Assembly: GCA_947629795.1 (NCBI GenBank) | Contig: CANRFC010000020.1 | Span: 1 to 51,390 of the forward strand | Source: an uncultured Oscillospiraceae bacterium | GTDB lineage: Bacteria; Bacillota; Clostridia; Oscillospirales; Oscillospiraceae | Direction: 5' to 3' | Length of the DNA stretch: 51,390 bases | Notes under the pieces: model-generated | What the model was told of the DNA's origin: nothing | The model's input: only the letters and a program-made list of their open reading frames with translations | The model's database searches: none | Position numbers and translations under genes: made by a program | Shown: one piece after another, positions 1 through 51,390 of the stretch | How positions within the stretch are numbered: position 1 is the stretch's first letter | Layout: each line of letters opens with the position of its first letter

Positions 1-69
1 TTTGTGGGGGCCCGATTGGAAAACCTGCTCCATTCCGCTTCCGGCATGAGGGGCGGGCCGAGAGCTTCG
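1..69 (-). repeat. Partial copy of the parS-cluster intergenic repeat, downstream of serS
   Basis: This matches the head of the repeat units at 1444-1678 and 4205-4310: the run CTGCTCCATTCCGCTTCCG, then GGCATGAGGGGCG, at nearly the same spacing. Bases 1-12 resemble the GC-rich end of a preceding unit, so an array may continue past the window edge. It lies just after the serS stop codon on the transcribed (minus) strand. Confidence 0.75.
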
Positions 70-82
70 CTGTTTGGGCGGC

Positions 83-1402
83 TCAGTGCTTGGGGGTCAG
101 GACCTTGGTGCCGCCCATGTAGGGCCACAGGACCTCAGGGATCTTCACGCTGCCGTCGGCCTGGAGGTTGTTCTCCAGCAGGGCGATGAGCATCCGGGGA
201 GGGGCCACGCAGGTGTTGTTCAGGGTGTGGGCCAGGTAGGTCTTGCCGTCGCCGCCCTTGATGCGGATCTTCAGCCGCCGCGCCTGGGCGTCGCCCAGGT
301 TGGAGCAGGAGCAGACCTCAAAATATTTCTGCTGCCGGGGGCTCCAGGCCTCGATATCACAGGACTTGACCTTCAGGTCGGCCAGGTCGCCGGAGCAGCA
401 CTCCAGCTGCCGCACGGGGATATCCATGGACCGGAAGAGCTCCACCGAATACTTCCACATCTCCTCGTACCACTTCATGGAGTCCTCGGGCTTGCAGACC
501 ACGATCATCTCCTGCTTCTCAAACTGGTGGATGCGGTACACGCCCCGTTCCTCGATGCCGTGGGCGCCCTTTTCCTTGCGGAAGCAGGGGGAGTAGGAGG
601 TGAGGGTCTGGGGCAGCTTCTCCTCGGGGATGATCTGGTCGATGAACCGGCCGATCATGGAGTGCTCACTGGTGCCGATGAGGTAGAGGTCCTCTCCCTC
701 GATCTTGTACATCATGCCCTCCATATCGGTCTGGGACATGACTCCCTCCACCACGTTGCCGTGGATCATGAAGGGGGGGATGCAGTAGGTGAAGCCCTTG
801 CCGATCATGAAGTCCCGGCCGTAGGCCAGCACTGCCTCATGGAGCCGGGCGATGTCCCCCAGCAGGTAGTAGAACCCGTTGCCGGACACCCGCCCGGCGG
901 CGTCCATGTCGATGCCGTCAAAGGACTCCATGATCTCGGTGTGGTAGGGGATCTCGAAGTCGGGGACCAGGGGCTCGCCGAAGCGCTGGACCTCCACATT
1001 CTCGCTGTCGTCCTTGCCGATGGGCACGCTGGGGTCGATGATCTGGGGGATCTGGAGCATGATGTGATGGATCTTCTCCTCCAGAGCGGCCACAGTCTTG
1101 TCCAGCTCGGCCAGCTTCTCCTCGTCGGCCTTCACGGCGGCCATGTTCTCGTCGATCTGGGCCTGGATCCGGGCCTTGGCCTCGCCCTCGGCCTTCTTGA
1201 GCTGGCCGAAGAGGGGGCCGTTGGCCTTGCTGAGCTTGTTCCGGGCGGCCTTCAGCTCCTCCACCTGGCCGATGGCGGTCCTTCTCTGGGCGTCCAGGTC
1301 AATGACCTCATCCACCATGGGCAGCTTGGCGTCCTGGAATTTCTTCTTGATGTTCTCCTTGACTACGTCGGGATTTTCCCGAATGAATCGAATGTCCAGC
1401 AT
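83..1402 (-). CDS. serS: Seryl-tRNA synthetase
   Basis: Class II aminoacyl-tRNA synthetase that charges tRNA-Ser (and tRNA-Sec where present) with serine in the cytoplasm. The 439-residue length is normal for the family. Residues about 27-105 form the long helical arm that contacts the tRNA variable loop. Motif 2 is visible as SYSPCFRKEKG...GVYRIHQFEKQE near 270-297. Motif 3 is LNNTCVAPPRMLIALLEN near 394-411, with the conserved arginine kept but PP in place of the more usual glycine. The start at 1402 has a GAGGTG Shine-Dalgarno 7 nt upstream. It is the last gene of the noc-parA-parB-orf-serS run. I see no T-box leader; the upstream 280 bp hold a degenerate parS and two repeat units instead. 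serS near parAB is common close to Bacillota origins. Confidence 0.97.
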   Translation of the reverse strand: MLDIRFIRENPDVVKENIKKKFQDAKLPMVDEVIDLDAQRRTAIGQVEELKAARNKLSKANGPLFGQLKKAEGEAKARIQAQIDENMAAVKADEEKLAELDKTVAALEEKIHHIMLQIPQIIDPSVPIGKDDSENVEVQRFGEPLVPDFEIPYHTEIMESFDGIDMDAAGRVSGNGFYYLLGDIARLHEAVLAYGRDFMIGKGFTYCIPPFMIHGNVVEGVMSQTDMEGMMYKIEGEDLYLIGTSEHSMIGRFIDQIIPEEKLPQTLTSYSPCFRKEKGAHGIEERGVYRIHQFEKQEMIVVCKPEDSMKWYEEMWKYSVELFRSMDIPVRQLECCSGDLADLKVKSCDIEAWSPRQQKYFEVCSCSNLGDAQARRLKIRIKGGDGKTYLAHTLNNTCVAPPRMLIALLENNLQADGSVKIPEVLWPYMGGTKVLTPKH

Positions 1403-1427
1403 TTCAAATCACCTCAATAAAAATTAA

Positions 1428-1443
1428 TGTTCCACGTAGAACG
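1428..1443. promoter_or_regulatory. Degenerate parS site upstream of serS
   Basis: The sequence TGTTCCACGTAGAACG differs at two positions from the perfect palindrome TGTTCCACGTGGAACA found elsewhere in this cluster. It sits 26 bp upstream of the serS start and directly abuts a repeat unit. It may be a weak ParB/Noc site or a decaying copy. Confidence 0.6.
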
Positions 1444-1678
1444 CGTCGGAAGAAGCCTGCTCCATTCCGCTTCCGGCATGAGGGGCGTGCCGAAAGCTCC
1501 ATATCCGCAGTCTCCTTCCTCCTTTCCCCAAAAGCCTGGGGGGCGGCTTTTGGGGGCCCCGATTGAGAAGCCTGCTCCATTCCGCTTCCGGCATGAGGGG
1601 CGTGCCGAAAGCTCCATATCCGCAGTCTCCTTCCTCCTTTCCCCAAAAGCCTGGGGGGGCGGCTTTTTGGGGCCCCTT
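1444..1678 (-). repeat. Two tandem copies of a parS-linked intergenic repeat (about 117 bp each)
   Basis: Copies at about 1444-1560 and 1561-1678 are almost identical over their whole length. Read on the minus strand each holds, in order: a GC-rich hairpin (arms 1526-1536 with 1545-1555, and 1641-1651 with 1661-1672, sequence CCCCAAAAGCC/GGCTTTTGGGG); a purine-rich AAAGGAGGAAGGAG stretch resembling a ribosome binding site; an ATG followed by GAGCTTTCG; and a conserved GC-rich tail. A related unit lies at 4205-4310, a partial one at 1-69 and a recombined one at 3185-3345. All sit between genes of the same minus-strand cluster. Confidence 0.85.
1526..1555 (-). terminator. Terminator-like hairpin in repeat copy 1
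   Basis: Arms CCCCAAAAGCC (1526-1536) and GGCTTTTGGGG (1545-1555) pair perfectly over 11 bp with an 8-nt G-rich loop. There is no long U tract, so termination strength is unclear. The same arms recur at 1641-1672, with one extra T. Confidence 0.55.
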
Positions 1679-1684
1679 GGATCT

Positions 1685-2242
1685 TTAGTACAGCGCGTCG
1701 CAGATCTCCTGGTACCGGTCGTAAGGGGAGAAACGGCCGTTGTCTGTGGTGCTGGTCCGGGGCAGGCTCTCACAGCGCTTGCTCCCGTCGGCATTGGTCT
1801 CTCCCTCCATGAGCTGGATCAGCTCCCGGCACAGGGCGTATTTTTCCTTGGCAAAGGCCTCGTCGATCTGCCAGAACAGGTCCATGGCCCGGGCTTGGTC
1901 CTTCAATTGGTCGCTCTGGGCCGCAGCCTGGTCGGTGAGGGCCGCCACGTCGGCCTGGAGCTTGTCCTGCTCCTCTTGAAGTGCCTCCACCTGCTCCCGC
2001 AGCGTCTTGTTTTCCTCCATCAGGTTCTGAAGGGACTCCACAGCCGAGGCCGATTGCTTCATTGCGTCGCTGGTGGCCTCGGAATTCAGCCGCTGCTGCT
2101 GGAAGTAGGCCATGAGCAGCAGCAGGAAGGCCACGGCAAACAGGATGACCAGATAGCCCAGCACCGAATGCTGCCGGGCGGGGTGGGAGCGCCGCCGCGG
2201 AGGGCGTTCCTGCTGAGAGGTCTCATCACCGGGTTCCCTCAA
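1685..2242 (-). CDS. Hypothetical membrane-anchored coiled-coil protein
   Basis: I do not recognise a family. The 185-residue product has a basic N-terminus (RPPRRRSHPAR), one membrane helix at about 28-46 (YLVILFAVAFLLLLMAYF), a long predicted coiled coil at about 60-110 rich in Glu, Gln and Leu, and a soluble C-terminus. The topology is probably N-in with the coiled coil outside. The start is a TTG at 2242 with a strong AAGGGAGG Shine-Dalgarno 9 nt upstream, overlapping the parB stop by 4 bp, which argues for translational coupling with parB. Its place between parB and serS suggests a house-keeping or segregation-linked role, but nothing in the sequence shows one. Confidence 0.85.
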   Translation of the reverse strand: MREPGDETSQQERPPRRRSHPARQHSVLGYLVILFAVAFLLLLMAYFQQQRLNSEATSDAMKQSASAVESLQNLMEENKTLREQVEALQEEQDKLQADVAALTDQAAAQSDQLKDQARAMDLFWQIDEAFAKEKYALCRELIQLMEGETNADGSKRCESLPRTSTTDNGRFSPYDRYQEICDALY

Positions 2243-3132
2243 TGGACCGAGCCTCCCTTCGGCGCGGCCTTCACCTGCTCCAGAAGGTCCAGCAGGTCGT
2301 TGAGGTCATCGTCACTGTAATATTCCAGGACCACCTTGCCCTTTTTGCCTCCGTGGGTGATGTCCACCCGGCGGCCGAAGCGGTCGGAGAGCTCCTTGGC
2401 GGCGGCGTCCCGGTAGAGCTTATAGGGGTCGGCGGGACGGGCAGGCTTCTCCAGGGGCTCGGCGGCGTCCAGGAGCTTCTTGGCCAGGGCCTCGGTCTGC
2501 CGCACCGACAGGCCGCCATCCACCACCTGCTGGGCCAGCTTGCGCATCAGGTCGTTGCGGCCGGCGGACAGGATGGCCTTGGCATGGCCGGCGGAGAGCT
2601 TGCCCTCCTCCAACAGCTGGCACACCGCATCGGGCAGGTCCAGCAGCCGCACCGAGTTGGCGATGGTGCTCCGGGAGCGGCCCATCCGCAGGGAGAGCTC
2701 CTCCTGGGTCAGGCCGTAGTCCTCGATGAGGGTCTTGTAGCCCTTGGCTTCCTCGATGGGGTTCAGGTCCTCCCGCTGGAGGTTTTCGATCATGGCCAGC
2801 TCGGCGGCCTTGCGGTCGTCGGCCTCGATGACCACGGCGGGGACCTCTTTCAGGCCGGCCAGCTTGGCGGCCCGCCACCGCCGCTCGCCGGCGATGACCT
2901 GGTAGTAGCCCGAGCTCAGCCGGCGGACGGTGAGGGGCTGGATGATGCCGTAGGTGCGGATGGAGTCGGCCAGGTCGGCCAGAGCTTCCTCGTCAAACCG
3001 CTTCCGGGGCTGGTTCAGAGCAGGCTGGACCTGGGAAATGGGCAGGTTCAGGGTGCCGGAGGTTTCGGGCTGGAGGGCGGCGTCCCCCATGAGGGCGCCC
3101 AGGCCCTTGCCCAAACCGCGTTCTTTTGCCAT
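2239..3132 (-). CDS. parB: Chromosome partitioning protein ParB (Spo0J)
   Basis: ParB-family CTPase clamp that loads at parS and spreads to organise the origin region for ParA and SMC. Starting at the ATG at 3132 (AAAGGA 8-9 nt upstream) gives 297 residues. Visible features are the N-terminal ParA-contact box GLGKGLGALMG (6-16), the CTP-binding GERRWRAAKLAG (82-93), ENLQREDLNPIEEA (116-129), and a helix-turn-helix at about 141-165 (LTQEELSLRMGRSRSTIANS). A longer frame reaching 3219 would translate the parS palindrome and is not credible. A perfect parS (3169-3184) lies 37 bp upstream, so autoregulation by ParB or Noc is plausible. Confidence 0.97.
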   Translation of the reverse strand: MAKERGLGKGLGALMGDAALQPETSGTLNLPISQVQPALNQPRKRFDEEALADLADSIRTYGIIQPLTVRRLSSGYYQVIAGERRWRAAKLAGLKEVPAVVIEADDRKAAELAMIENLQREDLNPIEEAKGYKTLIEDYGLTQEELSLRMGRSRSTIANSVRLLDLPDAVCQLLEEGKLSAGHAKAILSAGRNDLMRKLAQQVVDGGLSVRQTEALAKKLLDAAEPLEKPARPADPYKLYRDAAAKELSDRFGRRVDITHGGKKGKVVLEYYSDDDLNDLLDLLEQVKAAPKGGSVH

Positions 3133-3168
3133 GTGATCGGTCCTTTCTGATGGTGTGATGGATGAAAA

Positions 3169-3184
3169 TGTTCCACGTGGAACA
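3169..3184. promoter_or_regulatory. parS: parS site upstream of parB
   Basis: TGTTCCACGTGGAACA, a perfect 16-bp palindrome. It differs from the well-known Bacillus subtilis parS (TGTTTCACGTGAAACA) by one symmetric base-pair change in each half. It lies between parA and parB. Confidence 0.93.
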
Positions 3185-3345
3185 CGTCGGAGCAAGCTTC
3201 GTATCGTTCGCCCTGGCACAAGCGCCAGGGCTCATTCACTCCGCTGGTCTCACCTGCCGGCTCGGTCTTGCGGTACTGCTCGCCACTGGCGAGCACCGCC
3301 CTCCTCTCCCCACAAAGCTGAGGGGCGGCTTTTTTGGGGCCCCAC
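3185..3345 (-). repeat. Recombined copy of the intergenic repeat between parA and parB
   Basis: The head (CGTCGGA after parS) and the tail (CTCTCCCCACAAAGC...GGCGGCTTTTTTGGGGCCCC, given here in parts) match the other units, but the middle is different. It contains two clean hairpins: CCCTGGC/GCCAGGG at about 3212-3230 and TGCTCGCC/GGCGAGCA at about 3277-3295. The modular swap suggests that head and tail are kept while the body varies. Confidence 0.6.
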
Positions 3346-4101
3346 TCAGCTGTTGGCGATGACCTCCTCCGCCAGGGAGGCATAGGCCTCGGCGCCCCGG
3401 GAGTAGGGGTCGTAGGCGTCGATGGGTTTGCCGTGGCTGGGGGCTTCGGAGAGCCGGACGTTCCGGGGGATGACGGTGGCGTAGACCTGGCCGGGGAAGT
3501 GGCGCTTGACCTCCTCGGCCACCTGCATGCTCAGGTTGGTCCGGCTGTCGTACATGGTCAGCAGGACCCCCTCCAGGCGGATGCCGGGGTTCAGGGCCCG
3601 CTTCACCAGCCGGACGGTGCCCAGCAGGTCGCTGAGTCCCTCCAGGGCGTAGTACTCACACTGGACGGGTACCAGCACCGAGTCGGCGGCGCACAGCCCG
3701 TTCAGGGTCAGCAGCTCCAGGGAGGGAGGGCAGTCGATGAGGATGTAGTCGTAGCTGTCGGCCACCGCGTCCAGGGCCTTACGGAGCAGGTGCTCCCGGT
3801 CATCCAGGCCGATCATCTCGATGCCGGCGCCGGCCAGGGACTTGGTGGCGGGGAGCACATCGCAGTAGGGGGTGGAGAGCACCGCCTTGGCGGGCTCAGC
3901 CCCGTCGATGAGGACCTCGTAGATACTGGGGTTGGCGGTGGTCTTGTCCACGCCCACCCCGGAGGTGGCGTTGGCTTGGGGGTCAAAATCACAGACCAAC
4001 ACCCGCTTTCCCTTGGCCCGCAAGGCCGAGGCCAGGTTCACACAGGTGGTGGTCTTTCCCACGCCGCCCTTTTGATTGACGATCGCAATTCGTTTTGCCA
4101 T
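3346..4101 (-). CDS. parA: Chromosome partitioning ATPase ParA (Soj)
   Basis: Cytoplasmic Walker-type ATPase that acts with ParB-parS in origin segregation and, in Bacillota, in control of DnaA. The 251-residue length matches chromosomal Soj. The deviant Walker A is KGGVGKTT (11-18) with the signature lysine, followed by DFDPQANAT near 38-46 and Walker B YDYILIDCPPS near 118-128. The ATG at 4101 has AAAGG 9 nt upstream and is served by a near-consensus promoter (TTGAAA-17-TATAAT) at 4134-4162. A parS lies 27 bp upstream of that -35. Confidence 0.97.
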   Translation of the reverse strand: MAKRIAIVNQKGGVGKTTTCVNLASALRAKGKRVLVCDFDPQANATSGVGVDKTTANPSIYEVLIDGAEPAKAVLSTPYCDVLPATKSLAGAGIEMIGLDDREHLLRKALDAVADSYDYILIDCPPSLELLTLNGLCAADSVLVPVQCEYYALEGLSDLLGTVRLVKRALNPGIRLEGVLLTMYDSRTNLSMQVAEEVKRHFPGQVYATVIPRNVRLSEAPSHGKPIDAYDPYSRGAEAYASLAEEVIANS

Positions 4102-4133
4102 AGCATACAGCCTTTCTTTTTGTCGTGATTCCT

Positions 4134-4162
4134 ATTATACCCAAGCGCAAGATGCTTTTCAA
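4134..4162 (-). promoter_or_regulatory. Sigma-A promoter of parA
   Basis: On the minus strand: TTGAAA (4162-4157), 17-bp spacer, TATAAT (4139-4134). The transcript would start near 4127, about 25 nt before the parA ATG. The neighbouring parS at 4189-4204 is close enough for bound ParB or Noc to affect it. Confidence 0.85.
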
Positions 4163-4188
4163 GGGCCCAGGCAAAAAAAGCCACCGAA

Positions 4189-4204
4189 TGTTCCACGTGG
4201 AACG
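4189..4204. promoter_or_regulatory. parS: parS site upstream of parA promoter
   Basis: TGTTCCACGTGGAACG, one mismatch from the perfect palindrome at the last base. The CGTGTCGGAAGAA that overlaps and follows it matches the head of the intergenic repeat. Confidence 0.88.
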
Positions 4205-4310
4205 TGTCGGAAGAAACCTGCTCCATTCCGCTTCCGCCTGACGGCGAAAGCTCCATATCCGCAGGTCCCTTCCTCCTTTCCGGCCAAAAGCTGAGGAGCG
4301 CTTTTGGCCG
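4205..4310 (-). repeat. Intergenic repeat unit between noc and parA, with compensated hairpin
   Basis: Shares the head (GAAGAAACCTGCTCC, TTCCGCTTCCG) and the CTTCCTCCTTTCC block with the units at 1444-1678. Its terminal hairpin has arms GGCCAAAAGC (4282-4291) and GCTTTTGGCC (4300-4309). Compared with CCCCAAAAGCC/GGCTTTTGGGG in the other copies, both arms changed together and pairing was kept, which supports a structural role. Confidence 0.8.
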
Positions 4311-4354
4311 GCCAGGGTCAAGACCGGATGGGGGAGAAAGGGGTGACCCAAAAA

Positions 4355-4370
4355 TGTTCCACGTGGAACA
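4355..4370. promoter_or_regulatory. parS: parS site downstream of noc
   Basis: TGTTCCACGTGGAACA, perfect palindrome, 44 bp from centre to centre of the next parS. Confidence 0.93.
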
Positions 4371-4392
4371 TTAAAAGTAATTTATAAGAAAG

Positions 4393-4420
4393 CCCCAATG
4401 TTCCACGTGGAACATTGGGG
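4393..4420. promoter_or_regulatory. parS: parS site inside a 28-bp perfect palindrome
   Basis: The 16-bp core TGTTCCACGTGGAACA at 4399-4414 is flanked by CCCCAA on the left and TTGGGG on the right, so the palindrome extends to 28 bp without a mismatch. It would also form a strong RNA hairpin if transcribed, and could therefore serve as the 3' stem of the noc message. Confidence 0.92.
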
Positions 4421-4492
4421 GAGAAAATGAAGAAGTCAAAATGGAGGCGCAGAAAAGCGGCCCGCGGAGACATGGAGCGGGAAATACAAAGC

Positions 4493-5290
4493 CTAACGGG
4501 GGATGTGGATGGTGAGGGTGATCTCACCCTCGGTGTCCTGGCGCTGGCAGGCGGCTTGGATGCCGGAGGACTGCATCAGGTCCAGGGCATGCTTGATGGT
4601 ATTGAGGAAAAGGCGCACATCCTTAATTAAAAAGGTGGGCTTGACCGCTTTGGCCGGGGGCGGGGCCAGAAGGGAGGCCACGTAGCTCTCGGTCTTGGCC
4701 ACGGTGAAGCCGCCCTCCGCCGCGGCCTGGGCGGCCTTTTCCTGAAGGATGGGGGCGTCCAGCCGCAGGAGGGCCCGGGCGTGGCGCTCGGTGAGCCCGG
4801 CCTGGCGGAGGATGGTGAGGGCCTGGGGGGAGAGCTTGAGCAGGCGGAGCTTGTTGGCCACGGCAGACTGGCTCTTGCCCAACTGGCGGGCCAGGGCCTC
4901 CTGGGTCTGGCCAGTGGCGTCCAGAAGGGCCTGGAGGGCCTGGGCTTCCTCCCAGAAGTCCAGGTCCCGCCGCTGGACGTTCTCAATGAGGGCCAGGAGG
5001 GAGGACTCGGTCTCGTCGGCGGTGACCACGATACAGGGGACCTCAGTCAGGCCGGCCAGCTTGGCCGCCCGCAGCCGCCGCTCGCCGGAGATGAGCTCGT
5101 AGCGCTCGCCGGAGCGGCGGACCGAGAGGGGCTGGAGGATACCGTGCTGGGAAATGCTGGAAGCCAATTCCTCCAGGCCCTCCCGGGAGAAGTGGCGGCG
5201 GGGCTGGTTGGGATTGGGGACTAGGGCGGTGATGGGCAGGAAAAGGACACGGCCAGTCTCGAAAAGGCCCTTTTTGCGGAGAAAAGACAT
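4493..5290 (-). CDS. noc: Nucleoid occlusion protein Noc, ParB family
   Basis: A second ParB-family CTPase, 265 residues. The CTP-binding GERRLRAAKLAG is at 69-80, ENVQRRDLDFWEEA at 103-116, and the helix-turn-helix at 129-152. The HTH segment GKSQSAVANKLRLLKL is the form typical of Noc rather than Spo0J. In Bacillus Noc binds its own sites and the membrane through an N-terminal amphipathic helix to keep FtsZ off the nucleoid; the start here, MSFLRKKGLF, is short, basic and hydrophobic and fits such a helix. The family assignment rests on these residues and on the noc-parA-parB order. ATG at 5290 has AGAGGGG 7 nt upstream and a promoter at 5312-5341. If it is not Noc it is a second parS-binding ParB. 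Confidence 0.88.
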   Translation of the reverse strand: MSFLRKKGLFETGRVLFLPITALVPNPNQPRRHFSREGLEELASSISQHGILQPLSVRRSGERYELISGERRLRAAKLAGLTEVPCIVVTADETESSLLALIENVQRRDLDFWEEAQALQALLDATGQTQEALARQLGKSQSAVANKLRLLKLSPQALTILRQAGLTERHARALLRLDAPILQEKAAQAAAEGGFTVAKTESYVASLLAPPPAKAVKPTFLIKDVRLFLNTIKHALDLMQSSGIQAACQRQDTEGEITLTIHIPR

Positions 5291-5311
5291 AAAAATACCC
5301 CTCTTTCGTAA

Positions 5312-5341
5312 ATCTTACCTGGAATATCCATATTTTACCAA
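5312..5341 (-). promoter_or_regulatory. Candidate promoter of noc
   Basis: Minus strand TTGGTA (5341-5336), 18-bp spacer, TAAGAT (5317-5312), about 20 bp before the noc start codon. Confidence 0.6.
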
Positions 5342-5392
5342 ATAAGAAAGGCGAAAGAGGGGGAAGGGTGACGAGAGGGAAATATTTCCTTG

Positions 5393-6256
5393 TCAGGCGC
5401 GGAGGAAGCCTTTGCCGAAGATCTCGCTGGAGTTGGTGATGAGCATGAAGGCGTGGGGGTCGGTCTGGCGCAGGAAGTTGCGCAGCTCGATGGCCTGGTG
5501 GCGGGACAGGACGGTGAGGATGACGTACTGCTCCTGGCGGGTATAGGCCCCCTTGGCATTCCACACGGTGGCCCCCCGGTGGAGGCGCTCATTGATGAAC
5601 TCGCACACAGGCTTGGGGTCGTGGACCACCACCTGGAAGGCCTTGCGGCGGTTGAGGGACTCGATGACCGAGTCCACCATCACCGACTTCATGGCCAGAC
5701 CCAGCAGGGAGAACAGGCCGGTCTCCACGTCGAAGACCACCAGGGCGGCGGCGGTGATGGCGATGTCCGAGACCAGCAGGGCCCGGCCCACATCCATGCC
5801 GGTGTACTTCTTCAGGATCATGGCGATGATGTCGCTGCCGCCGGTGGAGGCATTGATATTAAAGAGGATGGCAGAGCCCAGGGCGGGCAGGAAGATGCCG
5901 AAAAAGAGCTCCAGCAGCTTCTCATCGGTGAAGGGATGGGACATGGGAAAGACCCACTCCAGGACCTGGATGATGGCGATATAAAGCAGGGAGCAGTAGA
6001 CCGTTTTGAAGCCGAAGGACTTGTCCAGGACCAGAAAGCCCAGCAGGAGGGAGGCCAGAGTGAGCACGGTGTTGATGGTACTGGGAGTGACCACGGTGGC
6101 GGGGATGACCTCTCCCAGGACTACGGACAGGCCGGAGACACCACCGGTGGAGAAGTGGTTGGGGAATTTGAAGAAGTAGACCCCAACGCAGACCAGGGCG
6201 GTGCCGAAGGTCATCAGGAGGAAGGAGAGCCAGGGGGCGGACTTTTGGGTGGACAT
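5393..6256 (-). CDS. YitT/DUF2179 family membrane protein
   Basis: Integral membrane protein of the YitT family, 287 residues. Five or six hydrophobic segments fill residues 10-180 (for example FLLMTFGTALVCVGVYFF and TVLTLASLLLGFLVL), with the family motif NASTGGSDIIAMIL near 135-148. The C-terminal part from about 205 (FQVVVHDPKPVCEFINERL ... QYVILTVLSRHQAIELRNFL) is the soluble DUF2179 domain. The function of the family is not established. It starts at an ATG at 6256 with AAAAGGA 10 nt upstream and follows the SLH/GH18 gene by 21 bp, so the two are probably cotranscribed. Confidence 0.92.
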   Translation of the reverse strand: MSTQKSAPWLSFLLMTFGTALVCVGVYFFKFPNHFSTGGVSGLSVVLGEVIPATVVTPSTINTVLTLASLLLGFLVLDKSFGFKTVYCSLLYIAIIQVLEWVFPMSHPFTDEKLLELFFGIFLPALGSAILFNINASTGGSDIIAMILKKYTGMDVGRALLVSDIAITAAALVVFDVETGLFSLLGLAMKSVMVDSVIESLNRRKAFQVVVHDPKPVCEFINERLHRGATVWNAKGAYTRQEQYVILTVLSRHQAIELRNFLRQTDPHAFMLITNSSEIFGKGFLRA

Positions 6257-6277
6257 GGTGATCAGGTCCTTTTCTCT

Positions 6278-7969
6278 TTAGTGATGGATGAAAACGTCCC
6301 AGACATTGTAGTCGGGAACGTCATCGTAGATGGGAATGGAGCCGAGACGCCAGATGGATACGCCGGTTATGCCGAAAAGTCGGGCCAGATCCAACTTTTC
6401 CGTCACGCTCTGTCCGTCCTCGTACCAGAGGACGTAGCGCTCCCCCTCCTCAGTGGTGTAATGGAGGCAGGGGTTGCGGCTCTGCTCGTCCCACACCCGG
6501 ACCGAGTCGGGCTGGGTCAGCCGCTGGGATACCGTGGTGTGGCCGGGGTGGGAGATGGAGGTGTCCAGGAGGGCGCCGGTCTCGTCCACATGGAGGCCCA
6601 CGGTGCCGAAGGAGATGGCCAGGGCCACCTTGGACTTGTCCTGGACCCCGGTGGCGGGGTCCACCACGTGGCGGAGGGCCACGTAGATTTCGTCGATGGG
6701 GGTGAGGGGGGAGTAAGTATTTGTGGTGCCCACGTAGTACTCGGGGACCGAGGTCCACTGGTAGCTGTGGGCCATGAGGATCACCTTGTCGCAGACCTCC
6801 CCGATGGCGCGGTAGTCGTAGCCGCCGTAATACTTGTCGGCGGGAACGGCGGCGTAGAGGAGCTTGTCCGCCGGCAGGGCGGCGCGCAGGGCGGTCAGGA
6901 AGGCGGAGAACTCCCCCCGGCGCTTGCTCCCCAGGCCCTCGAAGTCCACGGTGAGGCCGGTGTAGGGCCCGGTGGCCTCCACCAACTGGGCGATGAGATC
7001 AGACTGGAGCCCGGCGTCAAAGACCCCGGCCAGGTTGGGGGCGGAGGAATAGATGCACAGGTTATAGACCTTGCCCCCGGTCTCCAGGCGGCCCAGGACC
7101 TCCTCGGCCCCCTGGGGGCGGAGCCAGTCGTTGCCGCCCTCGGCGGTCTGGTTCACGGTGACGGCGGGGAGGGCGGGCTCTGCCTCGCTGAGGTCCAGGG
7201 CCACGTCGCTGCCGGGGGTGAACTCCACCCGGCCCCAGCCCATGCTCACTGCGTCCATTTCATCGGTGCAGCCGATCTGGGAATAGGAGGACACGGCGTA
7301 GAAGCCGTGGAGCCAGTCGGTCTTCAGGTGGAGACGCTCATAGCACCGCACCAGCATGGCGGCGCACTGCTCCCGGGGGGCGGAGTCGTCGGGGAGAAAG
7401 CGCAGTTCATTCCCTGAGGGCACGCCGTTGATGATGCCGAAGTCATAGGCCATGGCGATGGCCCCCCGGTCTTCGGTCACGTCGGGAAAGGGGAGGTCCA
7501 CATCCTCCAGCTCGGCGGCCAGGTCGCCGTACCCCAGGGAGCGGACCAGCATGACGGCCATCTCCGAGCGGGTGATGTAGTCGTCGGGGCGGAAGGCGCC
7601 GGCGCAGTCAAAGGCGCCGTGGCGGGCGGCGGCGTAGATGGAGGACCTGGCCCAGTGGGAATTCACGTCGGAGAGGGTCTCGTCAGGGGCCGCTTCGGGC
7701 TCCCAGCCGAAGAGCCGGCACAGGACGGTGGCGAACTGGGCCCGGGTCATATTCTCCCCCACGCCGAAGCGGCCGTCGGGGTAGCCCTGCATCAGGCCGT
7801 AGTCGCCGGCCTTTTCAATGACCTCACGGGCCCAGGTGGCGTCGGTGTCGGTATAGGCGCAGGCGGCGGGGGAGAAGGTGAGGGTGAGGAGCAGAGAGAG
7901 GAGGAGGGGGACGGCCCGGCGCTTCAGGACCGACTTCTTTCTGCGGCGGGGAGAGGGGAAACGGGACAT
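6278..7969 (-). CDS. Secreted SLH-domain glycoside hydrolase family 18-like protein
   Basis: Exported cell-wall protein of 563 residues. A long basic N-terminus (RRRKKSVLKRR) leads to a signal peptide PLLLSLLLTLTFSPAACA ending near 38. Three SLH repeats follow (about 40-88, 99-145 and 162-208), which anchor proteins to secondary cell-wall polymer. Residues from about 220 to the end form a GH18-like barrel with GLTVDFEGLG (338-347) as the catalytic strand: the acidic pair D-x-E is present but the full DxxDxDxE motif is not, as in the YaaH/LysM-type spore or wall hydrolases. Likely peptidoglycan or chitin-type substrate, unproven. The ATG at 7969 has AGGAGG 7 nt upstream; an upstream extension to 8188 has no ribosome binding site and crosses the promoter at 8045-8073. 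Confidence 0.93.
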   Translation of the reverse strand: MSRFPSPRRRKKSVLKRRAVPLLLSLLLTLTFSPAACAYTDTDATWAREVIEKAGDYGLMQGYPDGRFGVGENMTRAQFATVLCRLFGWEPEAAPDETLSDVNSHWARSSIYAAARHGAFDCAGAFRPDDYITRSEMAVMLVRSLGYGDLAAELEDVDLPFPDVTEDRGAIAMAYDFGIINGVPSGNELRFLPDDSAPREQCAAMLVRCYERLHLKTDWLHGFYAVSSYSQIGCTDEMDAVSMGWGRVEFTPGSDVALDLSEAEPALPAVTVNQTAEGGNDWLRPQGAEEVLGRLETGGKVYNLCIYSSAPNLAGVFDAGLQSDLIAQLVEATGPYTGLTVDFEGLGSKRRGEFSAFLTALRAALPADKLLYAAVPADKYYGGYDYRAIGEVCDKVILMAHSYQWTSVPEYYVGTTNTYSPLTPIDEIYVALRHVVDPATGVQDKSKVALAISFGTVGLHVDETGALLDTSISHPGHTTVSQRLTQPDSVRVWDEQSRNPCLHYTTEEGERYVLWYEDGQSVTEKLDLARLFGITGVSIWRLGSIPIYDDVPDYNVWDVFIHH

Positions 7970-8044
7970 GAGAGCCTCCTTTAATATGTATGGCGAGAGG
8001 GGCGGCCGGAGGGCAAAAAAGGGCTCCGGCGCGGTTTCGTTTGC

Positions 8045-8073
8045 AGTATAGCACAGGAAATCGGGAAACACAA
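8045..8073 (-). promoter_or_regulatory. Promoter of the SLH/GH18-YitT unit
   Basis: Minus strand TTGTGT (8073-8068), 17-bp spacer, TATACT (8050-8045). The 5' UTR of about 70 nt contains a hairpin with arms CCGGAG and CTCCGG. Confidence 0.75.
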
Positions 8074-8160
8074 CGGCAAAAAGGAGGAAAAGAACGGGAT
8101 ATCGGCAAGTTGTACAAAAGTGAGGAAAGAAGGCCCTTGCGCTTTCGGATGCAATAAGAC

Positions 8161-8189
8161 TTGCATTTTTCCCCTGTAACCTGTACAAT
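8161..8189 (+). promoter_or_regulatory. Promoter of xpt
   Basis: TTGCAT (8161-8166), 17-bp spacer, TACAAT (8184-8189). Transcription would begin near 8196, only about 25 nt before the xpt start, which leaves no room for a purine riboswitch in front of xpt, unlike Bacillus subtilis. Confidence 0.75.
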
Positions 8190-8220
8190 GAAAACAGAAA
8201 GAGAGACGGGAGGGCGGTCT

Positions 8221-8796
8221 ATGAAGCTGTTGGAGGAGCGCATCCGCAAGGATGGCAAGATCCGGGGCGGAGGCACCGTACTGAAGGTAGGCAGCTTTCT
8301 CAACCACCAGATCGACGTGGATCTCTACAATGAGATCGGCAAGGAGTTCTTCCGGCTCTTCGGCCAGGACGGAGTCACCAAGATCCTGACCATCGAGGCC
8401 AGCGGCATTGGTATCGCCTGCATCGCCGGACAGTATTTCCACGTGCCGGTGATCTTCGCCAAGAAGTCCAAGACCAAGAATATCGACGGCGAGGTCTATA
8501 CCGCCAGCGTGCAGTCCTTCACCCACGCCAACATCTACACCATCATGGTGGAGAAGGAGTTCATCCAGCCCCAGGACCGGGTGCTCCTCATCGACGACTT
8601 CCTGGCCAACGGCGCCGCTCTGGATGGGCTCATCCAGGTGGTGGACCAGGCGGGGGCCACCCTGGTGGGGGCCGGCGTGTGCGTGGAAAAGGCCTTCCAG
8701 CCCGGCGGGGAGCGCATCCGCTCCCGGGGGGTGCGGGTAGAGGCCCTGGCCCGGGTGGCCAGTATGAGCGAAGAGGAAGGCGTGACCTTCTGCTGA
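8221..8796 (+). CDS. xpt: Xanthine phosphoribosyltransferase
   Basis: Cytoplasmic type I phosphoribosyltransferase that joins xanthine to PRPP to give XMP (purine salvage). The 191-residue protein follows Bacillus Xpt closely along its length: KVGSFLNHQID (22-32), ITIEASGIG-like region at 57-65, ARKH-equivalent FAKKSK, TASVQSFT, and the PRPP-binding loop VLLIDDFLANGAA (121-133). The ATG at 8221 has GGGAGGG about 8 nt upstream. It precedes a structured leader and a nucleoside-type ABC transporter on the same strand and may be cotranscribed with them. Confidence 0.95.
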   Translation: MKLLEERIRKDGKIRGGGTVLKVGSFLNHQIDVDLYNEIGKEFFRLFGQDGVTKILTIEASGIGIACIAGQYFHVPVIFAKKSKTKNIDGEVYTASVQSFTHANIYTIMVEKEFIQPQDRVLLIDDFLANGAALDGLIQVVDQAGATLVGAGVCVEKAFQPGGERIRSRGVRVEALARVASMSEEEGVTFC

Positions 8797-8810
8797 GAAA
8801 AGCCAGGACG

Positions 8811-8977
8811 AAACCGGACAGCCCCAGGGTCCGGCTTTGAGAACAATGGGGGTCCCCGGCGCAAAGACGCACGGGGAAAGGAACCGGGATCAGACCCGGC
8901 AACGTGCTGCCACAGGCGTGTAAGACGTGATGAGTGGATTTTGGGATAAGGAGTACAGGGAAACTGGGCTCCTTTTT
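8811..8977 (+). ncRNA. Structured leader RNA of unknown class ending in a terminator (candidate riboswitch)
   Basis: The 264 bp between xpt and the transporter lipoprotein gene hold a dense series of stems. H1: AAACCGGAC (8811-8819) with GTCCGGCTTT (8829-8838). H2: CCCCG-GCG (8854-8861) with CGC-A-CGGGG (8868-8876), loop CAAAGA. H3: CCGGG (8884-8888) with CCCGG (8895-8899), loop ATCAGA. A conserved-looking single-stranded tract GTGCTGCCACAGGCG then GTAAGACGTGATGAG follows, and an intrinsic terminator (8948-8977) closes it. This is the layout of an aptamer plus expression platform. It does not show the purine, TPP, SAM, glycine, lysine or guanidine core sequences I know; short stretches recall cobalamin and c-di-GMP-I motifs but neither fits overall. 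Confidence 0.55.
8948..8977 (+). terminator. Attenuator terminator upstream of the nucleoside transporter
   Basis: AAGGAG (8948-8953) and CTCCTT (8969-8974) enclose an inner CAG/CTG pair and a GGAAA loop, followed by TTT (run of five T at 8973-8977). It lies 90 bp before the lipoprotein start, so readthrough would be needed for expression unless a promoter lies inside 8978-9050; I see no good one there. Confidence 0.75.
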
Positions 8978-9066
8978 CTCGTTTCCGAAAACACCGGCAA
9001 AGCGCCGTTTTCATATAAAGGATTATGAGGAAAGAAACCGAAACAACTTTTTAGGAGGAAATGAGC

Positions 9067-10347
9067 ATGAAAAAGAGAACCCTGTCCCTGCTGCTGGCAG
9101 GAGCCCTGACCCTGTCCCTGGCGGCCTGCGGAGGCGGCGCCGCCGAGAGCAAGGCCCCCGAGGAGAGCAAGGCCGTGGAGAGCGCCGCCCCCGCCGAGAG
9201 CCAGGCTCCCGCTGAGTCCGCCGCTCCCGAGAGCAAGAGCGTGAAGGTGGGCCTCATTTGCATCGGCGACGAGAACGACCAGGGCTACACCTACAACTTC
9301 ATCCGGGGCAAGGAGGCCGCCACCGATGCCCTGGCCGCCGAGGGCATCAATGTGGAGTGGGTGGTCAAGTACAACATCGGCGAGGACTCCTCCTGCGAGG
9401 ACGCCAACATCGAGTGCGCCGAGGAGGGCTGCCAGCTGGTCATCAACAACTCCTACGGCTTTGAGCCCTTTATGCTTAAGGTGGTGGACGACTATCCCGA
9501 GGTGGAGTTCGTGGGCTGCACCAACCAGGGCTCCTGGAACGACGGGAAGGACAACACCCACAACGCCTTCGCCAACATCTATGAGGGCCGCTACCTGGCC
9601 GGCGTGGCCGGCGGCATGAAGCTCCAGCAGATGATCGACGCCGGGGAGATCACCGCCGAAGAGGCCGTCATCGGCTATGTGGGCGCCTTCCCCTACGCCG
9701 AGGTCATTTCGGGCTACACCGCCTTCTTCCTGGGCGCCCGCAGCGTGTGCCCCAGCGTGACCATGAAAGTCAAGTACGTCAACTCCTGGTCCAACGCCAC
9801 CGAGGAGTCCAACGCCGCCATCGCTCTGGCTGACGAGGGCTGCAAGCTCATCTCTCAGCACTCCGACAACACCACTCCCGCCACCGCCGCCGAGAGCAAG
9901 GGCGTGTTCCACTGCGGCTACAACAACGACATGACCGGCATCGCCCCCAAGGCCAGCCTGCTCTCCTGCCGCATCGACTGGGCCCCCTACTTTACGTACA
10001 TCATCAAGGCCGTGGCCAACGGTGAGAGCTTCGATCAGGACTGGACCGGCGGCTACGGCGACAACGCCATCGTGGTCACCGACCTCAACGAGGCCATTGC
10101 CGCTCCCGGCACCGCCGAGAAGATGGCCGAGGTGGAGAAGGGCCTGGCCGACGGCTCCATCCAGGTCTTCGACACCAAGACCTTCACCGTGGGCGGCGCT
10201 GAGCTCACCCAGGCCTTCGCCCTGGACACCGACGGGGACTTTGCCCCCGACTCCGAGGAGGCCGTGTTCGACGGCGCCTATCACGAGTCCTACTATCAGT
10301 CCGCTCCCTACTTTGCCATGATCATCGACGGCATCACCGAGGAGTAA
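9067..10347 (+). CDS. BMP-family ABC transporter substrate-binding lipoprotein (nucleoside/purine type)
   Basis: Extracytoplasmic receptor of a nucleoside ABC transporter. The 426-residue product has a lipoprotein signal with lipobox LSLAAC (Cys21), a low-complexity Ala/Glu/Ser/Pro linker at about 22-58, and a BMP (PnrA/Med-like) domain from about 60 to the end, with VGLICIGDENDQGYTYNF at the start, as in periplasmic-type nucleoside binders. I place the start at the second ATG (9067), which is 8 nt from the AGGAGG at 9053-9058; the ATG at 9061 is only 2 nt from it. Four genes (this, ATPase, two permeases) follow the order of the B. subtilis nupNOPQ type system. Members bind nucleosides or purines; the context with xpt and xdh favours purine nucleosides or xanthine-like bases. 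Confidence 0.93.
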   Translation: MKKRTLSLLLAGALTLSLAACGGGAAESKAPEESKAVESAAPAESQAPAESAAPESKSVKVGLICIGDENDQGYTYNFIRGKEAATDALAAEGINVEWVVKYNIGEDSSCEDANIECAEEGCQLVINNSYGFEPFMLKVVDDYPEVEFVGCTNQGSWNDGKDNTHNAFANIYEGRYLAGVAGGMKLQQMIDAGEITAEEAVIGYVGAFPYAEVISGYTAFFLGARSVCPSVTMKVKYVNSWSNATEESNAAIALADEGCKLISQHSDNTTPATAAESKGVFHCGYNNDMTGIAPKASLLSCRIDWAPYFTYIIKAVANGESFDQDWTGGYGDNAIVVTDLNEAIAAPGTAEKMAEVEKGLADGSIQVFDTKTFTVGGAELTQAFALDTDGDFAPDSEEAVFDGAYHESYYQSAPYFAMIIDGITEE

Positions 10348-10360
10348 GAGGAAAGTTCGA

Positions 10361-10396
10361 GGCGGGTCCCGGCGCACAACTGGGACCCGCCTTTTT
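10361..10396 (+). terminator. Terminator after the BMP lipoprotein gene
   Basis: Arms GGCGGGTCCC (10361-10370) and GGGACCCGCC (10382-10391) with an 11-nt loop and five T. Partial termination here would give excess binding protein over the ATPase and permeases, a common design. Confidence 0.92.
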
Positions 10397-10476
10397 CCCT
10401 TTCTTGGTACCCGGGCGCCTGCCCGCGCCCAGCTACGAGGAAAGGGCAGCCGCGACCATATGAAAGAGGTGAGAGG

Positions 10477-12054
10477 ATGGACAATACCTGTGCGATCCGG
10501 CTCAAGGGCCTGACCAAGCGCTTCGGTTCGGTGGTGGCCAACGACGGCATCGACCTGGAGCTCCGCCGGGGGGAGATCCTGGCCCTCCTGGGGGAGAACG
10601 GCAGCGGGAAGACCACCCTGATGAACATGATCTCGGGCATCTACTTTCCCGACGAGGGCCACATCTATGTGGGCGAGCGGGAGGTCACCATCCGCTCCCC
10701 CAAGGACGCCTTCGATCTGGGCATCGGCATGATCCACCAGCACTACAAGTTGGTGGACGTGTTCACCGCCGCCGAGAACATCGTTTTGGGCCTGGGGGAG
10801 AAGGGAAAGTTCGACAAGCGGGCCATCGCCCGGCGGGTGCGGGAGATCAGCCAGAAGTACGGCTTTGACATCGACCCGGACAAGAAGGTCTACGACATGT
10901 CGGTGTCGGAAAAGCAGACGGTGGAGATCGTGAAGGTCCTCTACCGGGGGGCCGAGATCCTCATCCTGGATGAGCCCACCGCCGTGCTCACCCCCCAGGA
11001 GACCGACAAGCTCTTCGCCGTGCTGCGGAACATGAAGGCCGACGGCAAGGCCATCGTCATCATCACCCACAAGCTCCACGAGGTGCTGGACATCTCCGAC
11101 AAGGTGGCGGTGCTGCGCAAGGGCAAGTACATCGGCACGGTGAACACCGCCGACACCAACGCCCAGGCTCTCACCGAGATGATGGTGGGCCACGCGGTGA
11201 GCCTGAACATCGACCGGCCCATGGCGAAATACCACGACCCCCGGCTGGAGGTCAAGTCCCTGACCGTGGTGAACAAGGAGGGGGTCACCGCCCTGAAAGA
11301 CGTGTCCTTCCTGGCCCGGGGTGGGGAGATCCTGGGCATCGCCGGGGTGGCCGGCTCAGGCCAGAAGGAGCTTCTGGAGGCCATCGCCGGCCTGGACAAG
11401 GGCACCGGCAGCGTGCTCTACTACCCGCCCCACCCCAACTCCGACATCGCCGGCCAGCACGTGCCGGTGGACGTCAACGGGGAGGAGCTCCTGGGCAAGA
11501 CCCCGGCCCAGATCCAGCGCATCGGGGTCTCCCTGGCCTTCGTCCCCGAGGACCGGCTGGGCATGGGTCTGGTGGCCGGCATGGACATGGTGGACAACAT
11601 GATGCTCAAGACCTACCGCCGGGGGAAGGGCCCCTTCGTGGACCGCAAGCCTCCCAAGGACCTGGCCGACGAGCTCATCGACCGGCTGGAGATCGTCACC
11701 CCCGGCACCGCCACCCCGGTGCGCCGGCTCTCCGGCGGCAATGTGCAGAAGGTGCTGGTGGGCCGGGAGATCGCCTCCTCCCCCACGGTGCTGATGACGG
11801 CCTATCCCGTGCGGGGCCTGGACATCAACTCCTCCTATACCATCTACCGCCTGCTCAACGAGCAGAAGATGAAGGGGGTGGCGGTCATCCTGGTGGGGGA
11901 GGACCTGGACGTGCTGCTGGAGCTGTGCGACCGCATCCTCATCCTCTGCGGCGGCCAGGTCTCGGGGATCGTGGACGCCCGCACCGCCACCAAGGAGCAG
12001 ATCGGACTCTATATGACCCACGTGGGTGGGGGAGAGGGGGCTGACAAGGCATGA
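10477..12054 (+). CDS. Nucleoside ABC transporter, double ATP-binding protein
   Basis: Cytoplasmic energiser of the BMP-type importer, 525 residues with two ABC domains in one chain as in NupO/YufO. Domain 1 (about 6-240): Walker A GENGSGKTT (39-47), Q-loop MIHQHYKLVDVFTAAEN, signature MSVSEKQTVEI (a degenerate LSGGQ), Walker B ILILDEPTAVLTPQE. Domain 2 (about 255-510): degenerate Walker A GVAGSGQKELLEA, canonical LSGGNVQKVLVGREI, and VLMTAYPVRGLD in place of Walker B. This asymmetry is usual for the family. The ATG at 10477 has AGAGGTGA upstream. It overlaps the next gene by 4 bp (ATGA). Confidence 0.95.
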   Translation: MDNTCAIRLKGLTKRFGSVVANDGIDLELRRGEILALLGENGSGKTTLMNMISGIYFPDEGHIYVGEREVTIRSPKDAFDLGIGMIHQHYKLVDVFTAAENIVLGLGEKGKFDKRAIARRVREISQKYGFDIDPDKKVYDMSVSEKQTVEIVKVLYRGAEILILDEPTAVLTPQETDKLFAVLRNMKADGKAIVIITHKLHEVLDISDKVAVLRKGKYIGTVNTADTNAQALTEMMVGHAVSLNIDRPMAKYHDPRLEVKSLTVVNKEGVTALKDVSFLARGGEILGIAGVAGSGQKELLEAIAGLDKGTGSVLYYPPHPNSDIAGQHVPVDVNGEELLGKTPAQIQRIGVSLAFVPEDRLGMGLVAGMDMVDNMMLKTYRRGKGPFVDRKPPKDLADELIDRLEIVTPGTATPVRRLSGGNVQKVLVGREIASSPTVLMTAYPVRGLDINSSYTIYRLLNEQKMKGVAVILVGEDLDVLLELCDRILILCGGQVSGIVDARTATKEQIGLYMTHVGGGEGADKA

Positions 12055-13166
12055 CGGGCAAGAAGACACCTCTCATCCGCCTGGCAAAGCGGGACGCCAT
12101 GCCCTCCTGGCAGCGGTGGGCCATCCGCCTGGCCGCCATCGTCCTGGCCCTGCTGGTGGGCGGCGTGGTCATGGCCGCCGTCATCTCCCCGGACAACGGG
12201 AACTTCTTCCGGCGCTTTATCGGGGCCTACGCCACCGTGCTGGACGGCGCCCTGGGCAAGAAGACCGCCATCCGCCAGACGGTGAAGAACTTCATCCCCT
12301 TGCTGGGCACCGCCCTGGCCATCGCCCCTTGCTTCAAGATGCGGTTCTGGAACATCGGCGCCGAGGGCCAGATCACCGCCGGGGCCGTGTGCGCCACCTA
12401 CTTCGCTCTCTTCTGGGCCGACAAGCTCCCCCAGGTGCCTCTGCTGCTGATCATGGCGGCGGCCGGCGCCCTGGGGGGCGGGCTGTGGGCCCTGGTGCCT
12501 GCCTTCTTCAAGGCCAGGTGGGGCACCAACGAGACCCTGTTCACCCTGATGATGAACTACATCGTCATCGGCTTTGTCAAATGGCTCCAGGGCGGCCCCT
12601 GGGAGAAGCAGCCCAAGGGCAGCCAGCAGATCGCCCAGTTCGCCGAAAACGCCTGCCTGCCCAAGGTGGCGGGGGTCTACTGCGGCTGGATCGTGGTGTT
12701 GGTGCTCATGGTGGTCATGTTCCTCTATATGAAGTACACCAAACAGGGCTATGAGATCGCCGTGGTGGGGGAGTCGGAGCGCACCGCCCGCTACGCCGGC
12801 ATGAACGTGGGAAAGATCGTCATGCGCACCATGTTCCTCTCGGGCGCCATCGCCGGCATCGTGGGCTTCCTGCTGGTGTCCGGCGCCAACAACACCCTCT
12901 ACGACGGGGTGGCCGACGGGGCGGGCTTCACCGCCATCACCGTGGCCTGGCTCTCCCAGCTCAACCCTTTCGGCATGGCGGGGATCTCGGCCATGCTGGC
13001 GGTGCTGGAGAAGGGCTCCGACACCCTCCAGACCCGGATGGCGGTGCCGGTGGCCATCTCCGACGTGATCACCGGCGTGCTCCTGTTCTTCATGCTGGGG
13101 TGCGAGTTCTTTATCCGCTACAAGGTCATCTTCCGGGGTCGTGAGGAGAAGGAGGGGACGAAATGA
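12051..13166 (+). CDS. Nucleoside ABC transporter permease 1
   Basis: Integral membrane subunit of the BMP-type importer (BPD_transp_2 family), 371 residues. After a basic cytoplasmic N-terminus, hydrophobic segments begin near 24-45 (WAIRLAAIVLALLVGGVVMA). The family signature FWNIGAEGQITAGAVCATYF is near 98-117, and GESERTARYAGMNVGK near 240-255 is the cytoplasmic loop that meets the ATPase. Start ATG overlaps the ATPase stop by 4 bp; its own stop overlaps the next start by 4 bp, so the three genes are translationally coupled. Confidence 0.93.
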   Translation: MTGKKTPLIRLAKRDAMPSWQRWAIRLAAIVLALLVGGVVMAAVISPDNGNFFRRFIGAYATVLDGALGKKTAIRQTVKNFIPLLGTALAIAPCFKMRFWNIGAEGQITAGAVCATYFALFWADKLPQVPLLLIMAAAGALGGGLWALVPAFFKARWGTNETLFTLMMNYIVIGFVKWLQGGPWEKQPKGSQQIAQFAENACLPKVAGVYCGWIVVLVLMVVMFLYMKYTKQGYEIAVVGESERTARYAGMNVGKIVMRTMFLSGAIAGIVGFLLVSGANNTLYDGVADGAGFTAITVAWLSQLNPFGMAGISAMLAVLEKGSDTLQTRMAVPVAISDVITGVLLFFMLGCEFFIRYKVIFRGREEKEGTK

Positions 13167-14146
13167 ACGGGATCCTGAAGCTCATTGTGGCCGCCATCTT
13201 CAACGGCACCCCCCTCCTCTACGGTACGGTGGGGGAGGTCCTCACCGAGAAGTCGGGCAACCTGAACCTGGGCGTGGAGGGCATGATGTACATGGGCGGG
13301 GCCCTGGGCCTGGGTGCGGCCTTCTATTACGAAAAGGCGGTCGGCGCCGCCGCCTCGGGGCCGGTGGCCGTGGCCCTGGCCATCCTCTTCGCCTTCCTGG
13401 CGGGGGCGGCGGGGGCCCTGATCTTCTCCTTCCTCACGGTCTCCCTCCGGGCCAACCAGAACGTCACCGGCCTGGCACTGACCATTTTCGGCACCGGCGT
13501 GGGCCAGTTCCTGGGGGAGTACATGCGGGTGCGGGAACAGGGCTACGTGGCGGTGAGCAACAGCCTGAAGGCCGCCTTCCAGCTCTCCCCCTTCCCCCGG
13601 TTCCTCCAGGACCTGCCGGTGCTGGGACAGCTCCTCTTCGGCTATAACATCTTCGTCTACCTGGGCATCGCCATCGCCCTGGTCATGGCCTGGTTCCTGG
13701 GCCGGACCCGGGCGGGGCTCCAGCTCCGGGCGGTGGGGGAGTCCCCCGCCACCGCCGACGCGGCGGGTATCAACGTCACCAGGTACAAGTACCTGGCCAC
13801 CGTCATCGGCGGCGGCATCTCGGCCATCGGCGGCATGGTGTACATCATGACGGTGGCCGGGGCGGTGTGGAATCACGAGGGCCTCTCCGGTGAGGGCTGG
13901 CTGGCGGTGGCGCTGGTCATCTTCTGCCTGTGGACCCCCCTCCGGGCCCTGTGGGGCTCCGCCCTCTTCGGCGGGCTCATGGTGCTCTACCTCTACCTGC
14001 CCCTGTCCTTCATTCCCGGCCAGCTCTACAAGATCCTGCCCTACGTGGTCACCGTGGTGGTGCTGGTAGCGGTCTCCCTGCGGCAGAAGCGGGAGAACCA
14101 GCCCCCCGAGAGCCTGGGCAGCGCCTACTTCCGGGAAGAGCGCTGA
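13163..14146 (+). CDS. Nucleoside ABC transporter permease 2
   Basis: Second membrane subunit, 327 residues, same family as the preceding protein (NupQ-like). It opens with GTPLLYGTVGEVLTEKSGNLNLGVEGMM (given in order across about 15-42; the SGNLNLGVEG part is the family signature) and carries the ATPase-contact loop GESPATADAAGINV near 192-205. About eight to nine hydrophobic segments. The start overlaps the upstream stop by 4 bp. A strong bidirectional terminator follows 17 bp after the stop. Confidence 0.94.
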   Translation: MNGILKLIVAAIFNGTPLLYGTVGEVLTEKSGNLNLGVEGMMYMGGALGLGAAFYYEKAVGAAASGPVAVALAILFAFLAGAAGALIFSFLTVSLRANQNVTGLALTIFGTGVGQFLGEYMRVREQGYVAVSNSLKAAFQLSPFPRFLQDLPVLGQLLFGYNIFVYLGIAIALVMAWFLGRTRAGLQLRAVGESPATADAAGINVTRYKYLATVIGGGISAIGGMVYIMTVAGAVWNHEGLSGEGWLAVALVIFCLWTPLRALWGSALFGGLMVLYLYLPLSFIPGQLYKILPYVVTVVVLVAVSLRQKRENQPPESLGSAYFREER

Positions 14147-14163
14147 GGCTTTCCAAAAACGAC

Positions 14164-14200
14164 AAATCGCCCGGTATCCAAGGGATACCGGGCGATTTTT
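14164..14200. terminator. Bidirectional terminator between the nucleoside transporter and mocA-like gene
   Basis: A 16-bp perfect stem: AAATCGCCCGGTATCC (14164-14179) and its complement at 14183-14198, three-nt loop, T tail on the plus strand and A tail on the other side. The inner arm CCCGGTATCC is the same as in the terminator at 35952-35977. Confidence 0.95.
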
Positions 14201-14204
14201 GCGC

Positions 14205-14756
14205 TCAGGGGCGGTCCAGGTCGGCCAGCTCTCTGGCCGGGGCCTCCACCAGCAGGAGGTCCGACGGGTGGGCCTTGATGACCTTGCTGCCCCCCACGTC
14301 CCCGGTGAGGGCCAATAGCTCGCCGAAATATTTCCGGGGAAAGATACAGGGATTCCCCCGCTTTCCCCCGCATCCCAGGGCGCAGATGCGCTCCGGCTGA
14401 GCTCGCCAACCGGCGATCAGGCGCTCCACGCTCTCCCGGGTGAGCCAGGGCTGGTCGCACACGGCGAAGAGGACGGCGTCGGAGCCCTCGGCCACTGCCG
14501 CCAGTCCCAGCCTGACCGACAGGGACTGGCCCTCCTGGGGGTGGGGATTTTTCACCGGAATATAACGAGAATTTGCAGCATCTGCCAATATCTCGTCATA
14601 ACAGCTCACCACTGCCGCCCGGAAGAAGGATGGGGCGGGGAGGGCGGCGAAGGCCCGCCGATAGAGGGGGGCCCCCTCCACCGGGACCAGCAGTTTGTTG
14701 GAGCCGTACCGACTTCCCAGTCCCGCCGCCAAAAGCACCGCCGAGAGAGTGGGCAC
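14205..14756 (-). CDS. MocA-like molybdenum cofactor nucleotidyltransferase
   Basis: NTP transferase of 183 residues in the MobA/MocA (YgfJ) group, which attaches CMP or GMP to the molybdopterin cofactor in the cytoplasm; in selenium-dependent molybdenum hydroxylase systems this form accompanies YqeB, YqeC and XDH. Visible: the nucleotide-binding AVLLAAGLGSRYGSNKLL (6-23), QSLSVRLGL near 76-84, metal-binding VCDQPWLT near 98-105, and CGGKRGNPCIFPRKYF near 125-140. I start it at the GTG at 14756, which has GGAGGTGA about 5 nt upstream; the longer frame runs through the hydantoinase gene. Only 5 bp separate it from that gene, so they form one transcript. Nucleotide specificity cannot be read from sequence alone. 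Confidence 0.9.
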   Translation of the reverse strand: MPTLSAVLLAAGLGSRYGSNKLLVPVEGAPLYRRAFAALPAPSFFRAAVVSCYDEILADAANSRYIPVKNPHPQEGQSLSVRLGLAAVAEGSDAVLFAVCDQPWLTRESVERLIAGWRAQPERICALGCGGKRGNPCIFPRKYFGELLALTGDVGGSKVIKAHPSDLLLVEAPARELADLDRP

Positions 14757-14761
14757 AGACC

Positions 14762-16138
14762 TCACCTCCAGAACTGGGAGGGGCCGCGGGAGACGAACCG
14801 GCCCTGGCCCTCTGTAAGCCGGCCGTCCTCCAGGACCACTTTTCCGTTGAGGAGGACCGTATCCACCCGGCCCCGGACCTTCACGCCCTCGTAGGGGTCG
14901 TAATCGCAGGCCGAGTGGTTCCCCTGGGCTGAGATGACCCCCTCCGGCCGGGGGTCGTAGACCACCACATCGCCGTCGCTCCCCACCGCCAGGACCCCCT
15001 TTTTTGGGTACATGCCAAAGAGTTTGGCGGGGTTTCCGGCCAGGAGCTCCACCATCCGGGAGAGGTCGATCTTTCCCGCCGCCACGCCGTAGGTGTAGAG
15101 CAGCCGCAGCCGGTCCTCCACCCCCGGCATGCCGTTGGGGATGCGGGAGAAATCCTCCTGCCCCAGGGCCTTCACGGCGGTGGTGAAGGAGCAGTGGTCG
15201 GTGCCCACGGTGTCCACCGTGCCGTCGGCGACCGCCTCCCACAGGGCGGCCACATCGGCCTTGGACCGGGCGGGCGGGGAGAAGACGTACTTGGCGCTCT
15301 CGAAGCCGGGGAGGCCATAGACCGAATCGTCCAGGAGCAGATACTGGGGGCAGGTCTCCACATAGAGCTTCTGCCCCCGCCCCCGGGCGGCGCGCACCAG
15401 CTCCAGGGCCCGGGCGGTGGACAGGTGGACGATGTTCACCGCCGCCCCCGCCAGCTCGGCGATGGCCAGATAGCGGCCCACCGCCTCGGCCTCCACCGCC
15501 GCCGGCCGGGCCAGGGGATGGGCGGCGGGGGAGAGGTGCCCGGCGGCCCGCTGCCCGGCGATGCCCAGTTCCACCAGCTCGCCGTTCTCACAGTGGCAGC
15601 CCAGCACGCCGCCCTCTTGGGCGATGGCCTGCATGGCCTCATAGGCCACCGTGTCGCTTACCCGCATGGCGTAGGCCAGGTAGATCTTGTAGGAGGTGAT
15701 CCCCTGGCGGGTCATCTCAGGCAGCTCGGCCCGGATGGCCTCGTTCCAGTCCTTGATGGTCATATGGAAGGAGTAGTTGCAGCTGGAGCGCCCATCGGCC
15801 CGGGCGTGCCAGGTATCCAGGGCAGACTGGAGGGAGGCCCCCTTCTCCGGCTCGGCAAAGTCCAGCACGGTGGTGGTCCCGCCGAAGATGGCCGAGCGGG
15901 TGCCGCTGACCCAGTCGTCGGCGGTCTCGTTGGGCTTGCCCTTGTTCATCTCAAAGTGGGTGTGGGTGTCGATGCAGCCGGGAAGGACCAGCTTCCCGGC
16001 GCAGTCCAGCACCCGGTCGCCCTCCCGGACCGGCAGGCCGGGTCCTACCTCGCAAATGACCCCCTTATGGAGCCGCAGATCGGCCTGCTGCGGCCCAAAA
16101 GGCAGGACAAGAGTTCCGTTTTTCAGGAGTAGAGACAA
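14762..16138 (-). CDS. Dihydropyrimidinase/D-hydantoinase family amidohydrolase
   Basis: Binuclear metal amidohydrolase of 458 residues that opens cyclic amides such as dihydropyrimidines or hydantoins. Metal ligands are present: CIDTHTHFEM (His-x-His, about 53-62), the carbamylated lysine in SYKIYLAYAM (about 148-157), His in GCHCENGEL and NIVHLST, and Asp in VGTDHCSF. The start is a TTG at 16138 with AAGGGG 9 nt upstream; a further upstream ATG at 16201 lacks a ribosome binding site and overlaps the -35 box. It resembles YgeZ/HyuA, which lies beside xdhABC in E. coli. With the mocA-like and XDH genes here, a role in purine breakdown is more likely than pyrimidine breakdown, since no dihydropyrimidine dehydrogenase is visible. 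Confidence 0.93.
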   Translation of the reverse strand: MSLLLKNGTLVLPFGPQQADLRLHKGVICEVGPGLPVREGDRVLDCAGKLVLPGCIDTHTHFEMNKGKPNETADDWVSGTRSAIFGGTTTVLDFAEPEKGASLQSALDTWHARADGRSSCNYSFHMTIKDWNEAIRAELPEMTRQGITSYKIYLAYAMRVSDTVAYEAMQAIAQEGGVLGCHCENGELVELGIAGQRAAGHLSPAAHPLARPAAVEAEAVGRYLAIAELAGAAVNIVHLSTARALELVRAARGRGQKLYVETCPQYLLLDDSVYGLPGFESAKYVFSPPARSKADVAALWEAVADGTVDTVGTDHCSFTTAVKALGQEDFSRIPNGMPGVEDRLRLLYTYGVAAGKIDLSRMVELLAGNPAKLFGMYPKKGVLAVGSDGDVVVYDPRPEGVISAQGNHSACDYDPYEGVKVRGRVDTVLLNGKVVLEDGRLTEGQGRFVSRGPSQFWR

Positions 16139-16172
16139 GAAAGATCGCCCCTTTCCGGCTTGTTCTACCTGC

Positions 16173-16201
16173 AGTATAACGAAAACAGGGCCCAATTGCA
16201 A
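16173..16201 (-). promoter_or_regulatory. Promoter of the hydantoinase-mocA operon
   Basis: Minus strand TTGCAA (16201-16196), 17-bp spacer, TATACT (16178-16173). The divergent xdhA gene has only a weak candidate (-10 TAAAAT near 16269) and no clear -35, so it may need an activator or another sigma factor. Confidence 0.8.
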
Positions 16202-16307
16202 GGGAAAGCCGCCCCCGCCGCTCCCGGGAAAAATTTATTTTTCCCTTCCCTTTCCTCCCCGGATAGAGTAAAATGAAAGCAAGATGAATGAAAAGGAGGG
16301 ACTCCCT

Positions 16308-18623
16308 ATGGAAGTGGGCAAGAGCGCCATCCGGGTGGACGCCGCCGACAAGGTCTCCGGCGGGGCAAAGTACACCGACGATCTCATCCCGCGGCCCCAT
16401 CTGGTGGCCAAGCTCCTCCACGCTGACATTGCCAACGGCGTGGTCAGGGCCATCCACACCCAGGAGGCCGCCAGGCTCCCCGGGGTGGTGAAGATCGTCA
16501 CCTGTTTCGACGTGCCCGACATCCAGTACCCCACCCCCGGTCATCCCTGGTCCACCGAAACGGCCCACCAGGACGTGTCCGACCGGAAGCTGCTGGAGAC
16601 CCGGGTGCGCTATTACGGGGACGACATCGCCGCCGTGGTGGCCGAGGACGAGGTCTCCGCCCAGCGGGCCCTGAAGGCCATCCGGGTGGAGTACGAGGAA
16701 TACGAGCCCCTTCTGACCACCCAGGCCGCCACGGCGGAGGGGGCCCGGCCCATCCACGACGAGCGGCCCAACAACGTACTGGCCTCCATGGACCTGCGCA
16801 CTCCCATGCCTGAGAGCGACTTCAAAACGGTGGAGGATGTGCTTGCCTGCCCCGCCTACCACCAGTTTGAGGGCCACTACCAGACCCAGATGGTCCAGCA
16901 CTGCCACATCGAGCCCGCCGTGAGCTACGCCTATATGGAGGGCGGAAAGATCGTGGTGGTCTCCTCCACCCAGATCCCCCACATCGTCCGCCGGGTGTGC
17001 GGGCAGGCCCTGGGCATCCCCTGGGGGGATATCCGGGTGATCAAGCCCTACATCGGCGGCGGCTTCGGCAACAAGCAGGAGGTACTCTACGAGCCCCTGA
17101 ACGCCTTCCTCACCCGGGCGGTGGGGGGCCGGTGCGTCAAGCTGGAGCTCACCCGGGAGGAGGTTTTCCAAAATACCCGCTCCCGCCACGCCATCTCCTT
17201 CGACGTGAAGGCGGCGGTGGACGGGGACGGCAACCTCATGGCCCGGTGGGTGAAGGCGGTGTCCAACCAGGGCTCCTATGCCTCCCACGGCCACGCCATT
17301 GTGGCCAACGCCGTCACCGGCTTCCGCCAGCTCTACTTAGACCAGCTGGGCTGCCACGCCGAGGCCTGCACCGTGTACACCAACCTCCCCGCCCCCGGCG
17401 CCATGCGGGGCTACGGCATTCCCCAGGGCGACTTCGCCGGGGAGTGCATGATGGAGGATATCGCCCGGAAGTTCGGCCTGGACCCCTACGAGTTCCGGCT
17501 TCGGAACATCATGCCCCTGGGATACGTGGATCCCTTCAACGGCATCACCTGCCACTCCACCGGTCTCAGGGAATGCATGGAGAAGGGGGCCGAGTTCATC
17601 CACTGGAAGGAGCTGCGGGAGAAGTACCAAAACCAGACCGGCCCGGTGCGCCGGGGGGTGGGCATGGCGGTCTTCTCCTACAAGACCGGGGTGTGGCCCA
17701 TTTCCCTGGAGACCGCCTCGGCCCGGATGGTCCTCAACCAGGACGGCTCGGTCCAGCTCCAGCTGGGAGCCACCGAGATCGGCCAGGGAGGCGACACCGT
17801 CTTCTCCCAGATGGCTGCCGAGAGCATTGGTTTCCCCCTGGAACGGGTCCACATCGTGTCCTTCCAGGATACCGACACCGCCCCCTTTGACACCGGGGCC
17901 TACGCCTCCCGGCAGACCTACGTCACTGGCATGGCCATCAAGCAGACCGGGGAGATCTTCAGGGAAAAGCTCCTCCGGTACGCCTCCGAGATGCTGGAGC
18001 GGCCGACGGCGGAGCTGGACGTCCGAAACGGCGAGATCGTGGACGCCGCCACGGGAGAGCAGGTCCTCAGGATGTACGACCTGGCCCAGGAGAGCTTCTA
18101 CTCCTTCCGCCGCACCGAGCACATCGCCGCCGAGTCCACCCACCAATGCAAGGACAACACCTTCGCCTTCGGCGCCTGCTTTGCCGAGGTGGAGGTGGAT
18201 ATCCCCCTGGGGAAGGTGAAGGTCCTGCGGGTGGTGAACGTCCACGACTCGGGCAAGCTCATCAACCCCAAGCTGGCCGAGGCCCAGGTCCACGGCGGCA
18301 TGTCCATGGGACTGGGCTACGCCCTCTCCGAGGAGATGAAGTTCGACGCCAAGGGCAGGCTCCTCAATGGGAACCTGCTGGACTACAAGCTCCCCACCGC
18401 CATGGACCAGCCCGACCTCACCGCCCTCTTCGTGGAGACCGACGACCCCACCGGGCCCTTCGGCAACAAGGCCCTGGGAGAGCCCCCGGCCATCCCGGTG
18501 GCTCCGGCGGTGCGCAACGCCGTCCTCCACGCCACCGGCGTGGCGGTCAACGACCTGCCCCTGAGCCCCCAGAAGCTGGTGGAGAAATTCACCCAGGCGG
18601 GGCTCATCCATAACGGGAGGTGA
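16308..18623 (+). CDS. xdhA: Xanthine dehydrogenase, molybdenum-binding subunit
   Basis: Large catalytic subunit (771 residues; E. coli XdhA is 752) that oxidises hypoxanthine or xanthine using molybdopterin, in clostridia usually with labile selenium. The N-terminal hammerhead domain holds GKSAIRVDAADKVSGGAKY (3-21). Cofactor-binding stretches are GGGFGNKQE (about 249-257), GAMRGYGIPQG (about 364-374) with the active-site arginine, GATEIGQGGDT near 487-497, and GEPPAIPVAPAVRNA near 724-738 with the catalytic glutamate. ATG at 16308 has AAAAGGAGGG 7 nt upstream. It leads the xdhABC operon in the same gene order as E. coli. Strict substrate (xanthine, hypoxanthine, other N-heterocycle) is not proven. 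Confidence 0.96.
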   Translation: MEVGKSAIRVDAADKVSGGAKYTDDLIPRPHLVAKLLHADIANGVVRAIHTQEAARLPGVVKIVTCFDVPDIQYPTPGHPWSTETAHQDVSDRKLLETRVRYYGDDIAAVVAEDEVSAQRALKAIRVEYEEYEPLLTTQAATAEGARPIHDERPNNVLASMDLRTPMPESDFKTVEDVLACPAYHQFEGHYQTQMVQHCHIEPAVSYAYMEGGKIVVVSSTQIPHIVRRVCGQALGIPWGDIRVIKPYIGGGFGNKQEVLYEPLNAFLTRAVGGRCVKLELTREEVFQNTRSRHAISFDVKAAVDGDGNLMARWVKAVSNQGSYASHGHAIVANAVTGFRQLYLDQLGCHAEACTVYTNLPAPGAMRGYGIPQGDFAGECMMEDIARKFGLDPYEFRLRNIMPLGYVDPFNGITCHSTGLRECMEKGAEFIHWKELREKYQNQTGPVRRGVGMAVFSYKTGVWPISLETASARMVLNQDGSVQLQLGATEIGQGGDTVFSQMAAESIGFPLERVHIVSFQDTDTAPFDTGAYASRQTYVTGMAIKQTGEIFREKLLRYASEMLERPTAELDVRNGEIVDAATGEQVLRMYDLAQESFYSFRRTEHIAAESTHQCKDNTFAFGACFAEVEVDIPLGKVKVLRVVNVHDSGKLINPKLAEAQVHGGMSMGLGYALSEEMKFDAKGRLLNGNLLDYKLPTAMDQPDLTALFVETDDPTGPFGNKALGEPPAIPVAPAVRNAVLHATGVAVNDLPLSPQKLVEKFTQAGLIHNGR

Positions 18624-18628
18624 TATTG

Positions 18629-19510
18629 GTGTACGATATTACATCTGTTTATCAGGCGAAGTCGGTAGACGACGCCATCGCCGCCCTCACTGCCGATCCC
18701 CAGGCGGTGGTCATCGCCGGAGGCACCGACGTGCTCATCAAGATCCGGGAGGGCAAGCTGGCCGGGTGCCGGCTGGTGTCCATCCACGGGCTGACCCAGG
18801 AGCTGGCGGGAGTGACCCTGGCGGAGAACGGGGACGTGGAGATCGGGCCTTTGACCACCTTCCGGGGCTGCACCGAGAGCCCTGTGATCCAAAAGACCGT
18901 CCCCGTCCTGGGGGAGGCCGCCGACACCGCCGGCGGGCCCCAGCTCCGGGCGGCAGGGACCCTGGGGGGCAACCTGTGCAACGGCATCACCTCGGCGGAC
19001 ACCGCCTCCACCCAACTGGCCTTTGGGGCCATCCTCCGGGTCCGGGGTCCCCAAGGGGTCCGGGAAGTGCCCATCTCGGAGTGGTACCAGGGGGTGGGCA
19101 AGGTGGCCCTGGCCCACGACGAGCTGCTGGTGAAGATCGTCATCCCCCAGTCCCACTACCGGGGCTGGAGTGGTCACTACATCAAGTACGCCATGCGAAA
19201 CGCCATGGACATCGCCACCCTGGGGGTGAGCTGCCTGGTGAAGCTCACGGCGGACAAAAGGGGCGTGGAGGACCTGCGCCTGGCCTTCGGCGTGGCGGGG
19301 CCTGTGCCTATGCGGTGCCTGGAGACCGAGCAGGCCATGGTTGGGCTCCCCGTGGAAGAGGCGGCGGAGAAGATCGGTCCCTCCGCCCTGGGAGAGGTCC
19401 AGCCCCGGGACAGCTGGCGGGCGTCCAGGGCCTTCCGGCTCCAGCTGGTGGAGGAGCTCTCCAAGCGGGCCTTTGTGGAGGCCGTCAGGAAGGGAGGCGG
19501 GGCGCTGTGA
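18629..19510 (+). CDS. xdhB: Xanthine dehydrogenase, FAD-binding subunit
   Basis: FAD subunit that passes electrons from the iron-sulfur centres to the acceptor. 293 residues; the closest pattern is E. coli XdhB. Visible: VIAGGTDVLIKIREGKLAG (about 30-48), IGPLTTFRGCTESP, GPQLRAAGTLGGNLCNG with the FAD-contact GGN, TSADTAS, and the C-terminal PRDSWRASRAFRLQLVEEL. Three in-frame non-ATG starts compete (GTG 18620, TTG 18626, GTG 18629); GTG 18629 is 8 nt from GGAGG and gives the family-like N-terminus YDITSVYQAKSV. It begins 5 bp after xdhA. Confidence 0.94.
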   Translation: MYDITSVYQAKSVDDAIAALTADPQAVVIAGGTDVLIKIREGKLAGCRLVSIHGLTQELAGVTLAENGDVEIGPLTTFRGCTESPVIQKTVPVLGEAADTAGGPQLRAAGTLGGNLCNGITSADTASTQLAFGAILRVRGPQGVREVPISEWYQGVGKVALAHDELLVKIVIPQSHYRGWSGHYIKYAMRNAMDIATLGVSCLVKLTADKRGVEDLRLAFGVAGPVPMRCLETEQAMVGLPVEEAAEKIGPSALGEVQPRDSWRASRAFRLQLVEELSKRAFVEAVRKGGGAL

Positions 19511-20001
19511 TGGAGATCTTGAAGTGTACGGTGAACGGCCGACCGGCAGAGCTGGGGGTGGACCCCCGGGAGTCCCTGGCCGACACCCTCCGGGAGCGGC
19601 TGGGCCTCACCAGTGTGAAAAAGGGCTGCGAGGTGGGGGAGTGCGGGGCCTGCACCGTCCTGGTGGACGGGGTGGCTATCGACTCGTGCATCTACCTTGC
19701 GGTGTGGGCCCAGGGGAAGAGCATCCTCACTGTGGAGGGCCTGCGGGACCCGGACACCGGGGAGCTCTCTGACATCCAGAAGGCCTTTGTGGAGGAGGCC
19801 GCCGTCCAGTGCGGCTTCTGCACTCCCGGCATCATCATGTCGGCCGTGGAGATCGTGGGCAGCGGGAAGCAATATACCCGGGAGGAGCTGCGCAAGCTCA
19901 TCTCGGGCCACCTGTGCCGCTGCACCGGCTATGAGAACATCCTCAACGCCGTGGAGCGGGCGGTAAACACCGCCCACGGCTTTGTGGGAAAGGAATCGTA
20001 A
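19510..20001 (+). CDS. xdhC: Xanthine dehydrogenase, iron-sulfur subunit
   Basis: Small electron-transfer subunit with two [2Fe-2S] clusters, 163 residues (E. coli XdhC is 159). Cluster 1 ligands are C40, C45, C48 and C60 in KKGCEVGECGACTVLVDG...DSC; cluster 2 ligands are C101, C104, C136 and C138 in QCGFCTPG and CRCTG. The start codon overlaps the xdhB stop by one base (TGATG). A strong terminator follows 15 bp after the stop and closes the operon. Confidence 0.97.
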   Translation: MEILKCTVNGRPAELGVDPRESLADTLRERLGLTSVKKGCEVGECGACTVLVDGVAIDSCIYLAVWAQGKSILTVEGLRDPDTGELSDIQKAFVEEAAVQCGFCTPGIIMSAVEIVGSGKQYTREELRKLISGHLCRCTGYENILNAVERAVNTAHGFVGKES

Positions 20002-20015
20002 GTGAAATGAAAGAA

Positions 20016-20053
20016 GCCCCTGTCTCCGAGAAACCGGAGACAGGGGCATTTTT
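20016..20053. terminator. Bidirectional terminator between xdhC and the lysine transporter operon
   Basis: Perfect 13-bp stem GCCCCTGTCTCCG (20016-20028) with its complement at 20035-20047, six-nt loop, then ATTTTTT. It serves two convergent operons. Confidence 0.95.
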
Positions 20054-20060
20054 TCGTCCT

Positions 20061-20801
20061 TTACGCGCTGCGGAACCGGGAGAGGAACTCCTGGGTCCGG
20101 GGATTTTTGGGGGCTTCGAAGAGCTGCTGGGGCGTGCCCTCCTCGGCGATGACCCCGCCGTCCATGAAGACCACGTGGGAGCTCACGTCCCGGGCGAAGG
20201 CCATCTCATGGGTGACCACGATCATGGTCATGCCCCGCTGGGCCAGGTCCCGCATCACCGAGAGCACCTCGCCCACCATCTCGGGGTCCAGGGCGGAGGT
20301 GGGCTCGTCAAAGAGGAGGACCTCCGGCTCCATGGCCAGGGCCCGGGCGATGGCCACCCGCTGCTTCTGCCCGCCGGAGATCTGCCGGGGCTTGGCGTTG
20401 ATGTAGGGGGCCATGCCCACCTGCTCCAGATACCGCATGGCGCTGCGCCGGGCGGTCTCGGCGTCCCGCTTGAGGACCTTTCGCTGGCCCACGGTGCAGT
20501 TGTCCAGCACCGTCATGTTGTTGAAGAGGTTGAAGGACTGGAACACCATACCCACCTTGGAGCGGTAGGCGGCGGCGTTCACCCCCCGGTCGGCCACGTT
20601 TTTCCCGTGGAAGAGGATCTCCCCGGAGGTGGGGGTCTCCAGCAGGTTGATGCACCGCAGCAGGGTGGACTTGCCCGAGCCCGAGGGCCCGATGACCGTG
20701 GTCACGTCCCCGGGGGCCACGGTGAAGTCGATGTCCCGCAGGACCACGTTGGCGCCGAAGGATTTGGAGAGGTGGCGCACCTCTAAGATGGGCTCGTTCA
20801 T
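20061..20801 (-). CDS. Polar amino acid (predicted lysine) ABC transporter ATP-binding protein
   Basis: GlnQ/HisP-type ATPase, 246 residues. Walker A is GPSGSGKST (about 38-46), Q-loop [14 protein letters not shown], signature [15 protein letters not shown], Walker [21 protein letters not shown], and the switch histidine in [12 protein letters not shown]. It follows the permease gene by one base and is the last gene of an operon that starts with a lysine riboswitch, so lysine is the likely substrate; the ATPase itself does not show specificity. Confidence 0.96.
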
Positions 20802-20802
20802 A

Positions 20803-21678
20803 TCAGCGCTCTCCTCTCGTCCGGCCGAATTTCAGATCCTGGGAGGTCCGGTCCCGGAACTCCTTGCTCCGCTCGTCAAAGGGGGTGCCCTTGTCCGGGT
20901 GGGAGTAGGTCCCGGCGGTCATCACCAGGGGGTCGCCCTCCACCAGCTCGTAGCTGTCGGCGCCGTCCATCCGCCTCTCCAGCCACCGCAGGAGGAAGGA
21001 GGCGGAGAGGGTCACGGTGAGGTAGCCCAGCATTTCAATGGCCGCCGAGGGGAAGTACATGTTGTTCACGCCGGTGATGTACCGGTGGAAGGCGAAGAAC
21101 TCGGTAAAGGAGATGATGAACATCACCGAGGTGTCCTTCACGTTGATGATGAAGTTGTTGCCGATCTGGGGCATGATGTTCCGCAAGGCCTGGGGCAGGA
21201 TGACGTTGACCATAGTCTGGAAGTGGTTCATGCCGATGGCCTTGGCCCCCTCGGTCTGACCGGGGTCGATGGAGATGATGCCGCCCCGGACCGACTCGGC
21301 CATATATGCCCCCGTATTGATGGAGACGATGAGGATGGCTGCCGCCCACACGCTGTGCCAATGGACCGAGCTGTTGGTGAAGTAGGGCAGGCCGTAGTAG
21401 ATGAACACCGCCTGGAGCACCATGGGGGTGCCCCGGAAGACCTCCACGTAGACCCGGACGATGACCCGTACCAGCTTCAGCAGGAAGCGCTTGGGGGCGG
21501 GGTCGTTGGGGCCGTAGGGGATGGTGTTCAGGATGCCGCACACCAGGCCGATGACACAGCCGATGGCGGTGGCCACCAGGGCCAGGACAAGGGTACTGCC
21601 CATGCCCCGGAGATAGTTGACCCAGTAGTGGCTCCACAGCTTGACCATGTCCTGGCCCAGCTTCACAAAAACGTTCAC
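20803..21678 (-). CDS. Polar amino acid (predicted lysine) ABC transporter permease
   Basis: HisM-type membrane subunit, 291 residues. Hydrophobic segments begin near 22-45 ([20 protein letters not shown]). The family EAA-like loop is [11 protein letters not shown] near 82-92 and [23 protein letters not shown] near 138-160 (ATPase contact). The start is a GTG at 21678 with AAAGGAG 9 nt upstream. The C-terminus after about 225 is a hydrophilic tail of some 60 residues ([12 protein letters not shown]...), longer than usual in the family. A 258-bp spacer with a duplicated sequence separates it from the binding-protein gene. Confidence 0.94.
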
Positions 21679-21691
21679 GGCAGCAGGCTCC

Positions 21692-21912
21692 TTTCCAACG
21701 AACAGCGGGCAAAATAGGTCCTGTTTTGGTTCACGGCCCCGTCACCGGGCGCAGACCTTCAGGAAATGTCCCACAAACAGAGCGAGAGTAGGTTTTTTGC
21801 TTTTTCAACGAACAGCGAGCAAAACAGGTTTCAATATTGCTCCATGGCTCCGTTACCGGGCGCAGACTTTGGTGCAGCACAACAAATGAAGCGAGAATAA
21901 AGTTCTTTTGCC
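21692..21912 (-). repeat. Two tandem imperfect repeats of about 110 bp inside the transporter operon
   Basis: Copy 1 spans about 21692-21800 and copy 2 about 21801-21912. Both share, in the same order, CAACGAACAGCG-GCAAAA, an AGG anchor, CCGT(C/T)ACCGGGCGCAGAC, CACAA, GCGAGA and a T-rich stretch ending in TTTTTTGC or TTCTTTTGCC. The parts between differ. There is no convincing open frame. It lies between the binding-protein stop and the permease start and would be transcribed with them. Confidence 0.75.
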
Positions 21913-21936
21913 TACTTTTCTTTCAAGAAAAGTAGG
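21911..21936 (-). terminator. Perfect hairpin right after the binding-protein stop
   Basis: CCTACTTTTCTT (21911-21922) pairs fully with AAGAAAAGTAGG (21925-21936), two-nt loop. It touches the stop codon. On the minus strand it is followed by CAAAAG rather than a U run, so it may act as a 3' stabiliser or partial terminator that raises binding protein over permease. Confidence 0.7.
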
Positions 21937-22848
21937 TTAGACCTCGGGCTGGATGGAAATGGCCTCGTCCATCAGGGCGTTGAAGTCGTCCTCGGTCATC
22001 CCGCCCAACACGGCGTCGATGGCGTCCTTCAGGGTGTCGTTGCCCTTCTGGACCGAGATGCCGATGTTCACGTTCTCAGCCCGCTCGGCCTCGTCGGCAA
22101 ACTGGAAGTCCCCGTCGGTGCCCGAGAAGTTGAGCACCACCAGGTTGGGATCCTTGGCCACGGCGCCGTTGGCGGTGGGCAGGTCGGTGCAGATGAAGTC
22201 CACCATGCCGGTCTGGAGGGCCATGATCATGGCCGGGGCGGTGTCGGCGGGAGCCTGGAGCTCGGCGTTCTTGATCTGGGGCAGGCAGGAGTCATACCAG
22301 ATGGTGCCCGACTGGGCGGTGCACTTGCCGGAGAGCTCCTGGATGCTCTTGGCCGAGGCGTTGGGGCTGTCCTTGGTGGTGACGCACACGATGGTGGCGT
22401 AGTAGTAGGGGCCTGCCATATCCACCTCAGCCATCCGGTCGGCAGTCATGGACTGGCCGGCAATGTTGGCGTCCATGCTCCCGGCCTGGACGGCGGGGCA
22501 CAGGGAATCCCAGGCGGAGGAGACGATCTCCAGCTCCCAGCCGTTGGCCTCGGCGATCTTCTTGGCGATCATCACGTCATAGCCGTTGGCGTAGGAGCCG
22601 GGGACGTTGGAGATGGGCACGGCGCCGTTGGAGTCATCCACCTGCATCCAGTTGTAGGGGGCGTAGGCGCACTCCATACCCACGGTGAAGACCCCGTCCT
22701 CGCCCACGCCGGCGGCGGGAGCGGTGCTCTCCGCAGTGGGGGCGCTCTCCACAGGGGCGGGAGTGGCGGTGGCGGCGCTGCCGCCGCCGCAGGCGGTGAG
22801 AGTCAGGCCCAGGGCCAGGGCAAGAGCCAAAATCCTGTTGTTCATCAT
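21937..22848 (-). CDS. Amino acid (predicted lysine) ABC transporter substrate-binding lipoprotein
   Basis: Extracytoplasmic binding protein of the polar amino acid family (SBP_bac_3), 303 residues. Lipobox LTLTAC (Cys20), then an Ala/Thr/Pro/Glu linker to about 50, then VFTVGMECAYAPYNWMQ, the usual start of the ligand domain, GYDVMIAKKIAEANGWELE, and ADRMAEVDMAGPYYYATIV. The first ATG (22848) has AAAGGA about 12 nt upstream. The gene lies behind a lysine riboswitch and terminator, so lysine (or a close analogue) is the predicted ligand. Confidence 0.95.
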   Translation of the reverse strand: MMNNRILALALALGLTLTACGGGSAATATPAPVESAPTAESTAPAAGVGEDGVFTVGMECAYAPYNWMQVDDSNGAVPISNVPGSYANGYDVMIAKKIAEANGWELEIVSSAWDSLCPAVQAGSMDANIAGQSMTADRMAEVDMAGPYYYATIVCVTTKDSPNASAKSIQELSGKCTAQSGTIWYDSCLPQIKNAELQAPADTAPAMIMALQTGMVDFICTDLPTANGAVAKDPNLVVLNFSGTDGDFQFADEAERAENVNIGISVQKGNDTLKDAIDAVLGGMTEDDFNALMDEAISIQPEV

Positions 22849-22914
22849 AGTTGACCAATCCTTTCCATCTGCAATGGGGTTTTGCGACCGGGTCTTCTGA
22901 CGCGCCGTTGCGAC

Positions 22915-22954
22915 AAAAAACCTGGGCGCCTTTTCTATGAAAAGCGCCCAGGTC
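22915..22954 (-). terminator. Expression-platform terminator of the lysine riboswitch
   Basis: Minus strand arms CCTGGGCGC-TTTTC and GAAAA-GGCGCCCAGG, TATGA-type loop, then TTTTTT (22920-22915). It lies between the aptamer (22990-23149) and the ribosome binding site of the binding-protein gene, so ligand binding would cut expression by termination. Confidence 0.93.
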
Positions 22955-22989
22955 GAAATCCCGACAAATGATATGTCCGGTAAGACCAT

Positions 22990-23149
22990 GACAGCGCTTC
23001 ACAGACTTCTGTGACAGTCCGCTGGATGTTCTCCAGCGACCCAGGCAAGCGGTCCCGGACAGGCTCCGCTCCCTTCGGCGGTACTCCCTTTCCCCCGGCG
23101 GCTGTCCGGCCGCGTATTTCGGGGTACTGATGAGGACCGCGCCTCTATC
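22990..23149 (-). promoter_or_regulatory. Lysine riboswitch (L box)
   Basis: Read on the minus strand, the conserved pieces come in the right order: GATAGAGGCGCG at the 5' end, ATCAGTACC, GGGGAAAGG, TACCGCCGAAGG, TTGCCTGGGTCG, GGACTGTCACAG, and TGTGAAGCGCTGTC at the 3' end. P1 pairs GATAG (23149-23145) with CTGTC (22994-22990). The AGAGG, GCCGAAG and ACTGTCA elements are hallmark core positions of the lysine aptamer. A terminator follows. Together they make a transcriptional OFF switch in front of the amino acid transporter. Confidence 0.93.
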
Positions 23150-23166
23150 ATGCTTTGTTGGGGGGT

Positions 23167-23195
23167 ATGTTATCACGGGAAAGGATTTCTGTCAA
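23167..23195 (-). promoter_or_regulatory. Promoter of the lysine riboswitch-transporter operon
   Basis: Minus strand consensus TTGACA (23195-23190), 17-bp spacer, TAACAT (23172-23167). Start of transcription near 23160, about 10 nt before the aptamer. It begins only 11 bp after the yqeB stop. Confidence 0.92.
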
Positions 23196-23205
23196 GAGAA
23201 AATTT

Positions 23206-23991
23206 TTAAAAAGCGGAAAAATAGTGCAGACCTTCCAAAATTCCCCCGCCGATGGCCCTGGATTTGTCCGAAACGGTAAAACAGTTCTCCCGGCGGCACC
23301 GGGGGTCGATGTCCCCGCACTTCATGCCCCGGTAGACCATCAGCCCCGGCGGCAGCATCCCCCGGACAATGCCGGGAAGCAGGGCATAGGTGACCGCTCC
23401 GGCCACCCGGGCCACCGCCTGGCCTTCCTCCACCGTTTCCCCGATGGAGACCAGGGGCTCAAAGATCCCATCCGCCTCGGTGCGGATGATGCGCTCCACG
23501 GTGTATCCCCCGATATTTCCGGGGACCCCGGTGTTGGGGGCGGCGGAGCCCTGGGTGATGAGCCGGCCCAGATCATGGCCTCGCTGGGTCTCCACCACCC
23601 CGTGGCAATCCACCCCGGCGGTGAAGCCGGGGCCCAGGGCCAGTACCACCGGGGCGTCGGTGATGGAAGTGCCGGTATTCTTCTTGGCCAGGATGCCGTC
23701 CACCAGGGCGTCAAAGGGCAAAGCCTTCAAGATCCGGGCTTCCGGGTCGGCCAGCACGGGGATCTCCCCGTCTCCCAAAGCCATAAGGGCCTGGGCCTTG
23801 TCTTCGCACCGCCGGGCGGTGATGCCCTCCACCACCGTGGAGCCGTCGTAGATGGCCTGGGAGAAGGCCACCGTCCGCCGCACCGCCGTGGGCTGGGGCA
23901 GATCGGTCATCACCACCTGGATGTGGCTACGGTGGAGCCGCACCGCCACCCCGGAGGCCAGGTCCCCCGCTCCCTTGATCAAAACCAGCAT
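23206..23991 (-). CDS. yqeB: YqeB-type selenium-dependent molybdenum hydroxylase accessory protein
   Basis: Homologue of E. coli YqeB and the EF2563 family, 261 residues, encoded beside selenium-dependent molybdenum hydroxylases and thought to help insert or mature the selenium-containing cofactor. Visible: a Rossmann-like start LVLIKGAGDLASGVAVRLH (2-20), LALGPGFTAGVDCHGVVET (about 125-143), GRLITQGSAAPNTG, GGYTVERIIR, and the C-terminal VYRGMKCGDIDPRCRRENC with four cysteines overall in the region. Its start overlaps the yqeC stop by 13 bp, so they are coupled. Precise biochemical role is not established for the family. Confidence 0.92.
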   Translation of the reverse strand: MLVLIKGAGDLASGVAVRLHRSHIQVVMTDLPQPTAVRRTVAFSQAIYDGSTVVEGITARRCEDKAQALMALGDGEIPVLADPEARILKALPFDALVDGILAKKNTGTSITDAPVVLALGPGFTAGVDCHGVVETQRGHDLGRLITQGSAAPNTGVPGNIGGYTVERIIRTEADGIFEPLVSIGETVEEGQAVARVAGAVTYALLPGIVRGMLPPGLMVYRGMKCGDIDPRCRRENCFTVSDKSRAIGGGILEGLHYFSAF

Positions 23992-24695
23992 GTTCCTCCA
24001 CGCTCCTCTTTGGAATAGGTGTGTACAGCGGCAAAAATGCCCTCCGCCGCCAGCAGTTTTTGAATGGCAAGGCCCCTTTCCCGAAGCTGGGGGGTGTCCG
24101 CCTTGTTCAGCAGACAGCGGAACTCCGCCCCCGCCGGGACCCCCTTTCGCCCTCCATGGGGATGGGCCAGGAGACAGGCCATGTCGGCCTCAGTGACCGT
24201 TTGTGACGAATTTTTGCTCAGTATCGCGGTAACTCGTTCTATCCGGTGGCAAACCTCCTCAATGGGCCGCCCCAGAGCGTCCAGTCCGGCCACCGCCACC
24301 ACGGCGTCGGCGTTGGGAGGGATCACCGGCTCGTGGTCGGCGGGGGCCTTCAGGGGAAGGTTCCGGGCCCCGTCGGCCTCCGCCAGCACCACGTCGGCCA
24401 GCCCCCGCAGTGCCTCCGGGGGCAGGGGGGAGGTGATCTTGTGGGGGGCGTCCCACCGACCCAGAAGGACCACAGGACGGTCCCGGAAGAGCTCCGGCAG
24501 GCGGCCCGGGTCGTGGGTGAGGGGGACCTCCGGCAGGGGCATCATGTGGGTGGTGGCGGTGACCAGTACGGTCCTTCCCGCCAGGGCGGCCTCATGGGCC
24601 AGGGCCCAGAGGGTGGTGGTCTTGCCGCCGCCTCCCACCAGGGCCACCAGACCGCAGCGGGCCGGGTCCGATCCCAGTTCGGTCCAAATGCCCAT
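23979..24695 (-). CDS. yqeC: YqeC-type selenium-dependent molybdenum hydroxylase accessory ATPase
   Basis: 238-residue P-loop protein like E. coli YqeC. The Walker A is VGGGGKTTTLW (20-30), followed by RTVLVTATTHM (about 41-51), VLAEADGARNLPLKAPADHEP (in parts near 106-126; EADGA is the family motif), and LLNKADTPQ near the C-terminus. Role is inferred from its constant association with yqeB, mocA and Mo hydroxylases. The ATG at 24695 overlaps the mntP stop by one base (TGATG). Longer upstream frames are shadows of mntP. Confidence 0.92.
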   Translation of the reverse strand: MGIWTELGSDPARCGLVALVGGGGKTTTLWALAHEAALAGRTVLVTATTHMMPLPEVPLTHDPGRLPELFRDRPVVLLGRWDAPHKITSPLPPEALRGLADVVLAEADGARNLPLKAPADHEPVIPPNADAVVAVAGLDALGRPIEEVCHRIERVTAILSKNSSQTVTEADMACLLAHPHGGRKGVPAGAEFRCLLNKADTPQLRERGLAIQKLLAAEGIFAAVHTYSKEERGGTCWF

Positions 24696-25252
24696 CACGC
24701 CGCCCCCGTCAGGTGCTCGAAGAGGATCTTCACCCCGATGCACACCAGGACCACACCCCCCGCCAGGGTGGCCCGGCGCTGGAAGAGCTCCCCCAGCCGC
24801 CGGCCCAGCAGGCCCCCCAGCATGGCCAGAATGAAGGCCACCGCGCCGATGATCACGGCGGAGAGGAGGATGTTCACGTTGGTAAAGGCCAGGGAGATGC
24901 CCACCGCCAGAGCGTCGATACTGGTGGCCAGGGCCAGCAGGAACAGCCGCTTCACGCTCAGGTCGGCCACGGCCTCCTCGGTCTCCCCCCGAAGGGCGGC
25001 GAGGATCATGTTCCCGCCGATGAGAGCCAGCAGGCCGAAGGCGATCCAGTGGTCGATGGCCTCGATGTAGACCCTGACACTGGAGCCTAGGGCCCAGCCG
25101 ATAAGGGGCATGGCGAACTGGAAGAAGCCGCACCAGGCGCCGATGCGGGCGGCCTGCCGGGGCCCGAATCCCGGCACGGCGATGCCGGTGGACACCGACA
25201 CGGCGAAAGCGTCCATGGCCAGGGACAGCGCGATCAAAAAAACGGAGAGCAT
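24695..25252 (-). CDS. mntP: Putative manganese efflux pump MntP
   Basis: Six-helix membrane protein of the MntP/YebN family, 185 residues. The two internal repeats each carry the conserved aspartate motif: SLAMDAFAVSVSTG (9-22) and ATSIDALAVGISLAF (about 105-119). ATG at 25252 has AAAGGAGGT 7 nt upstream. It is the first gene of mntP-yqeC-yqeB; no manganese (yybP-ykoY) riboswitch fits in the short leader. Link to the selenium/molybdenum genes could be functional or just positional. Confidence 0.92.
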   Translation of the reverse strand: MLSVFLIALSLAMDAFAVSVSTGIAVPGFGPRQAARIGAWCGFFQFAMPLIGWALGSSVRVYIEAIDHWIAFGLLALIGGNMILAALRGETEEAVADLSVKRLFLLALATSIDALAVGISLAFTNVNILLSAVIIGAVAFILAMLGGLLGRRLGELFQRRATLAGGVVLVCIGVKILFEHLTGAA

Positions 25253-25313
25253 GTCCCTACCTCCTTTCAGGATGGCGCCCAAACTCCAGAGGGAAAGCTC
25301 ATAATATGGGGCC

Positions 25314-25342
25314 ATTTTACCACATTCCCCCAGCCGGGACAA
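25314..25342 (-). promoter_or_regulatory. Promoter of mntP-yqeC-yqeB
   Basis: Minus strand TTGTCC (25342-25337), 17-bp spacer, TAAAAT (25319-25314). Divergent from the tadA promoter, whose -35 begins 12 bp away. Confidence 0.7.
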
Positions 25343-25353
25343 GTGGGACCCCC

Positions 25354-25382
25354 TTGCGCCGGCGGGAAAAATCGGCTATGAT
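25354..25382 (+). promoter_or_regulatory. Promoter of tadA
   Basis: TTGCGC (25354-25359), 17-bp spacer, TATGAT (25377-25382), 28 bp before the tadA start. Confidence 0.65.
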
Positions 25383-25410
25383 GGAAGATATGATACGGGG
25401 GGTGGAAAAC

Positions 25411-25896
25411 ATGACCCATGAGGACTATATGGACCGGGCGCTGGCCCTGGCCCGGGAGGCCCTGGACACCGGCGAGGTGCCGGTGGGGTGCGTCATCGTC
25501 TGGGAGGACGGGCGCATCGTGGGGGAGGGCCGCAACCGCCGGGAAGAGGACGGCGACGCCCTGGGCCACGCCGAGCTCGCCGCCATCCGCCAGGCCTGCG
25601 GGACCCTGGGGGGCTGGCGGCTCCACAGGGCAAGGCTGTATGTGACCCTGGAGCCCTGTCCCATGTGCGCCGGAGCCATCCTCAACGCCCGGATCCCGGA
25701 GGTCCATTACGGGGCAAAAGACCCCCAGATGGGAGCCTGTGGGTCGGTTTTGAACCTCTTCGAGGAGGATTTTGGGCATAAAGTGCGGCTCTTCCGGGGC
25801 CCCCGGCAGGAGGAGTGCGGGGCCCTCCTGCGAGAGTTTTTCACAAAGGTACGGGGTAAGAAGGAGACAATATTTGGGCAAAACGGCAAGATTTAA
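25411..25896 (+). CDS. tadA: tRNA adenosine(34) deaminase
   Basis: Zinc enzyme that deaminates A34 of tRNA-Arg(ACG) to inosine. 161 residues, standard size. The zinc site is His53 and Glu55 in GHAELAAI (catalytic Glu55) with Cys83 and Cys86 in EPCPMCAGAI; DPQMGACGSV near 108-117 is the tRNA-contact region. ATG at 25411 is 5 nt after GGGGGTGG; an upstream frame to 25306 passes through the promoter. Confidence 0.96.
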   Translation: MTHEDYMDRALALAREALDTGEVPVGCVIVWEDGRIVGEGRNRREEDGDALGHAELAAIRQACGTLGGWRLHRARLYVTLEPCPMCAGAILNARIPEVHYGAKDPQMGACGSVLNLFEEDFGHKVRLFRGPRQEECGALLREFFTKVRGKKETIFGQNGKI

Positions 25897-25912
25897 CATT
25901 TCTGTAACAAAT

Positions 25913-25935
25913 GAAACGTTGTTTTGTAACGTTTC
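25913..25935 (+). other. AT-rich hairpin downstream of tadA
   Basis: GAAACGTT (25913-25920) pairs with AACGTTTC (25928-25935) around a GTTTTGT loop. No T run follows. It could stabilise the tadA message or be an operator. Confidence 0.5.
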
Positions 25936-26000
25936 GCTGATATCTTAATCCTTGCAAGAGACAGAGCTTCTTTTCATTCTATCCTCCAATCCTTTTGCGG

Positions 26001-26028
26001 AAAGACGGCGGGTGACCGCCGTCTTTTT
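26001..26028. terminator. Bidirectional terminator between tadA and mfd
   Basis: AAAGACGGCGG, GTGA loop, CCGCCGTCTTTTT: arms 26004-26011 and 26016-26023 extended by A:T pairs on both sides. Serves the convergent tadA and mfd transcripts. Confidence 0.95.
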
Positions 26029-26070
26029 GCGCGCTTGGAGGAATGGAAAGGCGGTCCTGGTGCTCTGAGG

Positions 26071-29000
26071 TCAGGCTTCGGCGGTTTTGGCGTAGTCCTC
26101 CACCAGAGCCCGGGCGGACTTCAGGGGGTCCTCGCCCTTTTTCAGGCGGAGGGTGATGGCGGGGCGCTCCCCGGCGGAGAAGAGGACCCGGCCCCTCCAC
26201 CGCTCCCCGCCGCAGAGGTTGGAGACCCGGCGGAGCTGGAACTCCGAGAGGAAGAAGACCAGATTGCTCCCCTTCTGGGTAAGCTCCGAAATTCCGTTTC
26301 TTGCCGCATCTGCTCGGAGTAAAGCCACGGCAATGAGGTTGTTGACCTGCCGGGGCGGGTCGCCGTAGCGGTCGATGAGCTCGTCGGTGACGTCGTCGGC
26401 ATCCTCCTCGGTGCGGATGAGGGCGATGCGGCGGTAGAGGTCCATGCGCTGCTCGGCGGAGGGGACGTACCGGTCGGGGATGGAGGCCGAAACGGTGAGG
26501 TCGGCGGAGCACTCGGCGGGGATCTCTGCCTTCTCCCCCCGCTCGGTGAGGACGGCCTCCTCCAGGAGCTTCAGGTACATGTCGTAGCCCACGCTCATGA
26601 GGAAGCCGGACTGCTCGGGGCCCAGGACGTTGCCGGCCCCCCGGATCTCCAGGTCCCGCATGGCGATCTTGAAGCCCGAGCCAAACTCGGCAAACTCCCG
26701 GATGGCAGAGAGACGCTTGGAGGCAACTTCGGACAGGACCTTGCCCCGGCGGAAGGTGAGGTAGGCGAAGGCCCGGCGGGAGGAGCGGCCCACCCGGCCC
26801 CGGATCTGGTGGAGCTGGGCCAGGCCCATCTTGTCGGCGTCCTCGATGATGAGGGTGTTCACGTTGGGGATGTCGATGCCGGTCTCGATGATGGTGGTGC
26901 ACACCAGCACGTCGATCTCCCCGTCGGAGGTGCGGGTCATCACGTCGTTCAGCTCTTCCTGGGTCATCTTGCCGTGGGCCACGGCCACGGTGACCTCCTC
27001 TCCCAACAGGTCCTGGATCTGCCGGGCGGTGCGCTCGATGGTCTCCACCCGGTTGTGGAGGTAGTAGACCTGGCCGCCCCGCTCCACCTCCCGGCGCATG
27101 GCGTCGGAGAGCACCGACCAGTCGTGCTCCATCACATAGGTCTGCACCGGCTGGCGGTCCTGGGGGGGCTCCTCCAGGGTGGACATGTCCCGGATGCCCG
27201 AGAGGGCCATGTTCAGGGTCCGGGGGATGGGGGTGGCCGAGAGAGTGAGCACGTCCACCTGGCGGCTCAGCTCCTTGAGCCGTTCCTTGTGGGTGACGCC
27301 GAAGCGCTGCTCCTCGTCCACCACCAGCAGGCCCAGGTCCTTGAAGACCACGTCCTTCTGGAGCAGACGGTGGGTGCCGATGAGCAGGTCCACGCTCCCC
27401 TCAGAGAGCTTGCGGAGGGTGTCCTTGATCTGGGCGGCGGTGCGGAAACGGGAGATGACCTCGATATCCACGGGGTAGTGGGCAAAGCGCTGCTTGGCAG
27501 TGAGGTAGTGCTGCCGGGCCAGGACGGTGGTGGGGACCAGGATGGCCGCCTGCTTGCCGTCCAGCACACACTTCATGATGGCCCGGAAGGCCACCTCGGT
27601 CTTGCCGTAGCCCACGTCGCCGCAGAGGAGGCGGTCCATGGGCTTGTTGGCCTCCATGTCCCGCTTGATCTCCCTGACGCAGCGGAGCTGGTCCTCGGTC
27701 TCGGTATACTGGAACTCCTCCTCGAACTCCTTCATCCAGGGGGAGTCGGGGGAGAAGGAGAAGCCGGGCTGGCGCTGGCGCTGGGCGTAGAGCTGGATGA
27801 GCCCCTTGGCCAGGTCCTGCACCGCCTTTTTGGCCTTGGACTTCTGGCGCTCCCAGTCGCCGCCCCCCAGCTTGGAGAGCTTCCGGGTCTCGTTGGCGTC
27901 CTCGCCGCCGCCGATGTACTTGCTCACCATGTCCAATTGGGTGGCGGGGACGTAGAGCACGTCGGCCCCGGCGTAGGCGATCTTCACATAGTCCTTCTCC
28001 ACCCCGTCCACCGGCATCTTCACCATGCCCTGGTAGCGGCCGATGCCGTACTGCTGGTGGACCACCAGGTCCCCGGGGGAGAGGTCGGCGTAGGACTTGA
28101 GCTTCTCCCGGTTGGTGGCCTTGGCGGGACGCTTTTTCCGGGTGGGGAGGGCCTGGCCCTCGGTGAGGAGGGCGAATTTGACGCCGGGGTACTCCATGCC
28201 CGCCGAGAGCCCGCCGCAGCAGAGGGTCGCCTGGCCGGGCCTGGGCAGCTCATGGAGCTGGAAGTCCACGGCGGTGCGGACCTTCTGCTCCCGGAGAAGA
28301 GACTGGAGGTTGAGGCAGCGCTGCTCACTGCCCGCCAGGACCACCACGGAGAAGCCGGAGTTCAGGTAATGGCTCAGGTCGCTGACGGCGGTCTCCAGGC
28401 TCACGCCGTAGGAGGGGAGCTGCTTGGCGGTCACCGACAGAAGCTCCCGGGGCCGGGCGGGATAGGTGCTGGAGGTGAAAGAGTCCAGATAGGCCGTGGG
28501 GAAGTCGGCCAGGAGGGCGGAGAGCTCCTCGGGGGTACGGCAGAGCCGGCCCAGCTCGGGAAGGAAGTAGCCCTCCTCGCTGAGGGCGGTGACATCCTGG
28601 TTCAGCTGCCAGAGGTAGTTTTTGCTCCGCTCGGTGAAGCGGGGGGTGTCCGAGATGAGGACCAGGGCGTCGGGGGGGAGGTAGTCCGCCGCCGTGGAGA
28701 GCTCGGGATAGATGAGGGCCAGGTAGCGGTCGATGGCCGGGAAGGAGAGGGAGTTGTCCAGCTTCTCCTTGTCCTGGGCCAGTGTGACGATAAGTTGGTC
28801 AGAGCCACCCTTTTTCGTCGCAGTAGACAGCCTTTGGTCCAAAGCGTGGGCCAGGCCGGCCTGACCGCCGGGGGCGAACTGGGGCAGGACCTCGGCGGCG
28901 GGGAGGATGCGGGCCTCGTCCAGTTGCTGGGTGCGGCGCTGGGTCTGGGGATCGAAGAGCCCCATGGAGTCGATCTCGTCCCCCCAGAACTCCACCCGGA

Positions 29001-29574
29001 CGGGCTGGGGATGGGCGGGGGAGAAGAAGTCCAGGATGCCTCCCCGGAGGGCGAACTGGCCGGCGCCCTCCACCTGGTCGCACCGGGCGTACCCGGCAGC
29101 GGAGAGGTCCTCGGCAAGTTGGGTCAGGTCACAGCTCTGGCCCATTTTCAGCACCCGGCTGGCCTCCCGCAGGAGCTTAGGGGGCATGGTGCGCTGGAGC
29201 ACCGCCTCGGCGGAGAGGACGGTGAAGGCGGGGGGCTCGTCCCGGGTCAGGGACCAGAGCACCGACAGGCGGCGGTGCTCCCACTCCCGGCTCACCACGG
29301 CGGCGTTGTGGAAGGTGAACTCCCGGGCGGGGAGGGTGAGGGCCTGTTCCCCGGTGAGGGCGGTGAGGTCGGCGGCAAAGCGCTGGCACTCGGCGTCATC
29401 GGCGCACAGAAGGGCCACCGGGCGGCCGGTGGCCTCCCGGAGGGCGGCGGCAAAATGGGCCCGGTGGACCTGGCTCAGGCCGGAGACCGCCACGGGGCTC
29501 TTGCCCGACTCCAGGGCGGCGAAGAGGGCCTGAAATTCCGGCAGTTTTTGGAGGACGGAGGGGAGGAGTTTCAT
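26071..29574 (-). CDS. mfd: Transcription-repair coupling factor Mfd
   Basis: Superfamily 2 DNA translocase that removes stalled RNA polymerase and recruits UvrA. 1167 residues, full length. Order: N-terminal UvrB-like domain (1-about 340), RNA-polymerase interaction domain with GDLVVHQQYGIGRYQG near 497-512, translocase core with Walker A GDVGYGKTE near 649-657 and DEEQRFGV near 749-756, TRG motif region, and C-terminal D7 domain. The ATG at 29574 has AGGAGG 7 nt upstream. It follows pth as in Bacillus (pth-mfd) and has its own promoter at 29668-29697. Confidence 0.98.
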   Translation of the reverse strand: MKLLPSVLQKLPEFQALFAALESGKSPVAVSGLSQVHRAHFAAALREATGRPVALLCADDAECQRFAADLTALTGEQALTLPAREFTFHNAAVVSREWEHRRLSVLWSLTRDEPPAFTVLSAEAVLQRTMPPKLLREASRVLKMGQSCDLTQLAEDLSAAGYARCDQVEGAGQFALRGGILDFFSPAHPQPVRVEFWGDEIDSMGLFDPQTQRRTQQLDEARILPAAEVLPQFAPGGQAGLAHALDQRLSTATKKGGSDQLIVTLAQDKEKLDNSLSFPAIDRYLALIYPELSTAADYLPPDALVLISDTPRFTERSKNYLWQLNQDVTALSEEGYFLPELGRLCRTPEELSALLADFPTAYLDSFTSSTYPARPRELLSVTAKQLPSYGVSLETAVSDLSHYLNSGFSVVVLAGSEQRCLNLQSLLREQKVRTAVDFQLHELPRPGQATLCCGGLSAGMEYPGVKFALLTEGQALPTRKKRPAKATNREKLKSYADLSPGDLVVHQQYGIGRYQGMVKMPVDGVEKDYVKIAYAGADVLYVPATQLDMVSKYIGGGEDANETRKLSKLGGGDWERQKSKAKKAVQDLAKGLIQLYAQRQRQPGFSFSPDSPWMKEFEEEFQYTETEDQLRCVREIKRDMEANKPMDRLLCGDVGYGKTEVAFRAIMKCVLDGKQAAILVPTTVLARQHYLTAKQRFAHYPVDIEVISRFRTAAQIKDTLRKLSEGSVDLLIGTHRLLQKDVVFKDLGLLVVDEEQRFGVTHKERLKELSRQVDVLTLSATPIPRTLNMALSGIRDMSTLEEPPQDRQPVQTYVMEHDWSVLSDAMRREVERGGQVYYLHNRVETIERTARQIQDLLGEEVTVAVAHGKMTQEELNDVMTRTSDGEIDVLVCTTIIETGIDIPNVNTLIIEDADKMGLAQLHQIRGRVGRSSRRAFAYLTFRRGKVLSEVASKRLSAIREFAEFGSGFKIAMRDLEIRGAGNVLGPEQSGFLMSVGYDMYLKLLEEAVLTERGEKAEIPAECSADLTVSASIPDRYVPSAEQRMDLYRRIALIRTEEDADDVTDELIDRYGDPPRQVNNLIAVALLRADAARNGISELTQKGSNLVFFLSEFQLRRVSNLCGGERWRGRVLFSAGERPAITLRLKKGEDPLKSARALVEDYAKTAEA

Positions 29575-29667
29575 AGAGACCTCCTAAGAAATGGGAAAAT
29601 TCGGAACGCTTGTGAGACGCCGAAAGCCCCCGCTCCGCGAGGGAGGGGGGTATCGACAGGCTATTAT

Positions 29668-29697
29668 TATACAATGGGCGGGGGCAAAAATGCAAGA
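29668..29697 (-). promoter_or_regulatory. Promoter of mfd
   Basis: Minus strand TTGCAT (29697-29692), 18-bp spacer, TATAAT (29673-29668). Located just after the pth stop. Confidence 0.8.
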
Positions 29698-29709
29698 GAA
29701 ACGGGGCCT

Positions 29710-30300
29710 TTAGTTGAACTTGCTCATGGCTGCCTGGGGGCCCTCTTTGATATAGCACTCCACCGCCTGGGCAGCCCGCTTCACCGCGTCGTCAATGGCC
29801 TTGCGGTCTTCGCCCTGGGGCTTGCCCAGGACCCAGTCGGCCATGTCGTAGTCGGGGTGGGGCTTCTGCCCTACGCCCACCCGGATGCGGGGGAACTGAT
29901 CGGTGTGGAGGTGGGCGATGATGTTTTTCAGGCCGTTGTGGCCTCCCGCCGAGCCCGAAGCGCGCACCCGGAGCTTGCCGGGAGGGAGGGCCACTTCGTC
30001 GGAGAGGACCAGGATGTGGTCGGGGGGGACCTTGTAGAAGGCGGCGGCGGGCTCCACCGCCTCCCCGGAGAGGTTCATGAAGGTCACCGGCTTCATGAGC
30101 AGGACCCGCTCGCCGGCCAGAGTGGCGGTGTTGGTGAGGGCCTTGAACTTCAGGCGCTGGACGGGGATGTCCAGCTTGTCGGCGATCTCATCGACAACGT
30201 CAAAACCCACATTGTGGCGGGTGTGCTCGTACTGGTCCCCCATATTGCCCAGGCCCACGATGAGCCAGGAGACGGGACCTGCGCTCTTGCGAAAGAACAT
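29710..30300 (-). CDS. pth: Peptidyl-tRNA hydrolase
   Basis: Releases peptides from prematurely dropped peptidyl-tRNA. 196 residues. The opening WLIVGLGNMGDQYEHTRHNV (12-31) carries the catalytic His28 and the asparagine of the GLGN motif. KPVTFMNLSGEAV near 70-82, the Asp in LVLSDEVALPPGKLRVR near 97-113 (where most members have HDDLDL) and SAGGHNGLKNI near 117-127 complete the active-site cleft. The place between prs and mfd matches Bacillus. Confidence 0.97.
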   Translation of the reverse strand: MFFRKSAGPVSWLIVGLGNMGDQYEHTRHNVGFDVVDEIADKLDIPVQRLKFKALTNTATLAGERVLLMKPVTFMNLSGEAVEPAAAFYKVPPDHILVLSDEVALPPGKLRVRASGSAGGHNGLKNIIAHLHTDQFPRIRVGVGQKPHPDYDMADWVLGKPQGEDRKAIDDAVKRAAQAVECYIKEGPQAAMSKFN

Positions 30301-30329
30301 GGGAACACCTCCGGGAAGGAAAGGATGAA

Positions 30330-30362
30330 ACAGGGCAGAGCGGGATCACCGCTCCGCCCTGT
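30330..30362 (-). terminator. Terminator between prs and pth
   Basis: Stem ACAGGGC-GAGCGG with CCGCTC-GCCCTGT, one mismatch, short loop, followed by TTTC on the minus strand. It would reduce readthrough from prs into pth. Confidence 0.8.
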
Positions 30363-30391
30363 GTTTGGATGAGGATCGGATGAGAGGGATG

Positions 30392-31345
30392 TCAGTTGAA
30401 GAGCTTGGAGACCGAGACCTCCTGGTAGATGCGGTCGATGGCCTCGGCAAAGAGATCGGCCACCGAGAGGTAGTGGATCTTGTCGCTGCTGTGGTTGGGG
30501 TCGGGAAGGATGGTGTCCAGGAAGAGCAGGTCCTTGATGGGGCTGGCGGCGATGCGCTCGTAGGCGGGGCCGGAGAGGACGCCGTGGCTGGCGCAGGCAT
30601 AGACCTCGGTGGCGCCTCCCAGCTCCACCAGGGCCTTGGCAGCGCCGCAGAGGCTGCCGGCGGTGTCCACCATGTCGTCCAGGAGGATGACCCGCTTGTC
30701 CCGGACGTCGCCGATGATATTCATGACCTCGGAGGAGTTGGCCTTCTGGCGGCGCTTGTCCACGATGGCCAGGGGCATGCCCAGCTTCTGGGCGAAGGTC
30801 CGGGCCCGGGCAACGCTGCCCACGTCGGGGGAGACCACCACGGTGGAGTCCTCCTGGCCGGCAAAGCGCTCGTGGAAGTGGCGGGCGAAGATGGGGGCGC
30901 CCAGCAGGTTGTCCACGGGGATATCAAAGAAGCCTTGGATCTGAGAGGCGTGAAGGTCCATGGTCAGCACCCGGTCGGCGCCGGCGGCCTGGATCATGTT
31001 GGCCACCAGCTTGGCGGAGATGGGGTCCCGGGGCTTGGCTTTCCGGTCCTGCCGGGCGTAGCCGAAATAGGGGATGACGGCGGTGATGCGCCCGGCGGAG
31101 GCCCGCTTGAAGGCGTCGATGAAGATCAGCAGCTCCATCAGGTTGTCGTTGACCGGGGCGCTGGTGGATTGAACGATGAACACATCGGAGCCGCGGACCG
31201 TCTCGTAAATGGAGACAAAGTTCTCTCCATCGGAGAAGCAGCCTGCCTCGGCGTTGCCCAGCTGGGTCCCCAATCTCTGACAGATGGCCTGGGCCAGGGG
31301 GCGGTTGGACTGACCGGAGAAAATCTTGATATCCTTTCCGTGCAT
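30392..31345 (-). CDS. prs: Ribose-phosphate pyrophosphokinase (PRPP synthetase)
   Basis: Makes PRPP from ribose 5-phosphate and ATP; feeds the xpt reaction and nucleotide synthesis. 317 residues, class I. Visible: FSGQSNRPLAQAI (9-21), the flexible loop YFGYARQDRKAKPRDPISAKL near 94-114 (catalytic Arg/Lys), the metal/PRPP signature DLHASQIQGFFDIPVDNL near 131-148, and the ribose 5-phosphate loop LLDDMVDTAGSL near 222-233. Start at 31345. It follows the GlmU-like gene by 68 bp, as in Bacillota glmU-prs. Confidence 0.97.
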   Translation of the reverse strand: MHGKDIKIFSGQSNRPLAQAICQRLGTQLGNAEAGCFSDGENFVSIYETVRGSDVFIVQSTSAPVNDNLMELLIFIDAFKRASAGRITAVIPYFGYARQDRKAKPRDPISAKLVANMIQAAGADRVLTMDLHASQIQGFFDIPVDNLLGAPIFARHFHERFAGQEDSTVVVSPDVGSVARARTFAQKLGMPLAIVDKRRQKANSSEVMNIIGDVRDKRVILLDDMVDTAGSLCGAAKALVELGGATEVYACASHGVLSGPAYERIAASPIKDLLFLDTILPDPNHSSDKIHYLSVADLFAEAIDRIYQEVSVSKLFN

Positions 31346-31413
31346 CGCGCTCTACATCCTCTCAAATATATTTATATTCTGTTGATCCCCCACGCTGGGG
31401 ATAGAGCACATGT

Positions 31414-32382
31414 TCAGGGCTTCTTCTCCCGGTGTCTGGCGGCCCAGCCGGCCTTGTCCACCTGTCGGGCCCGGGCGATGGCCAGGGCGTCGGGGGGCAC
31501 ATCGTCGGTGACGGTGCTCCCGGCGGCGGTATAGGCCCCCTCGCCCACGGTGACCGGAGCCACCAGGTTGGTGTTGCAGCCGATGAAGGCGTGGTCGCCG
31601 ATGACGGTGCGGAACTTCTTCAGCCCATCGTAGTTCACGGTGACGGTGCCGCAGCCGAAGTTGATGTGAGCCCCGGCGTCGGTGTCTCCCACATAGGTCA
31701 GGTGGCTGATCTTGGTGCCCTCGCCGATGGTGGAGTTCTTCAGCTCCACAAAGTCGCCCACCCGCACCTTCTTGCCCACGTGGGTGTTGGGCCGGATGTA
31801 GGCGAAGGGCCCTACGGTGGCGCCGTCGTCCACGGTGGACTCGTTGAGCTGGGAGGCATTGACCACCACGCCGTCGCCGATGACGCAGTCCCGGATCATG
31901 GTGTTGGGGCCGATCTCACAGCCCTTGCCGATAACGGTCTTTCCCCGGAGGATGGTGCCGGGGAGGATGACGGTCCCCTCGCCCACGGTGACGTCGGGAC
32001 CGATGTAGGCGTTCCTGGGGTCGATAAAGCGCACGCCCTGGGCCTGGAGTCGGCGGACCGAGACCTCCGCCCCCGCCCAGGCCGAGGGGTCCTGGGGCAC
32101 GTCGGGTCCGGGGAAAGTGAGCACCCGGCTGTGCCGGGCGGTGAAGGCGGCCACGGCGCTTTCCGGTGCGTCGGTGGAGATAAAATCGGTCCCCTCCGGG
32201 AAGCAGTCCCGGGCGGCATTCAGGTCGTCGGGGTGGCAGACCACCAGAAAATCGGCGGCGCCGGCGCGCTCCAGAAAGGCGGAAAGCCAGCGGGCGGCGG
32301 GGTCAAAGAGAATGGGTCCCAGCAGAGGGGAGGGAGAGTTATCCTCCCGGGTCAGGAACACGATGGCGCCAAGGCTTTCCAC
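31414..32382 (-). CDS. GlmU homologue with intact acetyltransferase but degenerate uridylyltransferase domain
   Basis: About 322 residues against about 456 for bifunctional GlmU. From residue about 115 on it follows GlmU closely: RLQAQGVRFIDPRNAYIGPD, PGTILRG, GPFAYIRPNTHVG, the acetyl-CoA and catalytic region FVELKNSTIGEGTKISHLTY (catalytic His retained), GCGTVTVNYDG, and GCNTNLVAPVTVGEGAY. The N-terminal about 110 residues lack the LAAGxGTRM nucleotide-binding loop and the rest of the sugar-phosphate uridylyltransferase fold is missing. It should still make GlcNAc-1-phosphate but cannot by itself make UDP-GlcNAc. The start is one of two GTG codons (32388 or 32382); 32382 is 9 nt from AGGAG. 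The intact frame and glmU-prs order argue against a decaying gene. Confidence 0.88.
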   Translation of the reverse strand: MESLGAIVFLTREDNSPSPLLGPILFDPAARWLSAFLERAGAADFLVVCHPDDLNAARDCFPEGTDFISTDAPESAVAAFTARHSRVLTFPGPDVPQDPSAWAGAEVSVRRLQAQGVRFIDPRNAYIGPDVTVGEGTVILPGTILRGKTVIGKGCEIGPNTMIRDCVIGDGVVVNASQLNESTVDDGATVGPFAYIRPNTHVGKKVRVGDFVELKNSTIGEGTKISHLTYVGDTDAGAHINFGCGTVTVNYDGLKKFRTVIGDHAFIGCNTNLVAPVTVGEGAYTAAGSTVTDDVPPDALAIARARQVDKAGWAARHREKKP

Positions 32383-32415
32383 GGGCACGCACTCCTTTCG
32401 CTTATTTCGTCCCCC

Positions 32416-32444
32416 ATTATATCAAAAGGCGCCGGGCGAATCAA
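32416..32444 (-). promoter_or_regulatory. Promoter of the glmU-like gene and prs
   Basis: Minus strand TTGATT (32444-32439), 17-bp spacer, TATAAT (32421-32416). Confidence 0.85.
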
Positions 32445-32582
32445 GGAATCGGAATGAAAAAGACGGGCGGGGCGGAAAAATCTTTTTGTGAGAAACTACC
32501 ATAAAAAGGGGAAAAAGGACCCCCATGGCAAGAGAAGGCAGTCTGACAGAAAATCGTAAGGATATCGTAAGGACTTTCCCCC

Positions 32583-32638
32583 TTGTTTTGTAACCACCTT
32601 TGCGGGTATACTGACTGTACCAAGGCAAACCATACAGT
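32583..32638 (+). promoter_or_regulatory. Promoter and candidate GntR operator
   Basis: TTGTTT (32583-32588), 18-bp spacer, TATACT (32607-32612). Directly downstream ACTGTA (32614-32619) and TACAGT (32633-32638) form an inverted repeat with a 13-bp centre, covering the transcription start. This fits an autorepressor site for the regulator encoded 20 bp later. Confidence 0.7.
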
Positions 32639-32657
32639 TTCGGAAGGGAGTGAGGCC

Positions 32658-33038
32658 ATGCTCAGCCTCAACTATCGGGACGCCCGACCCATCTACGAAC
32701 AGGTTCGGGACGGCCTTCGCCATCTGATGGTCACCGGGGCCATCGATCAGGGGGAGAAGCTCCCCTCGGTGCGCTCCCTGGCGGCCAGTCTGGCCATCAA
32801 CCCCAACACCATCCAGCGGGCCTACGCCGCCCTGGAGGAGGAGGGCTATCTGGTCACCGAGCCGGGCAAGGGGGCCTTCGCCGCCCGGGCCGGCGGGGAG
32901 AACCTCCGGCGCACCGAGCTGCTCCGGCAGTTCGACAGCGTCACCGCTGAGCTGGTCTTCCTGGGCATGACCCCCAGGGAGCTGGCGGAGCGGGTGCTGA
33001 CGGCGGAAGGGACCCAGAAGGGAGGAGAGACGGTATGA
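32658..33038 (+). CDS. GntR-family regulator (YtrA type)
   Basis: DNA-binding repressor of 126 residues: a winged helix at about 9-75 (RPIYEQVRDGLRHLMVTGAI, LPSVRSLAASLAINPNTIQR, EEEGYLVTEPGKGAFAA) and only a short C-terminal helical tail, which marks the YtrA subgroup that usually controls the ABC transporter encoded next to it. ATG at 32658 has GGAAGGGAG 7 nt upstream. The stop overlaps the ATPase start by 4 bp. Inducing signal unknown; cell-wall antibiotics are typical for the group. Confidence 0.93.
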   Translation: MLSLNYRDARPIYEQVRDGLRHLMVTGAIDQGEKLPSVRSLAASLAINPNTIQRAYAALEEEGYLVTEPGKGAFAARAGGENLRRTELLRQFDSVTAELVFLGMTPRELAERVLTAEGTQKGGETV

Positions 33039-33937
33039 TCACGGTAGAAAATGTGGTCAAGAGCTTCGACGGCTTCAAAGCCCTGGACAGCCTGACCATG
33101 ACGGTGCCCACCGGGGCCATCTACGGCCTGGTGGGGCCCAACGGCGCCGGCAAGTCCACCATCCTGCGGCACATCACCGGCGTCTACCAGCAGGACAGCG
33201 GCACCATCCTGGCCGACGGCCAGGTGGTCTATGAAAACCCGGCCATGAAGGAGAAGATCGCCTCCATCCCCGACGACCTCTACTACTTCATGTCGGCCTC
33301 CACCCGGGACATGGCCCACTTCTATGCCGGGTTCTACTCCCGGTTCGACTGGAAGCGCTACGAGACCCTGAAGGAGGTCTTCCGCACCGTGGACGAGAAG
33401 CGGCCCATCCGGCGGCTGTCCAAGGGCATGCAGAAGCAGACCGCCTTCTGGCTCTCCCTGTGCTGCCGGCCGGAAATTTTGATCCTGGACGAGCCGGTGG
33501 ACGGTCTGGACCCGGTGATGCGTCGGCAGGTGTGGAGCCTGCTCATGTCCGATGTGGCCCAGGACGGCACCACCGTGCTGGTCTCCTCCCACAACCTGCG
33601 GGAGCTGGAGGACGTGTGCGACCACGTGGGCATCCTCTCCAAGGGCAAGGTGCTCATCGAGCGGGGCCTTTCCGATCTCCAGGAGAACATCGTGAAGATG
33701 CAGGTGGTCTTCCGGGAGCGGGAGCTGCCCAAGCTCCCCGAGGACATGGAGGTCCTCAACGTCTCCCAGGTGGGGCGGATCACCACCCTCATCGTCCGGG
33801 GCACCGCCGAGGAGACCACCAACCGCCTGGCGGCCTACCAGCCCATCCTGCTGGAGGCTCTGCCCCTGACCCTGGAGGAGATCTTTATCTATGAATTGGG
33901 AGGTGAGGGCTATGAAGTCATCGACCCCGCGCTCTAA
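33035..33937 (+). CDS. ABC transporter ATP-binding protein of the GntR-linked exporter
   Basis: 300 residues, single ABC domain. Walker A GPNGAGKST (about 34-42), signature LSKGMQKQTAFWLSL (LSKGM variant, common in ABC-2 drug or lantibiotic exporters), Walker B ILILDEPVDGLDPVM, and switch histidine in LVSSHNLRELEDV. The last 26 bp overlap the permease start. Probably works with the downstream ABC-2 type membrane protein. Confidence 0.94.
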   Translation: MITVENVVKSFDGFKALDSLTMTVPTGAIYGLVGPNGAGKSTILRHITGVYQQDSGTILADGQVVYENPAMKEKIASIPDDLYYFMSASTRDMAHFYAGFYSRFDWKRYETLKEVFRTVDEKRPIRRLSKGMQKQTAFWLSLCCRPEILILDEPVDGLDPVMRRQVWSLLMSDVAQDGTTVLVSSHNLRELEDVCDHVGILSKGKVLIERGLSDLQENIVKMQVVFRERELPKLPEDMEVLNVSQVGRITTLIVRGTAEETTNRLAAYQPILLEALPLTLEEIFIYELGGEGYEVIDPAL

Positions 33938-35930
33938 GGAGTCCGCCCCCGCCGGGACCCGGGAGACCCTGTCCTCGGAGTACAGGGGGATGCTCAAGGG
34001 GTTCTTCAACCCCACTCTCATGAAGAAGAACCTCACCCGGTTCTGGCCCCTGTGGGGGGTGTACACCGCCATTTTGTTCTTCGCGCTGCCCATGGAGCTC
34101 ATCCAGTTCGGCACCAGCTACCGCAGCTTCAACTACACGGCGGGAGAACTTCAGACCGTAGCCGACAACTATCTCTACAATCTGAGCAACACCGCCGTGC
34201 CCCTGGGCCTGGTCTTCGGCCTGCTGGCGGCCATGGCCCTGTTTTCCTACCTGATGAACGCCCGCTCCTGCCAGCTCCTCCACTCCCTGCCCATCCGGCG
34301 GGAGGGGCTCTTCTTCACCAACTGGCTCTCCGGGCTGTGGTTCTTCGCCGTACCCAACGCCGTCATCGCCCTGCTCAGCAGCGTGCTGGGAGCGGTGTTC
34401 GGCATCCCTGTTTTCCCCGGCGTGTGGCTGTGGTGGCTCATTGCCACCTCCATCGGCATGTTCTTCTTCTGCTTCGCCGCCTGCTGTGCCATGTTCACCG
34501 GGCACATCCTGGCCCTGCCCGTCTTTTACGGCATCCTCAACGTCCTGGTCACCGCCGTCTGCTTCCTCCTGGACATGACCATGCGTCTGCTGCTGGTGGG
34601 CTTTTCCGGCACCGAGCTCTCCAGCACCGACTTTGCCCGGTGGTGCACCCCCGTCTACCAGCTTTTCCACCTGCTCAGCCAGAACTATGACAACGAGCTG
34701 CCCTACGGCCTCTACAACAACCTCTCCGACCCGGTGGGCGCCATCTGCTACTGCATCGTCCTGGGGGCGGTGTTCACCTTCATCGCCGTGGCGGTCTACC
34801 GCTTCCGGCAGCTGGAGCGCTCCGGCGACCTGGTCACCGTGGGCTGGGTCCGCCCGGTGTTCCAGTACGGCTTTGCCGTCTGCGCCGGCCTGAGCCTGGG
34901 CTGGATCATCCACAACAACTTCTTCGAGGGCCCCTGGTCCTTCATCATCCTGGTGGTCCTGTGCGCCGTGGTGGGAGCCTTCGCCGCCCGGATGATGCTG
35001 AAAAAGACCTTCCGGGTCTTCCGGGAGGGCTGGAAGGGCGTGGCGGTCTTCGCCGTGGTCCTGGCCTTCCTCCTGGGGGGCGCCCGGGCCGACCTGTTCG
35101 GCTACCAGCGCTGGGTCCCCGACCCCCAGCGGGTGGCCTATGTGGAGCTCAGCGGCATCCACTCCTCTCCCCAGGACACCGGCGGCTACCTCACCGCCAC
35201 CCTCACCGACCCGGGGGACATCGCCGCCGTCACCGACCTCCACGCCGCCCTGGTCTCCGACCTGAAGGCCCTGGAGGAGGGCTCCGCCGGCCGCCGCAGG
35301 ATGGACCAGGACGGGAACTACCAGCTGGGAGATGAGAAATACCTCCGCCTGGACTACCACATGGCCGACGGCACCATTGCCTCCCGCAATTACAGCAACA
35401 TCTGGGTCACCGCCGACGACCTCAGCGACCCCGCCACCGTCACCGCCAAGCTCCAGGCCCTCCTTGACCGGCCCACTGTCATTGCCGCCAACTACCTGAG
35501 CTTCCTGGGGGAGCAGTCCATCGACGAGCTCACCGCCGTGGGCGGCTCGCTGGACAACGTCAAGCCCCGGCCGGCGGAAGCCGCCGCGGACAGCACCCAG
35601 GAGGATACCAAAACGATCCCTGCCACCTCCACCCGGAACGCCTGGATCACCCTGGACGCCAAGGAGGCCGAGGTCCTCTGGGCGGCGGTGAAGGCCGACC
35701 TGGCCGCCGGGAACATCGGCCGGCGGTATGTCCTGGACAATGCGGAGCGCTACCGGAACTGCTACCAGACCGACCTGACCCTGTCCTTCATCCTTCCCAC
35801 CACCGGCGACAGCGGGAAGAACTTCAACACCTTCGACGCCACCTTCACCCTCCAGACCAGCGCCGCCGAGACCCTGAAGGCCCTGGAGGACCTGGGCTAC
35901 GGCGACGACCTGATCCCCTGGAACAAGTAA
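33912..35930 (+). CDS. ABC-2 type membrane protein of the GntR-linked exporter
   Basis: 672 residues. After a hydrophilic N-terminus it has a cluster of hydrophobic segments from about residue 45 to 400, for example LWGVYTAILFFALPMELIQF, GLVFGLLAAMALFSYLMNAR, AVPNAVIALLSSVLGAVFGI, FIILVVLCAVVGAFAA and AVFAVVLAFLLGGARA. The final about 270 residues are soluble and probably outside the membrane, with no family I know. The MNARSCQLLHSLPIRREGLF segment resembles YtrC/DUF6449-type exporter permeases that are linked to GntR regulators. ATG at 33912 has GGGAGGTGA upstream, inside the ATPase gene; translational coupling is likely. Transport substrate unknown. Confidence 0.88.
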   Translation: MKSSTPRSKESAPAGTRETLSSEYRGMLKGFFNPTLMKKNLTRFWPLWGVYTAILFFALPMELIQFGTSYRSFNYTAGELQTVADNYLYNLSNTAVPLGLVFGLLAAMALFSYLMNARSCQLLHSLPIRREGLFFTNWLSGLWFFAVPNAVIALLSSVLGAVFGIPVFPGVWLWWLIATSIGMFFFCFAACCAMFTGHILALPVFYGILNVLVTAVCFLLDMTMRLLLVGFSGTELSSTDFARWCTPVYQLFHLLSQNYDNELPYGLYNNLSDPVGAICYCIVLGAVFTFIAVAVYRFRQLERSGDLVTVGWVRPVFQYGFAVCAGLSLGWIIHNNFFEGPWSFIILVVLCAVVGAFAARMMLKKTFRVFREGWKGVAVFAVVLAFLLGGARADLFGYQRWVPDPQRVAYVELSGIHSSPQDTGGYLTATLTDPGDIAAVTDLHAALVSDLKALEEGSAGRRRMDQDGNYQLGDEKYLRLDYHMADGTIASRNYSNIWVTADDLSDPATVTAKLQALLDRPTVIAANYLSFLGEQSIDELTAVGGSLDNVKPRPAEAAADSTQEDTKTIPATSTRNAWITLDAKEAEVLWAAVKADLAAGNIGRRYVLDNAERYRNCYQTDLTLSFILPTTGDSGKNFNTFDATFTLQTSAAETLKALEDLGYGDDLIPWNK

Positions 35931-35942
35931 AAGCCCCCAAGA

Positions 35943-35985
35943 CAGCAAAAGACCCGGTATCCTCACGGATACCGGGTTTTTGCTG
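35943..35985. terminator. Bidirectional terminator between exporter and thiolase genes
   Basis: Core ACCCGGTATCC (35952-35962) with GGATACCGGGT (35967-35977), extended outward by CAGCAAAA and TTTTTGCTG. T run on both strands. The core matches the stem at 14164-14200. Confidence 0.95.
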
Positions 35986-36002
35986 TTTCGAGCGGGTTTA
36001 AC

Positions 36003-37262
36003 TCAGCACTTCTCGAAAATGGTGGCCACGCCCTGGCCGCCGCCGATGCACAGGGTGGCCAGGCCCTTCTTGGCCTCGGGCCGCTTCTGCATCTCGTGGA
36101 GCAGGGTGACGATGATCCGGGCGCCGGAAGCCCCCACGGGGTGGCCGATGGAGATGGCGCCGCCGTTGACGTTGACCTTGCTCATGTCGAAGCCCAGCTC
36201 CCGGGCCACGGCCACCGACTGGGCGGCAAAGGCCTCGTTGGCCTCCACCAGGTCGATGTCCTCAATCTTCAGGCCGGCGCGCTCCATGGCCTGACGGGAG
36301 GCGGGCACGGGGCCCACGCCCATGATCTTGGGGTCCACGCCGCCCTGGCCGTAGGAGACCAGCTTGGCCATGGGCTTCAGGCCGTACTTCTTCACCGCCT
36401 CGCCGGAGGCCAGCAGGATGGCGGCGGCGCCGTCGTTGATGCCGGAGGCGTTGGCGGCGGTGACCCGCTGCTCGTGCTTGTGGGCGTCGGCAGCGTGGAT
36501 CTGGGTGGGCTCAAAGGTGTCCACCACCTCGTCCTCCACCCCGTCGGGGCCCACGGGGAAGGCGCCCTTGAGCTTGGAGATGGACTCCACAGTCACGCCG
36601 GCACGGGGGAACTCATCCACCTTGAACTCGATGACTTCCTTCTTTTTCTTCACCATCACGGGGACGATCTCGTCGTCGAACCTGCCGGCCTTCTGGGCGG
36701 CCTCGGTCTTCTGCTGGGAGGCGGCGGCGAACTCGTCCAGCTCCTGGCGGGTGATGCCCCACTTGTCGCAGATGTTCTCGGCGGTGGTGCCCATGTGATA
36801 GTTGTTGAAGGCGTCCCACAATCCGTCCTTGATCATGGTGTCGATGACCTTCTTGTCGCCCATCCGGGCGCCCCAGCGCTCGGCGGGGAGGGCGTAGGGA
36901 GCGGCGGACATGTTCTCGGTGCCGCCGGCCACGATGATGTCGGCGTCGCCGCACAGGATGGCCCGGGCGCCCTCGATGACGCTCTTCATGCCGGAGCCGC
37001 ACACCATACCCACGGTGTAGGCGGGCACGGAGTAGGGGATGCCGGCCTTCAGCTCCACCTGGCGGGCCACATTCTGGCCCTGGGCGGCGGTGAGGATGCA
37101 GCCGAACATGAGCTCGTCCACCTGCTCGGGCTTCACGCCGGCGCGAGAGAGGACCTCCTTGACCACGATGGCGCCCAGGTCGGCGGCGGGGGTGTCCTTC
37201 AGGGACCCGCCGAAGGAGCCCACGGCGGTGCGGCAGCAGTTGACCACATAGACTTCTTTCAT
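36003..37262 (-). CDS. Acetyl-CoA C-acetyltransferase (thiolase) with an extra internal segment
   Basis: Condenses two acetyl-CoA to acetoacetyl-CoA (butyrate or ketone route) or the reverse. Cys88 in TVGMVCGSGMKS is the nucleophile; NEAFAAQSVAVARE, GGAISIGHPVGASGAR (His) and LCIGGGQG (second Cys) complete the site. At 419 residues it is about 25 longer than the usual 390-394; the extra piece lies between LKGAFPVGPDG and ASGINDGAA and reads in part EDEVVDTFEPTQIHAADAHK. I start at the ATG at 37262, which has GGAGGG 8 nt upstream. Single-gene unit with its own promoter. Confidence 0.95.
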   Translation of the reverse strand: MKEVYVVNCCRTAVGSFGGSLKDTPAADLGAIVVKEVLSRAGVKPEQVDELMFGCILTAAQGQNVARQVELKAGIPYSVPAYTVGMVCGSGMKSVIEGARAILCGDADIIVAGGTENMSAAPYALPAERWGARMGDKKVIDTMIKDGLWDAFNNYHMGTTAENICDKWGITRQELDEFAAASQQKTEAAQKAGRFDDEIVPVMVKKKKEVIEFKVDEFPRAGVTVESISKLKGAFPVGPDGVEDEVVDTFEPTQIHAADAHKHEQRVTAANASGINDGAAAILLASGEAVKKYGLKPMAKLVSYGQGGVDPKIMGVGPVPASRQAMERAGLKIEDIDLVEANEAFAAQSVAVARELGFDMSKVNVNGGAISIGHPVGASGARIIVTLLHEMQKRPEAKKGLATLCIGGGQGVATIFEKC

Positions 37263-37331
37263 AATGTAACCCTCCGTTATGATAGTATGGATTTGGCCCC
37301 CACGGGCCGGGTAATTGCTCTGACTAAGGTT

Positions 37332-37360
37332 ATTATAAGCGACCACGGCGGAAAATGCAA
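37332..37360 (-). promoter_or_regulatory. Promoter of the thiolase gene
   Basis: Minus strand TTGCAT (37360-37355), 17-bp spacer, TATAAT (37337-37332). Confidence 0.88.
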
Positions 37361-37438
37361 TACAAAGTTTGTGAAAAGTTTAACATTTTTTTGGACAGGA
37401 TGCCGAGACCTGAAATTTGTGAACTTTTTTCCTTTTCC

Positions 37439-37467
37439 TTGTCTCGACAGGGAAAACGTGTTAGAAT
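37439..37467 (+). promoter_or_regulatory. Promoter of the PrsA-like foldase gene
   Basis: TTGTCT (37439-37444), 17-bp spacer, TAGAAT (37462-37467), 37 bp before the start codon. Confidence 0.75.
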
Positions 37468-37504
37468 ACCTCCTAAGCGTGACCTACGCAAGGAGGAAGA
37501 CCTT

Positions 37505-38719
37505 ATGAATTGGAAACCCATCGTCTCGGGAGCTCTGGCCCTGGCCCTCATGGCCGGCTGCGCCGCCCCTGCCGACCCCGACGACCTGGCCTATCAGGCC
37601 GCCGACATCAAGCGGGACGCCCAGCTCCTCACCGTGGACGGCCAGGCCGTCACCGCCGAGACCTATCTCTTCTGGCTCCTCAGCGCCATCTCCCAGCAGC
37701 AGTACTACGGCAACCTCTCCGGCGACGAGTGGGAGGAGACCATCACCATCGGGGAGGAGGCCAAGCCCACCGTGGACGTGCTCAAGGAGGACGCCCTGGA
37801 GACCGCCAAGCTGTACAGCGTCATTGAGAGTAGAGCCACCGCCGCCGGCGTCACCCTCACCGAGGAGCAGGAGCAGGAGGTCAACGACCAGCTTGCCCAG
37901 GTGGCCGAGCAGCTGGGGGGCGAGGACCAGCTCCAGCAGTGGCTGGACAGCCGGTGCATCACCAAGGAGGGCTTCCTGGCCCTCAACCGGGTCTACTACC
38001 TCAACGAGAACCTCCGGGACCAGATGACCGAGGCCGGGGAGCTCACCGTCACCGACGCCGAGGTGGAGCAGTTCGTGGAGGAGCAGGACATCTACGCCGC
38101 CAAGCACATCCTCATCTCCACCCGGAAGATCGCCGAAGACGGCCAGAGTTACGAGACCATGACCGACGAGGAGATCGCCCAGGCCAAGGCTCTGGCCGAG
38201 GACCTGCGGCAGCAGCTCCGTGACGCCGGGGACAGCGAGGAGAAATTCGATGAGCTCATGAAGGAGTACAGTGAGGACGGCCGGGACGAAAACGGCGACC
38301 TCTATATGCCCGACGGCTACACCTATATCTACCCCGGCTATATGGTCACCGAGTTCGAGATGGGGGCCCTGGCCCTGGAGGTAGGCCAGATCAGCGACCC
38401 GGTGGAGTCCCAGTTCGGCTACCATATCATCCTCCGCATCCCCGTGGACATGGACACCGCCCGGGAGGACTGCAACGAGGACTACAAGTTCTCCCAGCTC
38501 ACCCAGCAGTGGCTGGACGAGGCCAAGGTGGAGACCTCCAAGGCCTATGACGAGCTGGACCCCAAGACCTTCTATGACCGCCTCAACGAGATCGTCCAGG
38601 CCCGTCAGGCCGCCGCCGAGAGCGCCCAGCCCTCGGAGAGCGCCGCTCCCGAGGCCAGCGGCGAGCCTGAGACCAGCGCCGCCCCGGAGACCAGCCCGGA
38701 GCCCACTCCCGTGGGCTGA
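37505..38719 (+). CDS. PrsA-like peptidylprolyl isomerase lipoprotein
   Basis: Extracytoplasmic chaperone that helps secreted proteins fold. 404 residues: lipobox LALMAGC (Cys19), an N-terminal SurA/PrsA-type helical region to about 195, and a parvulin domain at about 197-322 starting YAAKHILISTRKIAEDG and ending SQFGYHIILRI. The last 30 residues are a low-complexity Ala/Ser/Glu/Pro tail. ATG at 37505 has AAGGAGGAAG 5-7 nt upstream. Codon use matches its neighbours. Isomerase activity is expected but not certain for PrsA-type domains. Confidence 0.93.
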   Translation: MNWKPIVSGALALALMAGCAAPADPDDLAYQAADIKRDAQLLTVDGQAVTAETYLFWLLSAISQQQYYGNLSGDEWEETITIGEEAKPTVDVLKEDALETAKLYSVIESRATAAGVTLTEEQEQEVNDQLAQVAEQLGGEDQLQQWLDSRCITKEGFLALNRVYYLNENLRDQMTEAGELTVTDAEVEQFVEEQDIYAAKHILISTRKIAEDGQSYETMTDEEIAQAKALAEDLRQQLRDAGDSEEKFDELMKEYSEDGRDENGDLYMPDGYTYIYPGYMVTEFEMGALALEVGQISDPVESQFGYHIILRIPVDMDTAREDCNEDYKFSQLTQQWLDEAKVETSKAYDELDPKTFYDRLNEIVQARQAAAESAQPSESAAPEASGEPETSAAPETSPEPTPVG

Positions 38720-38783
38720 GGCCGGCCATCCATCTCACTTGCCCACAAGAGCGGCGAACACCCGCCGCGGCTCCCGCCCGGCG

Positions 38784-38848
38784 CACCCCCGTCCGGCGGC
38801 ACCCCCACCCGGTGCCGCTTCCGTCCGGTGGTACCCCCGTCCGGTGCC
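38784..38848. repeat. Short GC-rich direct repeats downstream of the foldase gene
   Basis: Motif CACCCCCGTCCGG at 38784-38796, CACCCCCACCCGG at 38800-38812, a half copy CCGTCCGG at 38821-38828 and TACCCCCGTCCGG at 38832-38844, each followed by CGGC, TGCCG, TGG or TGCCG. No reading frame of interest. The 364 bp between the foldase and XRE genes hold these repeats, the terminator at 38887 and then an AT-rich stretch. Confidence 0.7.
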
Positions 38849-38886
38849 GATCCTGTTTGATGCCGCCCATTCCCCCCACCCCGCGA

Positions 38887-38917
38887 AGCGGAGCGCCCCG
38901 GGCGCTCCGCTTTTTTT
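38887..38917 (+). terminator. Terminator downstream of the foldase gene
   Basis: AGCGGAGCGCC (38887-38897), CCG loop, GGCGCTCCGCT (38901-38911), T7. Confidence 0.96.
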
Positions 38918-38925
38918 GACAAAAC

Positions 38926-38934
38926 TGATATAAT
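38926..38934 (+). promoter_or_regulatory. Candidate extended -10 promoter of the XRE-response regulator pair
   Basis: TGATATAAT is a perfect -10 (TATAAT, 38929-38934) with the TGN extension, 150 bp before the XRE start. No -35 fits at 17 bp because the terminator stem is there; a TTGACA at 38916-38921 is spaced 7 bp and is too close. Further down an inverted repeat AATTGA (39004-39009) with TCAATT (39015-39020) could be an operator. Confidence 0.5.
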
Positions 38935-39083
38935 AGTTCATAAAATAGAAATGATAGATTGCATCGGGCAAAGAGATGATATGATAATTTGCTATTCTGA
39001 AATAATTGATTCTTTCAATTGGCGGGAAATGTGGCAAGCTATACCTATCGTTACAAATTTCAAAACGAAAGGGGTAGTTGGCC

Positions 39084-39452
39084 ATGGAGGACGCGGGCCG
39101 CAGAGTGGAGGGCGACATCGACGTCAAAGCGGTGGGCCGGCGGGTCCGGGCGGTGCGGCTGGAGCGGGGACTCACCTCCGAGCGGCTGGCCGAGGCGGCC
39201 GACACCTCTTCCCAGTTTCTCTCCAAGATCGAAAAGGGGGAGCAGCAGATGACCATCGGTAAGTTTGCCAAGCTGGCCAACGCCCTGGGGGTCAGCGCCG
39301 ACTACCTGCTCTTCGGCCGGGACGAGCGCCTGGGCCGCGCCGCTCTGGCTGCGGAATATCTGGGGGCCATGAATCCCATCGAGCGGGACCTGCTCTCCCG
39401 CGCCGTCATCGCCCTCCAGGGGACCCTCCAGGCCATGCGTCCCGAGGAATGA
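39084..39452 (+). CDS. XRE-family transcriptional regulator
   Basis: 122 residues, with a Cro/C1-type helix-turn-helix at about 14-68 (VGRRVRAVRLERGLTSERLA, SSQFLSKIEKGEQQMTIGKF, ANALGVSADYLLFG) and a helical tail. The layout is that of SinR/SlrR-like or phage-type regulators. ATG at 39084 is 9 nt from AAAGGGG; a TTG at 39078 is only 3 nt from it. The next gene begins one base after its stop, so the pair is one unit. Target unknown; the inverted repeat at 39004-39020 upstream is a candidate. Confidence 0.9.
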   Translation: MEDAGRRVEGDIDVKAVGRRVRAVRLERGLTSERLAEAADTSSQFLSKIEKGEQQMTIGKFAKLANALGVSADYLLFGRDERLGRAALAAEYLGAMNPIERDLLSRAVIALQGTLQAMRPEE

Positions 39453-39453
39453 C

Positions 39454-40164
39454 ATGCCGGCGCTGGGTATCCTGATCGTGGAGGACGACCCCATCCAGGG
39501 GATGCTCCTGTCCCGGCTCCTGGAGCGGGAACCCGGCCTGGCGGTGCGGGGCTGGGCCCGGGACGGGGCCGAGGGCGTGGAGCTGGCCCTGGCCGAAGAG
39601 CCCGACGCCATCCTGCTGGACCTCATCCTGCCCACCCTCAGCGGTCTGGGCTTTCTGGAGGAGTACCGCCGCCGGGGCGGCCGGGCCGGGACGCTGGTCC
39701 TCACCGGGGCCACCTCTTCCGCCGCGGCCTCGGCGGCCATGGCGGCGGGGGCGGGATTGGTGCTCCACAAGCCCGCTCCTCTGGGGGAGATCGTCCGGTG
39801 CCTGCGTCTGCTCTGCGGCGGCGTCCGGGCCCGGGCCGAGGCCCTCCTGGATGAGATGGAGACCGGGGTGGCCCCCTTCACCGGCCGGACCCTGGCCGGC
39901 CGGGGCTACGCCGCCCGGTGCGCCGAGACCCTGCTCCTCCGCCCCGGCGAGAGCGTGAAGGGCCTCTACTATCAGATCGTGGAGGAGGACCGGGTCAGCG
40001 CCGAGAGTGTGGAGCGGAGCATCCGGTTCTACGTGGAAAAGCTCTTTCTGGCCGACACCCCCAAGTGGCGGGAGGTCATGGGACCCCTGGCCGGGGGGAG
40101 CCGGCCGCCCTCCAACGGAAAATTTCTCTCCGCTCTGGCCCAAGCCGTCAAAATCCCCTTGTAA
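39454..40164 (+). CDS. Spo0A-like response regulator, divergent
   Basis: 236 residues. Receiver domain 1-115 with the acidic pocket VEDDP (9-13), phosphoacceptor Asp56 in LLDLILP, Thr84 in LVLTGAT and Lys106 in HKP. The C-terminal part from about 130 resembles the Spo0A DNA-binding domain: SVKGLYYQIVEEDRVSAESV then ERSIRFYVEKLF lines up with the Spo0A recognition region (SITKVLYPDIAKKF...SRVERAIRHAIEVA) and PSNGKFLSALAQAV with PTNSEFIAMVADKL. Identity is modest, so it is a paralogue rather than Spo0A itself, and it is not beside spoIVB. A link to sporulation or stationary phase is inference. No kinase is encoded nearby. Confidence 0.82.
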   Translation: MPALGILIVEDDPIQGMLLSRLLEREPGLAVRGWARDGAEGVELALAEEPDAILLDLILPTLSGLGFLEEYRRRGGRAGTLVLTGATSSAAASAAMAAGAGLVLHKPAPLGEIVRCLRLLCGGVRARAEALLDEMETGVAPFTGRTLAGRGYAARCAETLLLRPGESVKGLYYQIVEEDRVSAESVERSIRFYVEKLFLADTPKWREVMGPLAGGSRPPSNGKFLSALAQAVKIPL

Positions 40165-40188
40165 TCGGACAGGCCGGGCGAGTATGAT
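40159..40188 (+). promoter_or_regulatory. Candidate promoter of the P-type ATPase gene
   Basis: TTGTAA (40159-40164), 18-bp spacer, TATGAT (40183-40188). Confidence 0.55.
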
Positions 40189-40220
40189 GACTTCCACAAC
40201 CAAAGGGAAGGGTGGAGGTC

Positions 40221-42827
40221 ATGAGCGTCTGGCATACCAAGACGGCGGAGGAGACCCTGAAACTGCTGAAAACCGACCCCCGGCGGGGCCTCTCGGAGGA
40301 GGAGGCCGCCCGCCGGCTGGAGGAGTACGGCCCCAACCGGCTGGAGGGGAAAAAGCGGGAGAGCCTGTTCCGGCGGCTCCTTGACCAGCTCAGGGACCCC
40401 ATGATCCTGGTGCTCCTGGCGGCGGCGGGGCTGAGCCTGTGGTCCTCCCACGGGGAGGACTGGCTGGACGCCGCCATCATCCTGCTCATCGTGGCGGTGA
40501 ACGCCGTCATCTCCATCTCCCAGGAGGAGAACGCCGAAAAGGCCCTGGAGGCCCTGAAGCGGATGACCGCCCCCCAGGCCCGGGTGGTCCGGAACGGAAA
40601 GACCCGAAGCGTGGAGGCCGCCGGCCTGGTCCCCGGCGACCTCATCGTGCTGGAGGCGGGGGACCTGGTGCCTGCCGACGCCCGGATCCTGGACGCCGCC
40701 CAGTGCCGCACCGACGAGAGCGCCATGACCGGGGAGTCGGTGCCGGTGGAGAAGGGCCCCGGCCCCGCCCTTCCCGAGGACACCCCCCTGGCCGAGCGCG
40801 CCACCCTCCTCATCGGCTCCACCGTGGTCACGGCGGGGCGGGCCACGGCGGTGATCGTGGCCACCGGCATGGCCTCCGAGGTGGGGAAGGTGGCGGGGCT
40901 GCTCCTGGACCAGGAGGAGGGGGAGACCCCCTTGCAGAGGAAGATGGGAGAGGTGTCCAAGGGCCTCTCCTTTTTGTGCCTGTGCGTGTGCGCCGTCATG
41001 TTCGGAGTGGGGCTGCTGGAGGGCCGGGAGCTCATGGACATGTTCCTCACCGCCGTGTCCCTGGCGGTGGCCGCCATTCCCGAGGGCCTGCCCGCCATCG
41101 TCACCATCGTGCTGGCCCTGGGGGTCAACGGCATGGCAAAGCGGGGGGCCATCGTCAAGCGGCTCCCGGCGGTGGAGACCCTGGGCTGCGCCGGGGTCAT
41201 CTGCTCGGACAAGACCGGGACCCTCACTCAGAACAGGATGACTGTGACCCACCTGTGGCCCGCCCCGGGAGCGGAGGAGGGGGAGCTGCTCACCGCCGCC
41301 GCCCTGTGCTCCGACGCCCGGCGGGAGGGGGAGAGCTTTGTGGGCGACCCCACCGAGACCGCCCTGGTGGAGGCGGCGGCGAAAAAGGGCCTGGAGAAGG
41401 GGGCGCTGGAGCGGGAATTCCCCCGGCGGGGGGAGGTGCCCTTCGACTCCCGGCGCAAGCTGATGACCACCGTCCACGCCTTGCCGGGGGGAGGGTTCCG
41501 GGTGTGCGTCAAGGGGGCCCCCGACGTGCTGCTGAGCAAGTGCCGCCTCTCCCAGGCCCAGCGGAAGGCCGCCCTGGACGAGAACGACCGCATGGCGGCC
41601 CAGGCCCTCCGGGTGCTGGCGGTGGCCCAGGGGGAGCTGGAGCGCCTGCCGGGGAAGCTCACCGCCGAGAGCCTGGAGAAGGACCTGCGCCTGCTGGGGC
41701 TGGTGGGGATGATCGACCCGCCCCGGCCCGAGGCCAAGGCGGCGGTGGAGCAGTGCCGGTCGGCGGGCATCCGGCCGGTGATGATCACCGGGGACCACAA
41801 GCTCACCGCCGTGGCCATCGCCAAGGAGCTGGGCATCTTCCGGGAGGGGGACCGGGCGGCCACCGGGGCCGACCTGGACTTTATGCCCCAGGAAATGCTG
41901 GAGCGGGAGGTGGGGGAGTTCACGGTCTACGCCCGGGTCTCCCCCGAGCACAAGACCCGCATCGTCAACGCCTGGCGGAAGCAGGGGAAGGTGGTGGCCA
42001 TGACCGGGGACGGGGTCAACGACGCCCCGGCCCTGAAGGCCGCCGACATCGGCTGCGCCATGGGCCGCGCCGGCACCGACGTGGCCAAGGAGGCCGCCGA
42101 CATGATCCTCACCGACGACGACTTTGCCACTATCGTCCATGCCGTGGCCGAGGGGCGGGGGATCTACGCCAACATCAAGAAGGCCATCCACTACCTGCTC
42201 TCCTGCAACATCGGGGAGATCCTGACCATCCTCATCGCCACGGTCTTCAACTTCCGGCAGATGCCCCTGCTGCCGGTGCAGCTGCTGTGGCTCAACCTGG
42301 TCACCGACTCCCTCCCCGCCCTGGCCCTGGGGGTGGAGCCGGTGGAGGACGGGGTCATGGAGGAGCGGCCCCGGGACGCCCGGGAGAGCCTGTTCACCCG
42401 GGGCTTCACCCTGCGCCTGGCCTGGCAGGGGACCATGGTGGGGCTGCTGACCCTGGCGGCCTATCTGCTGGGGGAGTACGTGGTCCTGGACGCCGCCGGC
42501 ACCGGGGCGGGAGCCAACACCATGGCCTTCGCCACCCTCACCCTGTGCCAGCTCTTCCACGCCTTCGACGTGCGCAGCGAGGAGCGGAGTTTAAGGCACA
42601 TCGGGGTGTTTTCCAACCCGGCCATGAACCGGGCCTTCGCCGTGGGGCTGGTGATGCAGCTCTCGGTGCTCTGCCTGCCCGCCCTGGAGGTCATCTTCCA
42701 CACCGTGCCCCTCACCCCCGGGCAGTGGGCGGCGGTGCTGGGGCTGGCCCTGACGCCGGTGGCGGTGTGCGAGATCGTCAAGGCGGTCAAGTGGGGAAAA
42801 AAGACCCACAGCCATCCGGCAGACTGA
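40221..42827 (+). CDS. P-type (type II) calcium-transporting ATPase
   Basis: Membrane cation pump of 868 residues in the PMR1/SERCA-like group. The N-terminal cation_ATPase_N domain (about 1-70) is followed by paired helices, the actuator loop CRTDESAMTGESVPVEKG near 170-187, the ion-binding PEGLPAIV near 287-294, phosphorylation site DKTGTLTQNRMTV (Asp330), KGAPDVLL, the hinge TGDGVNDAPALKAADIG near 595-611, and six C-terminal helices. ATG at 40221 follows GGTGGAGGTC; GTG at 40212 is an alternative. Calcium is the likely ion by subfamily, with Mn2+ possible. Confidence 0.94.
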   Translation: MSVWHTKTAEETLKLLKTDPRRGLSEEEAARRLEEYGPNRLEGKKRESLFRRLLDQLRDPMILVLLAAAGLSLWSSHGEDWLDAAIILLIVAVNAVISISQEENAEKALEALKRMTAPQARVVRNGKTRSVEAAGLVPGDLIVLEAGDLVPADARILDAAQCRTDESAMTGESVPVEKGPGPALPEDTPLAERATLLIGSTVVTAGRATAVIVATGMASEVGKVAGLLLDQEEGETPLQRKMGEVSKGLSFLCLCVCAVMFGVGLLEGRELMDMFLTAVSLAVAAIPEGLPAIVTIVLALGVNGMAKRGAIVKRLPAVETLGCAGVICSDKTGTLTQNRMTVTHLWPAPGAEEGELLTAAALCSDARREGESFVGDPTETALVEAAAKKGLEKGALEREFPRRGEVPFDSRRKLMTTVHALPGGGFRVCVKGAPDVLLSKCRLSQAQRKAALDENDRMAAQALRVLAVAQGELERLPGKLTAESLEKDLRLLGLVGMIDPPRPEAKAAVEQCRSAGIRPVMITGDHKLTAVAIAKELGIFREGDRAATGADLDFMPQEMLEREVGEFTVYARVSPEHKTRIVNAWRKQGKVVAMTGDGVNDAPALKAADIGCAMGRAGTDVAKEAADMILTDDDFATIVHAVAEGRGIYANIKKAIHYLLSCNIGEILTILIATVFNFRQMPLLPVQLLWLNLVTDSLPALALGVEPVEDGVMEERPRDARESLFTRGFTLRLAWQGTMVGLLTLAAYLLGEYVVLDAAGTGAGANTMAFATLTLCQLFHAFDVRSEERSLRHIGVFSNPAMNRAFAVGLVMQLSVLCLPALEVIFHTVPLTPGQWAAVLGLALTPVAVCEIVKAVKWGKKTHSHPAD

Positions 42828-42840
42828 GAGGGGACAAAAA

Positions 42841-42870
42841 GGCGCGTCCGGCCAGGCCGGGCGCGCCTTT
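42841..42870 (+). terminator. Terminator after the P-type ATPase gene
   Basis: GGCGCG-CCGGCC and GGCCGG-CGCGCC (42841-42853 with 42855-42867, one T:G position) followed by TTT; preceded by AAAAA for the reverse strand. Confidence 0.88.
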
Positions 42871-42890
42871 CAGACGTTTTGAAAAACAAA

Positions 42891-42906
42891 TGTTCCACGT
42901 GGAACA
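42891..42906. promoter_or_regulatory. parS: Isolated sixth parS site
   Basis: Perfect TGTTCCACGTGGAACA in the intergenic space, about 38.5 kb from the parA-parB cluster. No copy of the intergenic repeat accompanies it. A scattered parS this close fits the usual placement of several sites around the origin. Confidence 0.92.
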
Positions 42907-43098
42907 GGGGGAATTTCGTACAACTAAGGGGGGCGGGGCAGCCCTTCAATTGGGACAGGCAAGGGGCGGGGGAAGCTGGGGCAATAAAGAAAGTTGGACG
43001 AAGTGGGACGTTTTGCGCCCCTGTTTTTTCGTCTCTACCCCCCGTTTTTAGGCCTCTACCCTCCGCTTTTGGGCCCCGTAAGGGCCCGGTCAGAAAAA
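42907..43098. other. Intergenic stretch with short pyrimidine repeats, no gene
   Basis: Contains two imperfect pyrimidine-rich copies (TCTCTACCCCCCGTTTTT near 43032 and CCTCTACCCTCCGCTTTT near 43053) and a GGGCCC...GGGCCC hairpin near 43071-43087. No reading frame with a ribosome binding site is convincing. Together with the parS and terminators it fills the 322 bp between the ATPase and F420-ligase-like genes. Confidence 0.5.
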
Positions 43099-43138
43099 CA
43101 AAGGCGCTCCGCCCGGTGATCCGGACGGAGCGCCTTTT
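43099..43138. terminator. Bidirectional terminator of the F420-ligase-like gene
   Basis: AAAGGCGCTCCG...CGGAGCGCCTTTT with an inner CCGG TGAT CCGG hairpin. A and T runs at both ends; the gene lies on the minus strand 11 bp away. Confidence 0.93.
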
Positions 43139-43149
43139 GAAAAACAGGG

Positions 43150-43854
43150 TCAGTCGTGGAGCTCCCGGATGAGGATGAAGGGGGTGAGCTGGCGGTCCTG
43201 GCCGGCGGGGTTGTCGGCGATGAGGGCCAGAAGGTCCTCGGCTGCCCAGTCCTTGAGCTGCTCTCCCTTGCCCAGCAGCTCCACATTGAGGTCGTTGGCG
43301 TCCACGATCATCATGACCACGCCGGTCTTTTCATATACTTCATCACACACGCCGGCGGGGTCTTCCGGGACCCGGACCCCCATGTGGGCGTACTCGGCGA
43401 TGTCCTCGCCGTAGAAGCCGTCCAGGCCGGCGACCTCGGTGCCCAGCATGTCGTAGAAGATGCCGTGCTTCCCCACCAGCTTGCCGAAGGCGGCGCAGAT
43501 GGCGGCCCAGAGGACCCTGGGCAGGCCGCAGATGTTGATGGCGAACTGCATCTTTACGGGAAGGCCCATGCCGGGGCCGGCGGAGGTCTGGTGGACACAG
43601 CGGGAGAGGACCTTGGCCCAGAAGCCGGGCTTGCACTCCTCCTCGGTGACGATGCGGCGCTGGCACAGGGCGATGACCTTCTCGCTGGAGGAGAGGATGT
43701 CCCCCGGCTGATAGACCGGCTTGACGTATTTCTCGATCAGGTCCACGTAGCTCTCCCCCACCTGGACAAAGTGGGTGGTGATGGCGTGGCGGGCATATTT
43801 TTTGCCGTTATGCTCGATGACGACGCTTTTTCCCTCATTCGCGTGAAAATCCAT
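43150..43854 (-). CDS. Coenzyme F420-0:L-glutamate ligase-like protein
   Basis: 234 residues with the fold signature of the F420 ligase (CofE/FbiB N-terminal) family: ARHAITTHFVQVGESYVDLI, GDILSSSEKVIALCQRRIV (about 56-74), GIFYDMLGTEVAGLDGFY and VMMIVDANDLNVELLG near 190-205. In archaea and actinobacteria CofE adds glutamates to F420; this lineage is not known to make F420 and no cof/fbi genes are visible, so the substrate is unclear. ATG at 43854 has AAAGGAG 8 nt upstream. It stands alone between two terminators or promoters. Confidence 0.82.
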   Translation of the reverse strand: MDFHANEGKSVVIEHNGKKYARHAITTHFVQVGESYVDLIEKYVKPVYQPGDILSSSEKVIALCQRRIVTEEECKPGFWAKVLSRCVHQTSAGPGMGLPVKMQFAINICGLPRVLWAAICAAFGKLVGKHGIFYDMLGTEVAGLDGFYGEDIAEYAHMGVRVPEDPAGVCDEVYEKTGVVMMIVDANDLNVELLGKGEQLKDWAAEDLLALIADNPAGQDRQLTPFILIRELHD

Positions 43855-44013
43855 GGCGAAAGCTCCTTTTTCAAACGATAGCCCTATTATAACCGCATTT
43901 TCGGGTGGACGCAACCGGGAACGCAAAATTTTTGAAGAGGTTCCTGAATTAGTTAAATTACACAAAAAATGGAGCGTCAATATGTGAAATATGGAAAAAA
44001 TGTGCGGAGGTTC

Positions 44014-44042
44014 TTGACAATTAACAAGCGTTTAGCTAAAAT
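44014..44042 (+). promoter_or_regulatory. Promoter of the D-serine operon with overlapping palindrome
   Basis: TTGACA (44014-44019), 17-bp spacer, TAAAAT (44037-44042). The palindrome TTTAGCTAAA (44031-44040) covers the -10, and AACAAGCGTTTA in the spacer is echoed by AACAAACGTTAAA at about 44058-44070. These are good candidates for a regulator site. Confidence 0.8.
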
Positions 44043-44098
44043 GAACACCGAACTGAACAAACGTTAAATAATACCAAACACTTTGAGGAGGAATCGTG

Positions 44099-45439
44099 AT
44101 GATCGACGCCAGCAAGTACATTCAGCAGAATCCCACCATCAAAGAGGTGGCGGACAAGAAGGAGACGGTCTGGATCAACCCCGACCTGCTGCCCTTTGCC
44201 GTCACCGACGGCGTATGCCAGCTTGTGGTCTCCGATGCTGACATCGCCGACGCCGAGGAGCGGCTGCGCCGCTTCGCCCCCTTTATCCGGCGCTGCTTCC
44301 CCGAGACCGAGGCCACCGGCGGGCTCATCGAGTCCCCGCTGGAGGACATTCCCGCCATGGGGAAGGCCCTGGAGGAGACCTACGGCTGCTCCATTCCCGG
44401 CCGGTTCATGCTGAAGATGGACAGTCACCTGGCCATCGCCGGGTCCATCAAGGCCCGGGGCGGCATCTATGAGGTGCTCAAGCACGCCGAGGACCTGGCC
44501 CTGGCCGAGGGCAAGCTGACCGAGAGCGACAACTACGCCAAGCTGGCCGACGAGGAGATGAAGGCCTTCTTCGGCAGGTACACCGTCCAGGTGGGCTCCA
44601 CCGGCAACCTGGGCATGTCCATCGGCATCATGAGCGCCGCCCTGGGATTCCGGGTGAAGGTCCACATGTCCGCCGACGCCAAGCAGTGGAAGAAGGACCT
44701 GCTGCGCAGCAAGGGCGTGGAGGTCATCGAGTATGCCGATGACTACTCCAAGGCCGTGGCCGAGGGACGCCGGCTGTCCGACGCCGACCCCACCAGCTAC
44801 TTTGTGGACGACGAGAAGTCGGTGAATCTGTTCTTGGGCTACGCCGTGGCCGCCAAGCGGCTGAAGGCCCAGTTTGAGGAGAAGGGCATCGTGGTGGACG
44901 CCGACCATCCCCTCATCGTGTACATCCCCACCGGTGTGGGCGGCGCCCCCGGCGGCGTGTCCTATGGGCTGAAGCGGGTGTTCAAGGACGACGTCCACTG
45001 CTTCTTGGTGGAGCCCACCCAGTGCCCCTCGGTGCTTCTGGGTATGGCCACCAAGGAGTATGAGGCCGCCAACGTCCACGATTTCGGCATCTCGGGCATG
45101 ACCGAGGCCGACGGCCTGGCCTGCGCCAGCCCCTCCGGGTTCGTCACCCGGATCCTGGGCAACCTGGTCTCCGGCGACTTCACTGTGGCCGACAACAAGC
45201 TCTATGACTATCTGCGCCTGCTGGACAAGAGCGAGGGCAAGCGCATCGAGCCCTCCAGCTGCGCGGCGTTTGCCGGGCCCTGCAGTCTGCTCAGCTACCC
45301 CGGCAGCAGGGACTACTGCGCCCGCCACGGCCTGACCGAGGAGGTCCTGGGCCGGAGCGTGCAGATCGCCTGGGCCACCGGCGGTCGGCTGGTGCCCGCG
45401 GAGGTCTGGGAGGAGTATCTGGCCACCTACATCGACTGA
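44099..45439 (+). CDS. dsdA: D-serine dehydratase
   Basis: PLP enzyme (fold type II) that turns D-serine into pyruvate and ammonia. 446 residues, as in E. coli DsdA (442), and the Schiff-base lysine GSIKARGGIYEVL falls at Lys118, the same number as in E. coli. Other marks: VGSTGNLGMSIGI (PLP phosphate region) near 163-175, SYFVDDEKSVNLFLGY, YIPTGVGGAPGGVSYGL and EPTQCPSVLLGM. The ATG at 44099 is 7 nt from AGGAGG; a GTG at 44096 is 4 nt away. Followed by a GntP permease 60 bp downstream. Confidence 0.96.
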   Translation: MIDASKYIQQNPTIKEVADKKETVWINPDLLPFAVTDGVCQLVVSDADIADAEERLRRFAPFIRRCFPETEATGGLIESPLEDIPAMGKALEETYGCSIPGRFMLKMDSHLAIAGSIKARGGIYEVLKHAEDLALAEGKLTESDNYAKLADEEMKAFFGRYTVQVGSTGNLGMSIGIMSAALGFRVKVHMSADAKQWKKDLLRSKGVEVIEYADDYSKAVAEGRRLSDADPTSYFVDDEKSVNLFLGYAVAAKRLKAQFEEKGIVVDADHPLIVYIPTGVGGAPGGVSYGLKRVFKDDVHCFLVEPTQCPSVLLGMATKEYEAANVHDFGISGMTEADGLACASPSGFVTRILGNLVSGDFTVADNKLYDYLRLLDKSEGKRIEPSSCAAFAGPCSLLSYPGSRDYCARHGLTEEVLGRSVQIAWATGGRLVPAEVWEEYLATYID

Positions 45440-45499
45440 TCACGGCTCTGAGCCGTTTTCGGGCAGCGACCATATATTGAAATAGAGGAGGAGATAAAC

Positions 45500-46834
45500 A
45501 TGACAAACACGCTTGTTATCATCGGTTTGATCCTGGCTGTGGCAGTCCTGGTCCTGTGTACCGTGAAACTGAAGATCCACCCCTTCTTTGCCCTCATCGC
45601 CACCACGGTGGTCTTTGCCCTGGTCTCCGGGATGGGCATGGAGGATATGCTCTCCGCCTTCACCAGCGGCATGGGCGGCACCATGGCGGATATCGGCCTG
45701 GTCATCGCCCTGGGCACCGTCACCGGCGCGCTGCTGGAGAAGTCCGGCGCGGCCGAGACCATGGCCAAGACCATTCTGAAGATCACCGGCGAGAAGCACG
45801 CCGCTCTGGGCCTGGCCATCACCGGCTATTTCGTCTCCATTCCGGTGTTCTGTGACTCCGCCTTCGTGCTCCTCAGCCCCATCGCCAAGCGGCTCTCCAA
45901 GGATACCCGCATCTCCATGACCACCATGGCCATCGCCATGTGCATGGGCCTTCACGCCACCCACATGTTCGTGCCTCCCACCCCCGGCCCTCTGGCTGTC
46001 TCCGGTATTCTGGGGGCCGATCTGGGCCAGGTCATCCTCTTCGGCGCCCTGGCGTCCATCCCCATTATGCTGGTGGGCTATTTCGGCGCCAAGGTGGCGG
46101 GGAAGAAGTACTACTACATCCCTGAGAATGTGGCGGAGTCCCCCGCCGACCAGAAGCTGCCCAGCCCTGTGATGGCCTTCCTGCCCATCCTGGCTCCCAT
46201 TGCCCTGATGCTGCTCAAGACCGTGGGCGATATGTGCGCCTGGCCCGCCGCGCTCATGGGCGTGATGGACGTTTTGGGCACCCCTGCCGTGGCACTGCTG
46301 GTGGGGCTGATCATCGCCGCCGTGGGCTATCATCAGATGTACCCCGAGGATAAGACCGCCTGGGGCTTCGACGGCATCCTGGCTGACGCCATGCGGACTG
46401 CCGGACAGATCGTCCTCATCGTGGGCGCCGGCGGCGCCTTCTCCGGTGTGCTGAAGGCCTCCCCCCTCCAGGGCATCCTCACCGAGACCTTCTCCGGTCT
46501 GGCCATCGGCATCCTGGCCCCCTTCCTCATCGGCTTCCTGTTCCGGACCTGCGTGGGCTCGGCCACCATCGCCATGGTCACCGCCGCCACCATGATCACC
46601 CCGCTGCTGGATGTGCTGGGCTTTGCCTCCCCCATGGGTCGGGTCATCGCCATGCTCGCCTGCGCCGCCGGCGGCCTGATGGTCTTCCACGGAAACGACG
46701 ACTTCTTCTGGGTCACCGCCACCACCTCCGAGATGGACACCTCCATCGCGTACAAGACCATCCCCATCATCAGCGTACTTCAGTCGGTCACCGCACTGAT
46801 CGTGGTGTTCGTGCTCAGCCTGATCTTCCTGTAA
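45500..46834 (+). CDS. GntP-family permease (probable D-serine transporter)
   Basis: Secondary transporter of the gluconate:H+ symporter family, 444 residues with about 12 to 14 hydrophobic segments. Visible: IGLVIALGTVTGALLEKSG near 72-90, ITGYFVSIPVFCDSAFVLLS near 113-132, HATHMFVPPTPGPLAVSGIL near 152-171 and CVGSATIAMVTAATMITPLL near 354-373. E. coli DsdX, the D-serine permease, belongs to the same family and also sits next to dsdA. Strong GAGGAGG before the ATG. No C-terminal oddities. Confidence 0.92.
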   Translation: MTNTLVIIGLILAVAVLVLCTVKLKIHPFFALIATTVVFALVSGMGMEDMLSAFTSGMGGTMADIGLVIALGTVTGALLEKSGAAETMAKTILKITGEKHAALGLAITGYFVSIPVFCDSAFVLLSPIAKRLSKDTRISMTTMAIAMCMGLHATHMFVPPTPGPLAVSGILGADLGQVILFGALASIPIMLVGYFGAKVAGKKYYYIPENVAESPADQKLPSPVMAFLPILAPIALMLLKTVGDMCAWPAALMGVMDVLGTPAVALLVGLIIAAVGYHQMYPEDKTAWGFDGILADAMRTAGQIVLIVGAGGAFSGVLKASPLQGILTETFSGLAIGILAPFLIGFLFRTCVGSATIAMVTAATMITPLLDVLGFASPMGRVIAMLACAAGGLMVFHGNDDFFWVTATTSEMDTSIAYKTIPIISVLQSVTALIVVFVLSLIFL

Positions 46835-46869
46835 GCGGAAGAATTTTTTGAAGGATCGATCAAAAAAAG

Positions 46870-46902
46870 CAAGCGGACCCGGTTCAAATCCGGGTCCGCT
46901 TG
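46870..46902 (+). terminator. Hairpin after the permease with tRNA acceptor/T-arm shape
   Basis: CAAGCGGACCCGG (46870-46882) pairs fully with CCGGGTCCGCTTG (46890-46902); the 7-nt loop is TTCAAAT. The inner 5 bp plus this loop match a tRNA T arm (TTCRANY loop), and the outer 7 bp could be an acceptor stem. No T run follows, so it is a weak terminator at best. The loop is also the -35 of the next promoter. Confidence 0.75.
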
Positions 46903-46911
46903 TGTTATAAT
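46883..46911 (+). promoter_or_regulatory. Candidate promoter of the XRE-cupin regulator
   Basis: TTCAAA (46883-46888), 17-bp spacer, TATAAT (46906-46911) preceded by TGT (extended -10). The -35 lies in the loop of the preceding hairpin. Confidence 0.7.
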
Positions 46912-46982
46912 AATACATTATTTATTTCCCCGCTCCGGGTACAGAGGGGGAAGAAACCCCGTGAAGGATGGGATGAAGGACC

Positions 46983-47534
46983 ATGAGTGAGCTGAATATC
47001 GGACAGAAGGTTCAGGAATTCCGGAAGAAGAGCAGGATGAGCCTGCGGGAGCTGGCGGCCCAGGCCGAGCTGTCGCCCTCCATGCTCAGTCAGATCGAGA
47101 GCAATTCCGTGAATCCGTCCATCAACACCCTGAAAAACATTTCCGAGGCCCTGCGGGTGCCCCTGTTCCAGTTCTTTAAGGAGGATGCCCCCGCCGAAAA
47201 CGTGGTGGTCCGCAAGGGGGAGAGCCGTATCATCGGCCGGGAAGGGCAGGAGGTCCTCTACAAGCTCCTGACGCCGGACACCAGCGGGGCCATCGAATTC
47301 TGCCTGATGGAGATCCCCGCCGGGGCGGCTACCTCCGATGTGCCCAGGGGGCACGACGGGGAGGAGGTGGCCTATGTCGTCCGGGGGGCTACCGACATCC
47401 TTCTGGGCGGGGTCAATTACCACCTCAACGAGGGGGACGCCATTAAGATCGCGCCCTCGGTGCCCCATCAGTGGATCAACCGGGAAAAGGAAGAGGTGGC
47501 TGTGGTCTTTGCCGTCACGCCGCCGGGGTTCTGA
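46983..47534 (+). CDS. XRE-family regulator with C-terminal cupin domain
   Basis: 183 residues: helix-turn-helix at about 8-65 (VQEFRKKSRMSLRELAAQAE, SPSMLSQIESNSVNPSINTL), and a cupin fold from about 110 to the end with HDGEEVAYVVRG (His/Glu metal motif), GDAIKIAPSVPHQW. Similar proteins (PuuR, SutR type) control amino-acid or polyamine use after binding a small ligand. Encoded right behind dsdA-gntP, so a role in their control is likely; the palindrome at 44031-44040 is the obvious site to consider. AAGGA sits close (2 nt) before the ATG at 46983. Confidence 0.92.
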   Translation: MSELNIGQKVQEFRKKSRMSLRELAAQAELSPSMLSQIESNSVNPSINTLKNISEALRVPLFQFFKEDAPAENVVVRKGESRIIGREGQEVLYKLLTPDTSGAIEFCLMEIPAGAATSDVPRGHDGEEVAYVVRGATDILLGGVNYHLNEGDAIKIAPSVPHQWINREKEEVAVVFAVTPPGF

Positions 47535-47575
47535 GAGGCAGGAGCGTCCAAAAATGGAAGATATGACGGGGAGAT

Positions 47576-47610
47576 GCGCCGGGGCAGCTGTGCTCCGGCG
47601 CTTCCTTTTG
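47576..47610 (+). terminator. Terminator after the XRE-cupin gene
   Basis: GCGCCGG (47576-47582) with CCGGCGC (47595-47601), inner GCA/TGC pairing, then TTCCTTTTG. Confidence 0.7.
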
Positions 47611-47676
47611 CCCTTTTGCCGCATAAATCGGGCCGGTGAGGGCAGACTGTGAAAAAAGCGGGAAGGGGAGGAAGCA

Positions 47677-49173
47677 ATGGGCAGTTTTGGACGCGGACAG
47701 GCTTCGGACCCGCCCCATCCCCGGCGGGAGCCCAGACTGGCCGGGGAGCTGACGGCGGAGGAGCTGGAGCGGGTCTTCGCCGGGTGCGTGGACTTCGACC
47801 ACCGGAGCGTGGCGGCGGGAGGCAACGAGAAGCGGCGGCTGGAGCTGTTCTTCATCGCCGGGATGGTGCGCATGGAGCGGGTGAGCGACTACGTGCTGCG
47901 GCCCTTGGCTCAGGACAGGGTCCTGGGGGAGCTGGGGGAGGAGGCGGCCTGGGAGCGGATGGGCTCCGGGGCCCTCTACAACCTGTCGGTGACCGAGGTG
48001 ACCACCCTGGACGAGGGGGCGGCCGCCCTGGTGGAGGGGAACTGCCTGCTGCTGCCCCCGGGAGGGGGGAAGGGGCTCTCCTTCAATACCGGCACCGAGG
48101 AAAAGCGAGGGGTGGGAGACCCGGAGAACGAGGTGTCGGTGAAGGGGAGCCGGGATTCCTTTGTGGAGAATCTACGGACCAATACCTCCCTGGTGCGGCG
48201 GCATCTGCGCTCCCCCGAGCTGAAGATCGCCGAGCAGATCGTGGGGCGGCAGACCCTGACCCCGGTGGATGTGGTGTGGCTGGAGGGCATCGCCGACCCG
48301 GAGCTGGTCCGGGAGGTGGAGGGGCGGCTGGAGAACATCGACGTGGACGCCCTGCTCTCCACCGGGAATGTGGAGGAGTATATCATCGACGAGCTGGACA
48401 CCCCCTTTCCCCTGATGCTGTACACCGAGCGGCCCGACCGGTTCAGCCACGGGCTGTGCCAGGGGAAGGTGGGCATCCTGATGGAGGGGCTGCCCCTGGG
48501 CTATCTGGCCCCGGGAGTGCTGGGGGATTTCCTCCGGGCTCCCCAGGACCGCTCGGAGAACTGGATGATGGCCACGGCGCTGCTGGTGCTGCGGTGGCTG
48601 TGTCTGCTCACCAGCCTGCTGCTGCCGGCGGTCTATGTGGCCATGGTGAATTTCCACCCGGAGATGATCCCCACCCGGCTGGCCCTGTCCATCATGGCGG
48701 CAAGGCAGGACGTGCCCTTTTCCGCCCTGTTTGAGACGCTGATGCTCCTGGTGGCCTTCGAGGTGCTTCAGGAGGCGGGGCTGCGGCTTCCCCAGTCCAT
48801 CGGGCAGACCGTGTCCATCCTGGGCGGGCTGGTGGTGGGCTCGGCGGCGGTGGAGGCCAGGCTCATCTCCCCGGCGGTGCTGGTGGTGGTGGCGGTGGCC
48901 GGCATCGCCGGGTACACCATGCCCTCCCAGGACCTCTCCGCCGCCTTGCGGCTGTGGCGGTTCTTCCTCACGGTGCTGGCGGGGATCAGTGGACTGTTCG
49001 GGGTGCTGGCTGGGGCGGGGCTCCTGGTGGGGCACCTGGCGGGACTGGAGAGCTTTGGGGCGGCCTATCTGGACCCCTTTGCCGACGGGGAGCCCCTGCT
49101 GCGCCAGCCCCTGCCCGAGGACAAGTTCCGGCCGGCCCATCTGAAGACCCCCAACCGGAGGAAGCAGCGATGA
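47677..49173 (+). CDS. Spore germination protein, GerA family (A subunit)
   Basis: Membrane A subunit of a nutrient germinant receptor, 498 residues. Hydrophilic N-terminal domain to about 300, with family marks YNLSVTEVTTLDEGAAALVEG, NLRTNTSLVRRHLRSPELKI (in parts near 168-187), VVWLEGIADPELV and EYIIDELDTPFPLMLYTERPD (in parts near 230-250); then several membrane segments (WLCLLTSLLLPAVYVAMVNF, ILGGLVVGSAAVEARLISPA) and a short polar tail ending KTPNRRKQR. The ATG at 47677 has GGGGAGGAAG upstream. It overlaps the next gene by 4 bp. Probably transcribed in the forespore; I could not identify a clear sigma-G promoter. Confidence 0.94.
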   Translation: MGSFGRGQASDPPHPRREPRLAGELTAEELERVFAGCVDFDHRSVAAGGNEKRRLELFFIAGMVRMERVSDYVLRPLAQDRVLGELGEEAAWERMGSGALYNLSVTEVTTLDEGAAALVEGNCLLLPPGGGKGLSFNTGTEEKRGVGDPENEVSVKGSRDSFVENLRTNTSLVRRHLRSPELKIAEQIVGRQTLTPVDVVWLEGIADPELVREVEGRLENIDVDALLSTGNVEEYIIDELDTPFPLMLYTERPDRFSHGLCQGKVGILMEGLPLGYLAPGVLGDFLRAPQDRSENWMMATALLVLRWLCLLTSLLLPAVYVAMVNFHPEMIPTRLALSIMAARQDVPFSALFETLMLLVAFEVLQEAGLRLPQSIGQTVSILGGLVVGSAAVEARLISPAVLVVVAVAGIAGYTMPSQDLSAALRLWRFFLTVLAGISGLFGVLAGAGLLVGHLAGLESFGAAYLDPFADGEPLLRQPLPEDKFRPAHLKTPNRRKQR

Positions 49174-49781
49174 GGCGGCTTTGGCAGACGGCGGCAGCGG
49201 CGGGGCTCCTGCTGGCCGCCCTGGCCCTTCCCCAGGGCCGGGAGATCGAGGAACTGAGCCTCATCACCGTTCTGGCGGCCGACCGGGGAGAGGCGGGGGT
49301 GGTCCTCACCGCCGTCACCGGGGTCAGGGCCAGCGAGGACGAGGAGCCGGAGGTGCTCACCGGAGAGGGGAGAGACCTGGAGCGGGCCTGCCGGGCGGTG
49401 CAGGAGAGCAAGGCATCCCGGGCCTATCTGGGTCAGGCAGACAAGCTGCTGCTGGGGGAGGAGCTGGCCCGGGAGGAGCTGATGGAGACGCTGGAGTTCG
49501 TGCTGGACCACCGGGAGCTGCGGCTGGATACCCTATTATATATAGTAAGAGGAGACGCCGGGGAGGGGCTCTCCGCCACGGCGCCGGCCACGGCGGGGGA
49601 GACCCCCGGCCGGGACAAGCGGGGGGTGTCGGTGGGGCAGGCCCTCTCCCGGCTCCTGGAGGGGGAGAGGGTGCGTATCCCCGCCCTGGCTCCCGATGAG
49701 GAGGGCCTGCTGGCCCCGGCGGGGTGGGCGCTGCTGGGACCGGAGGGGCTGATGGATGAGACGGAAGAGGAGGGGCGCTGA
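49170..49781 (+). CDS. Short GerC-like spore germination protein without lipobox
   Basis: 203 residues, about half of a typical GerC (360-400). The N-terminus LLLAALALPQGREIEELSLI aligns with the usual signal plus the CWDRREIxDL start of GerC, but the lipidated cysteine is replaced (PQGREIEEL), so the protein is probably not a lipoprotein. The N-terminal domain (VLTAVTGVRASEDEEPEVLT, SKASRAYLGQADKLLLGEEL) is recognisable; the C-terminal Ger(x)C domain is missing and the rest is acidic. The frame is intact and coupled to gerA (ATGA overlap) and the next gene starts one base after its stop. A short but real gene, or a truncated relic. Confidence 0.75.
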   Translation: MRRLWQTAAAAGLLLAALALPQGREIEELSLITVLAADRGEAGVVLTAVTGVRASEDEEPEVLTGEGRDLERACRAVQESKASRAYLGQADKLLLGEELAREELMETLEFVLDHRELRLDTLLYIVRGDAGEGLSATAPATAGETPGRDKRGVSVGQALSRLLEGERVRIPALAPDEEGLLAPAGWALLGPEGLMDETEEEGR

Positions 49782-49782
49782 G

Positions 49783-50835
49783 ATGGCGGAGGAGATCTCC
49801 CGGCGGGACCGGCGGGCGGTGATGGCGGCCGCCCTCTTCCCGGCGGCGGTAAATCTGCTCCAGGGCCCGGTGTGGGCGGCGGGGCGGCTGGCGTGGCTGT
49901 GCCCCTTGCTGGCCGCGCCGGCGGGCATTTTCCTGGGGCGGCTGTGGAGAAGGCAGAGGGGAGCTTTTCTGGAGGGAAAGGGCTCTGCCGGGCGGCAAGC
50001 TTTGCGGCTGGCCTATCTGCTGTGGGGGGTGGTCCTGCTCTGGGGGAGCGGGGCCCGGTTTGCCCACCGGCTGGCCTGGTCCTTCGGGGAGGAGGACCCT
50101 CGGGGCGCGGTGCTGGCGGTGACCCTGGCGCTCGCCCTCTATCTGGCCCGGCGGGGACAGGTGCTGGGCCGGGTGGGGCGGGTGCTGCTGCCGGCTCTGG
50201 CTGTCCTGACGGTGGGGGTGGCGCTGCTGGCTCTGCCGGGGCTGGAGCGGGAAAATTGGCTGCCGGCCGGGGCGGGGGAGCTGGCCGGGGTCCCCGCCGG
50301 GGCGGCGGTGGTGTTCTCTCTGGCGGGATATCCGGTGTTTGGGCTCTTTCTGCCCATCGAGGAGAAGGAGGGCGGCGCCGGCTGGTGGGGGTGGTGTTGC
50401 GCCGCCCTGACGGCGGGACTGGGGGTCCTGGTGGGGGCCTTCGGGCCGGCGCTGGTGCTGCGGATGGACGAGCCCTTCCTCTATCTGCTGGGGGAGGCGG
50501 GGCTGCCCGGCGCCTTCCAGCGGGGAGAGGCCCTTCTGGCGGCGGTGGCGGGGCTGGGAGACCTGTGCCTGCTGGCCCTGGTGAGCTTCGGCGCGGGGCG
50601 GCTGTGGCGGGGGCTCTTTCCCGCCGCCGGCGGGGCGGCATGGCTGCCTACGGCGGCAGGGCTGGCCCTGGCGTGGCTGGAGCCGGAGACCGGGGCAGGA
50701 TTCTTGGCGGGCGTAGGCGGCGTGGCCTGCGGGGTGCTGTTCGGGACGATTTTGCCCGCAGTGGTCATTTTGACCGAAAAGGTACAAAAAGCAGAGGAAG
50801 AGCCATCCACATTTTGTGGGCCGGAAAGCCTGTAA
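49783..50835 (+). CDS. Spore germination permease-like protein (GerB family)
   Basis: 350 residues, about ten hydrophobic segments, in the place of the B subunit of a germinant receptor (APC-superfamily spore permease). Examples: MAAALFPAAVNLLQGPVW, VLAVTLALALYLARR, VLLPALAVLTVGVALLALP, AAVVFSLAGYPVFGLFLPI, PFLYLLGEAGLPGAFQRGEA and VACGVLFGTILPAVVILTEK. Sequence is very rich in Gly/Ala/Leu and divergent, so I rely partly on gene order (A, C, B). ATG at 49783 has GAGGAGGGG 9 nt upstream. The operon ends just before the rRNA promoters and no terminator is visible. Confidence 0.78.
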   Translation: MAEEISRRDRRAVMAAALFPAAVNLLQGPVWAAGRLAWLCPLLAAPAGIFLGRLWRRQRGAFLEGKGSAGRQALRLAYLLWGVVLLWGSGARFAHRLAWSFGEEDPRGAVLAVTLALALYLARRGQVLGRVGRVLLPALAVLTVGVALLALPGLERENWLPAGAGELAGVPAGAAVVFSLAGYPVFGLFLPIEEKEGGAGWWGWCCAALTAGLGVLVGAFGPALVLRMDEPFLYLLGEAGLPGAFQRGEALLAAVAGLGDLCLLALVSFGAGRLWRGLFPAAGGAAWLPTAAGLALAWLEPETGAGFLAGVGGVACGVLFGTILPAVVILTEKVQKAEEEPSTFCGPESL

Positions 50836-50897
50836 AACCATAGATATTGGGGGAAAATTTGGGGCGAAAAAAAGTCCGAGAAAATCGCAAAAAAGTG

Positions 50898-50926
50898 TTG
50901 ACTTTCCCCCAAAGCTTTGCTATATT
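50898..50926 (+). promoter_or_regulatory. rRNA operon promoter P1
   Basis: TTGACT (50898-50903), 17-bp spacer, TATATT (50921-50926). Confidence 0.85.
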
Positions 50927-50979
50927 AAGCCAAGCACCTGAGGTGGCCAAGGGGTGTTTTTCAAAGCGAAAAAAATCTC

Positions 50980-51008
50980 TTGACAAAGGCCAAAAAGTGT
51001 GCTAAACT
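50980..51008 (+). promoter_or_regulatory. rRNA operon promoter P2
   Basis: TTGACA (50980-50985), 17-bp spacer, TAAACT (51003-51008). Confidence 0.88.
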
Positions 51009-51080
51009 TCAAAAGTTCGCGCAAGGGCTGAGGCGTGAAGAAGGCCTGGCGAAAAAGTTTGGCTGGAGCGAAAAAAGTTC

Positions 51081-51109
51081 TTGACAAAGCGGTTTGGTTA
51101 TGATAACAT
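51081..51109 (+). promoter_or_regulatory. rRNA operon promoter P3
   Basis: TTGACA (51081-51086), 17-bp spacer, TAACAT (51104-51109). The three promoters are spaced about 82 and 101 bp apart and each is preceded by an A-rich GCGAAAAAA-type stretch, a possible UP element. Confidence 0.9.
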
Positions 51110-51208
51110 AATCAGGCTCGCCAGTCGGGAGCGGCTGCGCGGACGGCGTGCACCTTGTAAATTAAACAACGTGAAGAAAGCTTACAAGCACCAGACAAGG
51201 ACATGAAA

Positions 51209-51221
51209 GTCTTTGAAAACT
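51209..51221 (+). promoter_or_regulatory. boxA-like antitermination signal in the rRNA leader
   Basis: GTCTTTGAAAACT resembles the Bacillota rrn boxA (TCTTTGAAAACT). It lies 110 nt before the 16S start, where NusA/NusB/NusG-type antitermination is loaded. Confidence 0.65.
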
Positions 51222-51323
51222 GTAAGGTTTGAGAAGGCTCCAGAACTTGATTTCTTTGAAGCTAAGAGATTAGCGATCAATGAAATTGATTTAGACAGGC
51301 TGAAAGGCTTGTTTAGATACCAT

Positions 51324-51390
<67 letters not shown>

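Follow-up and report, generated by a model that had tools for sequence, protein, structure and literature searches.

A conserved two-helix RNA in the gap that separates xpt from a BMP-type transporter operon in some Oscillospiraceae: a candidate purine-related riboswitch

Introduction

The purine (guanine-type) riboswitch, RF00167, is a three-way junction, the J2-3/J3-1 core of which has the form GUYUYUACC ... GACUAU, with two near forms. In nucleotide salvage operons, PyrR-type attenuators control the read-through of leader RNA in a protein-dependent manner, and PyrR is the precedent for an RNA-binding regulator of the phosphoribosyltransferase fold. Another small RNA of relevance is the pnuC motif (NAD+-II). 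Its conserved nucleotides are located in an internal bulge between two stems, as described in PMC8632094. The guanine riboswitch variants xanthine-II and guanine-II retain the three-stem junction, according to PMC9295807. Xanthine-I (NMT1) was reported from Proteobacteria (PMC7373994), and in PMC8266621 its junction is described as G7 to G12 (G-A-A-G-C-G) against A39-U40, plus a second bulge.

In this work we analyse a stretch of 51,390 nucleotides from an uncultured Oscillospiraceae bacterium, the whole of which is called the window below. The segment 8811-8977 of the window lies between xpt and the gene of a BMP/PnrA-like lipoprotein, after which come those of an ABC ATPase and of two permeases. 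A preliminary description had regarded this entire segment as the element; the part that is conserved proves to be the shorter core 8907-8938, composed of two helices and a 7-nt internal loop, whereas the RF00167 model has 102 positions. It is noted that related genera have RF00167 in this xpt-BMP gap, where it presumably controls the same kind of transporter operon. The three-stem junction that xanthine-II and guanine-II retain is absent in the new element. NMT1 is similar in that it is short, has two stems with a conserved bulge at their junction and is associated with purine-oxidation genes, but, compared with the junction cited above, the new element has AG opposite GAUGA and lacks a second conserved bulge; as xanthine-I it was rejected, with no match in the Rfam scans given below and a junction AG/GAUGA, not GAAGCG/AU. 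The pnuC motif, set beside the element by its description, is similar in having a conserved bulge between two stems and differs in its genes and in giving no match in the Rfam scans of the element. The PyrR-type attenuators, also compared by description, are similar in the control of leader read-through in salvage operons. A literature search covering titles and abstract openings of the papers listed found no such motif described, and the structured RNA is apparently undescribed.

Results

In the window, xpt (xanthine phosphoribosyltransferase; 8221..8796, plus strand) is identified by NCBIfam NF006671 with 250 bits (cut-off 177) and by TIGR01744 with 230 bits (cut-off 164), and the BMP/PnrA-like substrate-binding lipoprotein gene (9061..10347, plus strand) is identified by Pfam PF02608 with 83 bits (cut-off 24), with its start likely at the second ATG, 9067. 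The genes of the ABC transporter ATPase and two permeases (10477..14146, plus strand; Pfam ABC_tran and BPD_transp_2 above cut-off) are presumed to be the remainder of the regulated operon. Their order after the BMP gene is identical in all 8 loci of genomes carrying the element (carriers) that were extended. Among the solved relatives of the BMP protein are a basic membrane lipoprotein and an atrazine-binding protein, and the NCBIfam models nearest to the ATPase and permeases, those of a putative B6 transporter, stay below cut-off. Downstream of the operon are the genes of hydantoinase, XdhA/B/C and YqeB, each above its NCBIfam cut-off; among the 8 extended carrier loci the hydantoinase gene is present in 4 and the YqeB gene in 3. 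Together with a MocA-like transferase (below cut-off) these genes of the window form a purine-oxidation island at 14205-24000, anaerobic purine and urate degradation being a topic of PMC11448449 and PMC12507026.

With Rfam 15 at the gathering thresholds, the whole window gives lysine and SSU rRNA matches only. At E<=10, the region 8780-9080 gives nothing relevant, its one match being to a lncRNA (11.7 bits, E 3.1). There is also no relevant match near the core of three representative copies at E<=10, in five loci at E<=1 or in eight extended carrier loci at gathering, RF00167 being looked for in the last as well. Thus RF00167 was rejected as an identity of the element, with no match above gathering in the window or in the eight loci, and the J2-3/J3-1 pattern, as given above, is missing from all 11 element-bearing gaps among the 64 compared below. 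The preliminary description was therefore right that a purine riboswitch core is absent, and its view that the leader falls in no known class survives the Rfam scans. It had also discounted short resemblances to cobalamin and c-di-GMP-I motifs, which by eye is borne out: CGCAAAG is outside the core, GGGAA...TGTAA reaches into the variable hairpin, and neither is conserved.

The fold of the whole leader has z -1.69, with 9 of 200 shuffles equally good, and, being barely above the shuffles, folding alone is insufficient for the claim of a structured RNA. The two upstream GC stems (about 8853-8877 and 8884-8902, plus strand) have together, over 8853..8902, z -1.83, a stability equalled by 10 of 200 shuffles. 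In 6 of the 19 carriers bearing xpt the core starts 30-38 nt past the xpt stop (the range over the 19 being 30-976 nt), and since these short-gap carriers have no room for the two stems, the latter are spacer outside the element. The third stem, 8910-8937, is conserved, yet of ordinary stability (z 0.34). Thus, of the three GC stems proposed before, the first two drop out, while the third is conserved with covariation in 21 genomes. A simple scan of 8000-9100 listed no sigma-70-like promoter. As a side observation on the spacing, the full-length xpt of L049 (minus strand), in G011, ends 386 nt before the core and a duplicate of its last codons ends 29 nt before it, so that this locus has an insertion in which a part of xpt is duplicated.

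The conserved core, CUGCCACAG-hairpin-GUGAUGAGUGGA (8907..8938, plus strand; 32 nt in the window copy), has the consensus CUG-CCRC-AG-hairpin-GAUGA-GYGG-A, and in the gaps upstream it is seen as a recurring motif of CUGCCRCAG, a hairpin and then GUGAUGAGYGGA. Across the 21 aligned copies 20 columns are invariant, every one of them within 8906-8938, where the G at 8906 is invariant too; as the rows were selected by the exact core pattern, this invariance is partly by construction. An earlier pattern tolerated one mismatch per half, and every accepted model match has the core. On the plus strand, the 5' strand of helix 1, CCAC (CCRC; 8910..8913), pairs with the 3' strand, GUGG (GYGG; 8934..8937), as given by the alignment and pair counts, with all 4 positions paired in 21 of 21 copies. 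In the alignment, the internal loop is composed of the 5' strand AG (8914..8915) and the 3' strand GAUGA (8929..8933), both on the plus strand, which enclose the hairpin of helix 2 (8916..8928, plus strand). This hairpin is variable in sequence and length, with two-sided changes in 5 of its 6 pairs and 93.5% of cells paired, and its closing pair beside the loop is G.U, sometimes C-G or A-U. The core length ranges over 32-64 nt across the copies by differences that are not multiples of three, which argues against a coding constraint. What the alignment shows is a conserved sense-strand RNA fold of two helices around a conserved asymmetric AG/GAUGA loop, with conserved CUG and A flanks. Note also that other readings of the same letters were rejected: for UGAUGA as K-turn or hammerhead, considered by eye, the opposite strand reads AG where GA would be needed and there is no subsequent GAAA, and for a leader peptide (AUG AGY GGA UGA) the in-frame stop is absent in the window and in several other copies.

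The pairing was compared with shuffled and with slid alignments. Over helix 1 and helix 2, standard pairs make up 96.1% of cells, as against 83.9% after shuffling and 36-49% after sliding; the cells changed on both sides number 25, as against 6.4 in the shuffles; and the covariation score is 0.391, as against 0.167 for shuffled (0 of 500 reaching it) and at most 0.151 for slid alignments. Two-sided changes occur in 6 of 10 pairs, which 59 of 500 shuffles equal, thus only moderately above chance, and the number of pair types is not above the shuffles (274 of 500 as high). At the one variable pair of helix 1, 17 copies have G-C and 4 have A-U, a switch that needs two changes on the xpt tree, only one of them forced by well-supported branches. 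The G.U pairs (21 cells in three pairs) have the consequence that the fold fits the sense strand only. A hold-out model of 18 copies, from which the window's genus was excluded, recovers the window copy at 35.9 bits (E 1.6e-6); no other site of the window scores above 13.6 bits, the value of the runner-up. In the whole genome of the window the element is again its best match (E 8.6e-5), the next one (C13, 25.5 bits, E 0.02) sitting within an open reading frame, presumably that of a recombinase.

The carriers comprise 21 genomes of six genera and one family, Oscillospiraceae. The searches started from relatives of the BMP protein, gathered at E<=1e-60 from 141 of 250 family genomes, together with 58 loci from a genome collection; apart from the core, the xpt-BMP gap is not alignable by eye across these relatives. 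A DNA search with the whole leader in 60 genomes, its own included, gave beyond itself short matches among those listed, with a best non-self E of 0.001, i.e., nothing significant. One such match, in G011 (E 0.40), is in hindsight a true element, and the DNA search alone would suggest no conservation. The exact pattern occurs in 7 of 300 family genomes, once each, and the reversed pattern in 0 of 300. The covariance model R1, run on 400 family genomes, matched in 62 of them at E<=0.1. The 15 best matches (E<=6.4e-5) were accepted, nine of them known already from the pattern searches and the reading of gaps and six read afterwards; all have the core and all precede a BMP gene, although the scan was gene-blind. 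The 15 next-best among those obtained as loci, L141-L155, were rejected, with no exact core, 5 of them within one mismatch per half and all inside open frames of at least 136 aa. A search of three genera found 8/20, 3/3 and 4/11 carriers, by which six carriers were added, and in the window's own genus 3 of 16 genomes carry the element.

The scans of the order and of the phylum used stricter filters, by which some weak matches were lost. The former, over 394 genomes, gave two true carriers, both members of the family, and the latter, over 398 genomes, gave the window's copy only, so that neither scan found a convincing copy outside the family. The weak R2 matches of the two scans, L164-L169, were also rejected, none being exact, L165 being within one mismatch per half and all being inside open frames of at least 282 aa. 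The distribution is very narrow: 15 accepted matches per 400 genomes of the family, 2 per 394 of the order and 1 per 398 of the phylum. Downstream of the element there is a BMP lipoprotein gene in 21 of 21 carriers, and by tblastn there is xpt upstream in 19 of 21. One of the other two, L101, is at a contig end, with the apparent last xpt codons present; the other, L170, has no xpt within 2.4 kb. In L175, L176 and L177 the BMP gene is a different paralogue (40-43% identity), with the element still present. As only this single gene context occurs, the ligand cannot be triangulated from it.

To see what occupies the position in relatives, 64 xpt-BMP gaps (61 distinct) were compared. The new element is present in 11 of them (9 distinct) and the purine-riboswitch pattern in 16, neither is present in 37 (36 distinct), and both are present together in 0 of 64. 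The pattern was broadened after the gaps had been read. Two of the 16 pattern-matched gaps were put to Rfam and both passed as RF00167 (L057, 72.4 bits; L060, 65.7 bits; cut-off 37), the other 14 being assigned by pattern alone. The 16 gaps are those of L057, L060, L201, L205, L206, L208, L211, L214, L218, L221, L225, L227, L231, L235, L241 and L249. In 53 loci without the core in the gap, the element model found nothing significant (best E 0.33). RF00167 is above cut-off in 5 of 13 carriers searched, each time elsewhere in the genome, and the window's genome (G000, 98.6% complete) has no RF00167 match at E<=0.001, unlike several relatives. Because relatives place an RNA purine sensor in the xpt-BMP gap, a purine-related signal is the first hypothesis here.

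Just after the core of the window there is a terminator-like hairpin with U-tract (8948..8978, plus strand; hairpin 8948-8974). The fold of 8945-8985 has -13.7 kcal/mol and z -2.59, with 3 of 200 shuffles as stable. The hairpin that the preliminary description took for an intrinsic terminator is present, though a simple terminator scan did not list it. This hairpin is the probable expression platform in the window species. A second hairpin, GAAAAC..GGC..GCC.GUUUUC (8987..9012, plus strand), is upstream of the ribosome site; for the fold of 8985-9020, z is -2.70 and the stability is reached by 0 of 200 shuffles. By eye, a similar hairpin with a short U-tract is present in many carriers and in some non-carriers. 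In several carriers the tract after the hairpin is just UUU or UUUU, which is weak for a terminator. Near the BMP ribosome site, L033, L251, L254, L255 and the window (8987-9012) have in common a hairpin that leads into a few U-rich positions and AUA(A/G)-like letters; this arrangement, present in gaps both bearing and lacking the core, may be a weak terminator or mark a promoter.

The conserved 5' strand is able to pair by 7-8 bp with the arm directly before a short U-tract in 9 copies, which belong to two genera, and by 7 and 10 bp with an arm two bases before it in two further copies. For these 11 of the 21 copies at most 7 of 200 shuffles give an equally good competing pairing, and with the 5' strand complementary to the U-tract arm the core fold and the hairpin would be mutually exclusive there. 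Among the other 10 copies, of which the window's is one, there is no standout competing pairing; two of them reach 7 bp, which 26 and 29 of 200 shuffles match. Competition between the core and the terminator-like hairpin is thus supported in part, as a prediction for a part of the family only.

Discussion

Based on the above, we propose that some Oscillospiraceae have, between xpt and a BMP-type ABC operon, an uncatalogued cis-regulatory RNA that is a purine-related riboswitch acting by attenuation, a reading of the aligned copies and their gene context to which we give somewhat better than an even chance. That the structured RNA is real and narrowly distributed is observed. One general mark of a riboswitch, an RNA structure that is conserved and covaries in front of a gene for metabolism or transport, is found here, and the element is probably a riboswitch for a purine-related metabolite. 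The proposal of an undescribed riboswitch made in the preliminary description therefore stands as regards a conserved RNA outside Rfam, while the riboswitch function and the ligand are what we infer. Among the ligands named there, a purine-type signal is supported by the purine riboswitch in the same gap of relatives; nothing points to molybdenum or selenium, although the operon adjoins molybdenum-hydroxylase genes.

In the mechanism that we propose, the AG/GAUGA loop would bind a small purine-related metabolite, and the binding would stabilise CCRC/GYGG. The state of CCRC/GYGG would then decide whether the downstream terminator-like hairpin forms, and this in turn would decide whether the transporter genes are transcribed. 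In the window species the separate hairpin 8948-8978 directly downstream would take this role, the window copy being one without standout competing pairs. The direction of the regulation, on or off, may differ between lineages.

The main rival to the riboswitch is an attenuator in which the core is the site of an RNA-binding protein that controls read-through, either a PyrR-like regulator of the phosphoribosyltransferase fold or the xpt product itself. It is noted that xpt is what normally precedes the element (19 of 21), whereas the BMP paralogue differs in L175, L176 and L177, and that protein sites, too, are typically short, with two helices and an asymmetric internal loop. However, the 36 distinct xpt-BMP gaps with neither the element nor the purine-riboswitch pattern indicate that xpt does not require the element, and in relatives the equivalent gap is occupied by a ligand-binding riboswitch, so that we regard the protein site as unlikely, though still to be reckoned with. 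A weaker case can be made for a processing or stability signal, such as a nuclease site or a protective hairpin, that serves the 3' end of xpt or the 5' end of BMP with no ligand sensing. Such signals usually need less than a conserved internal loop with variable helices, and the conserved loop and freely varying helix of the element exceed those needs; its location in an intercistronic gap would suit such a signal, and so would the occurrence of a hairpin near the BMP ribosome site in core-less gaps also (L033, L254, L255). Yet it is that hairpin which is common to carriers and some non-carriers, and the core is not, which leaves this reading rather improbable.

The two remaining explanations concern the identity of the motif itself. 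Covariance models can miss short motifs, and the element might then belong to a known riboswitch class from which it has diverged strongly. With no relevant Rfam match in three copies (E<=10), five loci (E<=1) or eight loci (gathering), and with another strand pattern in the xanthine-I (NMT1) junction as published, we consider this quite improbable. Motifs that form helices are also inverted repeats, as an operator in DNA would be, and similarity can arise by chance; but the two-sided compensatory changes, the G.U pairs, the variable loop lengths and the reversed pattern in 0 of 300 genomes make a conserved DNA element or a chance similarity scarcely credible.

Returning to the riboswitch, a more specific proposal is that it is a rare new class, for a base, nucleoside, urate or ring-opened purine product, which has been swapped with the guanine-type riboswitch at the same operon position within one family. 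We hold this tentatively, at slightly below an even chance. If it is true, it would be a clear case of two RNA sensors of unrelated structure that take turns at a single operon position. If the element is a riboswitch at all, it would provide a new small RNA class with a predicted ligand type and a ready test system, while with a protein as the signal the salvage operon would have a new attenuator site. Moreover, the neighbourhood is one of purine salvage and oxidation in gut bacteria and bears on urate handling.

Finally, we note two other features of the window. The lysine riboswitch given by Rfam (22984-23155, minus strand, 95.1 bits) suits, in strand and position, a leader for the gene set at 20061-22989, which is that of an amino-acid-type ABC transporter, and at 2239-5290 on the minus strand, judged by eye from the translations, a ParA-like gene lies between two ParB-like genes.
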